NCBI GenBank assembly: GCA_017435965.1
Contig: JAFSEA010000074.1
Span: 1 to 48,061 of the forward strand
Length of the DNA: 48,061 nt
Direction of reading: 5' to 3'
Source of the DNA: Oscillospiraceae bacterium
GTDB taxonomy: Bacteria; Bacillota; Clostridia; Oscillospirales; JAAYXM01
The position numbers and the translations under genes are program-made. Under the pieces are notes generated by a model that saw only the letters and a list, made by a program, of their open reading frames with translations, ran no database searches and was not told where the DNA came from. Each line of letters starts with the position of its first letter. Position 1 is the stretch's first letter. Below, one piece after another: positions 1 to 48,061 of the stretch.

Positions 1-8
1 CAGCCTCC

Positions 9-37
9 CAGCGTGTCGAAAGTTTTTCGACACGCTG
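9..37. repeat. Perfect 13-bp-stem hairpin at window start
   Basis: Inverted repeat with 13-nt arms at 9-21 and 25-37 and a 3-nt loop. It directly abuts a second hairpin at 38-60. No T-run follows it on either strand, so on its own it is not a clear terminator. It may be part of a compound terminator between two convergent genes. Confidence 0.6.
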
Positions 38-64
38 ACACCTCGGCATTGCCGAGGTGTTTTG
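38..64 (+). terminator. Intrinsic terminator for an upstream plus-strand gene
   Basis: A 10-bp GC-rich stem (38-47 with 51-60) with a 3-nt loop is followed by four Ts at 61-64. This fits a terminator for a plus-strand gene lying before the window, converging on the minus-strand gene that ends at 65. Confidence 0.6.
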
Positions 65-736
65 CTATATCTTATATGCTTTTTCTGCAGGGATGGCGAT
101 TGTGACGCCTTTTGCTTCGGTTTTCATACCGAATTCGCGGTTTACTTCTTCCATAATCTTTTTGCCGGTATCAATCTGTGCGAGTATGCAGATTATTTCG
201 CGGTCGTCATCCGTATCATTTTTGCCGGGATCAAGAAGCTCTCCGAAGCTTGCGAGTCTTCCTTTGATAATAGTTCCACCGGTGGCACCTGCTTTTCTTG
301 CAACCTGCATTACATCATCGGAAAATCCTTCATTTACGGATATTATGATTAAATTGTTATGGTATTCATTTTTCATAACGGTGGTTTCCTTTTCTGAATT
401 GGCATTGTTGCTATCGTAGCGGAGTATTTCGGTCAGTATTCTGTTTGCGGCAGAGATTTTCAGAATTATCATAACTCCGCCGTATTTTGTGTGGCTGACA
501 AAATTTTCGCCGAAGTTCGTCATCATGGACCTTACGGCTGTTTCAGCCCCGAGGCTTATGACTATATCTTTGTCGTTTGCACCAAAACCGAATATGTTCA
601 TCATTTCGGTGGGGGCAGTACCGAATCCTACACATTGGAAATTGACGCGGATATTCATTTTCTCAAGAGCCTTTATGAGTTTTTTTCCTTTGTCACGCTC
701 AACTATTGACAGAAGGAGCATAGGTCTTTCGCTCAT
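65..736 (-). CDS. Tandem PII-like (P-II family) regulatory protein
   Basis: 223 aa with two PII-like ferredoxin-fold halves. Residues about 5-105 begin MLLLSIVERDKGKKLIKAL, and about 125-223 begin NLIIISVNEGF. The second half carries a glycine-rich segment (KAGATGGTIIKGR) like the ligand-binding loop region of PII/GlnK proteins. Canonical PII proteins are about 112 aa and trimeric, so this is a double-length version. Its start overlaps the stop of the upstream DUF1538 membrane gene (TAATG), implying translational coupling. PII proteins sense nucleotides or metabolites and gate transporters. That this one gates the DUF1538 protein is inference from gene order. Confidence 0.75.
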   Translation of the reverse strand: MSERPMLLLSIVERDKGKKLIKALEKMNIRVNFQCVGFGTAPTEMMNIFGFGANDKDIVISLGAETAVRSMMTNFGENFVSHTKYGGVMIILKISAANRILTEILRYDSNNANSEKETTVMKNEYHNNLIIISVNEGFSDDVMQVARKAGATGGTIIKGRLASFGELLDPGKNDTDDDREIICILAQIDTGKKIMEEVNREFGMKTEAKGVTIAIPAEKAYKI

Positions 737-2256
737 TATACATCCTCCTCGTCAAAAAATACAATATCGTCTTTTAACATACTTATATCATTGTGAAGCT
801 TCTTTATTCTTCTTATGCGAACACATTTCTTATAAAGACCGAGAATTTGAATTGTGATAAGGGGAGTCATTGCAATCATCGCAACTATTCCGAAAGCATC
901 AGTCATAACATTGCCGCCGGTAGCTTCACACGCACCTACTGCAAAGGGAAGCATAAAGGTGGAGGTCATTGGACCGCTTGCAACACCACCGGAGTCAAAT
1001 GCAATACCTGTGTATATGTGAGGAACGAAAAAGCTTATGATGAGAGATACTGAATAGCCAAAAAGCAAAAACGGAAGTATTGGTATTCCGCTGACAACCC
1101 TTAAAAGAGAGATGCCGACAGAAATTGACACACCGATTGAAAGGGCAATTGCAACGGATTTCTGTGAGATTGCACCGTTTGTTATTTCGCTTACCTGGCG
1201 TTTGAGCGTATGAACTGCAGGTTCTGCCGAAACAACGAAGTAACCCATAAGCATTCCTATTGGTATGAGGAGGTTTTTGAAGGGACTCGCGACTATTTCT
1301 GCACCGATAAGCCGTCCGATGGGCATAAAGCCGACATTTGCACCGGTGAGAAAGAGAACAAGACCGAGATAGGTATAAAGAAAACCTACACACATTTTTA
1401 TAACGGTGTGGATGTGAAATCTTCTTGTGATAAGCTGATAGATAATAAAGAGAAGCACAATAGGGACAAATGCGGAAAAAATTTCTTCGGCATATTTTGG
1501 GATTGCTGAGGTGAAGAGTGTGAAAGCTCCGGTTGTGGAAGTGACGGTTGGAATTATATAACCGGAGGTCTCGGGTTGAGGGTTATAGAAAATGCTGAGA
1601 AGAAGAACTGAAAGAATGGGACCGATACTGCAAAGGGCAACGAGACCGAAGCTGTGTTCACCGGCATTCTTTCCTTTTCTGTGTGCGGCAAGACCTGCAC
1701 CCAATGCCATAATAAACGGAACTGTGATGGGACCTGTGGTAACACCGCCCGAGTCAAAAGCCGTTGGGACAAACTCCTTTGGAGCAAAAAGGCTCAAAGC
1801 AATGATGAGTATATAAAAAACAATCAGAAGAGTTCTGAGAGAAAAGCTCTTTTTGTTTCGGAGCAATGAAACTGCAAGGAAAATTCCTACGCCGATGCCT
1901 ACGCAGGAAATGAGAGTCATATTGGGAATGGTAGGTACCTGTTCTGCTAAAACCTGGAGATCAGGCTCGGAAATTGTTATAATGTATCCGAGAATAAAGC
2001 AGATAACGAGTGGGATAAGTATTTTTTTGTCTTTGCCGAGTGTTTTTCCCAGTCCGTCGCCCAAAGGCTCCATTGAAATCTCTGTGCCAACCGTGAAGAA
2101 GCTCATTCCCAAAATCAGCGAAGCTGTGCCGAAGAAAAAAAGCACCAGAACGCCGGGATCAAGCGGAACACAAATCATTGAAAGAATAAGAACTATCAAT
2201 GCTATGGGGGAGACTGAACGCAGGGATTCTTTGATTGATGAAAGAATATGTGTCAT
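736..2256 (-). CDS. DUF1538 family polytopic membrane protein
   Basis: 506 aa, almost wholly hydrophobic with many predicted membrane spans, ending in a charged tail. The protein is an internal duplication: the motif AFDSGGVTTGPITVPF in the first half (about residues 167-182) recurs as AFDSGGVASGPMTSTF in the second half, with similar PLGDGLG/PIGRLIG segments. Such inverted or tandem repeats with a conserved Gly/Pro/Thr motif are typical of transporters with paired re-entrant ion-binding loops. I recognise the family as DUF1538, often next to PII-like genes. The transported substrate is not known to me. Start chosen by a GGAG box 8-9 nt upstream. Confidence 0.75.
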   Translation of the reverse strand: MTHILSSIKESLRSVSPIALIVLILSMICVPLDPGVLVLFFFGTASLILGMSFFTVGTEISMEPLGDGLGKTLGKDKKILIPLVICFILGYIITISEPDLQVLAEQVPTIPNMTLISCVGIGVGIFLAVSLLRNKKSFSLRTLLIVFYILIIALSLFAPKEFVPTAFDSGGVTTGPITVPFIMALGAGLAAHRKGKNAGEHSFGLVALCSIGPILSVLLLSIFYNPQPETSGYIIPTVTSTTGAFTLFTSAIPKYAEEIFSAFVPIVLLFIIYQLITRRFHIHTVIKMCVGFLYTYLGLVLFLTGANVGFMPIGRLIGAEIVASPFKNLLIPIGMLMGYFVVSAEPAVHTLKRQVSEITNGAISQKSVAIALSIGVSISVGISLLRVVSGIPILPFLLFGYSVSLIISFFVPHIYTGIAFDSGGVASGPMTSTFMLPFAVGACEATGGNVMTDAFGIVAMIAMTPLITIQILGLYKKCVRIRRIKKLHNDISMLKDDIVFFDEEDV

Positions 2257-2289
2257 TTACGAAACTCCAATAATAAATATAACTGATAT

Positions 2290-2318
2290 ATTATACAACT
2301 TTTTTGGCTTAAAATCAA
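2290..2318 (-). promoter_or_regulatory. Sigma-A promoter for DUF1538-PII operon
   Basis: Minus-strand -35 TTGATT (2313-2318) and -10 TATAAT (2290-2295) with a 17-bp spacer, 34 nt upstream of the DUF1538 start codon. Confidence 0.65.
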
Positions 2319-2367
2319 CGTTTCCTTTTTCTTTGTGCAACTTAAAAAAATTTTTTCAAAAAAGCTC

Positions 2368-2395
2368 TTGACAAAAAGGAAAAATATGCTATACT
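2368..2395 (+). promoter_or_regulatory. Sigma-A promoter for ferritin-rubredoxin genes
   Basis: Consensus -35 TTGACA (2368-2373) and -10 TATACT (2390-2395) with a 16-bp spacer. It is immediately followed by a small palindrome, a candidate operator. Confidence 0.7.
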
Positions 2396-2404
2396 ATAAA
2401 CAGT

Positions 2405-2417
2405 AATAGTTACTATT
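2405..2417. promoter_or_regulatory. Candidate Fur/PerR-like operator
   Basis: Perfect 6-1-6 palindrome AATAGT-T-ACTATT just downstream of the -10 box of the ferritin promoter. Its 6-1-6 layout and AT content resemble, but do not match, the 7-1-7 boxes of Fur/PerR regulators. The position would block transcription of an iron-storage gene. Which regulator binds is inference. Confidence 0.35.
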
Positions 2418-2438
2418 TATTTTAAGGAGGAATCACAA

Positions 2439-2948
2439 ATGGATAAAAAAGTAGCAAAGCTCATAAATGAGCAAATAAACAAAGAACTGTATTCGGCTTA
2501 TCTCTACCTTGACTTTTCTATATATTACGAACAGCAGGGCCTTGATGGATTTGCAAATTGGTATATGGTTCAGGCACAGGAGGAAAGAGACCATGCGATG
2601 CTTTTCCTCAAGTACTTACAGCTTAACGGTGAAAAGGCAACTCTTGAAGCTGTCGGAAAGCCGGATAAGGAAATGAAGAGTCTTATGGATCCGCTCAAAG
2701 CAGGTCTCGAGCACGAACAGTATGTAACGGGTCTTATCAATGATATCTATGCTGCGGCATATGATGTAAAAGATTTCCGTGCAATGCAGTTTCTTGATTG
2801 GTTTGTTAAGGAGCAGCTTGAGGAAGAAAAGAACGCCGATGATATGATAAAGAAAATGGAGCTTTTCGGAAACGACTCCAAAGGTCTTTACTCACTTGAT
2901 GCGGAATATGCCGCAAGAATTTACACTGCACCGTCGCTTGTGTTATAA
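2439..2948 (+). CDS. ftnA: Non-haem bacterial ferritin (FtnA type)
   Basis: 169 aa, the usual length for bacterial non-haem ferritin. It oxidises Fe(II) with O2 or peroxide and stores the ferric mineral in a 24-mer cage. Ferroxidase ligands are visible at E16 (INKELYSAYL), E49 and H52 (QEERDH), E93 (LEHEQ), Q126 and E129 (KEQLEEEK), matching E17/E50/H53/E94/Q127/E130 of E. coli FtnA. A strong AAGGAGG sits 8 nt before the ATG. It lies just upstream of a rubredoxin gene and is preceded by a consensus promoter with a palindromic operator-like site, fitting iron or peroxide control. Confidence 0.93.
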   Translation: MDKKVAKLINEQINKELYSAYLYLDFSIYYEQQGLDGFANWYMVQAQEERDHAMLFLKYLQLNGEKATLEAVGKPDKEMKSLMDPLKAGLEHEQYVTGLINDIYAAAYDVKDFRAMQFLDWFVKEQLEEEKNADDMIKKMELFGNDSKGLYSLDAEYAARIYTAPSLVL

Positions 2949-2975
2949 AATCTGATTGAAAAGGAGAAAATAAAA

Positions 2976-3131
2976 ATGAAAAAGTATGTTTGCCCTTGTG
3001 GATATGTTTATGATCCGGAGCTTGGAGATCCCGATAACGGTGTAGCTCCCGGAACTGCATGGGAAGATGTTCCCGAAGATTGGGTTTGCCCTGTATGCGA
3101 ACTCGGAAAAGAAGTTTTTGAAGAAGAATAA
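2976..3131 (+). CDS. rub: Rubredoxin with C-x-C first knuckle (copy 1)
   Basis: 51-aa one-iron electron carrier. The second knuckle CPVC is normal, and the [20 protein letters not shown] core is canonical. The first knuckle reads V-C-P-C-G-Y, one residue shorter than the usual C-x-x-C-G-Y. The residue after CPVC is Glu instead of the usual Gly. It starts 27 nt after ferritin with an AAGGAG box, so the two are probably co-transcribed. Rubredoxins donate electrons to flavodiiron proteins, rubrerythrins and superoxide reductases. A near-identical paralogue follows the flavodiiron gene at 4927. Confidence 0.93.
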
Positions 3132-3184
3132 GTCTATCGCCCGTTCTTTCGGGAGATAATAGGTTTTGAAAGGAGGCGTTAAGT

Positions 3185-3610
3185 ATGAAAAAGAAGACGG
3201 CGATTTTGTCGGTATGTGCAATATGTGCCGCAGGTGTTGCGTTGGGAATTGTGGCGAGGGGTGCATTTCGTGAAATGAGAAAAGCTCCGAAGTCTGATGT
3301 TGAAAGCGGGCAAGAGGAAACTGTGGTAAGTGAAAACACTTCCGATGTGTCTTATAAAGATGCGAAACGCCCCGAATTGAAAGATGTGAATACATCCGAA
3401 TTTATCGCGAAAGACAGAGTAAAGGAAGTTGCTCTTGCACGTGCGGGACTTAAAGCCTCAGATGTGGCAAGAGTGAGCGCTGAACTTGATTTTGATGACG
3501 GAGTATGGAAATACGAGGTAGATTTTAAACATGGAGGTTTTGAATACGACGTTGATATAAATGCTGAAAGCGGCTCTGTTTTGAAATTTGAAGAAGAATA
3601 TGACGACTGA
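3185..3610 (+). CDS. PepSY-domain protein, membrane-anchored
   Basis: 141 aa. Residues 5-24 form a hydrophobic N-terminal helix (signal or anchor). An acidic, Ser-rich linker follows to about residue 70, then a PepSY-type domain (about 76-140: KDRVKEVALARAGLKASDV, then WKYEVDF and YDVDINAESGSVL). PepSY domains are extracytoplasmic and often modulate proteases or bind heme or substrates in unresolved ways. A GAAAGGAGG box lies 6 nt before the ATG. No partner protease is visible nearby. Function here is unknown. Confidence 0.8.
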   Translation: MKKKTAILSVCAICAAGVALGIVARGAFREMRKAPKSDVESGQEETVVSENTSDVSYKDAKRPELKDVNTSEFIAKDRVKEVALARAGLKASDVARVSAELDFDDGVWKYEVDFKHGGFEYDVDINAESGSVLKFEEEYDD

Positions 3611-3623
3611 TTGGATTCCCCTA

Positions 3624-3662
3624 AAGGAAGGACTGTTGCTTCATGTAACAGTTCTTTTCCTT
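3624..3662 (+). terminator. Intrinsic terminator after PepSY gene
   Basis: Inverted repeat with arms AAGGAAGGACTGTT (3624-3637) and AACAGTTC plus TTCCTT (3647-3662), with a T-rich 3' arm. It separates the ferritin/PepSY genes from the flavodiiron promoter. Confidence 0.6.
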
Positions 3663-3689
3663 GTAATAAGAGGTGATTTGTGGTATACT
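3661..3689 (+). promoter_or_regulatory. Promoter of flavodiiron-rubredoxin operon
   Basis: -35 TTGTAA (3661-3666), 17-bp spacer, extended -10 TGG-TATACT (3681-3689). It lies 43 nt before the flavodiiron start codon. Confidence 0.6.
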
Positions 3690-3731
3690 ACACAATATTG
3701 AAAATGTTATCGCTGAAAGGAAGTTTTGACG

Positions 3732-4883
3732 ATGGAAATAACGAAAGATATCAAATATATAGGCGTAAATGATAAGGAAATAGATCTTTTTGAAGGACAA
3801 TACATTGTGCCTAACGGAATTGCATACAATTCATATGTAATTCTTGATGAAAAGATTGCAGTTATGGATTCCGTTGATGAAAGGTTTTGTGACGAGTGGT
3901 TTAAAAATATAAAAACCGTTCTCGGAGACAAGGCTCCCGATTATCTTGTTGTTCATCACATGGAGCCGGACCATTCCTCAAGTATTGCAAAATTTGCCGA
4001 CAGATATCCCAATGCAAAGATAGTTTCTTCTGCGAAGTCTTTTGTTATGATGAAGCAGTTTTTCGGAACTGACTTTTCAGACAAGCAGGTTGTTGTGGGT
4101 GAAGGAGATGTTTTGGAGCTTGGTGCACACAACCTTACCTTTGTAACAGCACCAATGGTGCATTGGCCTGAGGTTATAGTTTCTTATGACAGCAAGGATA
4201 AGGTGCTTTTCTCTGCCGACGGCTTCGGAAAATTCGGAGCTCTTGATGCTGAAGAAGACTGGGCTTGTGAAGCTCGTCGTTATTATATTGGCATTGTGGG
4301 AAAATACGGAGTTCAGGTGCAGGCACTTCTTAAGAAGGCATCAGCTCTTGATATTGAAATCATATGCCCACTTCACGGACCTGTTCTTAAAGAAAAACTC
4401 GGATACTATCTCAATCTTTATGATCTCTGGTCGGGATATAAGACAGAGTCGGAGGGCGTTATGATTGCATATACCTCTGTGTATGGAAATACAAAAAAAG
4501 CGGCGATTGAACTTCAGAACAAGCTTGTTGAACTTGGATGCCCCAAGGTTGTTGTGAATGACCTTGCCCGTTGCGATATGGCAGAAGCTGTTGAGGATGC
4601 ATTCAGATACGGAAAGATTGTTCTTGCAACGACCACCTATAATGGCGATATATTCCCATTTATGAAGACATTCATCGATCATCTTACGGAGCGCAATTTC
4701 CAGAATAAGACCATTGGTTTTATCGAAAACGGAAGTTGGGCACCGGTTGCAGTAAAAAAGATGCAGGCGGGTTTTGAAAAGAGCAAAAACATAACCTTCT
4801 GCAGCACATCTGTAAAGATTATGTCAGCACTTAACGATGAAAGCCGCGCACAGATAGAGGCTCTTGCAAAAGAACTTGCATAA
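3732..4883 (+). CDS. fprA: FprA-family A-type flavodiiron protein
   Basis: 383 aa. It reduces O2 to water (and/or NO to N2O) using electrons from rubredoxin. The N-terminal beta-lactamase-fold diiron domain shows the ligand set H-x-E-x-D-H (HMEPDH, residues 76-81), then H in PMVHWPEV, D in SADGFGKFG and H in CPLHGP. The C-terminal flavodoxin domain starts around residue 247 with IAYTSVYGNTKKAA. The length is that of class A enzymes without fused rubredoxin, and the rubredoxin is supplied by the next gene. ATG at 3732 is preferred over the in-frame TTG at 3726 because the GAAAGGAAG box is 8 nt upstream of it. Confidence 0.93.
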   Translation: MEITKDIKYIGVNDKEIDLFEGQYIVPNGIAYNSYVILDEKIAVMDSVDERFCDEWFKNIKTVLGDKAPDYLVVHHMEPDHSSSIAKFADRYPNAKIVSSAKSFVMMKQFFGTDFSDKQVVVGEGDVLELGAHNLTFVTAPMVHWPEVIVSYDSKDKVLFSADGFGKFGALDAEEDWACEARRYYIGIVGKYGVQVQALLKKASALDIEIICPLHGPVLKEKLGYYLNLYDLWSGYKTESEGVMIAYTSVYGNTKKAAIELQNKLVELGCPKVVVNDLARCDMAEAVEDAFRYGKIVLATTTYNGDIFPFMKTFIDHLTERNFQNKTIGFIENGSWAPVAVKKMQAGFEKSKNITFCSTSVKIMSALNDESRAQIEALAKELA

Positions 4884-4926
4884 ATTTCGCATTTTTGGAT
4901 AATAATAACTTGCGGAGGTGACGGCT

Positions 4927-5082
4927 ATGGAAAAATATATATGCCCTTGCGGTTATGTTTATGATCCGGAAAAAGGTGATCCCGATAACGGAGTCGCACC
5001 CGGAACGGCATGGGAGAATGTTCCCGAGGACTGGGTATGCCCCGTATGCGGATTGGGAAAAGATGCGTTTGAGCTTGAATAG
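4927..5082 (+). CDS. rub: Rubredoxin with C-x-C first knuckle (copy 2)
   Basis: 51 aa, nearly the same as the rubredoxin at 2976 and clearly a duplicate, also at DNA level. The first knuckle is again I-C-P-C-G-Y, one residue shorter than C-x-x-C. The second is [11 protein letters not shown], fully canonical. It lies 43 nt after the flavodiiron gene with a GCGGAGGTGA box and should be its cognate electron donor. Its terminator follows immediately. Confidence 0.93.
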
Positions 5083-5085
5083 TGC

Positions 5086-5136
5086 AATTCAGACTGTGGC
5101 AAAACATATTTTGCTGCAGTCTGAATTTTTATTTTT
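5086..5136 (+). terminator. Intrinsic terminator after rubredoxin copy 2
   Basis: Long stem (AATTCAGACTG at 5086-5096 pairs with CAGTCTGAATT at 5117-5127, with an inner GCAAAA/TTTTGC pairing), followed by a run rich in T. Confidence 0.8.
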
Positions 5137-5223
5137 TACAATTCATTATAATTTCGCTTTTCAATTTTGGATAAATGTGGTATGATATATGTGTGAAAAA
5201 ATAGCCTTGAGGGGATTTTGGAT

Positions 5224-5976
5224 ATGTACGAAAAAATATCAATCTACGGTGTCGGATATAATAATGTCACAATGGAAGAAGCGGCGGCTCTTACAGATGA
5301 GTTTCTGGGTGAGTCGAAAAATCATATGGTAGTAACTCCCAATGCGGAAATCGGATATATGGCGGCAAAAGATAAGGAACTCAGCGATATTCTCAATGCC
5401 TCCGATATGGTAATCGCCGATGGTATAGGTGTTGTTTATGCATCAAAGATTTACGGAACGCCCGTAAAGCAGAAGGTGGCAGGCGTTGAGCTTGGAGAAA
5501 AAGTTTTAGAGAATGCCTCAAAAAGCGGAAAAGGTGTGTTTTTTCTCGGCGCAAAGCCCGGTGTCGGCGACCTTGCGGCGGAAAAGCTTCTTGAAAAGTA
5601 TCCCGGAATAAATTTTTCAGGTATTCGTGACGGATATTTCAAGGATGACGATGAAGTTATTGAAGCTATAAACGCAAGCGGAGCAGAAATTCTTTTCGTA
5701 TGCTTGGGAGCTCCCAAACAGGAAAAATGGATGGCGAAAAATAGGGATAAGATAAATGTACGTCTTATGCTTGGACTCGGCGGTGCTCTTGATTCTTATG
5801 CCGGCACGGTAAAGCGTGCACCGAAAATATTCATAAAGCTTGGTCTTGAATGGTTTTACAGACTTATAAAAGAACCGAAGCGTGCAGGCAGAATGATGGC
5901 ACTTCCGAAATATATGTTTGCAGTAATGCGTGACAGTCGCAAAAAAAAGAAGATGGCAAGAAAGAAGGCAAAATAA
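5224..5976 (+). CDS. WecG/TagA/CpsF-family glycosyltransferase (GT26)
   Basis: 250 aa. This family transfers N-acetyl-D-mannosamine (or a related sugar) to undecaprenyl-PP-GlcNAc, an early step in wall teichoic acid or secondary wall polysaccharide synthesis. Family hallmarks are VVTPNAEIGYMA, the DGIGVV segment (residues about 64-69), FLGAKPGV, FVCLGAPKQEKWM and the C-terminal GLEWFYRLIKEPKR membrane-association patch. ATG at 5224 is chosen over TTG at 5218 by a GAGGGG box about 9 nt upstream. The stop shares one base with tmk, so it heads a long operon. Sugar specificity cannot be read from sequence. Confidence 0.88.
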   Translation: MYEKISIYGVGYNNVTMEEAAALTDEFLGESKNHMVVTPNAEIGYMAAKDKELSDILNASDMVIADGIGVVYASKIYGTPVKQKVAGVELGEKVLENASKSGKGVFFLGAKPGVGDLAAEKLLEKYPGINFSGIRDGYFKDDDEVIEAINASGAEILFVCLGAPKQEKWMAKNRDKINVRLMLGLGGALDSYAGTVKRAPKIFIKLGLEWFYRLIKEPKRAGRMMALPKYMFAVMRDSRKKKKMARKKAK

Positions 5977-6650
5977 TGAGAGGCAAGCTTATTACAATAG
6001 AGGGCACAGACTGCTCCGGAAAGTCAACTCAGCTCGAGCTTTTAGCAAAACGCCTTCAAGATGAAAACGTAAATTTCAGAAAAATTGCATTTCCCAGATA
6101 CGACAGCGAATCGTCGGCACTTGTGCGGATGTATCTCGGTGGCGAATTCGGAGAGAATGTAAGCGCGGTAAATGCATATACTGCATCGAGCTTTTTTGCC
6201 GTTGACCGTGCCGCATCATATCTTCGTGAGTGGAAAACATATCTCGACGAGGGCGGAAACGTGCTTCTTGACAGATACACAACCTCGAATGCCATTTATC
6301 AGGCATCAAAGCTTCCGAAAGGGGAAAGAGAAGCATTCTGCGACTGGCTTTTTGACTTTGAGTATAACCTTTTGGGACTACCTTCTCCCGATGCTGTTAT
6401 ATTCCTTGATATGCCGCCACAGTATGCAGAGCAGCTTATGAAAAAGAGGGAGGAAAGTGAAGATATTCACGAAAAGGACAAAAAGTACCTTGCAACCTGT
6501 TATGCAAGTGCAGTTGAGCTTTCGGAAAAATACTCCTGGAAAAGAATATCTTGTACGGAAAGTCAAAGAATAAAGACAATAGAGGAAATACATTCGGAAA
6601 TTTACAAATTGGTTTCCGATGTCTTGTCGGAAGGAAAATACAATGCTTGA
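5976..6650 (+). CDS. tmk: Thymidylate kinase
   Basis: 224 aa. It phosphorylates dTMP to dTDP. P-loop EGTDCSGKSTQ lies at residues 9-19, a DRYTTSNAIYQ segment forms the dTMP-binding region around 99-109, and a LID-type basic stretch MKKREES is at about 155. It begins on the final base of the upstream glycosyltransferase stop and overlaps the next gene by 8 nt, so it is embedded in an operon rather than the usual tmk-holB arrangement. Confidence 0.9.
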   Translation: MRGKLITIEGTDCSGKSTQLELLAKRLQDENVNFRKIAFPRYDSESSALVRMYLGGEFGENVSAVNAYTASSFFAVDRAASYLREWKTYLDEGGNVLLDRYTTSNAIYQASKLPKGEREAFCDWLFDFEYNLLGLPSPDAVIFLDMPPQYAEQLMKKREESEDIHEKDKKYLATCYASAVELSEKYSWKRISCTESQRIKTIEEIHSEIYKLVSDVLSEGKYNA

Positions 6651-7533
6651 ATTTAAAGAGGTGTGTGCGGAAGATTATAGAGAAGCAGCACCTATAATGA
6701 GACAAAGTGGATTTAATTCCACAGAGTGTTCATTTCCCACAATGTTTCTGTGGAGAACACTTTATAATACGAAAATATGTATAAAGGATGAAACCGTTTA
6801 CTTCAAATTTGAAAGAAATGGGAAGAGCACATATCTTACACCATTTGGCGATGATATAAAAAAAGCCCTTGATGAGTTAAGGCAAAGCATCTCCGAAGAA
6901 GAAATAATATTCGGTGCAGTTACAGAGGGAATGAAGAACAGACTTGAAGATGCATTTCCCGGCGAGTTTGAATATACAGAGAGACGAAAAAGCTTTGATT
7001 ATATTTATCGCACAGAAGCTCTTGCAACCCTTTCGGGGAAAAAACTTCATCAGAAGAGAAATCACGTAAATAAGTTTATAAAGCGTTATGAAGGAAGATT
7101 TTCCTATGAAGAGCTTTCTGAGGAAAGTATCCCCGAAATTGTTTCTTTCCAGAAAGAATGGGTGGAGATGTCAATCTCTCGCGGAAACAATGAAGATATT
7201 CGATATGAGTCGGAAATGATAGTAAAGCTTCTTGATTCATTTTCAGAGCTGGGTCTGATTGGCGGTGTTGTGAGGCTTGACGGAGAGGTGAAGGCATATT
7301 GCGTAGGCTCACAAATCAGTCACGATACTGTTGATGTTATGATAGAAAAAGGCGATTATGCTTTTGACGGAATATATCAGTATATAAATAAAAAATTCGC
7401 AGAAAGTCTTCTCGGAAAAGTTGAGTTCTTAAATCGTGAGGATGATGCAGGGGTTGAAGGACTTCGGAAATCAAAGCTTTCATATGACCCTGCAATTCTG
7501 CTTAAGAAATACGGTGCTGTATGGAAGAGATAA
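6643..7533 (+). CDS. DUF2156 protein (phosphatidylglycerol lysyltransferase C-terminal-like)
   Basis: 296 aa, soluble, two GNAT-like halves. Motifs KLHQKRNHVNKFIKRYEGRF and the C-terminal YQYINKKFAESLLGKVEFLNREDDAG are typical of DUF2156 proteins, related to the catalytic domain of MprF that transfers amino acids from aminoacyl-tRNA. No membrane part is present, so lipid lysylation is not implied. ATG at 6643, inside the end of tmk, is preferred to ATG at 6619 because AAGGAA lies 7 nt upstream. It overlaps the downstream GNAT gene by 13 nt. Substrate unknown. Confidence 0.8.
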   Translation: MLEFKEVCAEDYREAAPIMRQSGFNSTECSFPTMFLWRTLYNTKICIKDETVYFKFERNGKSTYLTPFGDDIKKALDELRQSISEEEIIFGAVTEGMKNRLEDAFPGEFEYTERRKSFDYIYRTEALATLSGKKLHQKRNHVNKFIKRYEGRFSYEELSEESIPEIVSFQKEWVEMSISRGNNEDIRYESEMIVKLLDSFSELGLIGGVVRLDGEVKAYCVGSQISHDTVDVMIEKGDYAFDGIYQYINKKFAESLLGKVEFLNREDDAGVEGLRKSKLSYDPAILLKKYGAVWKR

Positions 7534-8321
7534 AAAATTATGCTGAAAAATCAGATTTCAGGGACGTTAAAACGCTCTGGGATGAATGCTTTCCTCAGTT
7601 CGGAAACTATGTTGATTTTTTTATGGAGCACATATATAAGGCGGAATGTGCAAGGCTTATGAGAATTGACGGTGCTCTTGCCGGGATGATACACGTCTTT
7701 CCGAGAACATTTTCCTCAAACGGTGAGCACTTTTCTGCAAAGTATATTTTTGGTGTGGGAACTTCAAAAAAATTCAGAGGTAAAGGCGTTGCGGGAAAGC
7801 TTCTTGAAAGGGAAGCTTGTGACTGCGATTTTCTCACTCTTATTCCTCAGGATAAAGGTCTTTTTGAATTTTACAAAAAGAAAGGCTTTTTGGTTATAAC
7901 ACGAATCTGTGAGGAAACAATAACAGAAGGAAAGAAAAAGGAAGTAAGACTTGCAAAAGATGTGGATATTCCATATCTCAACGAAATTTATGAGAATATG
8001 TGCAAGGAAATTCCTTTTGCAAAACGTTCCGCAGATGATTGGAAAACCCTTCTTGCGGAATATGAATTTCTCGGCGGTGGATTTTTCATTTTTGACAGAG
8101 GGTATCTTGCATATGCTCCGTCGGAGAAAACCGTATATGTAGATGAATTTGCATCGGAATACATCTCGCCTTGCGATGTATGTGGAATATTTGAAAAGCC
8201 CTGCAAGGTCAGAAGCGTTGGGAACGATACGGATATAGCTGTTATAAAACCTATATCGGAGAGAGGAAAAACTCTTTTTGAGAAGGAAAACGGTTGTTAT
8301 ATAAATCTTATGCATAATTAA
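7521..8321 (+). CDS. GNAT-family N-acetyltransferase
   Basis: 266 aa. The acetyl-CoA binding motif A is clear (IFGVGTSKKFRGKGVAGKLL, about residues 75-94), followed by LIPQDKGLFEFYKKKGF, an arrangement seen in Eis-like GNATs, with a C-terminal extension of about 130 aa. It starts within the previous DUF2156 gene, so the two are translationally coupled and may act on the same substrate. The acceptor is unknown. Confidence 0.82.
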   Translation: MEEIKNYAEKSDFRDVKTLWDECFPQFGNYVDFFMEHIYKAECARLMRIDGALAGMIHVFPRTFSSNGEHFSAKYIFGVGTSKKFRGKGVAGKLLEREACDCDFLTLIPQDKGLFEFYKKKGFLVITRICEETITEGKKKEVRLAKDVDIPYLNEIYENMCKEIPFAKRSADDWKTLLAEYEFLGGGFFIFDRGYLAYAPSEKTVYVDEFASEYISPCDVCGIFEKPCKVRSVGNDTDIAVIKPISERGKTLFEKENGCYINLMHN

Positions 8322-8337
8322 ATGGGAGGAAGATTTT

Positions 8338-8880
8338 ATGGTATACCTGCTTTTGGAAAACGGATTTGAAATGTGTGAGGCACTTGCACCTGTTGATATT
8401 CTCCGTCGTGGCGGAGTTGATGTTGCTACCGTCGGCGTTTCGGGAAAGAATATCAAATCATCTCACGGTGTTGAGGTAGTTGCGGATATTGAATTTTCTG
8501 ATATAAAGCTTTCCGATATGGAAATGCTCATAATTCCCGGAGGTCAGCCCGGTGTTGACAATCTCTGGGAAAATGAAGCTGTGAGAGACCTTGTTTGCAA
8601 AGTTTACGATGCAGGGATAAAAATCTCCGCAATCTGTGCAGCACCCATAATCCTTGCAAGACTCGGAATTCTTGACGGAAAGACTGCAACCTGCTACCCT
8701 TCCTGCGGCGAGGAGCTTGAAAAAGCTTTGTTTGTGGGAAATGCGGGCGTTGTGCGCTTTGGTGATATAATCACGGGGCGTGCCGCAGGTGATGCATTTG
8801 ATTTTGCTTTTGAAATTCTTGCATCTCTCAAGGACGGAGAAACCGCAGGCAAAATCAAGCAGGCAATTTGCTATGAATAA
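8338..8880 (+). CDS. DJ-1/PfpI family protein (YajL-like)
   Basis: 180 aa, a single DJ-1 fold domain. The nucleophile-elbow cysteine is C100 in ISAICAAP, the conserved acidic residue is in ENGFEMCEALAP, and the TGRAAGDAFDFAFEIL C-terminal segment is present. Family members act as deglycase/glyoxalase-like or redox-sensing proteins, and the precise reaction here is uncertain. A TGGGAGG box lies upstream. Its stop overlaps the next start (ATGAATAA). Confidence 0.88.
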   Translation: MVYLLLENGFEMCEALAPVDILRRGGVDVATVGVSGKNIKSSHGVEVVADIEFSDIKLSDMEMLIIPGGQPGVDNLWENEAVRDLVCKVYDAGIKISAICAAPIILARLGILDGKTATCYPSCGEELEKALFVGNAGVVRFGDIITGRAAGDAFDFAFEILASLKDGETAGKIKQAICYE

Positions 8881-9436
8881 AAAAGAAGTCAGAGAAAAAA
8901 TGCTTTCCCTTCTTTCCTGCATTGATGAAGAAGTACGCAGGGAGCAGTATGAAAGCATTGCGGATAAAGTAAAAAAAATGCCGGAGCTATGCAACGCTGA
9001 GTGTATATTTGCATATATCGGCACGGGATACGAAATTGAAACACGGGAAATAGTGGCAAATATGCTGGACGATGGTAAAAGGGTATGTGTTCCGCTTTGT
9101 TACGGAAAAGGAGAAATGGATGCAATTGAGATTAAGTCTCTCTCCGAGCTTTCTCCCGGAAGATATGGGATTCCAGAACCGCCGAACAATGGAGAAAAAG
9201 TAAATCCAAAAGATATCTCTGCAATAATTGTTCCGGGTGTTGCCTTTGATAAAAAAGGAAATCGCCTCGGTCGTGGTGGAGGGTATTATGACAGGTTTAT
9301 GCAAAAGACTGAGAATGCAGTAAAAGTAGCGCTTTGCAGAGAAATAAACCTTATTGATGAAGTGCCTTGTGAGGAGCATGACCAGACGGTGGATATAATT
9401 GCGACGGAAAAACGAGTTATCAGAAGGAGCGTGTGA
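8873..9436 (+). CDS. 5-formyltetrahydrofolate cyclo-ligase
   Basis: 187 aa. It converts 5-formyl-THF to 5,10-methenyl-THF with ATP. The diagnostic GNRLGRGGGYYDRF motif is at about residues 124-137, and PGRYGIPEP and IIVPGVAFD precede it. The start ATG at 8873 overlaps the DJ-1 stop by 8 nt. A longer reading from 8780 would run through the DJ-1 gene and lacks family similarity in its N-terminus. Confidence 0.92.
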   Translation: MNKKEVREKMLSLLSCIDEEVRREQYESIADKVKKMPELCNAECIFAYIGTGYEIETREIVANMLDDGKRVCVPLCYGKGEMDAIEIKSLSELSPGRYGIPEPPNNGEKVNPKDISAIIVPGVAFDKKGNRLGRGGGYYDRFMQKTENAVKVALCREINLIDEVPCEEHDQTVDIIATEKRVIRRSV

Positions 9437-9439
9437 AAA

Positions 9440-10528
9440 ATGGAAAGCAAAAAGAAAACAACTTCCGGAATTTCCGAGGGTAGATCTCCAAAAACGAAAA
9501 AGAAGAAAAAGGCAAGGTTAAATCGCAACTTTTTTATATACATAGCTATAGTTTTTGGTGCTTCAATGCTTCTTTCTGCGTGGTTTATAACTGCGGTAAA
9601 TGATTTGCTTGCACTTGATAAAGAAAGTAAAGAAATAATCGTAAATATTCCGGAAAATGCGACTGCGGCAGATGTGGCAGAAATTCTGGACGACAGCGGT
9701 GTTATAAACCGTGAGTATCTCTTCAGATTCTTTACGTGGCTCACGGAGGATGAGCCGGTTTTCCCTGCAGGTTCATATAAGCTCAATTCTGATTTGGATT
9801 ATCGTGCGATTCTTCGCCGTGTCACAAGCAGGAAAGCAGTACTTGAAACTGTAACCGTGACTATAAGTGAAGGTATGGAGCTTGAGAATATAGTTGATCT
9901 GATCGTGAAAAATAAAGTTTGCGAAAGAGAAGAGCTTGAAGAAGTTCTTGCTAATGCAGACTTTGAATATGATTTTGTGAAAAAGCTTCCCAAAGGTGAA
10001 GTGACAAGACTGGAAGGCTATCTTTTCCCCGACACCTATCAATTCTATGTGGGTGACACTCCGACACGAGTTGTGGAAAAATTCCTCAAGAATTTTGACA
10101 GCAAATTCAACGAGGATGTAAAGAAAAGGATGGAAGAACTCAAGCTGGATATGCATGAGCTCATAACCCTCGCTTCCATTATTGAGCGTGAGGCAAAGGC
10201 GGACGACAGGGCAAATATCTCATCAGTATTCCACAACCGTCTGAGAGACGGAATGAAGCTTGAGTCTTGTGCAACGATACAATATGTTCTCGGAGAACGT
10301 AAGACTGTTTTGACAATTGAGGATACGAAGATAGAAAGTGACTATAACACATATAAGTACGAAGGACTTCCGCCCGGACCGATTGCAAACCCGGGTGCCG
10401 ATGCAATTGAGGCCGCCCTTTATCCTGCAGATACCGGTTATTATTTCTTCGCTTTGCAGGAAGATGGCACGCATAAATTCTCAAAAACATATAAGGAGCA
10501 CCAGAATACTCCTAAAATAAATCCCTGA
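9440..10528 (+). CDS. mltG: Endolytic murein transglycosylase MltG
   Basis: 362 aa, inner-membrane anchored. A basic, lysine-rich cytoplasmic tail (1-30) is followed by a membrane helix (about 32-52, FIYIAIVFGASMLLSAWFI), a LysM-like region (NIPENATAADVAEIL) and the YceG catalytic domain. The catalytic glutamate is in LASIIEREAK (about residue 244), followed by SSVFHNRLRDGMKLESCATIQY. It cleaves nascent glycan strands and sets their length. Start 3 nt after the cyclo-ligase stop. Confidence 0.92.
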   Translation: MESKKKTTSGISEGRSPKTKKKKKARLNRNFFIYIAIVFGASMLLSAWFITAVNDLLALDKESKEIIVNIPENATAADVAEILDDSGVINREYLFRFFTWLTEDEPVFPAGSYKLNSDLDYRAILRRVTSRKAVLETVTVTISEGMELENIVDLIVKNKVCEREELEEVLANADFEYDFVKKLPKGEVTRLEGYLFPDTYQFYVGDTPTRVVEKFLKNFDSKFNEDVKKRMEELKLDMHELITLASIIEREAKADDRANISSVFHNRLRDGMKLESCATIQYVLGERKTVLTIEDTKIESDYNTYKYEGLPPGPIANPGADAIEAALYPADTGYYFFALQEDGTHKFSKTYKEHQNTPKINP

Positions 10529-10545
10529 CCGGAGTTGTAAATTTT

Positions 10546-11778
10546 ATGAAAAAACCCGAAATACTTTCCCCTGCGGGGGATATGGAAAAACTGCAGGCAG
10601 CTGTGCTTTATGGTGCAGATGCAGTATATCTTGCAGGTACTTTCTTCGGAATGCGAACCGCATCAGCCAATTTTTCCGATGAAGAAATGCGAAAGGCTGT
10701 TGTTTACGCTCACGAAAATAACGTCAAGGTATATGTAACCTGCAACACCTTGATGAGAAACCACGATATTGCACGACTTCCGGCATATCTTGAGTTTCTT
10801 GATGATTGCAAGGTTGACGGAATTATCGTTGCAGACCTCGGCTGTATGCGTCTTGCACAGAAATATGCACCAAAGGCAGAAATACATATGAGCACTCAGA
10901 CAAGTGTTCTCAATGTCGAGGCGGCAAAGGCATGGTATGAGCTTGGTGCAAACAGAATCTGCCTTGCAAGAGAAACGAGCCTTCCCGAGATTTGCGAGAT
11001 AATGGAGAAAAAACCGAAAGAGCTTGCCATTGAAGCGTTTGTTCACGGCGCAATGTGTATGGCATACTCCGGAAGATGTATGATTTCCGATTATCTTGCA
11101 GGTCGTTCCGCAAATCGTGGAAACTGTGCTCAGCCCTGTCGCTGGAGCTACGTGCTTATGGAAGAAAAACGTCCGGGCGAGTATTTTCCCGTGGTGGAGG
11201 ATGGAAGAAGCACGCATATCTTCAACTCGAAGGATATGTGTATGATAGAATATATCCCGGAGCTTATGCAGGCAGGAATAGACAGCTTTAAGATTGAGGG
11301 CAGAGTGAAGTCGTCATACTATTGTGCGGCGGTTACCAATGCATACCGCCTTGCAATAGACGAATATGTAAGAAGTCCCGAAACGTGGCAACGTGATGGT
11401 TTTTGGACAGTTGAGGCAGATAAGGTAAGCCATCGTCAGTATTGTACAGGCTTCTATTTTGGCGAAAAGTTTATCCAGAGACCTGAAACTTCAAATTATA
11501 TCCGCACATGGGATGTTGTAGCAACTGTCGTGGAATGTGATGATGAGGGAAATGCAATAATTGAGCAGAAAAACAAATTTGTCCGTGGCGTGGAATATGA
11601 GCTTATGCAGCCGAAAGCTCAACCGCAGAAGGTCACATTTGAAAAAATGGTAACTCTTGACGGCAAGGAGATAGAATCGGCAGGCCAGGCAAAGATACGT
11701 GTGAGAGTAAAACTTCCCGGAAAAACTCCGGTAGGTGCATTCCTGCGACGTGAAGGGAGCCGCTTCAATGAACCGTAA
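10546..11778 (+). CDS. Peptidase U32 family protein (TrhP/RlhA-like)
   Basis: 410 aa. The N-terminal ILSPAGDMEKLQAAVLYGADAVY and the family signature EAFVHGAMCMAYSGRCMISD with downstream NCAQPCRW give four cysteines that in related RNA-modifying U32 proteins hold an iron-sulfur cluster. KIEGRVKSSYY follows. U32 members YrrN/YrrO and TrhP help hydroxylate tRNA U34, using prephenate, while RlhA acts on 23S rRNA. An RNA-modification role is more likely than proteolysis. The adjacent pseudouridine synthase supports an RNA theme. Confidence 0.88.
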   Translation: MKKPEILSPAGDMEKLQAAVLYGADAVYLAGTFFGMRTASANFSDEEMRKAVVYAHENNVKVYVTCNTLMRNHDIARLPAYLEFLDDCKVDGIIVADLGCMRLAQKYAPKAEIHMSTQTSVLNVEAAKAWYELGANRICLARETSLPEICEIMEKKPKELAIEAFVHGAMCMAYSGRCMISDYLAGRSANRGNCAQPCRWSYVLMEEKRPGEYFPVVEDGRSTHIFNSKDMCMIEYIPELMQAGIDSFKIEGRVKSSYYCAAVTNAYRLAIDEYVRSPETWQRDGFWTVEADKVSHRQYCTGFYFGEKFIQRPETSNYIRTWDVVATVVECDDEGNAIIEQKNKFVRGVEYELMQPKAQPQKVTFEKMVTLDGKEIESAGQAKIRVRVKLPGKTPVGAFLRREGSRFNEP

Positions 11779-12661
11779 GCTTTATCATATTGCCGATGAA
11801 AAGGACGATGGCAAAAAGCTTTCGGAAATTCTCAAATACCGTTTCGGAGTATCGGAGATGCTTCTGCGGCGTATGAAACGTATTGAAAACGGGATTCTCT
11901 TAAATGGGAAAAGCGTATACACCATTGACAGGGCACACATCGGAGACAGTATTGAGGTAATAATCGAACCTGAAGAAAAAGGGTCCGACAGCGTTGTGCC
12001 AACCGAGGGTGAGCTTGATATAAAATTTGAGAATGAGGACATCCTTGTGGTCAATAAACCTGCGGATATAGCGGTGCATCCTTCCCATGGTCATTATCTG
12101 ACTTCTCTTGGAAATATTGTTATGTGGTATTACACTTCTCAAGGCAAAAAGTTTGTTTTCCGTCCCATAAACCGACTTGACAGAGGCGTTTCCGGAGTTA
12201 TGGCGATTGCAAAAAATGCATATTCTCACACTTTTGCCGCAAGACTTCTTCATTCGGGAAACTTTTTCAGGGAGTATCTTGCGATAGTCGAGGGTGAACC
12301 CGAATGTGAAAGTGGAGTGATAACAGCACCCATTGGCAGACGTGACGGATCCGTAATTGAACGTGAAGTGCGTGACGATGGGGATTTTGCAAAAACTGAA
12401 TATGAAGTGGTTGAAAAACGAAATGGGAAATCTCTCGTGAAGGTGAGACCGATAACCGGGCGGACTCACCAGATACGTGTGCACATGGCATATATCGGTC
12501 ATCCGCTGGTCGGTGATTTCCTGTATGGAAAGGAACATCCTGATCTTCAGAACAGATGCGCCCTTCACTCGCACAGACTTCATATGAAGCTTCCTTTTGA
12601 ACAGGGCGAGATTGATATAGTTTCGTCATTGCCGTCAGACCTTGAAAATATTTTCAATTAA
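11768..12661 (+). CDS. RluA-family pseudouridine synthase
   Basis: 297 aa. An N-terminal S4 RNA-binding domain (about residues 15-65) is followed by the catalytic domain with INRLDRGVSG. D138 is the catalytic aspartate. The usual H of HRLD is N here. The later motif ITGRTHQIRVHMAYIGHPLVGD is canonical. The start at 11768, within the end of the U32 gene, has GAAGGGA 8 nt upstream; the ATG at 11735 would add an unrelated N-terminus. The target RNA position cannot be predicted. Confidence 0.9.
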   Translation: MNRKLYHIADEKDDGKKLSEILKYRFGVSEMLLRRMKRIENGILLNGKSVYTIDRAHIGDSIEVIIEPEEKGSDSVVPTEGELDIKFENEDILVVNKPADIAVHPSHGHYLTSLGNIVMWYYTSQGKKFVFRPINRLDRGVSGVMAIAKNAYSHTFAARLLHSGNFFREYLAIVEGEPECESGVITAPIGRRDGSVIEREVRDDGDFAKTEYEVVEKRNGKSLVKVRPITGRTHQIRVHMAYIGHPLVGDFLYGKEHPDLQNRCALHSHRLHMKLPFEQGEIDIVSSLPSDLENIFN

Positions 12662-12703
12662 AGAACAAGCAGGCAAAGTATAAATTTTTGCCTGCTTGTT
12701 CTT
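12661..12703. terminator. Bidirectional terminator between convergent genes
   Basis: 17-bp perfect stem (12661-12677 with 12687-12703) between the rluA-type gene and the minus-strand zinc-ribbon gene. T-rich DNA follows on both strands. Confidence 0.85.
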
Positions 12704-12723
12704 GATTATTGTTTTATGTAATA

Positions 12724-13470
12724 TCAGTCTTGCTTTGTGCCGCAAGAGGTGCAGAATTTTGAACCCGGTTCAAGAGATTCGCCACACTTTTGACAAAAGA
12801 GAATAGATGGATTTGCGTTTGAAACAGGAATAGGGGAGACCGGTGTTGTATCGGGATCTTCAACTTTTGCACCGCAAGAAGTGCAGAATTTTGTTCCATA
12901 GTCAAGCGGAATTCCACATTTGCTGCAAGTATGAACGACTGATGCCATGGCAGCGGAAGGCGACGAAGGGTCGGAGCTGATTACAGCACCACAGAAAGTG
13001 CAGAACTTTGTCCCATAAGGAAGAGTTTTGCCGCATTTGTGACAGATTGAAACAACGGATGCTACAGTTGTTGTTTTGTCGGCAGGAGAAATTTTCTTTC
13101 CGCAACCGGTACAAAATTGCGATCCGGGAACGAGCAGAGCACCACATTTGGGACATGCATTCTGTTTGGGTTGAGGGGATTCAGAAAAGGACTTGCCGCA
13201 GGAAGTGCAGAACTGCGTACCCGCAGGAGATACTGCTTTGCATTCCGGACAAATGACATTTCCGTTTGCAACTACAATCTGTTCCTCGTATTTCTGTATA
13301 TTTTCAAAAGACAGAGAAATTTCTGACATCAGAGTCGCAAAAGTTTCCTCGTAGCAGTCGATGTGAGAATGGAAATACATTTTTCCCAGTTCTGTGTAGA
13401 GTTTTTCGATTTTGCTTTCCTCTTCGGTTATAAGGGAATTGAGCTTATATGCTTCAGAAGGGTTGTTCAT
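12724..13470 (-). CDS. Five-zinc-ribbon protein with N-terminal helical region
   Basis: 248 aa. Residues 1-75 are helical and charged and contain no cysteines. Then come five zinc ribbons, each of the form C-x2-C-x(8-10)-G-[ST]-x-FC-x2-CG, beginning CPECKAV, CPKCGAL, CHKCGKT, CSKCGIP and CQKCGES and separated by Pro/Ser-rich spacers. Such double-CxxC ribbons occur in scaffold or sensor proteins, and no enzymatic domain is present. The start with GGAGG 7 nt upstream (MNNPSEAY) is favoured over an upstream ATG at 13497. Monocistronic, with its own consensus promoter. Function unknown. Confidence 0.8.
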   Translation of the reverse strand: MNNPSEAYKLNSLITEEESKIEKLYTELGKMYFHSHIDCYEETFATLMSEISLSFENIQKYEEQIVVANGNVICPECKAVSPAGTQFCTSCGKSFSESPQPKQNACPKCGALLVPGSQFCTGCGKKISPADKTTTVASVVSICHKCGKTLPYGTKFCTFCGAVISSDPSSPSAAMASVVHTCSKCGIPLDYGTKFCTSCGAKVEDPDTTPVSPIPVSNANPSILFCQKCGESLEPGSKFCTSCGTKQD

Positions 13471-13515
13471 AAAAAACCTCCGTATTAGTTTTTTCAAAAA
13501 TAAATCTATGTACTA

Positions 13516-13544
13516 ATTATATAAAAAAACAATGAATTAGTCAA
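13516..13544 (-). promoter_or_regulatory. Sigma-A promoter of zinc-ribbon gene
   Basis: Minus-strand -35 TTGACT (13539-13544) and -10 TATAAT (13516-13521), 17-bp spacer. Confidence 0.7.
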
Positions 13545-13576
13545 CTATAACCGAAAAATTAAGTGCATTTTCAATG

Positions 13577-13622
13577 AAAAAGCTGTTGCACTCCGATTTA
13601 ATAAAATCAAAATGCAACAGCC
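13577..13622 (-). terminator. Intrinsic terminator of SASP gene
   Basis: Minus-strand stem GGCTGTTGCA/TGCAACAGC enclosing an AT-rich loop and followed by five Ts, just after the SASP stop codon. Confidence 0.8.
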
Positions 13623-13643
13623 TCTCTTTATTGATGATTTACG

Positions 13644-13826
13644 TTACTTGCTTAAGTTCTGCTCATAAGACATGATCATCTTCTTGACCATCTGTCCACC
13701 GATAGAACCTGCCTGACGAGAAGTAAGATCACCGTTGTAACCCTGCTTGAGGTTTACGCCGACTTCCGATGCAGCTTCCATCTTGAACTTGTCAAGAGCT
13801 TCCTGTGCGTTCGGTACGATTGCCAT
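13644..13826 (-). CDS. Alpha/beta-type small acid-soluble spore protein
   Basis: 60 aa, the usual length. Alpha/beta SASPs coat spore DNA and protect it from UV and heat, and are degraded by GPR protease at germination. Both conserved blocks are present: EALDKFKMEAASEVGV near the N-terminus (protease-site region) and LTSRQAGSIGGQMVKKMI in the DNA-binding C-terminal half. An AGGAGGTGA box precedes the ATG at 13826. Upstream in-frame codons are not likely to be translated. A second, broken copy with the same upstream DNA lies at 15289-15467. This gene shows that the organism is a spore former. Confidence 0.92.
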   Translation of the reverse strand: MAIVPNAQEALDKFKMEAASEVGVNLKQGYNGDLTSRQAGSIGGQMVKKMIMSYEQNLSK

Positions 13827-13928
13827 TTGAAATTCACCTCCTGTTTCATTTGTCATTAGTATTTTGGTCAATTTAAGATTTTATATAAGTTGTAATTTCT
13901 GTATGGTAAAATTTAAATTTTGATAAAA
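13681..13928. repeat. Direct repeat copy 1 (SASP gene and upstream DNA)
   Basis: About 248 bp that match 15323-15569 in the same orientation, covering most of the SASP coding region and about 100 bp upstream. The offset is 1641 bp across most of it. The match ends sharply at TTGATAAAA on the right. The repeat flanks relic DNA and a toxin-antitoxin pair. Confidence 0.85.
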
Positions 13929-14347
13929 TGTAAATGATGTTGATTGGTTTAAATGAAGAATAGACAAAAAACAAAACTTATAACTTTAAAAAGCATCGCA
14001 AGATTGAATACTTTAAAAAAGCTGATTTAGAGACTATCATTTCTGAAATTAAATCAAGAACTACTGACTGTTTTTCAAAATGATCAGTATAAAACTACTA
14101 AAAATAAAATTATTAAGAAGTCGAAAAAGCATTGATATATAAGGCTTTATAGATGTTTTTTCATAAAGCTGATTACCTGCATATATACGCCACAACTATT
14201 TATGTTATGTAAGGAGATTATATATTGAAACTATCTGCAAAAACTTTTTAATTAAACCTGCGACAATTCACTTGATAATTAGTCTTTGACTTTATGTATA
14301 AAATTTACTGCGTTGAACACAATATCCCATAAGGGAGGCGTGTCTAA
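13929..14347. other. AT-rich intergenic DNA with decayed coding fragments
   Basis: No intact gene seen. The stretch is markedly richer in A+T than its neighbours. One stop-bounded plus-strand frame near 13967-14083 reads as a Lys-rich helical peptide ending DLETIISEIKSRTTDCFSK but has no start codon. A further peptide ending in ISHKGG runs to about 14348. These look like remnants of a decayed mobile element upstream of the short pseudogene at 14348. Confidence 0.4.
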
Positions 14348-14484
14348 CTGAATATAAATGCTAATGAAATATGGCTCAGCTATTTTAATAAAATTCTGTT
14401 TGAAAAAGGCATAATTACTGAAAAAGAAAAAACAAGATGACCAATCTTATATATGAAAAGTGCCATAATGCAAAGAATAAATAG
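14348..14484 (+). pseudogene. Frameshifted remnant of a short mobile-element ORF
   Basis: A strong GGGAGG (14333-14338) lies 9 nt before a CTG in place of ATG. The reading NANEIWLSYFNKILFEKGII runs to a stop at 14438. A one-base shift at 14437 continues as MTNLIYEKCHNAKNK to a stop at 14482. Together these give a 45-residue peptide of the type WLxYFNxxLFxxGxITExE, which I associate from memory with small ORFs accompanying recombinases in clostridial elements. Lost start and frameshift make it a pseudogene. Confidence 0.45.
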
Positions 14485-14490
14485 AAAGTT

Positions 14491-14527
14491 AAATCCCTCA
14501 GGGAGCATTGCGTTCCTTGAGGGATTT
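14491..14527. terminator. Hairpin terminator at end of TA operon
   Basis: Stem AAATCCCTCA.GG / CC.TGAGGGATTT (14491-14527) directly after the toxin stop on the minus strand. T residues on both sides allow bidirectional use. Confidence 0.75.
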
Positions 14528-14529
14528 TG

Positions 14530-14862
14530 TTATTCTTCGTCATTCAATTCTATGTCATCAAAAATGATTTTAAGATAATCTCTTCGCCCGTAAAGCACTC
14601 GATAGATAGAAACATATTCATCATCGGCTTTATAGAATACAAGATAATTACCACTGACTATAAAACGGTAATCAGTATCAAAAGATACTTTTGTCGATAA
14701 TGACGATCCCATATGGGGAGAAATTTCCAAGCGGCTATAATCTTCAATGATACGTTTAATTACATTATTTGCAGCTATGGGATTTGACAAATCATTTTCG
14801 ATATAAGATTTAATTTCTTTTAAATCGTTTAATGCAGTAGGGGTAACTCGAATTTTCATCAT
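14530..14862 (-). CDS. RelE/ParE-family toxin
   Basis: 110 aa, RelE/ParE fold. It starts IRVTPTALNDLKEIKSYIEN, continues with ANNVIKRIIEDYSRLEISPHMG, and has the C-terminal core YRFIVSGNYLVFYKADDEYVSIYRVLYGRRD. RelE-like members cleave mRNA on the ribosome, and ParE-like members poison gyrase. The core R-x-L-x-x-RRD end is common to both, so the target is uncertain. The start overlaps the antitoxin stop (TAATG), the standard coupling for type II pairs. Confidence 0.88.
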   Translation of the reverse strand: MMKIRVTPTALNDLKEIKSYIENDLSNPIAANNVIKRIIEDYSRLEISPHMGSSLSTKVSFDTDYRFIVSGNYLVFYKADDEYVSIYRVLYGRRDYLKIIFDDIELNDEE

Positions 14863-15107
14863 TATACCCCCAAAGTAGCTTTTACATCATCATTAGATAA
14901 CCATCCGTTTTCTTTTGCTGATTTTTCAGCTTCGGCAAGTTTGCCCATAAGTTTAATAATAGCTTTTGTTTTTTCGTATTCTTCCATATCGACAATGACA
15001 TAACGACCTCTGCCGTTTTTTGTAAGAAATACCGGCTCTTCAAATGAAATTTCTTTTAACACTTCTGCATAGTTTCTTAAATCCGAAACAGGTCTGATAT
15101 TTGGCAT
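14862..15107 (-). CDS. Phd/YefM-family antitoxin
   Basis: 81 aa. N-terminal Phd/YefM DNA-binding fold with the family line IRPVSDLRNYAEVLKEI and EPVFLTKNGRGRYVIVDMEEYE. The C-terminal part (about 52-81) is the toxin-wrapping tail. AAAGGAGG lies 7 nt before the ATG. Phd antitoxins repress their own operon, and a dyad overlaps the -10 of the promoter upstream. Confidence 0.9.
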   Translation of the reverse strand: MPNIRPVSDLRNYAEVLKEISFEEPVFLTKNGRGRYVIVDMEEYEKTKAIIKLMGKLAEAEKSAKENGWLSNDDVKATLGV

Positions 15108-15138
15108 ATAAAAACCTCCTTTAATATCTGATGTAATT

Positions 15139-15167
15139 ATTGTATCGTAATTTTAAGTAAAATACAA
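15139..15167 (-). promoter_or_regulatory. TA operon promoter with overlapping dyad
   Basis: Minus-strand -35 TTGTAT (15162-15167), 17-bp spacer, -10 TACAAT (15139-15144). An inverted repeat AATTA-N8-TAATT spans the -10 region and is a candidate autoregulatory operator for the Phd-type antitoxin. Confidence 0.5.
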
Positions 15168-15288
15168 CAACAAAATTAAATTTTCTAAAAAATCTACGCA
15201 CAGCTTTGAAAACTATGCGTAAATCATTTAAATAACTATCCTATATTCATACCCGATTTTCAGTATATGTCTGTCTGATGTACGATTG

Positions 15289-15467
15289 TCACGGGTATTT
15301 CATAGTTCTTACAGGATAGATGTTCTTAACCATTTGTCCACCGATAGAACCTCCTGACGGGAAGTAAGATCACCGTTGTAATCCTGCTTGAGGTTTACGC
15401 CGACTTCCGATGCAGCTTTCATCTTGAACTTGTCAAGAGCTTCCTGTGCGTTCGGTATGATTGCCAT
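15289..15467 (-). pseudogene. Frameshifted second copy of SASP gene
   Basis: The N-terminal half matches the intact SASP (MAIIPNAQEALDKFKMKAAS, with the same AGGAGG start). One base is missing relative to 13711 in copy 1, so the GSIGGQMVK block is read out of frame and the product ends in EVLSVDKWLRTSIL at 15309. Correcting the shift restores GSIGGQMVKN, but the following C-terminus still differs from copy 1 and stops at 15289. The recent duplicate is therefore inactivated both by frameshift and by a changed end. Confidence 0.8.
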
Positions 15468-15569
15468 TTGAAATTCACCTCCTGCTTCGTTTGTCATCAG
15501 TCTTTTGACCGGTTTAAGATTTTATATAAGTTGTAATTTCTGTATGGTAAAATTTAAATTTTGATAAAA
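15323..15569. repeat. Direct repeat copy 2 (broken SASP and upstream DNA)
   Basis: Partner of 13681-13928. The upstream non-coding 100 bp is almost unchanged, including the AATTTAAATTTTGATAAAA end. It stops 5 bp before the -35 of the tRNA-Pro promoter. Confidence 0.85.
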
Positions 15570-15574
15570 AAGAC

Positions 15575-15603
15575 TTGACAAACATACGTGCGATGTGTAT
15601 AAT
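15575..15603 (+). promoter_or_regulatory. Consensus promoter of tRNA-Pro
   Basis: Perfect -35 TTGACA (15575-15580), 17-bp spacer, perfect -10 TATAAT (15598-15603), 13 nt before the mature tRNA 5' end. Confidence 0.9.
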
Positions 15604-15616
15604 TAAGTGGTTAAAT

Positions 15617-15693
15617 CGAGATGTGGCTCAGTTTGGTAGAGCGCTGCGTTCGGGACGCAGAGGCCGCAGGTTCAAGTCCTGTCATCTCGACCA
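15617..15693 (+). tRNA. tRNA-Pro (anticodon CGG)
   Basis: 77 nt including an encoded CCA. Acceptor stem CGAGATG (15617-15623) pairs with CATCTCG (15683-15689), with A as discriminator. The anticodon arm CTGCG-TTCGGGA-CGCAG gives anticodon CGG at 15651-15653, decoding CCG. D and T arms are regular, and TTCAAGT is the T loop. The last 23 nt are repeated exactly at 21962, because this gene is the integration site of the following element. Confidence 0.95.
15671..15693 (+). repeat. attL core (tRNA-Pro 3' end)
   Basis: The 23 nt from the T loop to CCA of tRNA-Pro are identical to 21962-21984. Integration leaves the tRNA gene intact at this end. Confidence 0.9.
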
Positions 15694-15702
15694 TTTTTAT
15701 AA

Positions 15703-15746
15703 AACCGTACAACAGGCGAAAAATAGCTTGGTTGTGCGGTTTTTTC
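15703..15746 (+). terminator. Element-borne terminator after tRNA-Pro
   Basis: Stem AACCGTACAAC/GTTGTGCGGTT (one G-T pair) followed by six Ts. It lies just inside the element, so it replaces the chromosomal tRNA terminator that integration displaced to 21985. Confidence 0.75.
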
Positions 15747-15826
15747 TTTGTTTATACGTGAAACGGTTTAAAGCATTTTTAAGTATTTGACAACCGTTTT
15801 GTTGGTCAAAAGTTGGTCAACTTGCT

Positions 15827-16270
15827 TCAAGTGACAACAGCACCGAAAAACGCCCGGGCAAAGTTTATGAGAGCACGTTTACGCAGTCGGTACACTATTC
15901 TTGTTCCCATATGCTCTGTTTGGGCAAAGTTATCAATCCCAGCACCTTCTACATATGCCCATCTTAAAAACTTTGCCTCTTCATCGGAAACAGCAGAAAG
16001 TGCCAGGTCCACACGCTTTATTGCACAAGTAACTCTTTTAAGCCTTTCTTCCTCATCGCTTATGTTTGAAATGATGTTTACCCACTTGTTTTCCGTCTCA
16101 TTTCCTCCGCCGTCTTTTGTTGATGCTCCTCTTGTTTTACCACCGATTGATTTAAGACATGCATCAAGCTCAGTAATCCGTGATTTTATAATCTTTTCTG
16201 CTGCATAATATTGTTTTAGCTTCTTTAGCTCATCAATAGCAAGTTCTCTGTAATCCACTACATTTCCCAT
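15827..16270 (-). CDS. ArpU/RinA-like phage transcription regulator
   Basis: 147 aa. The N-terminal two-thirds are charged helices (DELKKLKQYYAAEKIIKSRI, then a Gly-rich loop). The C-terminus (about 95-140: LSAVSDEEAKFLRWAYVEG through RIVYRLRKRALINFA) has the layout of a sigma-70 region-4-like helix-turn-helix. Proteins of this shape close the early regions of Gram-positive prophages and activate late or packaging genes. With no late genes in the element, it may act on a helper phage (inference). The first ATG is very close to the AAAAAGGG box, so the true start could be a few codons downstream. Confidence 0.55.
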   Translation of the reverse strand: MGNVVDYRELAIDELKKLKQYYAAEKIIKSRITELDACLKSIGGKTRGASTKDGGGNETENKWVNIISNISDEEERLKRVTCAIKRVDLALSAVSDEEAKFLRWAYVEGAGIDNFAQTEHMGTRIVYRLRKRALINFARAFFGAVVT

Positions 16271-16361
16271 CCCTTTTTATGAAATCGCGCCAATCTCCGA
16301 AAATGAAATTGACACATTCGGAGAAGCGGGATATAATAAAATCACAAGTTTGTGCAGACGG

Positions 16362-16562
16362 TTACGCTTCCGGGACTTCGGGCGTTGCCGTCTCTTTTGT
16401 TTCTTCCGTGTATCCTTCAAAGTGAAGTAACCCGAGAGAAATAAGGTCACGTATCATTTCGCTTTGTGTGGTGTGCCAGTATCGAGAACGCTTCAGATCA
16501 TCAAGCCTGCGGTCAAGTTCCGGCGTTACCGATACGGTGAACCGCCGTACATCAAGAGACAT
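16362..16562 (-). CDS. Small ribbon-helix-helix protein
   Basis: 66 aa. Residues 5-45 (VRRFTVSVTPELDRRLDDLK, then YWHTTQSEMIRDLISLGL) match the Arc/CopG ribbon-helix-helix pattern of a beta strand followed by two helices. The tail is acidic and Pro/Thr-rich. A GAAAGGAGC box precedes the ATG. It may regulate the element's replication or copy number, since it lies directly upstream of the replication-type gene's 3' neighbour DNA. Its role is inferred only. Confidence 0.7.
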   Translation of the reverse strand: MSLDVRRFTVSVTPELDRRLDDLKRSRYWHTTQSEMIRDLISLGLLHFEGYTEETKETATPEVPEA

Positions 16563-16617
16563 ATGTTTCAGCTCCTTTCTATGTGGTGCAGTGGTGTAAT
16601 ATTGTGTTTCTGTCTCT

Positions 16618-16640
16618 CGCGCGTGCGTGCGCGTACGCGC
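16618..16640. other. 23-bp alternating pyrimidine-purine tract
   Basis: Unbroken CG/TG/TA alternation for 23 nt, followed by another GCGCG. This can adopt Z-DNA and is unlike the rest of the window. A second tract of 15 nt lies at 17221-17235, on the other side of the replication-type gene. Confidence 0.6.
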
Positions 16641-16656
16641 CTCTGCGCGAAAGACT

Positions 16657-16676
16657 CAACATTTTTCAACATTTTC
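16657..16676. repeat. Two tandem 10-bp repeats CAACATTTTT/C
   Basis: CAACATTTTT (16657-16666) is directly followed by CAACATTTTC (16667-16676), just past the stop of the replication-type gene and next to the alternating tract. They could be iteron-like binding sites. Confidence 0.4.
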
Positions 16677-16680
16677 GATA

Positions 16681-17205
16681 TCACTCCCGTTTCAAAAGCT
16701 TTCTTTTCCAGTCCTCGGCTGTGAGCTGTTCCTTCTCTGTGCGTTTTGCATTATTCAGCGCACGAAGTACAGCTGCAGCCTCTTCATCGGCGCGGTGGTA
16801 CTCTGAATCCCGCTTCACTTGTTGTTGTGAATTTTCTTTTTCTTCCTGTTCCGGTTCTCGAGGATCCTCTCCCGGTGGCGGTGGAATCTGTGACCGTGAA
16901 GGCTTGTCTATCTTCTGCCACTTCTTCCAGTTGCGTAGAAAATAATATCTCTGACCGTCATAGGTATAAAGCATTGTAGAGGTATGCTGTTCTATCTCTT
17001 CCAAAGCGCGGTCTATATCGGACGTTCTCAGGCGTTCATCATATGGGAACAGAGTAGAACGAAGAAGAGACGGCTTGCACCTTCCGCGCCCTTCATCATC
17101 AGCTGAGGATATAAGTCCGATATACACAACCTTTGCAAAAGTAGACAAGTTCCCGAAGCCCTCGGAACTCCATAGTTCAGGGCTTATCATTCTCTTCCGG
17201 GGCAT
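16681..17205 (-). CDS. Phage-type replication/replisome-organiser-like protein
   Basis: 174 aa. The N-terminus (MPRKRMISPELWSSEGFGNL, SADDEGRGRCKPSLLRSTLF, then DIDRALEEIEQH and YFLRNWKKWQKIDKPSRSQIPPP) is characteristic of phage replication proteins with a winged-helix domain. The C-terminal 80 residues are a charged, Glu/Gln-rich tail with no DnaD or DnaC-interaction domain visible, so this is a short version. Start at MPRKRM (17205) by an AGGAAGG box 8 nt upstream, rather than at 17229. Confidence 0.65.
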   Translation of the reverse strand: MPRKRMISPELWSSEGFGNLSTFAKVVYIGLISSADDEGRGRCKPSLLRSTLFPYDERLRTSDIDRALEEIEQHTSTMLYTYDGQRYYFLRNWKKWQKIDKPSRSQIPPPPGEDPREPEQEEKENSQQQVKRDSEYHRADEEAAAVLRALNNAKRTEKEQLTAEDWKRKLLKRE

Positions 17206-17220
17206 TTTGTTTTCCTTCCT

Positions 17221-17235
17221 CGCGCGCACGCGCGT
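17221..17235. other. 15-bp alternating CG/CA tract
   Basis: Unbroken pyrimidine-purine alternation immediately upstream of the replication-type gene. Pairs with the tract at 16618-16640. Confidence 0.5.
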
Positions 17236-17250
17236 TTTAAACTTCTTTTT

Positions 17251-17529
17251 CTATTCTCTTCTATTCTTTCTTATTCGGGGGCGAACGTTCGGCGAGGGTT
17301 CGCCGAATTCTGAAGCGGCGGCATAAAGCAGTACAGACGTGGACACCTGAAAAGGGCGGCGGCTCGCATCGGTATCTTCTGTCGGTTCCGGGACTTCGGA
17401 CGGGACTGAAAATCGGGATGCAGTGCGCCGCGGTTTCGTTGGTCGGCGTTTTCTTGGTTTATGCCGTGGCTTCTCAAGGAGACAATGTGATAAGGTTCTG
17501 CCGGAACGTTAATCTGTTTGTCGGCTCAT
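17251..17529 (-). pseudogene. Possible interrupted ORF in GC-rich gap
   Basis: Between the replication-type gene and the small zinc protein lie about 370 bp of GC-rich DNA without a clear gene. One minus-strand frame runs from ATG at 17529 to TAG at 17251 (92 codons) but has an in-frame TAA at codon 7 (17509-17511). Downstream it reads as a basic then acidic, low-complexity peptide (KPRHKPRKRRPTKPRRTAS ...). A competing frame starts at TTG 17477. An 8-bp hairpin lies at 17288-17307. I do not recognise a family, so coding status is doubtful. Confidence 0.3.
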
Positions 17530-17575
17530 TCACCTTTTTAAGAAAGAAAAGCTTCATCAACTCTTGAAAAATTCC

Positions 17576-17740
17576 TTAAAAGTTGATAAAATATAACTGC
17601 TGATAGTTCTTTCCGGGGCTATTTTGCATTTGAGCTGTTACCGCTTCCTCGGTAATGGCTCTTTTCTTTTGTTCGGAGCACTCGCATTTCTCCCCGGGGT
17701 CAAGGTTTGCGCCGCAATGTGGACATGTGTTATAAATCAT
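17576..17740 (-). CDS. Small zinc-ribbon protein
   Basis: 54 aa. CPHCGANLDPGEKCEC near the N-terminus gives a CxxC-x(9)-CxC metal knuckle. The C-terminal half is polar without motifs. Short proteins starting MIYNTCPHCGA are common in clostridial mobile elements, to my recollection. A GGAGG lies 10 nt upstream of the ATG at 17740, inside the end of the small membrane ORF before it. Function unknown. Confidence 0.6.
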   Translation of the reverse strand: MIYNTCPHCGANLDPGEKCECSEQKKRAITEEAVTAQMQNSPGKNYQQLYFINF

Positions 17741-17744
17741 AGGC

Positions 17745-17894
17745 TCATATCCTCCGCAGTATCTCACGGATAGAAATCCCGCTTCCCGAAAGTTTGTATA
17801 AAATAATCATAGAAATCGGGTATATTATTCCGAACAGCGAACAAAGCCCGATTGCATAGGGAAGAAGCTTTATAAAGCATTGCATAAAGGTCAT
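17745..17894 (-). CDS. 49-aa translationally coupled membrane peptide
   Basis: Reads MTFMQCFIKLLPYAIGLC, then SLFGIIYPISMIILYKLSG and SGISIREILRRI. One or two hydrophobic spans (about 7-33) are followed by a basic cytoplasmic tail. Its ATG overlaps the stop of the upstream HTH gene (ATGA), and a GGGAG lies about 10 nt upstream. It is followed 4 nt later by the zinc-ribbon gene. Length and coupling suggest a real small gene. It resembles small holin-like or regulatory membrane peptides only in general form. Confidence 0.6.
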   Translation of the reverse strand: MTFMQCFIKLLPYAIGLCSLFGIIYPISMIILYKLSGSGISIREILRRI

Positions 17895-18085
17895 AGCGCA
17901 CTCATCTCCCTTGCAAGTGTTGCGACTGATATAAAGTTATTCTCAATCGTGAAGAGCTTCCGCACGGTCGGCCGTGAAAGCCCTGTGAACTTGATAACCT
18001 CGCCTGTGGTAAGTATCTCCTTATCCGGGAACTGCGCTTTTATCCGTTCAAGGTTGTCCCGGTAAGACTTCAACTCGTTTCCCAT
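17891..18085 (-). CDS. Small HTH (excisionase-like) protein
   Basis: 64 aa. After a helical N-terminus, residues about 24-60 contain a helix-turn-helix (ILTTGEVIKFTGLSRPTVRK) of the MerR/Xis type. It may be the element's recombination directionality factor or a regulator. AAGGAG lies 9 nt before the ATG. Co-oriented with the leftward genes and coupled to the 49-aa membrane ORF. Confidence 0.6.
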   Translation of the reverse strand: MGNELKSYRDNLERIKAQFPDKEILTTGEVIKFTGLSRPTVRKLFTIENNFISVATLAREMSAL

Positions 18086-18108
18086 CGTCTTTTACTCCTT
18101 TCTCATTT

Positions 18109-18130
18109 CGCCGTTTTTACGGCGTTTTTT
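18109..18130 (+). terminator. Plus-strand terminator inside leftward operon
   Basis: CGCCG-TTTTTA-CGGCG stem-loop followed by six Ts on the plus strand, between the small paralogues and the HTH gene, which are on the minus strand. It may block antisense transcription entering the early operon. Confidence 0.5.
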
Positions 18131-18148
18131 CTTTTCGGGTATGTATCT

Positions 18149-18439
18149 TTACACCTTCCTGGTGTTTTTGGCATCTCTTCCCACGTGGTTTTCTTCTGCG
18201 TGGGCGTTTTGTGGCTCTTTCTTTCTCTGAAATACTTTGAGCTTATAAACAATACGCTTTGCTTTCTCAATATCCGCCGAAATACTCAATGCTGCATAAA
18301 ATAAAGCAGCATTGTCAAGCTCTGCACCCTGGGCGACTTCATCATCGAGGGCAAAAAGCTCCTGACTTGTGTCCTCAATACTTGAAAGTACCTCTTGCAG
18401 GTTCTTAATTAGATCTATTCGGATCATCTTCTCACCCAT
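18149..18439 (-). CDS. Small helical protein, tandem paralogue 4
   Basis: 96 aa. The core (IDLIKNLQEVLSSIEDTSQE, LFALDDEVAQGAEL, NAALFYAALSISADIEKAK) matches the three upstream small proteins: a predicted helix ending in LxALD, a Gly/Asp turn and then xALxxxxxxLxx.. helix. It has an extra basic C-terminal tail (VFQRKKEPQNAHAEENHVGR). ATG at 18439 overlaps the preceding stop and follows an AAAGGAGCGTG box. No known family recognised. Confidence 0.6.
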   Translation of the reverse strand: MGEKMIRIDLIKNLQEVLSSIEDTSQELFALDDEVAQGAELDNAALFYAALSISADIEKAKRIVYKLKVFQRKKEPQNAHAEENHVGRDAKNTRKV

Positions 18440-18665
18440 TTGCACACGCTCCTTTCTTCATTTCTTCAAACAAGATGTCCACCTGTGCGTCGAAGTTCCG
18501 TGCAAGCTCATCAAGCATCTTGCACGGACAGAACAACGCCAAAGGAAGAACGTCAACATCCTTTTCGAGCGCATTTGATATTGCCGAAAAAGTGTTGTAC
18601 AGTGCGTTAAGGTCTGAAGATAATTCCGCAAGGGTATGAATTGCATCTGTTGCTTTCTCACTCAT
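18432..18665 (-). CDS. Small helical protein, tandem paralogue 3
   Basis: 77 aa. Same plan as its neighbours: DAIHTLAELSSDLNALYNTF, a short turn, then VLPLALFCPCKMLDELARNF. It ends KGACANG, almost the same as the end of the preceding paralogue (KGACADE), and the DNA at both junctions is repeated (AAAGGAGCGTGTGC then ATG). Start overlaps the upstream stop by 8 nt. Function unknown. Confidence 0.6.
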   Translation of the reverse strand: MSEKATDAIHTLAELSSDLNALYNTFSAISNALEKDVDVLPLALFCPCKMLDELARNFDAQVDILFEEMKKGACANG

Positions 18666-18867
18666 CCGCACACGCTCCTTTCTCTTGTGTTATCATTTTT
18701 CGGAATATCTCGCACAGCTCCCTGAACCTATCCACCGGAATTGCCAAAGCCCGTGAAAAATTGATACCCATTTCGGAATAAGCAAACTCTAATGCCGTGA
18801 AGTTGTCCCGGACGTCGCAGAGGTCGTTATATAAGTCCGTCAGATCTGAATCAGTTATCTTTCTCAT
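18658..18867 (-). CDS. Small helical protein, tandem paralogue 2
   Basis: 69 aa: DLTDLYNDLCDVRDNFTALE, turn, then NFSRALAIPVDRFRELCEIF, ending KGACADE. The shared pattern L-x(2)-L..TALE..RALAxPVxxL marks it as a paralogue of the genes either side. GAAAGGAG lies 9 nt before the ATG. It is separated by 2 nt from the stop of paralogue 1. Confidence 0.6.
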   Translation of the reverse strand: MRKITDSDLTDLYNDLCDVRDNFTALEFAYSEMGINFSRALAIPVDRFRELCEIFRKMITQEKGACADE

Positions 18868-18869
18868 AC

Positions 18870-19082
18870 TTACGTTTCTCCTTTCATTTGTTCTTTAAGC
18901 TCCGAGCAAAGCTTCTGTGCAGTCTCGGTCAATACAACAAGCTGCTGCACCGGAAAATACAAAGCATTAGAACAGAGGTCCGAACCGCCCCGGAGTGAAT
19001 TATCCAGGGCGCACATCGTCTGACCTATCCACTCAATCTGTGCGAGAGTATCTTCAAGGTTTGCAAGCGTTATCTTCTCCAT
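18870..19082 (-). CDS. Small helical protein, tandem paralogue 1
   Basis: 70 aa: ITLANLEDTLAQIEWIGQTM, CALDNSLRGG turn, then CSNALYFPVQQLVVLTETAQ. It carries the clearest version of the shared motif (ALDxx... NALYFPVxxL). First gene of the run, 19 nt after the Cro-like gene. GAAAGGCGGTG precedes the ATG at 19082; the longer frame from 19121 overlaps the Cro-like gene. No known family recognised. Possibly a phage early gene. Confidence 0.6.
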   Translation of the reverse strand: MEKITLANLEDTLAQIEWIGQTMCALDNSLRGGSDLCSNALYFPVQQLVVLTETAQKLCSELKEQMKGET

Positions 19083-19101
19083 TGGTTTCACCGCCTTTCT
19101 G

Positions 19102-19314
19102 TTATTGGTCTGTTGGTTCAAAGAGTTCGTTTGGTTCCGAATTTAAAGCAGCACACAACGAAGTTATAATCTCGCTGTCTATCACCTTGCGACCGTTCAA
19201 GAGTGCGGACATCTGATTTTCAGATAATCCCATTCGTTCCGCAACAGATTTTTGCTTTAATCCTTTTTGCTCAATAATCTTTTTTGCATTGATAGCGACC
19301 TGTGAAATTGACAT
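19102..19314 (-). CDS. Cro-like XRE-family regulator
   Basis: 70 aa consisting of one HTH_XRE domain: MSISQVAINAKKIIEQKGLK, QKSVAERMGLSENQMSALLN, GRKVIDSEIITSLCAALN. First gene of the leftward operon, facing the divergent repressor across the three-operator region, which is the position of Cro in lambdoid switches. ATG at 19314 preferred (AGGTAGGTG 6 nt upstream) over GTG at 19323. Confidence 0.85.
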   Translation of the reverse strand: MSISQVAINAKKIIEQKGLKQKSVAERMGLSENQMSALLNGRKVIDSEIITSLCAALNSEPNELFEPTDQ

Positions 19315-19329
19315 TTTTATCACCTACCT

Positions 19330-19400
19330 CAAGTTTCTTGATGTAAGACAATGTTATCACAAGATATTTGACAAGTCAATACTTTTATACAAGTTTCTTG
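19330..19400. promoter_or_regulatory. Three operators spaced exactly 30 bp
   Basis: CAAGTTTCTTG at 19330-19340 and 19390-19400, and CAAGATATTTG at 19360-19370. Each is an 11-bp site (4-3-4 dyad), and first bases are exactly 30 bp apart, so sites lie on nearly the same helix face. The central, weaker site overlaps the leftward promoter spacer. Layout is that of a repressor/Cro lysogeny switch. Confidence 0.75.
19351..19379 (-). promoter_or_regulatory. Leftward early promoter
   Basis: Minus-strand -35 TTGACT (19374-19379) and -10 TAACAT (19351-19356), 17-bp spacer. The middle operator (19360-19370) sits in the spacer, so repressor binding should occlude RNA polymerase. Confidence 0.65.
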
Positions 19401-19411
19401 ATATTTTTCTC

Positions 19412-19440
19412 TTGACATACGGAGATTAAAGTGTTATCGT
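19412..19440 (+). promoter_or_regulatory. Rightward repressor promoter (candidate)
   Basis: -35 TTGACA (19412-19417), 17-bp spacer, weak -10 TATCGT (19435-19440), 20 nt before the repressor start codon. Lies 11 bp downstream of the third operator, so bound repressor could activate it. Confidence 0.4.
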
Positions 19441-19460
19441 ATATTTGCGAGGTGAAAGTT

Positions 19461-19883
19461 ATGGGAATAGGAAAACGCTTGAGAGAAGCACGACAGAGCA
19501 GAAATCTGAAACAGGATGAACTTGCAAAGCTTATAGGTGTGACTGCTTCTGCTATTGCAAATTATGAAAACGATATAAGCCACCCGAAAGAAGTTGTTTT
19601 ATACAAGCTTTTCGAGGTGTTAGAAGTAGAGCCTAATTTTATTTTTCAGGATGTGGTGAGTATAAAAAAAGAAGCTCCTTCCCCAACAGAGGAAAAGCTT
19701 CTGCAGAAAGTCCGCAAGCTAAACGCCACAGGACGAAAAAAAGCCGATGAATATATCACCGACTTATCAGAAAATCCGAAGTATACCGAACCGCGCCCGC
19801 TTCCCGATGAAGTTTCAAAAGACATAGCCCGGGAGCTGGAGAACATCACCGGAAAGAAAAGGAAAACCACTATCTTAAAATAA
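19461..19883 (+). CDS. XRE-family repressor (cI-like, no protease domain)
   Basis: 140 aa. N-terminal HTH_XRE domain (about 1-60: GKRLREARQSRNLKQDELAK, LIGVTASAIANYENDISHPK). The remainder is a short oligomerisation-type region (EEKLLQKVRKLNATGRKKAD) and a basic tail. No S24 LexA-like self-cleavage domain, so induction would not be by the usual RecA route. ATG at 19461 with GAGGTG 6-7 nt upstream. The GTG at 19431 has no ribosome site. It should bind the three 30-bp-spaced operators. Confidence 0.85.
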   Translation: MGIGKRLREARQSRNLKQDELAKLIGVTASAIANYENDISHPKEVVLYKLFEVLEVEPNFIFQDVVSIKKEAPSPTEEKLLQKVRKLNATGRKKADEYITDLSENPKYTEPRPLPDEVSKDIARELENITGKKRKTTILK

Positions 19884-19967
19884 AGCTGATACTTCCGCTG
19901 CACGGTATCGTGTATGTGATTATAATATACTTCCCCGGAAGCGGGAGAGAATAAAGGAATGTGAACA

Positions 19968-20633
19968 ATGACAAAATACCCCGATAAATACAACCTCACG
20001 CCACAGCAGAGCTTATTTCTTGCAAAAAAACGTTGGGATGAAAACGTGTACTGCGGTATGAGAATGGAAAACAGAAACGTTACATTTCCGCAGACCAAAA
20101 CAATCCTCGAGGGCGTGAACGTTCCCGATGTGCAGCTTGATGATATACAGGCTATCCTGAATATGCGTGATGCATGGAAATATCTTATAAGCTCCGCATC
20201 AGAACCGGTAACACTTGCGTATATGTGCAAGCTCAATGAGTATATCGCACGGAATGAAGCTTTTGAGTGGGGCAAGCTCCGCACGGGCCGTGTCGGAATC
20301 TCCGGCACAGACTATATCCCACCTGTCCCGAACTATGAAGAAGCAGAGCGGGAGCTGCAGGAGATTATGAGCCGGAACATCACCGGCACGGAAAAAGCTC
20401 TTGATATCTTCCTGTGGGGCGCACGTTCTCAACTCTTCTGGGACGGGAATAAGCGCACAAGCTTGACCCTTGCAAACAAGGTCCTTATATCCGAAGGTGC
20501 AGGCGTTCTCACGATAACGGATAAATTCATGTTTGAGTTTAATACGCTGTTGCTTGAGTATTACAACACAGGCAAGGGCGAAAAGCTTAAAGAGTTTTTA
20601 TATAACAACGCAATTTTCGGGCTTGATATATAA
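19968..20633 (+). CDS. Fic/DOC-family protein with Gln in place of catalytic His
   Basis: 221 aa, one Fic domain. Canonical Fic enzymes (AMPylators) carry H-x-F-x-[DE]-G-N-[GK]-R. Here residues 154-163 read SQLFWDGNKR, so the catalytic His is Gln (Q155) while the phosphate-binding DGNKR is intact. A QTKTILEG segment (42-49) resembles the inhibitory helix motif but with Lys at the Ser/Thr position. From memory, similar proteins with QLFWDGNKR exist in clostridia, so the change is probably a family trait. Activity may be altered or lost. AAAGGAATG lies upstream. It follows the repressor and could be a defence or lysogenic-conversion gene. Confidence 0.8.
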   Translation: MTKYPDKYNLTPQQSLFLAKKRWDENVYCGMRMENRNVTFPQTKTILEGVNVPDVQLDDIQAILNMRDAWKYLISSASEPVTLAYMCKLNEYIARNEAFEWGKLRTGRVGISGTDYIPPVPNYEEAERELQEIMSRNITGTEKALDIFLWGARSQLFWDGNKRTSLTLANKVLISEGAGVLTITDKFMFEFNTLLLEYYNTGKGEKLKEFLYNNAIFGLDI

Positions 20634-20640
20634 TCTCACT

Positions 20641-20810
20641 CGTTCTGATGAGCGACTATGTAACAGAACGTAACAAAATAAAAAAATCCCGCTTCGGTTG
20701 GGAGACCGAAACGGGACGGCTCAAAGGTGTTGCAACCACCAATGAGCATATGAGGCGCGGCTATAAGATAACCTCACCTAAATCAAGTGTTATTTTATCA
20801 TACCGCGCCT
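20641..20810 (+). ncRNA. Four-hairpin structured region between fic and int
   Basis: Hairpins at 20641-20670 (CGTTCTG/CAGAACG), 20687-20716 (TCCCG.TTCGGT/ACCGAA.CGGGA), 20719-20747 (GCTCA.GGTG/CACC.TGAGC) and 20753-20810 (AGGCGCGG/CCGCGCCT plus an inner AAGATAAC/GTTATTTT stem). They occupy nearly all of the gap with little unpaired spacing. Read on the minus strand the second is followed by T7 and could terminate. It could be a structured RNA leader of int, a replication or transfer origin, or recombination sites. I recognise no known class. Confidence 0.45.
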
Positions 20811-20842
20811 AAAAAATCAATACAAAAGGACGGTATAACAAA

Positions 20843-21874
20843 ATGACAAGACGAAAAGACGGGCGATTTGTAAAAGTTATCACGCTTTCAAGCGGTGAAA
20901 AGAAATACTTTTACAGCTCCGCAAAGACCGAAAAGGAAGCAACGAGAGATTTTGATAAGCAGCTGCTTGCGTTCCGGGAGAAAGAAAAGCGCAGACGTTC
21001 CTTTCCGGTTATTGCCGATGAATGGGACACAGAATACAGGGAACGTGTGTCAGATGTGAACTATCGGAAGAATACACGCGGCGCATACAATCGGATCATC
21101 GAATACTTCGCCGACAATAAGGACATAACAAAGATTTCGGCATTGGATATAAACCGCTTTATAAAGTATCTTATTGCGCGCGGATATTATAAACAGACCA
21201 TTGCGGCACATAAGAACATACTGAATATGATTTTTAACTTTGCAATACTTAACGGACATACAACAGTAAACCCGGTATCTGTTATCAGACTGCCGCACAA
21301 TCTGCCAAGTTCACCCCGGAAGATGCCGACAACGGAAGAAATAAAAGAAGTAAGCAGCCATTATGACGGCTTTGACCTTCTGCCGTACTTCCTGCTCTAT
21401 ACAGGTTTGCGTATATCTGAAGCTCTTGCTTTGACTTATGCGGACATAGACAGAACGAACAAGCTTATAACCGTAAATAAGCACTTGATACATAACGGTA
21501 ACTCTCCTGTTATCGAGAACCGGACAAAGACGGTAAACTCGGAACGCAAGGTAATACTTCTTGACCGCCTGGATGAGAAGCTTCCCAAACGAAGAAACGG
21601 ATATATCTTTTGCAACGATAGGGAAGAACCTTATACAAAGCGTGAGCTTCGGACGCAGTGGATAAAGTACCGTGAGAGATACAATGTGCATCTGACCGCG
21701 CATCAGCTCCGGCACGCATACGCAACAATGCTTTTTGAAGCGGGCGTTGATGTGAAAGATGCTCAGGAACTTATGGGACACAGCGATATAAACCTTACCC
21801 GACAGATATACACGCACATCAGGAACGAACGCAAAGAAGAGACGGCAATAAAGCTCAATGCGTTTGATTTTTGA
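20843..21874 (+). CDS. int: Tyrosine recombinase (phage-type integrase)
   Basis: 343 aa. Arm-binding N-terminal domain (about 1-45: RRKDGRFVKVITLSSGEKKY), SAM-like core-binding domain (about 55-155), catalytic domain with R190 (YTGLRISEAL), a Lys near 229, HQLRH (H287, R290), H313 (ELMGHSDI) and nucleophile Y323 (TRQIYTHI). All catalytic residues are intact. It would recombine the 23-bp tRNA-Pro core with its attP copy to integrate and excise the island. AAAAGGACGG lies upstream, and the gene ends close to attR. Confidence 0.95.
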   Translation: MTRRKDGRFVKVITLSSGEKKYFYSSAKTEKEATRDFDKQLLAFREKEKRRRSFPVIADEWDTEYRERVSDVNYRKNTRGAYNRIIEYFADNKDITKISALDINRFIKYLIARGYYKQTIAAHKNILNMIFNFAILNGHTTVNPVSVIRLPHNLPSSPRKMPTTEEIKEVSSHYDGFDLLPYFLLYTGLRISEALALTYADIDRTNKLITVNKHLIHNGNSPVIENRTKTVNSERKVILLDRLDEKLPKRRNGYIFCNDREEPYTKRELRTQWIKYRERYNVHLTAHQLRHAYATMLFEAGVDVKDAQELMGHSDINLTRQIYTHIRNERKEETAIKLNAFDF

Positions 21875-21961
21875 GTGTATAATACTTAAAAAAGCGGTGT
21901 CAAGTTGTATTTGAATTGTCAATAATACGCTACCCCTTGCAACTCCTGTATTTTTAACACA

Positions 21962-21984
21962 TTCAAGTCCTGTCATCTCGACCA
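21962..21984 (+). repeat. attR core
   Basis: Exact 23-bp copy of tRNA-Pro positions 15671-15693. Marks the right end of the element. Confidence 0.9.
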
Positions 21985-22022
21985 AGAAACGAGACATCCG
22001 AAAGGATGTCTCGTTTCTTTTT
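21985..22022 (+). terminator. Displaced original terminator of tRNA-Pro
   Basis: Stem AAGAAACGAGACATCC/GGATGTCTCGTTTCTT with a GAAA tetraloop, then T-run. It begins directly at the end of attR, so before integration it would have terminated tRNA-Pro. Confidence 0.85.
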
Positions 22023-22047
22023 TTATCCCATTTCTTTCTTCGTTTCC

Positions 22048-22076
22048 TTGACAAGCTTTTTGGCGTTTGTTATAAT
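22048..22076 (+). promoter_or_regulatory. Consensus promoter of amidohydrolase gene
   Basis: Perfect TTGACA (22048-22053) and TATAAT (22071-22076) with a 17-bp spacer, 42 nt before the start codon. Confidence 0.85.
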
Positions 22077-22118
22077 GAACACGTCTTAAAATATATTTAA
22101 CGGAAGAGGTTTCAGGAT

Positions 22119-23033
22119 ATGCAACTTGTTAAAAAAATTGATATTCATTGTCACACAATTTCAAGCCGCGGAATTGTTCGTCCAAATACCGGAAATACCT
22201 TTTGTCTCCCCGAAGAGCTTATTGAAGCGTATAAGCTTATCGGAATCGAAAAGGCTGTTATTTCTCCGATTTTCAAGGCAGAACAGTCTCTTGAAGTAAA
22301 CACTAACCGTGAGATTCACGATATAGTCGAAAAGTATCCCGAGAGCTTTGCTTGGTTCTGTGGCGTTGATCCCAGACAGGGTAGCAATTCTCCTGAAACT
22401 GATTTTTCATACATACTGAATTACTATAAATCCATTGGCGCAAAGGGAATCGGTGAGATTCTCTCAAATATATGGTTTGATGATCCTCGCGTCTGGAACC
22501 TTTTCAGACACGCCGAGGCTTGTGATATGCCTGTTATCTTCCATGTGGGACATACAAACGGAGATTACGGTCTTATTGATGAGTTCGGACTTCCGCGTCT
22601 TGAGAAAACACTTAAGGAATTTCCTAATCTTAAGTTCCTCGCTCATTCGCAGCGTTGGTGGTCTCATATTTCGGGAGATATAACCGAAGAAACTTATCAC
22701 GGCTATCCTCTCGGTCCTGTTGTTCCGGGCGGACGTGTGGTTGAGCTTATGAGAAAGTATCCCAATCTTTGCGGTGACTTGTCTGCAGGAAGCGGCTGCC
22801 GTGCAGTAACAAGAGACCCTGAATTCGGCTATGCGTTTATCGAAGAATTCCAGGACAGACTTTTCTATGGTACGGATATATGCGACCCGAACAATATGAA
22901 TTCATTTGGAAGCCGTGAATCTATGTTGTATCTTGCAGAGTTCCTTGATGAAGGAGTAAAGCAGGGCAAGATTTCTTATGATGCATATTATAAGGTTTCT
23001 CGAGGAAATGCGGAGAAGCTTCTTGCAAGATAA
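22119..23033 (+). CDS. Amidohydrolase-2 family metal-dependent hydrolase
   Basis: 304 aa TIM-barrel hydrolase. Metal-binding residues are visible: D8-x-H10-x-H12 (IDIHCHT), a histidine in PVIFHVGHT (about 144-148), another in LKFLAHSQRWW, and the aspartate in LFYGTDICDP (about 259). Family members hydrolyse or decarboxylate C-N or C-C bonds in small organic acids (for example ACMSD-like enzymes). Exact substrate unknown. GAAGAGG lies upstream, and the gene has a very strong promoter. It stands just outside the integrated element. Confidence 0.82.
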   Translation: MQLVKKIDIHCHTISSRGIVRPNTGNTFCLPEELIEAYKLIGIEKAVISPIFKAEQSLEVNTNREIHDIVEKYPESFAWFCGVDPRQGSNSPETDFSYILNYYKSIGAKGIGEILSNIWFDDPRVWNLFRHAEACDMPVIFHVGHTNGDYGLIDEFGLPRLEKTLKEFPNLKFLAHSQRWWSHISGDITEETYHGYPLGPVVPGGRVVELMRKYPNLCGDLSAGSGCRAVTRDPEFGYAFIEEFQDRLFYGTDICDPNNMNSFGSRESMLYLAEFLDEGVKQGKISYDAYYKVSRGNAEKLLAR

Positions 23034-23076
23034 GTGTTTATAATAAAAGAAAATATCGGATAAAGAGGTTTTTGAG

Positions 23077-23763
23077 ATGGCTGAAGGACATCGTGGAAGA
23101 TATCGCGACCGTTTCGAAAATGAGAATATTGATAATATACCTGAATATGCGGTGCTTGAAAAATTGTTGCACGGAGTGATTGTGCGAAAGGATACAAGCG
23201 ATTTGGCAAGAACTCTCATTCGCGAATTTGGCAGTTTTGCAAATGTCATTGATGCATCGCCGGAAGAACTTGAAAAGATAAAAGGTGTTGGACCTTCTGT
23301 GAGTGCATACATTACTGCACTTCCGAATTTTTATGCCAGATATTGCAAGTGCAGGGCAGAAAATGGAGGAACATTTGAGAGCAGAGCGGAACTCATTGAT
23401 TTCTTGCAGGATCGTATCAGGAAGAGTGGAGAAGACTCTATTGCGGTGATTTGTTTTGATGCAACGCTGAAGTATATTTCGAGCGACATTGTTGTTGATA
23501 GCATAGAGAGGTCTCAAAAGAAATATGAAACAAAAGTAATTGACTATGTTGTTTCTTCAAATGCATCAAGAGTAATAGTAGCTCACAAGTCCGACAAATC
23601 AAGAGACGATGGATATATTTCGGATTTGAGGATAGTAAAACCCATTTACAATACATTAAAAGAAATCGGCGTTATTTATGATGACCATATTTTGATATAT
23701 GATGATGCCGATTGGGTTTCACTTGATAAAATCAATAAATTGCCAAAATATATCGGAGAATAA
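23077..23763 (+). CDS. RadC-like (JAB/MPN) protein with degenerate metal site
   Basis: 228 aa. An N-terminal helix-hairpin-helix segment (EELEKIKGVGPSVSAYITAL, about 67-86) precedes a RadC-type JAB domain (about 105-225). RadC proteins normally carry H-x-H-P-S-G-x7-S-x2-D. Here the region reads VIVAHKSDKSRDDGYISD, keeping the first His and the final Asp but not the second His or PSG. The family role is unsettled, and lack of zinc ligands makes a peptidase activity unlikely here. It follows the hydrolase by 43 nt and ends at a strong terminator. Confidence 0.75.
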   Translation: MAEGHRGRYRDRFENENIDNIPEYAVLEKLLHGVIVRKDTSDLARTLIREFGSFANVIDASPEELEKIKGVGPSVSAYITALPNFYARYCKCRAENGGTFESRAELIDFLQDRIRKSGEDSIAVICFDATLKYISSDIVVDSIERSQKKYETKVIDYVVSSNASRVIVAHKSDKSRDDGYISDLRIVKPIYNTLKEIGVIYDDHILIYDDADWVSLDKINKLPKYIGE

Positions 23764-23777
23764 ATAATTTAGTTTTC

Positions 23778-23815
23778 AAAAAGACTGTGGTTTTATGTCT
23801 GCCACAGTCTTTTTT
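23778..23815 (+). terminator. Intrinsic terminator after radC-like gene
   Basis: AAAAGACTGTGG/CCACAGTCTTTT stem with an 11-nt loop, followed by Ts. Confidence 0.85.
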
Positions 23816-23884
23816 GTATGTAACAAAGAATTCCTTATCTGCATATTGTGGAAAGGATAATGCCGGTTTTGGAGTTGGTGAGTT

Positions 23885-24121
23885 GTGAGAAGTCAAACTT
23901 TTCTTTCGGATATGAAGCGTGGCGAATTATGCAGAATATTGAAAATTTCTCTTCCAAAGGAAATGAAAAGGCGTTTACAGGATTTTGGGATAATTTGCGG
24001 AACAGAAATGGAATGTCTTATGAAAAGTCCGTTGGGAGATCCCACGGCATTTCTTGTAAAAGGAACGGTTATAGCATTGAGGAGTGATGAAACAAAGCTG
24101 ATTGAGGTTGAGGTGTTATGA
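23885..24121 (+). CDS. feoA: FeoA ferrous-iron transport accessory protein
   Basis: 78 aa, SH3-like FeoA fold: FLSDMKRGELCRILKIS, RRLQDFGIICGTEMECLMKS, PLGDPTAFLVKGTVIALRSD. FeoA assists FeoB, probably by binding its cytosolic part. The start is a GTG at 23885 with GGAG 11 nt upstream, so weakly supported. An overlapping frame starting at ATG 23860 encodes an unrelated peptide. The stop overlaps the feoB ATG (ATGA), a tight coupling normal for feoAB. Confidence 0.9.
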   Translation: MRSQTFLSDMKRGELCRILKISLPKEMKRRLQDFGIICGTEMECLMKSPLGDPTAFLVKGTVIALRSDETKLIEVEVL

Positions 24122-26196
24122 TGCAATCAAAGAAAACAAATCAGGAAAATGAAATATGCGGAATTATTGCCCTCACGGGCAATCCCAATGTGGGAAAGAG
24201 CACTTTGTTCAATGGGCTTACCGGTATGCATCAGCATACCGGGAATTGGTCGGGAAAAACAGTCTCAAATGCCTGTGGATATTATAAAACAGAAGATAAG
24301 AAATATATGCTGATTGACCTTCCGGGTACATATTCCTATTCTGCCGGAACTGCAGAAGAGGGAGTGACACGGGATTTTCTATGTTTTGAAGAACTTGATG
24401 CAGTTGTTGTGGTGTGTGATGCAACGTGTCTTGAAAGAAATATGAACCTTGTTTTACAGACATTGGAAATCACAGACAGAACTGTTGTGTGTATAAATCT
24501 CATAGATGAAGCGGAAAAGAAAGGCATTGAGACAGATGCACTTGCTTTGGAAAAGCTTTTGGGAATAAGCGTGCTCAGAACTGAGGCAAGAAGCGGCAAA
24601 GGTCTTGAAAAAATTCCGGAAATCGCCGTGAAGAAAAAGGCGGGAGAGACATTCAAGGTAAATTATGGCGAATCGGCAGAAAAATATATAGAACAAATCT
24701 GCGGATGTCTTGAAAAAATGGGAATTTCAAAGGCGAGAAGGTTTTGCGCAATAAGACTTCTGTGTGAGGATAAAAGCTTCATTGATTCCTTTGAGAAAAA
24801 ATACGGAATCAATCCTAAAGCTGATGAGGAAATCAAAAGAATACTTCATAAAGCAAAAAGTGAATTTTGCGAGGAAAGTTTTGAGGACGTTACAGCAGAG
24901 GCACTTGTCAAAACTGCAGAGAGAATATGCGGCAGAATAATGAGAGGAAATAAAAGCGGATATACAAGAAAAGAGCGTATTCTGGACAGGATATTCACGG
25001 GGCGTTTGACGGGTTTTTGCGTTATGCTCCTTTTTCTTTCGGGAATTTTCTGGTTGACTATCGAAGGTGCAAATTTCATATCGGAAATTTTATCAAAATA
25101 CCTGTCGGGTTTAGAAGCACCTTTTGGCGAATTGTTACGAATGCTTGATGTGCCGTTGTGGATAGCTAAACCTCTGACGGAAGGTATGTGGAGAGTCCTT
25201 TCCTGGGTAGTTGCCGTTATGCTTCCGCCTATGGCAATTTTCTTTCCGCTGTTTACTTTGCTTGAGGATTTTGGATACCTTCCGAGAATTGCTTTCAATC
25301 TTGATCGCGTGTTTAAAAAGTGCAATGCCTGCGGGAAGCAGAGTCTCACTATGTGTATGGGTTTTGGTTGTAATGCGGTGGGAGTTACCGGGTGCAGAAT
25401 AATAGACTCGCCGAGGGAAAGGCTGATAGCGATGATAACAAACAGTTTTGTTCCGTGCAACGGAAGATTCCCGGCTCTTATCGCCATTATAACAATGTTT
25501 TTTGCAGGCGTGTCAAAAAATACATTATCCTCAATAACATCTGCGATGATACTTACTCTTGTGATAGTTGTCGGTATATTTGCCTCTTTTGGCGCATCAA
25601 AGCTTTTGTCGGGGACTCTTCTTCGCGGAATGCCCTCATCCTTTGTTCTCGAACTGCCATCATACAGACGACCGCAGATATGGAAGGTGATTGTCCGATC
25701 TGTTTTTGACCGAACTCTGTTTGTTCTTGCGAGGGCAGTCAAGGCGGCGATACCTGCAGGATTTGTGATATGGATAATGGCAAATGTTTCGATAGGCAAT
25801 GAAACACTTCTCGGCATATGTTCACAGTTTCTTGAACCGTTTGGGAAAATGATAGGTCTTGACGGCATAATTCTTATGGCATTCATACTCAGTCTTCCTG
25901 CAAACGAAATTATGCTTCCGCTGATTATTATGGCATATTCTTCTTCAAAAACATTATCCGAGGCGGAAAGTCTTGCATCCCTTTATACGTTGCTGAAAGC
26001 TAACGGTTGGGATTGGATACGAGCTGTGTGCGTGATGCTTTTCTCACTTATGCATTGGCCCTGTGCAACCACTCTTATGACCATAAAAAAAGAAAGCGGA
26101 AGTATGAAATGGACTGTTGTTGCATTCATACTTCCGACTTTGTTCGGGATAACTGCTTGCTTTTTATTCAATTTTATTGCAAGACTTTTTGTGTGA
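24118..26196 (+). CDS. feoB: FeoB ferrous-iron transporter
   Basis: 692 aa. N-terminal G domain with G1 GNPNVGKST (21-29), switch motif HQHTGNWSGKTV, G3 DLPGTYS (about 63-69) and G4 NLID; then a helical GDI-like part and a membrane core with the Gate-type cysteine-rich motif CGKQSLTMCMGFGCNAVGVTG (split around residue 405-425), followed by further membrane spans to the C-terminus. It imports Fe(II), the main iron source for anaerobes. Length is normal for the short Firmicutes type. It converges on the M55 gene with only 3 nt between the stops. Confidence 0.95.
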   Translation: MMQSKKTNQENEICGIIALTGNPNVGKSTLFNGLTGMHQHTGNWSGKTVSNACGYYKTEDKKYMLIDLPGTYSYSAGTAEEGVTRDFLCFEELDAVVVVCDATCLERNMNLVLQTLEITDRTVVCINLIDEAEKKGIETDALALEKLLGISVLRTEARSGKGLEKIPEIAVKKKAGETFKVNYGESAEKYIEQICGCLEKMGISKARRFCAIRLLCEDKSFIDSFEKKYGINPKADEEIKRILHKAKSEFCEESFEDVTAEALVKTAERICGRIMRGNKSGYTRKERILDRIFTGRLTGFCVMLLFLSGIFWLTIEGANFISEILSKYLSGLEAPFGELLRMLDVPLWIAKPLTEGMWRVLSWVVAVMLPPMAIFFPLFTLLEDFGYLPRIAFNLDRVFKKCNACGKQSLTMCMGFGCNAVGVTGCRIIDSPRERLIAMITNSFVPCNGRFPALIAIITMFFAGVSKNTLSSITSAMILTLVIVVGIFASFGASKLLSGTLLRGMPSSFVLELPSYRRPQIWKVIVRSVFDRTLFVLARAVKAAIPAGFVIWIMANVSIGNETLLGICSQFLEPFGKMIGLDGIILMAFILSLPANEIMLPLIIMAYSSSKTLSEAESLASLYTLLKANGWDWIRAVCVMLFSLMHWPCATTLMTIKKESGSMKWTVVAFILPTLFGITACFLFNFIARLFV

Positions 26197-26199
26197 ATA

Positions 26200-27063
26200 T
26201 CAATCGTCGAGAGTTTTGAAGATATAAGGTGCTTCGTATTTTCCCTCGGCGAGAATTTCAGGCTCGGAGGAGCACATTTTGACAATATCCGTATCGTGAC
26301 GGTTTATCCACTTTTGTGCAGGACGGTTTTCTGATTTGCGAAGCCACATTTCCTGAATATATGGAGGTTTGGGACAGAAAATCTCAAACTTTTCCCGGTT
26401 TGCGATGAAATCAAGAAGTGCTTCTTTTGCACCTTTGTATATTCGTTCCCTCGCAACTTCGGGATGAACATGGACTGCTCCGAGATTGTGATCGGCATAT
26501 TCTTCCGCAGTACAGTTTGCACCGTTGTCACGGGTTACTCCGTATTTTACTTCGACTGTGTGAACCCACGGCGTGAGTGATTTTACTTCCTTTGTGAGAG
26601 CACGCTCTCCCGATGCAAATATTGTGCGGACACCGTAGAAGCCTGAAATCATGGTATATTGCCCGTATTCACCAATGGATATTCCGTTGATTCGTTTTTC
26701 TAAGACTCCGAAATTTCCCGTGTGGGAGATATGAGATTCCATTGTGCCTGCCTTTGCGTGCTGTCCAATCCAGGCGATTGCATCGAAGTTATCATTGAGT
26801 CCAAACTGATAGGGAACACCCCAGCCTCTTGAATAGAGGGCACGCTTGTCGAGAAGAAGAGTGTTTATGGCACCGTAGCCGTGACCGTCAATTACTACAA
26901 TTTCATCGGCACCGGCATCAAAGAACCCACGGATAGCGGCATTGACCTCTTCTGTGAGAAGGATTTTTCCCTGTTCGTAATAAACGCTGTCGGGATGTAT
27001 CCAATCCTTTTGATTGACGACACCGGCAACGCCTTCCAGATCGGTCATTATGGCAATTTTCAT
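26200..27063 (-). CDS. M55-family D-aminopeptidase (DppA-like)
   Basis: 287 aa. Zinc ligands of the DppA type are visible: D8 and E10 (TDLEGVAG), H61 (DGHG), H102 (GQHAKAG) and E132 (IGEYG), with the SHT nucleophile segment at about 114. DppA from B. subtilis is a decameric enzyme cleaving D-Ala-containing peptides. The last gene of the minus-strand surface operon, so it may process wall- or diet-derived peptides. CGGAGG lies 11 nt upstream. Confidence 0.88.
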   Translation of the reverse strand: MKIAIMTDLEGVAGVVNQKDWIHPDSVYYEQGKILLTEEVNAAIRGFFDAGADEIVVIDGHGYGAINTLLLDKRALYSRGWGVPYQFGLNDNFDAIAWIGQHAKAGTMESHISHTGNFGVLEKRINGISIGEYGQYTMISGFYGVRTIFASGERALTKEVKSLTPWVHTVEVKYGVTRDNGANCTAEEYADHNLGAVHVHPEVARERIYKGAKEALLDFIANREKFEIFCPKPPYIQEMWLRKSENRPAQKWINRHDTDIVKMCSSEPEILAEGKYEAPYIFKTLDD

Positions 27064-27087
27064 ATTAAAAATTCCTCCGTATAGAGC

Positions 27088-27115
27088 TGTAGGGGATGAA
27101 ATCTCATCCCCTACA
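27088..27115 (-). terminator. Hairpin between SLH lyase and M55 genes
   Basis: 12-bp perfect stem TGTAGGGGATGA/TCATCCCCTACA. No T-run on the minus strand, so it may stabilise or attenuate the upstream long message rather than fully stop it. Confidence 0.5.
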
Positions 27116-27123
27116 ATATTTTA

Positions 27124-30100
27124 TTATTTGTTTGCGGCAAAGTCAAGAACTCTCTTTAAGAGAACTGCAACTTCTGCTCGTGTTGTGTTGTCATTTGGTG
27201 CGATTTTGCCGTTTTTGCCATTTACAAGTCCTGCACCGATAAGTGCTGATACCGCATCCTTTGCATATTCGGGAACATCACCGATGTCCGGCATATCCAC
27301 ATCACCGATTTCAAATTCAACACCCTCTGACTTGAGCACACGATATACCATAAGCATCATATCGCATCTCTTGATACTTTCACGGGGTGCAAATTTGTTG
27401 TTGCCGATACCGCCGACAAGACCTGTGTTTCTTGCGATTGCAAGTTCCTTTGCAAAGTAATCACTTGCATCTACGTCCGCGAAGTTTTCCGTGTTGTCGC
27501 TTGTCTTTTCAAAGGCACGAACAAGTAAAATTGCAAAGTCTGCTCTTGTTATGTTCTTTGCAGGTGAGAAAGTGTCTTCGGATGTTCCTTTGATAATACC
27601 TGCATCCGCAAGAGCATTGATGGCATCCTCTGCCCAAGCGTGATTTCCGAGGTCAACAAAACGCACATCGTCTTTGCTGCCGTCTGTTGACGGAGCATCG
27701 GGAACATTGGTTGAAGGTTTATCATTATCTTCCTTATCATTGGAAGGTACGGACGGTGTGCCTGTGCCTCCGTTGCCACTACTGCTACCGGAGCCCGTGC
27801 CACCGCTTCCGCTTCCGCCACCGGAACCACCGGAGGTTGAACCATAGACTGTCACTTCAAAGGAGGTTGTGCTTTCTCTTCCGTCCTTATCAATTGCGGC
27901 AACCACAAATCCGTTTTCTCCCACCTGAGCCGATGAAGGTTTCCAGGTAATCTTTCCGGTTTCGGAATCAATGCCGGCACCTCTCGGTGCAGTTTTGAGA
28001 ACATACTCAACAGCATCGCCGGAGACACTTTCGGCAGTTACTACCATTGTCATAAGGCTTCCTGCACCTGCTGTGAGATTCTTTGCTACTTCATCAAAAA
28101 CGGGTGCATCATCCGCTACATAGGAAAGGGGAATGGAGAATGCCTTTTTCTCGGCAATGTTGTAGGTATAACCGAGACTTAAGTTGCTGTTGTTGAGGAA
28201 TCCCGAAACAAGACTTACATCGCCGAGGTCAAGAACAACGTTGTTGCCTTCTTGTGTTGCACCGAGGATTTTGTAAGATGCATTCAGGGAACCTGTGGGC
28301 TCAATGTAGATGTATCTTCCCGGAAGGTTGGAAACATCAACATCGTTGTCAAATTTGACTGTAACAGTGTTCTTGTCGGTGAATTCCTTGGTGAAGGCAA
28401 CCACCTGACCTGTGTATTCCCGTTCCGTTGAGATATTTCCGATGATGTCGCCGTCGTTTACATAGCTATAGATGTTCTTTCCCTCACTATTTACGCTGTA
28501 AACGCCGACAAAGCCACGGAAGTCAAAGCTGACCTCACCGTCTGTGATGTTGTAGATAACTTCGTTGTTTGTGGCATATACAACATAATCGGTGCGACCG
28601 GATTTGAGAGAAACTTTGACTGCCTTCACAACATCATCTGTGCTCTCGTAGCCTTCTTTAACTGTGGTGTTGAGATATGTTGCAGAGGAAATATATTCCT
28701 CGCCCTTGTATGGCTCGATGAGAGAGGTGTAGAGAGTGTCAAGCTCTGACTCGTTGTTTTCGCGGTGGATAAGCATATAGTCAAGACCGGGAATGTTCTT
28801 ATTGTTTACTGTTCTCGGAGCATAACCGGTTGTGAGACCAACGCCTGTGGGTGTCCAGTCGTTGAGTGCGAAGAACTTGAGATTAAGTCCCTTTGAGTCA
28901 GAAACAGCTTTGTTAAAGTCAGTCTGCTTGAAGTTTACGGTAAAGGTTCCGTCCTCAATATTCTCTGCACTATTTACGTTTTCAAGCCAAGTATATCCTC
29001 TCGGATATGCCGGGTCAAGAGCAGATGTTCCTGCAACGGTATTCGGGTCGGGACCGTATGGTACATCTGCACCGGCATATGAACCTACATAATTTCCGTC
29101 ATCGTCCACCTGAGGAACGAGATTGAGACCGTCAACGGTATAGCCCATATAGCTCTGTGTGTGGAAGCTGTATGTATGCTCATTTCCGCCTTTTATGCGG
29201 AAGAAGTCGATAGTATACGCATCCTTTTCGGAAGCTTCAATGGTAACTGCCGTTCTTCGGTAAATATCAGTTTTCGGATATACCTTGGGCTGGTCTATAT
29301 CAAAGAGCTTAACACGTGTTGTGGAATCGAAATGGAGAGGATGCGCACAGTTTGTTGCACTCTGCCAGTTTTCATCAACAACAACGGTGTTGTGGGCAAG
29401 TGTGTTTGAAACCCACTGGAAGCGGTTTGGTTCATAGCCTGCAGTTTCGGGATATCCGAGGTCGGGAGTAAAGTTGAAGCCATAGGCATCAATACCAAGC
29501 TGAAGTGAATCATAGTGTCCGTGACCGCCTGTTTTACCGTAGTAAATCCAGGTGTCGTAACGCTGCTCGGAGCTTGTGGATGAGGTTGCACCCTTTATGA
29601 GAGCACCGCCACGAAGAACTGCAAGACCGAAGCCTGTGAGGTTGTCGCTTGAAAGCTCATATTCACCATACTCATCAATGAGTGCTTGGATTTCAGTCTT
29701 CAAGCTATCGTTATCTGTAAAGATATCGATATAAACATCATCGAGCTTTCCACCCTGATAGAAGTAATAAAGCTGTGCAAGCTCGGGAGTTTTGAGCATA
29801 TTGAATGCACGAAGAACATAGCTTCCGTAGTTTGAAATACCGGGTCCGGCGGTACGTCCTGAGTCGCCGATGTGGAGTGTATATCCGTTACCTACCGTCT
29901 CTTTTACAAAAGCACCGAACATTTTTACATACTTCGGGTTTTTGAAAAGGTTGAGCTCATCCGCTGCACCATAGCGATAAAGTGTTTCTGCCACGTTGAG
30001 ACCGTTTGTGAGCCAGATTGCGTTATATCCCACGCCGACTTCATTGCCGAAACCGTCACGGTCAACGTCAGCAACGTATTTGATAAGCATTTCACCGCCT

Positions 30101-33100
30101 GAGTTTCCTGTGGTTACTCTTACCGTGTCGCCGTAGATTGGTTCTTTTATGTCTTTATAACTCTTTGCGCTGAAGCCACCGAGCCAGTTGATCATATCGC
30201 CTGTTTCGGGGTATGTGTCAAGAGCTGCTGCCGCAAGTGCGAGAGTGTTCTGGTGCATACCGAAGTTACCCCAGAGCTGACCACGCTTTGTGCCGGCGAA
30301 AACTTCACGGAGAATTCCGTTTTCTGCATTTTCACGGATAAGCTCTGCACTTGTCTTCGGGTTTGTAACACCCTTTACGGTAACTGCTTTAGCTGAAAGA
30401 TACTCAATAACACGGCTGTCTTCCATCATCGGATAGAAGGCATCATATGCACGTACAAAGTCTTCTGCAAGTCCGGGTTCCCAGATACATCCGAGGATTT
30501 TGCCCGAATTGTGGCTTCCGCCGTGGGAGTTGGGATATTCTATACTTGTTTTCTGAATGTCATATGCGGGATAAACATCGGCAACTCTGTCAAGGAGAAT
30601 TGCACCTGCACGGCCATATTTTGCATCATTTGTATAGAGGTATGCATCACGTAGTGTGTTGAGCGTTGTGCGAAGGAACGCCGTTCCGCTGTTTATATGC
30701 CATACATAATGGTGATAGAGTGAAATCGGTGCCCATTTCTGCTGATTATCCGTTCCGTAGGTACCGTCCTCGGGTGACCAGCCGAAGCCGTCGTCAACGA
30801 GCCAGTTTTCGTCAAGCTCCGGATAGAGCTTGTTTACGAGATAACCTTCGCCGCCGTTTGCAACAATCTCGGCATTTTTCTCGAGAGCAAGGTCACGGTC
30901 ATATACACCGTCCTCGTTTATACCGAGCTTGTAGAGGCTTGCAAAGTCATTTGAGGGGAAGAGTCGCTTACATTCAGGGCACTGTACCTTCCAGGGATTG
31001 CGGAGAGGATTGAGCACCCAGGAATATGCGCCGTATTTTTCCTGAAGATTTGCTCCGCAGTCAGGATGGGGACAGGTATATGTCTTGTCGGAGGGGAAAT
31101 CCTTTGTGTTTATGGTATAGCCTCTCGGAATTCCTTCCGTGGGGATAAGATCATATATTGCATCAAGGTTTTCAACATAATAGTCTGCCGAATTTGTGGC
31201 TGTCTTTACAAGATTTCTTGCCCATTGATACTTTTCGGCATTTTTGAGAGCCTGCTCACGCATTTCGTATGTGTATATAGTAGGCTCTTTCTTTGAAGAA
31301 CTTGAAATTACCGAAGCTTCACATTCAAATGTTTCGCCATTGATTTCTGCAGAAACTTTAATTATACCGTCGCCGCGCTTTACGCAGAAAACATTTCCTT
31401 CGGAGTCAACCGAAACAATGTCGGGAGTGAGACTTTCGTATGTGAACATAGCTCCTGCGAGAGAAATTGTTTCTTCGTTGTTGAGAATTCCCGTAATAAC
31501 GAGCTTTGAACCGTCGGAATCAAGAGCAAATACGATGTTGTCTTCGGTCTTTGCGGTGATTGCGGCAAGCTTTACGTTTTCAACTGTTATTCTCTTTGTT
31601 ACATTTTTGGTTGTTCCGTTGAAGGTGACACTTGCAGTTATATCTGCCTCACCTGCGCTGACAAGAATGAGCTTTCCGTCCTCAACCTTTGCAACGGAGT
31701 CGTTGCTTGAGGTGAACACACCCGAAACATCGCCCTGCTTTGCAAAGCTTCCGTCGGAAAGGACTGCATAGGGGATAAGATTCTGGCTTCCGCCGACAAC
31801 ATATGCCTTTTCGCTTTCAACGTTCATATCGGCATCGGAGAAAGTAAGGTTATTTACCGTTATGCGTATGTTCTTTGAAACATCGCCGCTTGGAAGTGTT
31901 GCCGTTGCGGTAATAGTTGTGCTTCCCGGTGCTTTTGCGGTGATTTTGCCGTCGGGAGCAACTGTTGCAACTGCATCATTTTCGCTTGAATAGACGAAGG
32001 AAATTCCGTTCGTATCACTTCCGTCTGCTTTTTTGAAGGATTTTGCAAGGTCATACATTGCACCGTTTGATGCGGCGGCTTCTGCTTCGACCATTACGGA
32101 TTCGCCTGCTGCGAGGTTATCATCATCCACAAATGCAGAGAAATCATCCACGGTTGATGCTTTGTAAACGGGAGTGAACTCAAAGCTCTGCATATATACA
32201 TTTTTCTCATGGGGTCTTATGATAATTGTGTTTGCAAGCTCGCCCTCGAGGAGGGGAATGCCGACAAGATTCTGCGCCACGGTGTCGTAAATATGAGAAA
32301 CAGAGTCGTTGGAATCAAATCCGCCAACGTAAACACCGTTGATAAAGATATCGGCATAGCCTGAGTTTGTCATGGGATTTGAATTTACGGTAACATCATA
32401 AATACCGGCTGAGGGTGCTGTGAACTTCATTGCAAAGTCACCGTAAGGCTTGATTGTGGCAAAGGAATAGGCATCTGTTACCTGAAGTCGAACAGCATTT
32501 GATACGTTTCCGTTTATGTGCTGGCTTACCGTAAGATTTGTGTCCATTGCCCAGTTTGCACCGACTGTTGTGCCCACCATATACTGCTTTGTGTAACCTG
32601 ACGGCTGGAAAAGAGTGTTCTGGTCAACAGTTGTGAAGTCAACAAGGAAATGGTCGCCTTCGGGAGGAACTATATCCACGATTGAAACATCAAAGGTGTT
32701 TTCTGCCGATTTTCCGTTATAGGTGACCTTTATATTTATTTTTGCGGTACCTCGTTTTACGGGGATTATTATACCGTCATCCGTTACGGTTGCAACAGAA
32801 GTATCAAGGGAGGTATATTCAACGGTTGCGAGAGCTATATCAACATCCGTATTGTCGGACATCTTTGCCGAAGGCACAATTGCCTCACCGTCGCTGTCGC
32901 TTGTGAGAATGTATTTCGGAACTGTTGCACTTACGGAGTTTATTTCGGGAATAATAACCGTTACGGGAAGAGTCTTTGTATACTGCTTTCCGAGAATTGT
33001 GACATTCACGGTTATATCCGAGCTTCCTGCATCAACACCGGTGATGATACCGCTTGAATCAACCGTTGCAACGCTTTTGTCGGAGCTGTCAAATGAGATC

Positions 33101-34917
33101 GTGACATCCTCTCCGCCTCTTGTGAGGTCATAGTAGGATGCACTTGTGATAGGAGCTTCAAGCTTAATCTCTCCCGTTGCACTCTTTACAATAACAGAGT
33201 TTCCGAGAAGGCTTTCAACTGTTGCAATAATGTCAGGAACTCTTCCTGCCTCATGTACGGGAGTGAAAGAGATACCGAAGAGATATATTGTTCCCTTTTG
33301 AGGTCTTATTGCAATACTGTATTCCTTACCGCCGGTGAGAGAAATTCCCTGAAGGGCGATGGGAGTTTTATCTGACCAGACCCCATTCTTTACATAGTTG
33401 TCAAAGGTTCCTATGTAGGTTTGCTTGCTTCCGTCAATGAGGAGAATATCACCGATACCCTGGGATGTTGACGGAGAGATGATGGGAGAAATATCATAGA
33501 TACCTGTTTCGGGAACAGTAAATTTGATTGCAAATGCACCGTCGGGATGACTTCCCGTGGTTGCATCACGTCGGGTGATGGTGACAAACTGCTGCATACG
33601 GCAGGAGTATTTTGTGCCTGCGGTGTAGTATGAGCAGGTGGTGTTTGCAGGGTCCATAACCCAGTTGTCGCCCTTTGTGGTTGCAGTTGAATAGTATGCA
33701 CCCGAACCGTTGGGCCAGGTGGTGGCTTTGTCATATGTGCCAAAGTCAATCTCAAAAGCAGTACCGTCGGGGAGAGGCTCTGCCGTTATCGGAATTTCAA
33801 CTGTCTTGTCAACGGTTACGTTTTCATATGTAACGGACACCTTTATCTGTGCAGTTCCCTCAGAAACGGGGGAAACAACACCCGAAGCCGATACCATGGC
33901 GATATCTTCCGTGAGTGAAGTGTATGTAACGGTGGCGTTTGCCATGGGAACATCGGCGCCGTCCGACATCTTCGCTGTTGCAGAGAGTGCCTCACCGTCT
34001 GTATTGGAGGTGAGAATGTAGCGAGGTGCAGATACGCTTACTTCCGAAAGCTTCGGAACTGTTACAATAACATCAACAGTATCGGAAATTTCATTACCGC
34101 CCACCGTTGCCTTTGCGGTGATGGTGGCAGTACCTTCGCCAACTGCCGTTATAAGACCTGTCGAGGAAACCGTTGCAGCACTTTCGTTTGTGCTCTCATA
34201 AGTTACGGTAGCACCTGCAGCATCAAGGTCATATCTTCCGCCGTTTGAAAGTGTGGCAGAAACACTTAACTGAGCTGTGTCACCCTTTGTGAGAGAAGAA
34301 CTTTCAAGAGTAGCAGAAAGGGAGGAAACCTTTGCGGGATTTGAAGTTTCCGTAAAGGTAAGTCCCTGATACATAATACTTCCGTTTCTTACCTTTATGA
34401 CAAGGCTGTTTGCATATTCGCCTTCAAGGAGAGTAACTCCGGAAAGCTTTTGCTGTTTTACTATGAGGTGAGAACCGTTGGGGTCTTTTCCCGTGAGAGT
34501 TCCGACATATACGTTGTTGATAAAAATGTCAGCATCCGAGCTTGTTGCAGCAGGCTGGAAGTTCGCGGTGACGTCATATGTTCCGGCAGATGGTGCCGTG
34601 AACTTAAGTGCGAGCTGTCCTCTTGCCGATTCAAGTGTCAAAAACGCATAAGCTGAGCTCTGTTGCCATCTGGCAGCATATTTTGTTCCGCTTGCCACAT
34701 ACTGCCCACAGGCTGCGGAATCAATCTTCCAGTTAGCACCGGCGGTTGACGCCTGGAGACGGAGGTCGCTGGCTGATATGGGAGTGGCGAGAGTTTGAGA
34801 ATCAACATCTAAAAAAGTTACATTAAATGTGTCGCCCTCGGCACCGTACACGCCAACAGACATAAGTCCCAAAAGCATAGTCAGCGCAAGGAAGAAAGAT
34901 ACAATTCTTTTTCTCAT
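27124..34917 (-). CDS. Giant SLH-anchored heparinase II/III-like surface protein
   Basis: 2597 aa. Signal peptide (1-26, cleavage near VYGAEG). Then three copies of a roughly 165-residue module (about 30-190, 385-555, 755-915: ...NWKID..., FTAPSAGTYDVT, ADIFINNVYVGT, LLEGEYANSLVIKVR), each followed by BIG_2 bacterial Ig-like domains (TATITAKATVGG type). About 1210-2000 resembles a heparinase II/III-type polysaccharide lyase, with a CPHPDCGANL/CPECKRLF Cys4 site near 1282 and GHGHYDSLQLG near 1796. A putative Ig domain, a Gly/Ser linker (about 2361-2400) and three SLH repeats (about 2419-2597) follow. It would sit in the cell wall and cleave uronic-acid polysaccharides. Substrate unknown. Confidence 0.85.
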   Translation of the reverse strand: MRKRIVSFFLALTMLLGLMSVGVYGAEGDTFNVTFLDVDSQTLATPISASDLRLQASTAGANWKIDSAACGQYVASGTKYAARWQQSSAYAFLTLESARGQLALKFTAPSAGTYDVTANFQPAATSSDADIFINNVYVGTLTGKDPNGSHLIVKQQKLSGVTLLEGEYANSLVIKVRNGSIMYQGLTFTETSNPAKVSSLSATLESSSLTKGDTAQLSVSATLSNGGRYDLDAAGATVTYESTNESAATVSSTGLITAVGEGTATITAKATVGGNEISDTVDVIVTVPKLSEVSVSAPRYILTSNTDGEALSATAKMSDGADVPMANATVTYTSLTEDIAMVSASGVVSPVSEGTAQIKVSVTYENVTVDKTVEIPITAEPLPDGTAFEIDFGTYDKATTWPNGSGAYYSTATTKGDNWVMDPANTTCSYYTAGTKYSCRMQQFVTITRRDATTGSHPDGAFAIKFTVPETGIYDISPIISPSTSQGIGDILLIDGSKQTYIGTFDNYVKNGVWSDKTPIALQGISLTGGKEYSIAIRPQKGTIYLFGISFTPVHEAGRVPDIIATVESLLGNSVIVKSATGEIKLEAPITSASYYDLTRGGEDVTISFDSSDKSVATVDSSGIITGVDAGSSDITVNVTILGKQYTKTLPVTVIIPEINSVSATVPKYILTSDSDGEAIVPSAKMSDNTDVDIALATVEYTSLDTSVATVTDDGIIIPVKRGTAKINIKVTYNGKSAENTFDVSIVDIVPPEGDHFLVDFTTVDQNTLFQPSGYTKQYMVGTTVGANWAMDTNLTVSQHINGNVSNAVRLQVTDAYSFATIKPYGDFAMKFTAPSAGIYDVTVNSNPMTNSGYADIFINGVYVGGFDSNDSVSHIYDTVAQNLVGIPLLEGELANTIIIRPHEKNVYMQSFEFTPVYKASTVDDFSAFVDDDNLAAGESVMVEAEAAASNGAMYDLAKSFKKADGSDTNGISFVYSSENDAVATVAPDGKITAKAPGSTTITATATLPSGDVSKNIRITVNNLTFSDADMNVESEKAYVVGGSQNLIPYAVLSDGSFAKQGDVSGVFTSSNDSVAKVEDGKLILVSAGEADITASVTFNGTTKNVTKRITVENVKLAAITAKTEDNIVFALDSDGSKLVITGILNNEETISLAGAMFTYESLTPDIVSVDSEGNVFCVKRGDGIIKVSAEINGETFECEASVISSSSKKEPTIYTYEMREQALKNAEKYQWARNLVKTATNSADYYVENLDAIYDLIPTEGIPRGYTINTKDFPSDKTYTCPHPDCGANLQEKYGAYSWVLNPLRNPWKVQCPECKRLFPSNDFASLYKLGINEDGVYDRDLALEKNAEIVANGGEGYLVNKLYPELDENWLVDDGFGWSPEDGTYGTDNQQKWAPISLYHHYVWHINSGTAFLRTTLNTLRDAYLYTNDAKYGRAGAILLDRVADVYPAYDIQKTSIEYPNSHGGSHNSGKILGCIWEPGLAEDFVRAYDAFYPMMEDSRVIEYLSAKAVTVKGVTNPKTSAELIRENAENGILREVFAGTKRGQLWGNFGMHQNTLALAAAALDTYPETGDMINWLGGFSAKSYKDIKEPIYGDTVRVTTGNSGGEMLIKYVADVDRDGFGNEVGVGYNAIWLTNGLNVAETLYRYGAADELNLFKNPKYVKMFGAFVKETVGNGYTLHIGDSGRTAGPGISNYGSYVLRAFNMLKTPELAQLYYFYQGGKLDDVYIDIFTDNDSLKTEIQALIDEYGEYELSSDNLTGFGLAVLRGGALIKGATSSTSSEQRYDTWIYYGKTGGHGHYDSLQLGIDAYGFNFTPDLGYPETAGYEPNRFQWVSNTLAHNTVVVDENWQSATNCAHPLHFDSTTRVKLFDIDQPKVYPKTDIYRRTAVTIEASEKDAYTIDFFRIKGGNEHTYSFHTQSYMGYTVDGLNLVPQVDDDGNYVGSYAGADVPYGPDPNTVAGTSALDPAYPRGYTWLENVNSAENIEDGTFTVNFKQTDFNKAVSDSKGLNLKFFALNDWTPTGVGLTTGYAPRTVNNKNIPGLDYMLIHRENNESELDTLYTSLIEPYKGEEYISSATYLNTTVKEGYESTDDVVKAVKVSLKSGRTDYVVYATNNEVIYNITDGEVSFDFRGFVGVYSVNSEGKNIYSYVNDGDIIGNISTEREYTGQVVAFTKEFTDKNTVTVKFDNDVDVSNLPGRYIYIEPTGSLNASYKILGATQEGNNVVLDLGDVSLVSGFLNNSNLSLGYTYNIAEKKAFSIPLSYVADDAPVFDEVAKNLTAGAGSLMTMVVTAESVSGDAVEYVLKTAPRGAGIDSETGKITWKPSSAQVGENGFVVAAIDKDGRESTTSFEVTVYGSTSGGSGGGSGSGGTGSGSSSGNGGTGTPSVPSNDKEDNDKPSTNVPDAPSTDGSKDDVRFVDLGNHAWAEDAINALADAGIIKGTSEDTFSPAKNITRADFAILLVRAFEKTSDNTENFADVDASDYFAKELAIARNTGLVGGIGNNKFAPRESIKRCDMMLMVYRVLKSEGVEFEIGDVDMPDIGDVPEYAKDAVSALIGAGLVNGKNGKIAPNDNTTRAEVAVLLKRVLDFAANK

Positions 34918-34949
34918 ATACTATGTTCCTTTCCTTGTTGATTTAATCT

Positions 34950-37577
34950 TTATTTTTCATATTCACCGTCGGTGAGAAGTGTGTAGGAATTTCCGTTCTT
35001 TAAAATTGCATAGCCGATATATGTTCCGTCTTCATCGGCAGTTACCGTGAATTGATTTCCGTTACTGTTCATCGCAATTTTATTACCGTTATACATAATG
35101 CCTTTTTCTACTGCGTTGTCTATACCGATAAATTCCGCCATAACTGCAGTAATATCTCCGGAGACAAAGCTGTCAATGACAATCTTTACAAGTTTTGAGG
35201 TGAGAGGAGCGGAATCCGCATATTCCTCTGTGATTGTGCAATCCTCATAGGCAAGGAATGTATATGTTTCATCCGTGCAAACGGTTTCGCCATTCTTCAC
35301 AAAGCCCTTAAAGTATTTGCCTTCGGGAACGGTTGCGGTAAGGGTTACCGTGTCGCCGTAGTTATAAGTTTCTCCGTTTATTGTAACGGTGCGAAGCTCG
35401 TCATACTGTGCAACGTAAATTACTGTTCCCTCGGGAACGATTGCGGATGTACCGTCATAGCTTTCGCCGTTGTTGTAGCACTTCCAGCCGGAGGCGCGTC
35501 CGAATGCGGGGAGACTCGGAAGTGACGGGAATACACCTGTTGTGTTTATATCGATAAGCTCTCCGTTTGCATTGTAAAACTCTGCCTTGTCAGCACCCTC
35601 GCCGACTTTTTCGTATATTGCGATAAGCTGTGTTGCACCTTCACGGGGCTTGTAGGTGAAGTCCTTTGTATGAGAAACAATACGCTTTCTGTCGGATGTT
35701 CCAAGTGCCCAGTAGAGGAAGTTGTATCCGTCACAGCCAGGTGCGGAAAGTGAAACCTTATCACCCATAGAAACGCTCTGATTGCCGATAATATCGGCAT
35801 CAATAACGGTTCCGTCGGTTGTATAGGCTGAAATTGCACTTACCGATGCCCTGCCGCTTGTTTCATAGCTTTCACTCTGCATACCGCCGGAGTTTTCGGA
35901 GGAAGTTGTTTTTGTAAACTCGAAGCTCTGGGGATAGAGTTTTTTGTGTTCGGTAACAGGTCTTATGAGAAGTGTGTTTGCATATTCGCCTGCTTTGAGT
36001 TCAGTAGTCATAAGAGACTGTGTGACTACTGCATCATTATAAAGATGTGTTACGGAATCATAAGAATTGACAGAGCCGACATAAGCACCGTTGACGTAGA
36101 TATCGCCATATCCGCCGTCGGTCATGGGAAGCATAAGTGCTGAGATATCATAAGTGCCGGCACCTGAAGGTGCTGTGAATTTGACGGCAAAATCACCCTT
36201 GGGGTAAATTGTTGTGAAGTTGTATGTATTCGCCGGCTTTGAACCGAGTGCGAGCTGGATGCGTACAGATTCCGAGGTCTCGTTGATATGTGTTGACGCT
36301 GTATTTTCGGCGTCAATCTTCCAGTTGTCACCGCAGGTGCCGGAAACACAGTAATCCTGAACCTCCTTGATTGTTGCAAGAGAATCCACAAAAGCCCTTC
36401 CGAAATCTACCTTAAAGGAATCGTCTGCGGAAGTGGTTTTTATAAAATCAAAACGTTGCATTGTAATGGTAGAGGATGTTGCCGGAGTTATTGTGAGAGT
36501 GTTTGCATATTCTCCGCCGTGAAGATATACTTTTGAAAGCTTTTGCTCTTCTGCATCGAAGTATATGGCAGTCATTCCTGACTCTGCGGCAGGAAGAGTT
36601 CTGGAAGATGCACGGTTGATAGTGCCTACATATTCACCATTTATATGAACTGTGCCTGAGCCTGTGGATGAGCTTATGACAAATGCGGAAACATCATACA
36701 TACCTGCTCCTTCATCAGCAGTAAAGCGGAAAGTAATGTCACCTCTGTCGTTAAACTGTGAAAAGTCATAGTGAACCTTGCTGTTTTGTATACGCACGGC
36801 ACCTGAAGTTCCCGTGACGTGACCGGAGGCAGTAAGGGGAGTCAGAGGTTCAATTTTCCAGTTGTATCCATAGCTTGCGGTTGTTGTATAAGTGTTGTTT
36901 AAGCTTTCTGTGCGTGTTGCATCACCGAAGTCAAGCTTAAAGGAATCTTCGCTTCTCTTTGTGAAAGAAACACCTTCAACGGAAACCATAGTTCCCGAGC
37001 CTGATGAAGCACCCGTCGGAATGATTGTGAGGGTGTTTGCGTATTCGCCGGCTTTGAGATGTGCAGGTGCAAGTGATTGAACATCGGAAGGATTGTAAAT
37101 GCTTCCGTTTGCATCATATCCGTCAATTGTACCTACGCATATGCCATTGATGTAGATGTTTCCATAGCCTGCACTTGTCTGGAGGACAACGAGACCGGAA
37201 ACATCATAGTAGCCCTCTGAAGGGGCGGTAAAATCAACGGTGAAAATACTGTTTCCGAACTTCCCGTCGAGATATTTTATCTGCGTGAAGTTATATCCTG
37301 CATTTACATTTCGCTGTACTCGGACAGCGGTGGATGTGGATGAGTTTCCATTGATTTGTTTTGCACTACTTATGGAATTTACTCTCCAGTTGGAACCGTA
37401 GGTTGTGGGAGCCATGTATGTTCCATTGGCAAGTGAGCCTGTATCGTGTGCCGTTCCGAAATCGACCGTGAAGGTTGTCTCGGAAGAGGCGGCCTCACCG
37501 TCTGCGGCAAAAACACCCACAGACATAAGTCCCATTAAGATTGAAATGGTAAGGAAAACGGACAAAAATTTTTTCAT
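34950..37577 (-). CDS. Secreted modular protein with three shared modules
   Basis: 875 aa. Signal peptide (1-24, VGVFAADG). Three copies of the module also found in the SLH lyase: starts FTVDFGTAHD, FKLDFGDATR and FKVDFGRAFV, each with FTAPS.GxYDxS, xGxIYxNGxYVGT and L.xGEYANTLxI. The C-terminal 300 residues are beta-rich repeats (DGYNFLYWALGTSDRKRI, GKYFKGFVKNGETVCTDETY) like InlB/Flg_new type. No SLH, LPXTG or catalytic domain seen, so it is released or held by binding. Start at 37577 by CAGGAGG; 37649 is too far upstream. 32 nt separate it from the lyase gene. Confidence 0.75.
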   Translation of the reverse strand: MKKFLSVFLTISILMGLMSVGVFAADGEAASSETTFTVDFGTAHDTGSLANGTYMAPTTYGSNWRVNSISSAKQINGNSSTSTAVRVQRNVNAGYNFTQIKYLDGKFGNSIFTVDFTAPSEGYYDVSGLVVLQTSAGYGNIYINGICVGTIDGYDANGSIYNPSDVQSLAPAHLKAGEYANTLTIIPTGASSGSGTMVSVEGVSFTKRSEDSFKLDFGDATRTESLNNTYTTTASYGYNWKIEPLTPLTASGHVTGTSGAVRIQNSKVHYDFSQFNDRGDITFRFTADEGAGMYDVSAFVISSSTGSGTVHINGEYVGTINRASSRTLPAAESGMTAIYFDAEEQKLSKVYLHGGEYANTLTITPATSSTITMQRFDFIKTTSADDSFKVDFGRAFVDSLATIKEVQDYCVSGTCGDNWKIDAENTASTHINETSESVRIQLALGSKPANTYNFTTIYPKGDFAVKFTAPSGAGTYDISALMLPMTDGGYGDIYVNGAYVGSVNSYDSVTHLYNDAVVTQSLMTTELKAGEYANTLLIRPVTEHKKLYPQSFEFTKTTSSENSGGMQSESYETSGRASVSAISAYTTDGTVIDADIIGNQSVSMGDKVSLSAPGCDGYNFLYWALGTSDRKRIVSHTKDFTYKPREGATQLIAIYEKVGEGADKAEFYNANGELIDINTTGVFPSLPSLPAFGRASGWKCYNNGESYDGTSAIVPEGTVIYVAQYDELRTVTINGETYNYGDTVTLTATVPEGKYFKGFVKNGETVCTDETYTFLAYEDCTITEEYADSAPLTSKLVKIVIDSFVSGDITAVMAEFIGIDNAVEKGIMYNGNKIAMNSNGNQFTVTADEDGTYIGYAILKNGNSYTLLTDGEYEK

Positions 37578-37639
37578 TTTGTTTACCTCCTGTGTTATCT
37601 TGTCGCTGTAAAATAGGCGACTTTTTTCCTTGTAACATA

Positions 37640-37668
37640 ATCTTATCAATCACCATACTTCAGTACAA
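37640..37668 (-). promoter_or_regulatory. Promoter of surface-protein operon
   Basis: Minus-strand -35 TTGTAC (37663-37668), 17-bp spacer, -10 TAAGAT (37640-37645). It faces the AraC-type gene, a usual layout for local control. Confidence 0.5.
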
Positions 37669-37701
37669 TATAAAAATTTATATTTTCGGGCACATTTATA
37701 C

Positions 37702-37730
37702 TTGCAAATATTAAGGTGATGATATATCAT
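37702..37730 (+). promoter_or_regulatory. Promoter of AraC-type regulator
   Basis: -35 TTGCAA (37702-37707), 17-bp spacer, -10 TATCAT (37725-37730). A short palindrome TGATATATCA overlaps the -10. Confidence 0.5.
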
Positions 37731-37762
37731 ATATTGTATAAAGTACAGGAGTGTGAAAGGGT

Positions 37763-38782
37763 ATGACCTTTGGTTCGGTGGTTCCGAGGAGAGCTGTTCC
37801 GGTGCTTGCGAAGAAGGATACTTTTATGGAAAGCTATCGCATAAGCTCGGGATATGTAACTACAAGACAGAAAGATGCCATTCATTATCACAATTATTTT
37901 CAGATATGGTATACGGTGTCGGGGACTTATGAACACATAATAAATGGGGAAAATTATGTATGCTCCCCGGGGAGTGCGGCTCTTGTTATGCCTTTTGCGG
38001 CTCATGCACTAAACACCACGGAAACGGATATAGACAATGCTCTCATAGTGTCCGTATCGTTTCCGGGAAATGTGTTTTACAATAAAAAGATACCTATGTT
38101 TCCTCTTACGTATCAAAATATGGCTTATGACGGAAAGCTTCTCCCCGTGTATGTGAAGCTTGATGGAGAGGATAAGGTAGCGGCCGATGCTCTGATAACG
38201 GATATAATGCTTGAATATAGGAAAAAGTCGGATATGTTTATAACTTCTGTTTTCGGGAGAACAGATGCCTTGATGAAGCTGATTGCAAAGAGGCAGACAG
38301 AAAGAATAACAAAGAAAAAAGTAACATCATATATGCACATCAATAAATATGTGAATGATGCAGTTTTGGATATTGAGGATAATTTCAGAAAAAAGCTCGT
38401 TATTGACGAGGCGGCGGATAAGTACAGGTTTTCACGAAAGGCGTTTACAAACAATTTCAAAAAGATAACGGGCAGAGGATATCACGATGTCATTTTGGGG
38501 AAAAGACTTATGGAAGCTGTTGACCTTCTCAGATTTTCAAGAAAAAGTATGTCGGAAATAGCTGAGGAATGTGGGTTTTCAAGTAGTGCACATTTTTCCA
38601 AAGCCTGTGATACGGTGTTTGGTGTTTCGCCGTTAGAGCTTCAGAAAGCGATGATAATAAGAGCCAGGGAAGAAGCGGAAATGTTAAAGAGTATGGATAA
38701 GGACAACGAATGGGCAAGGGTGCTTGACCTTGAAACGGTAAAAGAACACAGAAACTTGTCTCTCGGAAAAAGAGGCTGGTAA
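37763..38782 (+). CDS. AraC-family regulator with N-terminal cupin
   Basis: 339 aa. The N-terminal cupin-like sensor (about 35-130: HYHNYFQIWYTVSG, YVCSPGSAALVMPFAAHALN) probably binds a sugar. The C-terminal double HTH is at about 195-295 (LVIDEAADKYRFSRKAFTNN, SEIAEECGFSSSAHFSKACD). A C-terminal extension of about 40 residues is uncommon. Divergent from the surface operon, so it is the likely carbohydrate-responsive activator of the lyase and its companion. This link is inferred from position. Confidence 0.85.
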   Translation: MTFGSVVPRRAVPVLAKKDTFMESYRISSGYVTTRQKDAIHYHNYFQIWYTVSGTYEHIINGENYVCSPGSAALVMPFAAHALNTTETDIDNALIVSVSFPGNVFYNKKIPMFPLTYQNMAYDGKLLPVYVKLDGEDKVAADALITDIMLEYRKKSDMFITSVFGRTDALMKLIAKRQTERITKKKVTSYMHINKYVNDAVLDIEDNFRKKLVIDEAADKYRFSRKAFTNNFKKITGRGYHDVILGKRLMEAVDLLRFSRKSMSEIAEECGFSSSAHFSKACDTVFGVSPLELQKAMIIRAREEAEMLKSMDKDNEWARVLDLETVKEHRNLSLGKRGW

Positions 38783-38786
38783 TACA

Positions 38787-38820
38787 AAGAGGCTACAGCG
38801 AATTTTTGCTGTAGCCTCTT
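38787..38820. terminator. Bidirectional terminator
   Basis: 13-bp stem AAGAGGCTACAGC/GCTGTAGCCTCTT between the AraC-type gene and the MATE gene, which converge. T-rich on the plus-strand side. Confidence 0.8.
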
Positions 38821-38833
38821 GTTAGTTATAATA

Positions 38834-40204
38834 TTAAAGCTCGTCGGCAAGGACTTTGCGCTTTTTCCATACTCCGGAGAAGAAGTAAATCATACTTGGA
38901 ATACCGAAGCCATATGGGGCAAGGCCGTAGCCGAGAACGAAACCGTAGAATCCCCATCCGAGAACGATTCCGAAAAGCCAGCTGAGACCTATGCGGAGGG
39001 CAACTCCGTCGAGGATTGCAAGGGTCATACTGAGCTTCACATTTCCGATGCCCTGAATAAAGGCACCGCTTCCTCTCATTATTACGAATGCGGGGAACAT
39101 CCAGAGAATTGCACTTATAAATTCGCCCGACATTCCGAGGACATCAGAATCGTCGGAGAAGAGCATAAACATTTCTTTTCCGAAGAAGATATAGAGAATC
39201 ATACAGATAACGGTGAAGATTGCCGCAAAAATCCACGCAGTATAAACAACCTTTTTTGCACGGTCAACATTCTTTGCACCGATGTTCTGACTTATCATGG
39301 GAACTGCGGCATACTGGATGCCCATACAGATTTTGTTTATGATATCATCAATTCTGACACCTACTCCGAAGGTGGCTGTGGCAACGTTTCCGAGACCGTT
39401 TATCATAGAATTTACAAATAACATTGAAATGTTTATGAAACCGGATTGTATAGCCATTGGTGTTCCGAGAGCACCTATGAGCTTTAAATACTTTTTGTTT
39501 ATGACAAAGCTTTCTTTTCTGAAATCAAAGCCAAATTCGATTCTGTTATTATAGAGATAGTATATTGAGAAAAGAAAGGAAACTGCCTGACCGATGATGG
39601 TTGCCCAGGCGGCACCGGCGACTCCCCATCCGAAAACTCCGGTGAAGAGGATGTCGAGAACAAGGTTTACCACAGATGCAATGGCGATAAAAAGGAGGGG
39701 GCGTTTTGAATCTCCCATACCTCGAAGAACTGCGGAAACCATATTATAGCCCGCGGTAAATATGAGTCCTGCGGCACAGATTATAAGATACTCCATCGCC
39801 TTGTCATATGCCTCAACGGGTATGTTCATAACATCGAGAATCCAGGTGCGGATGATAAGGATTATGACGGAAAGAATGACAGAAAAAATCATAAGGGAGC
39901 TAAAAAGAGTTCCGATTATGTTGTTCATTTCTTTTTTCTTTCCTGCACCGAGAGCTTGAGAAATGAGAACTTGTCCGGCATTTGAAAAGCCGAGACATAC
40001 CATTGTTGCGAAGTTTACAATCTGGCTGCTTTGGGAAACAGCCGAAAGACCGGAAGTTCCTACATATTTTCCTACTATTATCATATCAATGGTACTGTAA
40101 AGTACCTGAAGTGCGTTGGAAAACATAAAAGGAAGCATAAAGAAGAAGAGCTGTCGTGCTATATTTCCTTCGGTGAAATTTTTTGAAAGTCTGTTGTTAG
40201 CCAA
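38834..40204 (-). CDS. MATE-family efflux transporter
   Basis: 456 aa, about 12 membrane helices in two repeated halves. The first half has FSNALQVLYSTIDMIIVGKYVGTSGLSAVS, whose core MxxxxDxxxVGxxxG is the MATE signature, and the second has GIQYAAVPMISQNIGAKN. MATE proteins export cations or drugs, and some relatives flip lipid-linked sugars. The start is a TTG (ANNRLSKNFTEGNIARQL) with GGAG 13 nt upstream, and no better ATG fits the family N-terminus. Downstream of two wall-glycan glycosyltransferase genes. Confidence 0.88.
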   Translation of the reverse strand: MANNRLSKNFTEGNIARQLFFFMLPFMFSNALQVLYSTIDMIIVGKYVGTSGLSAVSQSSQIVNFATMVCLGFSNAGQVLISQALGAGKKKEMNNIIGTLFSSLMIFSVILSVIILIIRTWILDVMNIPVEAYDKAMEYLIICAAGLIFTAGYNMVSAVLRGMGDSKRPLLFIAIASVVNLVLDILFTGVFGWGVAGAAWATIIGQAVSFLFSIYYLYNNRIEFGFDFRKESFVINKKYLKLIGALGTPMAIQSGFINISMLFVNSMINGLGNVATATFGVGVRIDDIINKICMGIQYAAVPMISQNIGAKNVDRAKKVVYTAWIFAAIFTVICMILYIFFGKEMFMLFSDDSDVLGMSGEFISAILWMFPAFVIMRGSGAFIQGIGNVKLSMTLAILDGVALRIGLSWLFGIVLGWGFYGFVLGYGLAPYGFGIPSMIYFFSGVWKKRKVLADEL

Positions 40205-40229
40205 TTTGAGTTCAAATCTCCGTTCTTAC

Positions 40230-40252
40230 ACACAGCTACAGCTGTGTTTTTT
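40230..40252 (+). terminator. Hairpin between glycosyltransferase and MATE genes
   Basis: ACACAGC/GCTGTGT stem with a TACA loop followed by Ts on the plus strand. On the minus strand, the direction of the genes, no T-run follows, so effect on them is uncertain. Confidence 0.4.
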
Positions 40253-41402
40253 ATTTTACACCGCTGTTTTTTAAGATTTCTTCCATCTGACGGACACGGG
40301 AATCCCAAGAACAGGCACGGGCATGCTCTATGCGAAGTTTTGTTTTTTCTTCGTCGGGTTCACGCATTGCTTCTTCGCACTTTGCGACGAAGTCCTCCTC
40401 ACCACGGGCAATATATACCGAATCGGCATAATCAAGAACCTGCTCGGGCTGAGGTGTGCTGACAACAGGCTTTCCTGTTGCAAGGTATTCATAGAACTTG
40501 AGGGGACTTACGTCACGGGAAAGATTTCCGTCACGGAATACATTGAGGCACACGTCAAAGTTTTGTATGTAAGCGGGAATGTCGTCATACTTTTTCATTC
40601 CGAGGAAGTGGATATTTTCATATTGTTTTAAATAGTCGAGATTTACTCCCGGAAGAGTTTTTCCCACAAGAACTACTGACCAGTCGGGGCGCATTTTTGC
40701 AATGGCCTCGATTTTGTCATAGTCGATGCATTCCTGAAGCATTCCGATAAAGCCCATTATGGGGTGCTTTATATCCTTCATATCCTCGGGAACTTCAAAT
40801 TTTTCATTTGCGGCACGGTTAAAGTGCTCAAAATTTACGCCATTGGGAAGAAGATGTGTATGTTTATTATAGGTTGAGAGTGTGTCATAAAGACCGACTG
40901 CAGTTGCAAAAACTGTGTTTGCCTGCTCGGAAAGATTTTTCTCAAGGGAGTTTACGGTATCTTCGTCAATAAATCCCTTATATGCACTGTGGCGGTCAAC
41001 GCAGTCATAAACCAATGCACTGTGTGGAATGTAAGGTGCTGCATCGGCGGAAGAAGGTGAGTAGCACCAGAGAACGGGATTTTCAAAACCGTGCTTTTTC
41101 ATTTTCTTGCGGACGAAACGGGCAAGTCTCTTTTGATTTATCTTATTTATTGTTTTGTTTTTGTTGAAGAAGGGCAGAAGGGGCGGAGTTGCATAAACCG
41201 TGATATTGTCCTTTACCTTTTCTCCCTTGCCGAAATGCTTGAAAAGACGCTTCCAGGCACTTTTATCTTTGAGTGGTGCGATGTACGTTACGGCAGGGTC
41301 GAAGTAAAGAATTTCTTCTGCATCAATTCTGTTCATAACGTGTTGCTTGCGTGTGGGGAAAGGGTAATAGCAGCTTGTGGAAAGACATACTATCTGTTTC
41401 AT
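40251..41402 (-). CDS. GT4/GT1-like glycosyltransferase
   Basis: 383 aa, GT-B fold. The C-terminal nucleotide-sugar site is visible: GFIGMLQECIDYDKI, WSVVLVGKTLPG, then VSPLKFYEYLATGKPVVST with the E of the EX7E-like motif. The N-terminal acceptor part includes YYPFPTRKQHVMNR. Related enzymes act in exopolysaccharide or wall-polysaccharide assembly. Overlaps the GT4-CsaB gene by 4 nt (ATGA), so the two are coupled and likely build the same glycan. Confidence 0.82.
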   Translation of the reverse strand: MKQIVCLSTSCYYPFPTRKQHVMNRIDAEEILYFDPAVTYIAPLKDKSAWKRLFKHFGKGEKVKDNITVYATPPLLPFFNKNKTINKINQKRLARFVRKKMKKHGFENPVLWCYSPSSADAAPYIPHSALVYDCVDRHSAYKGFIDEDTVNSLEKNLSEQANTVFATAVGLYDTLSTYNKHTHLLPNGVNFEHFNRAANEKFEVPEDMKDIKHPIMGFIGMLQECIDYDKIEAIAKMRPDWSVVLVGKTLPGVNLDYLKQYENIHFLGMKKYDDIPAYIQNFDVCLNVFRDGNLSRDVSPLKFYEYLATGKPVVSTPQPEQVLDYADSVYIARGEEDFVAKCEEAMREPDEEKTKLRIEHARACSWDSRVRQMEEILKNSGVK

Positions 41403-43636
41403 TTTTTATCTACCTCTCTGTTGAAAAACTTTCGGAGATGCGCCACATTTTCTTTTTCATTTTCGCGCATCTGCATACAGGTACGGTGCATATTTTCGCT
41501 ATATTCCGTGTCGCTCATTGTTTTGTCAATGAAATTCATCAGAATTTCTGCCGAGCATTCGTCATATGGAGTGCACATTTCTCTGCCTATATAGTTCATA
41601 AAACCCGTGACCTTGTGATCGTAAGCAATTCCGATTGTTGAAACGCCCTGACCTGCGCCGAAAACAAGAGCGTGAAGACGCATTGCCATTATGATACGCA
41701 TACGGGAAAGTATTCCTATAACGGTATGGACATCATATTCACCCTGAATAACCGTTGTGGGAACGGAAAGAGCCTCGCGGATTTTTTCGGCTATGGGGAG
41801 GTCACGTTTGTGCTCCATTGGGATAAGGAGAATCTTGAGTCCGTATTTTTCGGAAGCATATTCCGCTGCCTTTGCGAATTCAGGGATTTTTTCATCTATG
41901 CCGTCCCAGTTTCGCATGGCAAGGCAGAGATAGTTATCGTCGGGGGTAATTCCTTCTTTCTGGAATACGTTCAGAATTCTTTGCTCTGAAGCGGGGTTTA
42001 TACCAAGGGTCGGATCTGCTGCGAGACACATATCGGGTTTTGAAACTCCCATCTCGCGGAGTTCACGGAGGGAATCGGGATCGCGGAGTGTTATGCAATC
42101 AACTTTTTTGTCGACAACTTTTGCCGCACGTTTTTTGTTTCTGTTTTTTCTCACCGGGCCTATACCGCAGCCGTACATCATTATTTTACAGCCACACATA
42201 TGTGCGACCCGGAGGGTCATAAGATAAAAGTATAGTGAACGACTTGAGGTGGAGTCTTGAATGAGACTGCCTCCTCCATTTATATAGAGATGGGATTTTC
42301 TCATTGCGGAAAACATTTTGATTACGTTGAAAGTATAGATTGAACGCACACGATATCTTCGTCTCGTTTGTTTCGGCTTCTTGGACATAACGCAAATCTG
42401 CGCAGTCGGGTTGACTTCATATACTTCTTGTATAACGGCTTTTAAGATTGCATCATCGCCTGCATTTCCTCTTCCGTAAGAACCACAGACAACAACTTTA
42501 TTGTGAGAGTCCTTGCTTTTTTCTGCCGCTTCAAGGAAACTCTCATATATGCCAATCTGATCCTTTACCATTTTGTTGATGGAATAGAGTCTGCCGGCTT
42601 TTTCCAGAAGCTTCTCTGACATATCACGGCGGACATCTGGATTCTTATAAAGATATTCAAGGTGTGATGAAAGCTCATCGACTGCTTGTGGAGTAAACAA
42701 AAAACCGTTTTCTCCATGGTCGATGAGGACGGGCATTCCGCCTACTGCTGAAACGACCATAGTACATTTTGAACGAACTGCTTCAAGTACACTATATGGA
42801 AAGCTTTCGCTGAGAGACGACAAAAGATTGATGTCAATGGCATTCAAGAAAGTGTCCATATCGGAAACCCATCCGGCAAAGATGATTCTGTCGGACAAGT
42901 TGTTTTCGGCAACAAGCTTTGTGAGAAACTCTTTTTGTTCGCCGTCTCCACCGATTATAAGATATAATTTTGGACAAGCTTCCCGGATTTTTGCAAAAGC
43001 ACGGACGATTGTTGCTATATCCTTTACGGGGTGAAGTCTTGCCGCAATTCCGCAAACGATTGCATCATCATCGCAAGGGATTCCGAGATTCTTTAAAAAT
43101 TCTTCCCGTGAGCATTTCGGCTTGGGGATATAATCAAAATCAAGACCATTGTATATAACACGGATGCTATACGGGTCAAAGCCGCGGTCAATAAGCATAT
43201 CCGCAAAATTATCCGTAACGCCCACATAACCATCCAATGCACGGAGTGCAATGGTATTGAGAAGACCATTGGTGAATTTTTTTACGAAATTCCCCATATA
43301 GTCAAGGCGATAATCACTATGCACGGTTGTTATTATCGGAACTTTGACGTGGCGTTTAATAGACATTGCCATAACATTTGCCTTTGCTCCGTGGCAATGA
43401 ACGATGTCAAAACCGTCGCAGATGAGCTTGCGGAGTTCTTTCATATCTTTCAAAGGGTTTCCGTTGTGTATTATATGGGTTTTTATGCCCATAGCCTTTG
43501 CGTCATCGGCAAATTCACCATCACGGAAGCTTACCAGAAGAACGTCGTTTGTTTCCGAGAGCTTTGAGACAAGAGAAAGAACGTGAGTTTTTGCTCCGCC
43601 GACATCTCCGCCGCCTATCAGATGTATTATTTTCAT
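41399..43636 (-). CDS. csaB: Fusion of GT4 glycosyltransferase and CsaB pyruvyltransferase
   Basis: 745 aa in two complete enzymes. Residues 1-370 are a GT4 enzyme (GGGDVGGAKTHVLSLVSKL, HCHGAKANVMA, IYNGLDFDY, AARLHPVKDI, SLSESFPYSVLEAVRSK). Residues about 380-745 are a polysaccharide pyruvyl transferase CsaB (VVVCGSYGRGNAGDDAIL, YINGGGSLIQD, YGCGIGPV, MRLHALVFGAGQGV). CsaB adds ketal pyruvate to secondary wall polysaccharide, the ligand of SLH domains. Normally separate proteins, here fused. The SLH lyase in this window gives it an obvious client. Confidence 0.88.
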   Translation of the reverse strand: MKIIHLIGGGDVGGAKTHVLSLVSKLSETNDVLLVSFRDGEFADDAKAMGIKTHIIHNGNPLKDMKELRKLICDGFDIVHCHGAKANVMAMSIKRHVKVPIITTVHSDYRLDYMGNFVKKFTNGLLNTIALRALDGYVGVTDNFADMLIDRGFDPYSIRVIYNGLDFDYIPKPKCSREEFLKNLGIPCDDDAIVCGIAARLHPVKDIATIVRAFAKIREACPKLYLIIGGDGEQKEFLTKLVAENNLSDRIIFAGWVSDMDTFLNAIDINLLSSLSESFPYSVLEAVRSKCTMVVSAVGGMPVLIDHGENGFLFTPQAVDELSSHLEYLYKNPDVRRDMSEKLLEKAGRLYSINKMVKDQIGIYESFLEAAEKSKDSHNKVVVCGSYGRGNAGDDAILKAVIQEVYEVNPTAQICVMSKKPKQTRRRYRVRSIYTFNVIKMFSAMRKSHLYINGGGSLIQDSTSSRSLYFYLMTLRVAHMCGCKIMMYGCGIGPVRKNRNKKRAAKVVDKKVDCITLRDPDSLRELREMGVSKPDMCLAADPTLGINPASEQRILNVFQKEGITPDDNYLCLAMRNWDGIDEKIPEFAKAAEYASEKYGLKILLIPMEHKRDLPIAEKIREALSVPTTVIQGEYDVHTVIGILSRMRIIMAMRLHALVFGAGQGVSTIGIAYDHKVTGFMNYIGREMCTPYDECSAEILMNFIDKTMSDTEYSENMHRTCMQMRENEKENVAHLRKFFNREVDKK

Positions 43637-43674
43637 ATTTTTTCTCCCGATTAAAAAAATAATAAAAAAAACAG

Positions 43675-43703
43675 TTGTTATATTTTTTTATATATTATAT
43701 AAT
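43675..43703 (+). promoter_or_regulatory. Promoter of DUF4330-ligase-uxaC operon
   Basis: -35 TTGTTA (43675-43680), 17-bp AT-rich spacer, -10 TATAAT (43698-43703). 49 nt before the DUF4330 start. Confidence 0.65.
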
Positions 43704-43752
43704 AGAATAGATAATCGGTCAAGTAAATACATAAGCGAAAGGAATTGAAATT

Positions 43753-44271
43753 ATGAAAATTGTAAATGAAAAAGGAAAACTTTTCGGATTGATCAATCTT
43801 GTAGATCTTATAGTTATTATTGTGGCGTTGCTTCTGGTAGCTTTCGTGGCGATAAAGTTTGTGGCTCCTGCCGTAAACAACGAAGCAGGCACAGGTGATT
43901 CGGGATCTGATGAGATGGTGGTAACTTTGTATATTCGCGGAGTTATGGATTATATGAAAGATCAGATAATGGACGTGGAGATTGGCTCACAGCTTGTTGC
44001 CGGAAATGACTTCGTTCCGGATACGGAAGTTCTGTCTATAGAAGATGTCGAATATATAACAGCCGTAAATACCGACACAGGTGAGATAAATCAGGCAATA
44101 GACGAGCAAAGATATGATGTTATAGTCAAAATAAAGGCAAAACAGAATAAGGAAGATCCTATCTATAAAATAGCCACTCAGGAAGTAAGAGTAGGCCGCG
44201 GCTTTGTATTCAAAACACAGACCGTAGAACAGAATGCCATTGTTCAGAAAGTGGAGTTTGTAAATGAATAA
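43753..44271 (+). CDS. DUF4330-domain membrane protein
   Basis: 172 aa. One membrane helix (about 15-38, LINLVDLIVIIVALLLVAFV) with a short cytoplasmic start, then an extracytoplasmic beta-rich domain ending KTQTVEQNAIVQKVEFVNE. The N-terminal line FGLINLVDLIVI is typical of DUF4330 proteins, which commonly occur in polysaccharide clusters. Function unknown. Overlaps the polymerase/ligase gene by 8 nt. Confidence 0.8.
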   Translation: MKIVNEKGKLFGLINLVDLIVIIVALLLVAFVAIKFVAPAVNNEAGTGDSGSDEMVVTLYIRGVMDYMKDQIMDVEIGSQLVAGNDFVPDTEVLSIEDVEYITAVNTDTGEINQAIDEQRYDVIVKIKAKQNKEDPIYKIATQEVRVGRGFVFKTQTVEQNAIVQKVEFVNE

Positions 44272-45883
44272 TATAATCCGGAATAGCTTTGTAGCGCGCT
44301 TTTTTGCAAGCATATTTGCAATGCTGTCACTTGCGTATTCTCAAAGCATTTTCGGCAAGTTTGTTGCTGCTTTTAAGCGTAGCCTTGATAATTCAAAGAC
44401 CCGGGAAAGAATCGTTGCATTCTTTACCGCTTCGCCCAAAACGGTTTTTTCTAAATTCTATGGATTATTCCGTAGATTCAACAGCTCTGTGACAAATTTC
44501 GGCAAAAGATTACGTCCGGCATCGGAATCAAGCATTTTTATGAAGATTTGCCGCAGTTTCTCGGCATCAAAGCTTGTTGAACAAAGCGTTGTGTTGAGCT
44601 CTGTGAAGAAATTCGGAATGAAGAAAATTCTGATTGGTGCGTTCGCTCTCTATTTGCCGTTGGATTGGCTTATAAGAGATATTTTCAAGCTCGAAGCTGT
44701 TGCTTCAATCTGGGATGAGGCGTTTCTTGTATTTTGCTTTGCATATATAATTTTCAGAATAGCTTCTTCCAAAAAAGAAGTAAAGCCGCGTATCACTCCG
44801 GTTGATGCACCCGTTCTTCTCTTTTTGGCGGTGGGAATCTTCCTTGTGGGAGTTGTTTCACCGAAGTTTGGTGTTGCAATTGCGGGATACCGTGCGGTAT
44901 GCCAGTTTATGCTTTGGTTTTTTGTGCTCACTCGTCTTATAGAGGATGAGAGTGATTTCAAGGTTCTTTATTTCGCAATATGTGCAATGGCGGTTGCCAT
45001 CGCCGTGCACGGAATCTATCAGTACATTGTAAAAGCACCGATTCCGGAAACCTGGGTTGCAAAAACCGAGGTGGGAGTCAGAACACGTGTTTATTCAATT
45101 ATAGGAAGCCCCAATATAATGGGTGCGCTCCTTGTAATGACAGCACCTATGGTCGCTGCTTGTGCATACTATGCAAAGAGTATGAAGAAAAAAGTTCTTA
45201 TGTGGATTCTAACGGGACTTTTGTGCATAGCAACTCTCTTCACCTTCTCACGCGGTGCATGGTTCGGTCTTACCGTGGCAGTAGTTGTATTCTCTCTTCT
45301 GGTTGACAGAAGACTTATTGTTGCGGCTATATTGGGAATTATTGCGATAATAATTTGCGTTCCCGAGATATCAAATCGCATAGCATTTCTCTTCACAGAT
45401 GATTTTCAGGTGGCAAACAATTCCGGCGGGCGCGGTCAGCGTTGGGAAAAGGGACTTGAGCTCTGGAGTGAGCACAAGACCTTTGGTTTCGGACTCGGCC
45501 GTTTCGGTGGCGCTATCGCAATGCAGAACCAGGATGTGGAAACACTTTACTATTTCTATATGGACAATTACTATCTTAAAACACTTGTGGAAATGGGACT
45601 TGTGGGACTTATCTCATACATCTGGCTTCTTCTCCAAAATATACTTTGGACATTGAGATGGCTCTTTACAACAAAGAAAGACAGATTTTCCTACCTTGCC
45701 TGCGGAATATTTGCAGGTCTGATAGGTGTTCTTGCCCATTCTTATTTTGAAAACATTTTTGAAGTTCCTTATATGAATGCGTATTTCTGGGGACTTTCGG
45801 CAGCTATAATGTTCCTTGGATTTATTCGTCCCAAGAAAAACAAAACGAAGAATGATGAGGAAAACAACACGGAGGAAGCTTAA
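44264..45883 (+). CDS. O-antigen ligase/polymerase-like membrane protein (Wzy_C)
   Basis: 539 aa with roughly 10-12 membrane spans after a basic 120-residue N-terminal region. The Wzy_C/WaaL-type signature region is visible: YSIIGSPNIMGALLVMTAP, FTFSRGAWFGLTVAVVVFSL and the loop EHKTFGFGLGRFGGAIAMQ. Such proteins polymerise lipid-linked repeats or ligate glycans to a carrier. With the wall-glycan genes around it, it probably acts on exopolysaccharide or wall polysaccharide. Confidence 0.85.
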   Translation: MNNIIRNSFVARFFASIFAMLSLAYSQSIFGKFVAAFKRSLDNSKTRERIVAFFTASPKTVFSKFYGLFRRFNSSVTNFGKRLRPASESSIFMKICRSFSASKLVEQSVVLSSVKKFGMKKILIGAFALYLPLDWLIRDIFKLEAVASIWDEAFLVFCFAYIIFRIASSKKEVKPRITPVDAPVLLFLAVGIFLVGVVSPKFGVAIAGYRAVCQFMLWFFVLTRLIEDESDFKVLYFAICAMAVAIAVHGIYQYIVKAPIPETWVAKTEVGVRTRVYSIIGSPNIMGALLVMTAPMVAACAYYAKSMKKKVLMWILTGLLCIATLFTFSRGAWFGLTVAVVVFSLLVDRRLIVAAILGIIAIIICVPEISNRIAFLFTDDFQVANNSGGRGQRWEKGLELWSEHKTFGFGLGRFGGAIAMQNQDVETLYYFYMDNYYLKTLVEMGLVGLISYIWLLLQNILWTLRWLFTTKKDRFSYLACGIFAGLIGVLAHSYFENIFEVPYMNAYFWGLSAAIMFLGFIRPKKNKTKNDEENNTEEA

Positions 45884-47284
45884 ATGAAAAAATTTATGGA
45901 TGCGGATTTTCTTTTAAAGAATGAGACCGCAAAAAAACTCTATCACGAAATTGCGGAGAAAACTCCTATAATCGACTATCATTGTCACCTGAGTCCTCAG
46001 GAAATCGCAGAGGACAAGCATTATGAGAGTATTACCGAAGTATGGCTCGGCGGCGACCACTATAAGTGGCGCATAATGCGAGGCTTTGGTGTTGAGGAAA
46101 AATACATCACAGGCGATGCGGACCCCAAGGAAAAGTTTATGAAGTGGGCTTCTGTTATGCCTTACTGCGTGGGAAACCCACTTTATCATTGGACACACCT
46201 TGAGCTTCGCCGCTATTTCGGCATTGAAGAGCTTCTTTGCCCCGAAAATGCAGAGTATATCTGGAACAGATGTAATGAGCTTCTGACTCAACCGGAGTTT
46301 GGTGCACGCGGTCTTATCAAGCGTTCAAACGTTGAGATTATCGGCACAACCGATGACCCCTGCGACAATCTTGAATACCACGACATAATCAAAGCCGATG
46401 AAAGCTTTGATGTTGAAGTTGTCCCTTCATATCGTCCTGAGCGTGCTCTCAATATCTGGAGACCTGAATTCTGCGGATACATAGAAAAGCTTTCCGGTGT
46501 TGTGGGATATGAGATAAAGGACTATAAGAGTCTGGAAAAGGCACTTGACGAACGTCTCGATTTCTTTGTTGCACGTGGTTGCAGAAGCGTTGACTGCTCC
46601 CTCAATATGGTATGGTTCCAGAAACCCGATGATGCAGCGGCAGACAGAGTTTTCAAGGCAAAGCTTGCGGGCGTTGAGCCGAGTCAGGAAGATATTGATA
46701 TTTATTATTCAACACTTTATCTCCACCTTGCAAAGAAATATTATGAAAATGATCTCGTTATGCAGATTCATATTGCAGTTTTGCGTGACAACAACACGGC
46801 AACGTTCAACGCTCTCGGTGTTGACACCGGTTTTGATACAATGAGCGATGAGCGAATCGTTCAGCCTATAATCAATCTTCTCGACCTTTTGGAACGTGAG
46901 GATAAGCTTCCGAAGACTGTTCTTTACAGTCTCAATCCTGCTCACAACGAGGCTCTTATGACTCTTGCAACCTGCTTTAACGGTCACGGAATCGCAGGAA
47001 AGATTCAGATAGGCTCTGCCTGGTGGCTCAATGACCATATCGACGGCATGGAAAAGCATATGAAGGCTCTTGCAAGTATCACTCTCTTCTCAAAATTCAT
47101 CGGTATGCTCACAGATTCACGAAGCTTCCTGAGTTATACACGTCACGAATATTTCAGAAGAATTGTCTGCAATATCATCGGAACCTGGGTTGAAGACGGC
47201 GAAGCTCCCGATGATATGAATCTTCTCAGCCGTATGGTACGTGACATCTGCTATACAAATACAAAGAATTACTTCTTCTCATAA
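45884..47284 (+). CDS. uxaC: Glucuronate/galacturonate isomerase
   Basis: 466 aa, the usual length. It interconverts D-glucuronate and D-fructuronate (or galacturonate and tagaturonate). N-terminal DADFLLKNETAKKLYHEIAE and PIIDYHCHLSPQEIAED give the metal-binding HxH; later ARGLIKRSNVEIIGTTDDP and the C-terminal DSRSFLSYTRHEYFRRI are family hallmarks. Its ATG directly follows the ligase stop with no gap, with an ACGGAGG box lying inside the ligase 3' end. Could use uronates released by the SLH lyase. Confidence 0.95.
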   Translation: MKKFMDADFLLKNETAKKLYHEIAEKTPIIDYHCHLSPQEIAEDKHYESITEVWLGGDHYKWRIMRGFGVEEKYITGDADPKEKFMKWASVMPYCVGNPLYHWTHLELRRYFGIEELLCPENAEYIWNRCNELLTQPEFGARGLIKRSNVEIIGTTDDPCDNLEYHDIIKADESFDVEVVPSYRPERALNIWRPEFCGYIEKLSGVVGYEIKDYKSLEKALDERLDFFVARGCRSVDCSLNMVWFQKPDDAAADRVFKAKLAGVEPSQEDIDIYYSTLYLHLAKKYYENDLVMQIHIAVLRDNNTATFNALGVDTGFDTMSDERIVQPIINLLDLLEREDKLPKTVLYSLNPAHNEALMTLATCFNGHGIAGKIQIGSAWWLNDHIDGMEKHMKALASITLFSKFIGMLTDSRSFLSYTRHEYFRRIVCNIIGTWVEDGEAPDDMNLLSRMVRDICYTNTKNYFFS

Positions 47285-47335
47285 AAGTAATGTGTAATTT
47301 CTTGTAAGCATCGAAAACAAGGATGAAAGTGAGAA

Positions 47336-47665
47336 ATGAAAATGAAGTCGAGAAGAATAGGTTGCTTTTTTGTGATGCTTTTGAGTTTTTTGTGTCTTGT
47401 GGGATGTGGCGAAAGTTCGGAAAAAGACGAAGTTACAATAACCGAGACTCCAATCATTGAAGAGGCTCCGGATGTGGAAGAAATTCCCGTTGCGCAGGAA
47501 ACTCTTGATGCGGAAGAAACTGATGAAAATATGGTATGGATTCCGACAAAGGGAGGAAAGAAATATCACAGTTCAGAGACCTGCTCAAATATGAGCAATC
47601 CGCGAGAGGTGACGTTAAGCGAAGCCGAGGAAAACGGTTTTACGGCCTGTAAACATTGTCACTGA
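47336..47665 (+). CDS. Lipoprotein with C-terminal small Cys-rich domain
   Basis: 109 aa. Signal peptide II with lipobox LVGC (C24 becomes the lipidated residue), an acidic Glu/Pro/Thr-rich spacer (about 30-65), then about 40 residues of the form W-x-P-T-x-G-x-K-Y-H-x3-C-x2-M..V-x-L-x-E-A..G-x4-CKHC. This small domain also ends many nuclease and ComEC-like proteins in Firmicutes and may bind metal through CxnCxxC and His. Function unknown. Follows uxaC by 51 nt. Confidence 0.8.
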   Translation: MKMKSRRIGCFFVMLLSFLCLVGCGESSEKDEVTITETPIIEEAPDVEEIPVAQETLDAEETDENMVWIPTKGGKKYHSSETCSNMSNPREVTLSEAEENGFTACKHCH

Positions 47666-47671
47666 AATAAA

Positions 47672-47702
47672 GATGGGTTCAATCAAATCGATTGAACCCA
47701 TC
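47672..47702 (+). terminator. Terminator-like hairpin after lipoprotein
   Basis: 12-bp perfect stem GATGGGTTCAAT/ATTGAACCCATC with an 7-nt loop, just after the lipoprotein stop. Few Ts follow, because the IS element end begins right after it. Confidence 0.6.
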
Positions 47703-47710
47703 AGACTGTC

Positions 47711-47740
47711 GAAAAAGTCCAGCGAGAGCTGGGCTTTTTC
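47711..47740. repeat. Hairpin near IS left end
   Basis: 13-bp stem GAAAAAGTCCAGC/GCTGGGCTTTTTC with a GAGA loop, then T-rich DNA. It could stop readthrough into the transposase gene, common in IS elements. Confidence 0.6.
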
Positions 47741-47749
47741 TTAGTTTTA

Positions 47750-47758
47750 TGGTATAAT
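47750..47758 (+). promoter_or_regulatory. Extended -10 of transposase promoter
   Basis: TGG-TATAAT, perfect extended -10, 18 nt before the transposase start. No good -35 box is visible. Confidence 0.5.
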
Positions 47759-47775
47759 ATATAGGGTGATGAAAG

Positions 47776-48061
47776 ATGATGCAAAAAGGGTACGAGAACA
47801 GATATCAAGTAGAAATGATAAGCATAGAGGACTTGGTACCACAGGAACATTTGTTAAGACAAATAAGCGAAGCAGTAGATTTTACTAAAATATATGAGAT
47901 TGTGGAAGAACTGTATTGTGAGGATAACGGAAGACCGAGCATAGATCCCGTTGTTCTTTTCAAAATGGTTTTAATTCAGCATTTGTATGGGTTGCCGTCA
48001 CTACGCAGAACAGCGGATGAAGTGTCTTTGAATAATGCATACCGATGGTTTTTGGGATATA
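47776..48061 (+). CDS. IS1182-family transposase, N-terminal part (cut by window end)
   Basis: 95 codons visible: MMQKGYENRYQVEMISIEDL, VPQEHLLRQISEAVDFTKIY, then RPSIDPVVLFKMVLIQHLYG and LPSLRRTADEVSLNNAYRWF. This is the N-terminal DUF772-type region of IS1182/IS5-group transposases, and the DDE domain lies beyond the window. Second ATG at 47779 is an equal start option. Confidence 0.88.
   Translation, partial: MMQKGYENRYQVEMISIEDLVPQEHLLRQISEAVDFTKIYEIVEELYCEDNGRPSIDPVVLFKMVLIQHLYGLPSLRRTADEVSLNNAYRWFLGY

Follow-up and report, generated by a model that had tools for sequence, protein, structure and literature searches.

A four-gene array of paralogous, predicted helical hairpin proteins in the early operon of a small tRNA-Pro element from an Oscillospiraceae bacterium

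What kind of proteins do four consecutive small genes in the early operon of a mobile element encode, and on what might their products act? We addressed this in the window, a 48,061-nt stretch of DNA (contig JAFSEA010000074.1 of assembly GCA_017435965.1, positions 1 to 48,061). A first, sequence-only reading had described the genes as tandem paralogs encoding helical proteins of no recognised family. The coordinates of all four were confirmed from the sequence, with the genes read in the order D-C-B-A on the minus strand:

18149-18439 (-): small protein A, 96 aa, predicted helical hairpin plus a ~20-residue disordered tail; closes the array
18432-18665 (-): small protein B, 77 aa, with homology to C and D and to the outside relatives G1 and G3
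18658-18867 (-): small protein C, 69 aa, predicted helical hairpin
18870-19082 (-): small protein D, 70 aa, opens the array; least diverged copy

Kinship and predicted fold of the four proteins

Pairwise Smith-Waterman scores were evaluated against 2000 shuffles. A and D scored 76 against a shuffled mean of 23.6 (sd 4.4; p ≤ 0.001), and the B-D (50), B-C (49), and C-D (43) pairs each also gave p ≤ 0.001. The A-B and A-C pairs were not significant by Smith-Waterman alone with 2000 shuffles and were joined only via D and outside relatives, for which the best links were A-G4a (z 9.6), B-G3 (z 4.3), C-G4a (z 5.7), and D-G4a (z 16.4). The strongest test of paralogy was a profile built from A-D alone, which, in a search covering nine family genomes, found genes of the same length in the same-genus genome G004 (E = 5.5e-8, 7.2e-6, 1.5e-4, and 2.9e-4). 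By these comparisons A-D are one paralogous family, strongly diverged, as the sequence-only reading had proposed. The shared layout motif that it described was real and could be sharpened with the relatives to L..[DQ][TN][FM].A[LIM][DE] ... P..[AS][LM]..P....K.

AlphaFold2 models of A and C, made from input alignments only four deep, agreed with the earlier description of the proteins as helical. The model of A contained helices at residues 2-36 and 43-74, mostly with pLDDT 89-97 (mean pLDDT 82), and that of C had helices at residues 6-32 and 42-68 (mean pLDDT 81). A and C are thus predicted to share one fold, a two-helix hairpin, rather than having unrelated folds. In a tree of ten sequences D had a near-zero end branch and grouped with A (98/78). 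The end branches of A, B, and C were 3-4 changes per column long and the placement of these three was uncertain; on this tree D is the least diverged copy. Family members were acidic, with net charges of -1 to -8, and from this charge and the predicted hairpins we infer that protein binding is likelier than nucleic-acid binding.

The earlier statement that no family could be recognised was upheld by library searches. Neither A-D nor the other members had a Pfam, NCBIfam, PHROG, or PADLOC match at the curated cut-off or with E below 0.001; the best PADLOC value was E = 0.02, in one member, and none passed. A PDB sequence search returned nothing below E = 0.26. Fold searches found only generic hairpins, none significant, the best (E = 0.07) being a designed heterotrimer of hairpins. 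The Pfam Sin domain was absent among matches to E = 1 in every member scanned, and neither SinI nor any antirepressor family was matched. The family appears undescribed in the Pfam, NCBIfam, PHROG, PADLOC, and PDB libraries.

The element at tRNA-Pro and the junctions of the array

The array lies in a 6.3-kb element bounded by a perfect 23-bp repeat, with these features besides A-D:

15671-15693 (+): att repeat 1, inside the 3' end of tRNA-Pro(cgg) 15617-15693
15827-16270 (-): phage transcriptional regulator (PHROG transcription-regulation families; phrog_36 3e-11, phrog_248 8e-10)
16681-17211 (-): replication-initiation protein, shorter than most relatives (phrog_1408 7e-32)
17891-18085 (-): small HTH/excisionase-like protein, weak matches only
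19102-19323 (-): Cro-like HTH gene, heads the array operon (HTH_26 5e-11)
19431-19883 (+): divergent XRE/C1-type repressor candidate, only HTH domains found in Pfam
19968-20633 (+): Fic/DOC-like protein (Pfam Fic 9.2e-6; phrog_11900 2e-36)
20843-21874 (+): tyrosine integrase (Phage_integrase 7e-28)
21962-21984 (+): att repeat 2, perfect 23-bp copy

In G004 the att 23-mer occurred as a single copy and both element flanks lay together (right flank 68 bases, 74%), so that this locus looks like an empty site. The element is therefore a small mobile one that has integrated, and is either satellite-like or a prophage in reduced form. It has features of phage satellites and phage-inducible chromosomal islands (PICIs), namely an integrase, tRNA att repeats, and divergent XRE and Cro genes. 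The array follows directly after the Cro-like gene, which bears out the early-operon setting proposed from the sequence. The true start of the XRE gene may be an internal ATG (MGIGKRL). Its product had no S24 peptidase (self-cleavage) domain in Pfam, and another factor may therefore be needed for its inactivation. Open frames of the relatives of the replication-initiation protein span 216-291 aa; the island protein keeps the N-terminal part and is without the C-terminal part. Following these relatives as a lead reached prophages, and those read were without members of the A-D family.

The Fic/DOC-like protein carries the motif QLFWDGNKRT, with Gln in place of the expected catalytic His. A-D were considered as Fic antitoxins (FicA) and rejected, the inhibitory motif [ST]xxxE[GN] being absent from all four. 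Just outside the element, two overlapping genes at 14530-15107 (-) have the look, on visual inspection of the translation, of a ParE/RelE-type toxin and its antitoxin. Also outside the element, at 27124-34917 (-), lies an open reading frame of 2597 aa.

Within the array, the B/A and C/B overlaps each span 8 nt (ATGGGTGA and ATGAGTGA), whereas D and C are separated by a 2-nt gap. The overlaps between neighbours noted earlier thus stand at two of the three junctions and fail at D/C. Two such overlaps make translational coupling plausible; from the sequence, coupling in the array is probable and fixed-ratio translation at the two overlapping junctions is plausible. Both overlaps sit in a 29-nt repeat whose copies lie 226 nt apart:

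18429-18457 (-): junction repeat B/A, with the Shine-Dalgarno AAAGGAG within the end of B plus the ATG of A
18655-18683 (-): junction repeat C/B, 90% identical to the B/A junction

In contrast to these junctions, the gene bodies could not be aligned as DNA except for short stretches. The junctions therefore do not show how the array first arose, and the repeat loses the force that the sequence-only reading gave it as proof of growth by tandem duplication. Judged by this difference in identity, the junctions were retained or exchanged long after the genes had separated. B ends in KKGACANG and C in EKGACADE, each directly before the stop codon. The KG codons, AAAGGA(G), in B, C, and D (MKGET in D) are the Shine-Dalgarno of the following gene, and A, with no array gene following it, has no KG end. 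The KGACA end is therefore a Shine-Dalgarno site that happens to be translated; as a protein motif it was rejected, and it is not the sign of kinship for which it had been taken. All four reading frames and the Shine-Dalgarno sites are intact.

Chromosomal relatives and their neighbours

Hits at E ≤ 0.001 among 394 genomes of the order were confined to four genomes of one genus (G000, G001, G003, and G004), and no additional credible match came from 391 genomes of the class, the two sets overlapping to make somewhat under 790 genomes together, many of them draft assemblies. No member was added when the nine family genomes were searched permissively. Searches by tblastn of phages (with D and G4c) and of plasmids (with G4a) found nothing. 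IMG/VR viral contigs yielded no relative in single-protein scans with D, B, and two G004 members or with one alignment of the relatives, in scans that depend on exact short peptide patterns and are insensitive. The only viral hit, L007, was not accepted, since it is antisense to a longer open reading frame and has only 23 residues in common with the family. Weak matches in G094, G005, G008, and G766 had internal stops or lay inside much longer frames and were dropped.

The six members outside the island, from three other genomes of the genus, are intact stand-alone genes of 66-72 residues in ordinary chromosome, single or duplicated. Loci L019 and L020 hold two each and L033 and L034 one each; G004 has four members. 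A divergent Cro/C1-type HTH gene adjoins both L019 members and the L020 member at 11685, all in G004 (HTH_26 3.5e-14, HTH_3 1.3e-11, and HTH_26 5.1e-16). The other L020 member, at 7035, has no regulator or HTH gene adjacent. At L033 and L034, which are one syntenic locus next to pck, a ribbon-helix-helix (RHH) gene lies upstream on the same strand, ~125 nt away. The L019 copies at 6347-6606 and 6908-7167 are a 260-bp duplicate with 91% identity, each facing a different Cro/C1-type HTH gene. This unit consists of the small-protein gene, its ribosome-binding site, and a 3' hairpin. Since the duplicated gene faces two different HTH genes, the pairing recurred.

Candidate small RNAs were also seen. 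In the island, a candidate at 16309-16400 (+) has a perfect TTGACA-17-TATAAT promoter followed by two hairpins and a U-tail, and is antisense to the 3' end of an RHH gene at 16362-16562 (-). Three further instances of this layout adjoin RHH genes, at L033 ~5237-5350 and at L034 ~5570-5670 and ~5920-6025 (folding z -4.1 to -6.8). At both L033 and L034 a candidate lies between the small-protein gene and the RHH gene. None of the candidates matched an Rfam family, the tRNA alone being matched in the Rfam search.

Possible functions and known systems

The recurrent HTH neighbours, together with an island XRE protein in which only HTH domains were found, suggest a repressor as the likeliest partner. 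With relatives beside HTH or RHH genes, a regulatory partner is at least as well indicated as the takeover, anti-defence, or hetero-oligomer roles. Judging from layout, we tentatively suggest that the A-D family may act on Cro/C1-type regulators in an antirepressor-like manner. The proteins would be acidic hairpins, probably dimeric, whose binding turns these regulators off (or retunes them), as happens with the smORF proteins of TF-smORF modules. The ancestral activity would persist in D, and the targets of A, B, and C would have shifted to other repressors. On derepression of the element the array would be made along with Cro, and its product could then lock the switch open or derepress co-resident elements. 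Several observations speak against an antirepressor role. The island array is downstream of Cro, which lies between it and the XRE gene; the two relatives at the single syntenic locus adjoin RHH genes instead; and L020 7035 is without an HTH neighbour. The HTH adjacency rests on few independent events, given that XRE genes are common and that a single duplication accounts for both L019 copies. A broader version is rather improbable: that, within one genus, an undescribed family of antirepressor hairpins was paired repeatedly with different HTH or RHH regulators and was then expanded by a mobile element into a set of four, each copy tuned to a different repressor of a competing or helper element.

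Alternatively, the products of the array could be early accessory factors that have diverged and that serve anti-defence, superinfection exclusion, or host takeover by binding proteins of the host or of phages; the adjacent HTH genes would then merely control their expression. This is conceivable though doubtful. Position in the early operon after Cro, how strongly A, B, and C have diverged from D (end-branch lengths of 3-4 against ~0), and the small, acidic nature of the proteins are all consistent with such factors. Against such factors, no PADLOC or PHROG match passed, and the six relatives found lie in ordinary chromosome and not in phage, with none encoded in the phage, viral, or plasmid records searched.

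It is unlikely that A-D, made in a coupled ratio, assemble into a single hetero-oligomeric helical bundle. The 8-nt stop/start overlaps at two junctions, each with the Shine-Dalgarno lying within the upstream gene, would suit such an assembly, as would the predicted hairpin fold and the top, non-significant fold match to a designed heterotrimer. Coupling is common in phage operons, however, the hairpin fold matches are generic, and the remaining members found are encoded by lone genes, single-copy or duplicated, whose products have to function in the absence of such partners.

Also rather improbable is neutral decay, in which D still works and its paralogs A, B, and C are decaying and serve no function. 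The long branches of these three and the restriction of the family to one genus are compatible with decay, but all four frames and the Shine-Dalgarno sites are intact and A and C keep the predicted hairpin. In addition, the duplicate pair in G004 differs by 8 replacing and 6 silent codon changes, with replacing changes fewer than neutrality would give, in a tiny sample. Very improbable are Rop-like RNA-binding hairpins aiding an antisense RNA, for which Rop among the fold matches of C (TMt 0.85) and the candidate small RNAs at L033, L034, and in the island could be cited, but the Rop match was not significant (E = 7.2), the members are acidic, and the promoter pattern of the L033/L034 RNA is absent from G004, which has four members.

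Documented here is an undescribed family of small proteins that is encoded by lone genes beside regulators in chromosomes and has grown to four copies in a mobile element. Should its members act on repressors, the array would offer a compact switch set with which to ask how elements in Clostridia-like bacteria derepress one another. Should they not, the family would be an ordinary orphan one located in an early operon.

Among known systems, Rop/Rom is the RNA-binding helical hairpin of ColE1 plasmids, about 60-70 residues long; the A-D family shares a predicted helical hairpin of roughly this size and differs in being acidic, with no sequence match and no significant fold match. SinI is a short helical antirepressor of the XRE-type repressor SinR. 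Like SinI, the A-D family consists of short helical proteins associated with Cro/C1-type HTH regulators, but it is without a Sin-domain match and has a longer predicted hairpin and another gene layout. The island resembles phage satellites and phage-inducible chromosomal islands in its small size, tRNA att site, integrase, divergent XRE/Cro switch, and replication-initiation gene, and in that no structural gene was recognised among the island proteins scanned. It differs in the missing C-terminal part of its initiation protein and in that no packaging-interference gene was recognised.

Small antirepressors of the Salmonella Gifsy phages inactivate prophage repressors without cleavage (PMC3121763). 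In the TF-smORF modules of prophages (Silpe et al. 2023, PMC10432266; VqmA-Qtip type), a small divergent gene is switched on by a regulator, and the protein it encodes inactivates CI; the smORFs are 156-183 nt and the regulator is in some cases XRE-type (PMC10432266). Members of the A-D family likewise are small proteins without recognisable domains, have lineage-specific sequences, and can lie by a divergent DNA-binding regulator, an arrangement seen at both L019 genes and at L020 11685, replaced by RHH genes at L033 and L034, lacking at L020 7035, and interrupted by Cro in the island. They differ in being longer (66-96 aa), in having chromosomal relatives outside recognisable prophages, and in the four-gene array downstream of Cro. 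What is already of a known kind here would be the regulator-plus-small-protein layout, a likeness of gene arrangement, and for that layout the TF-smORF modules are, by analogy, the closest precedent.
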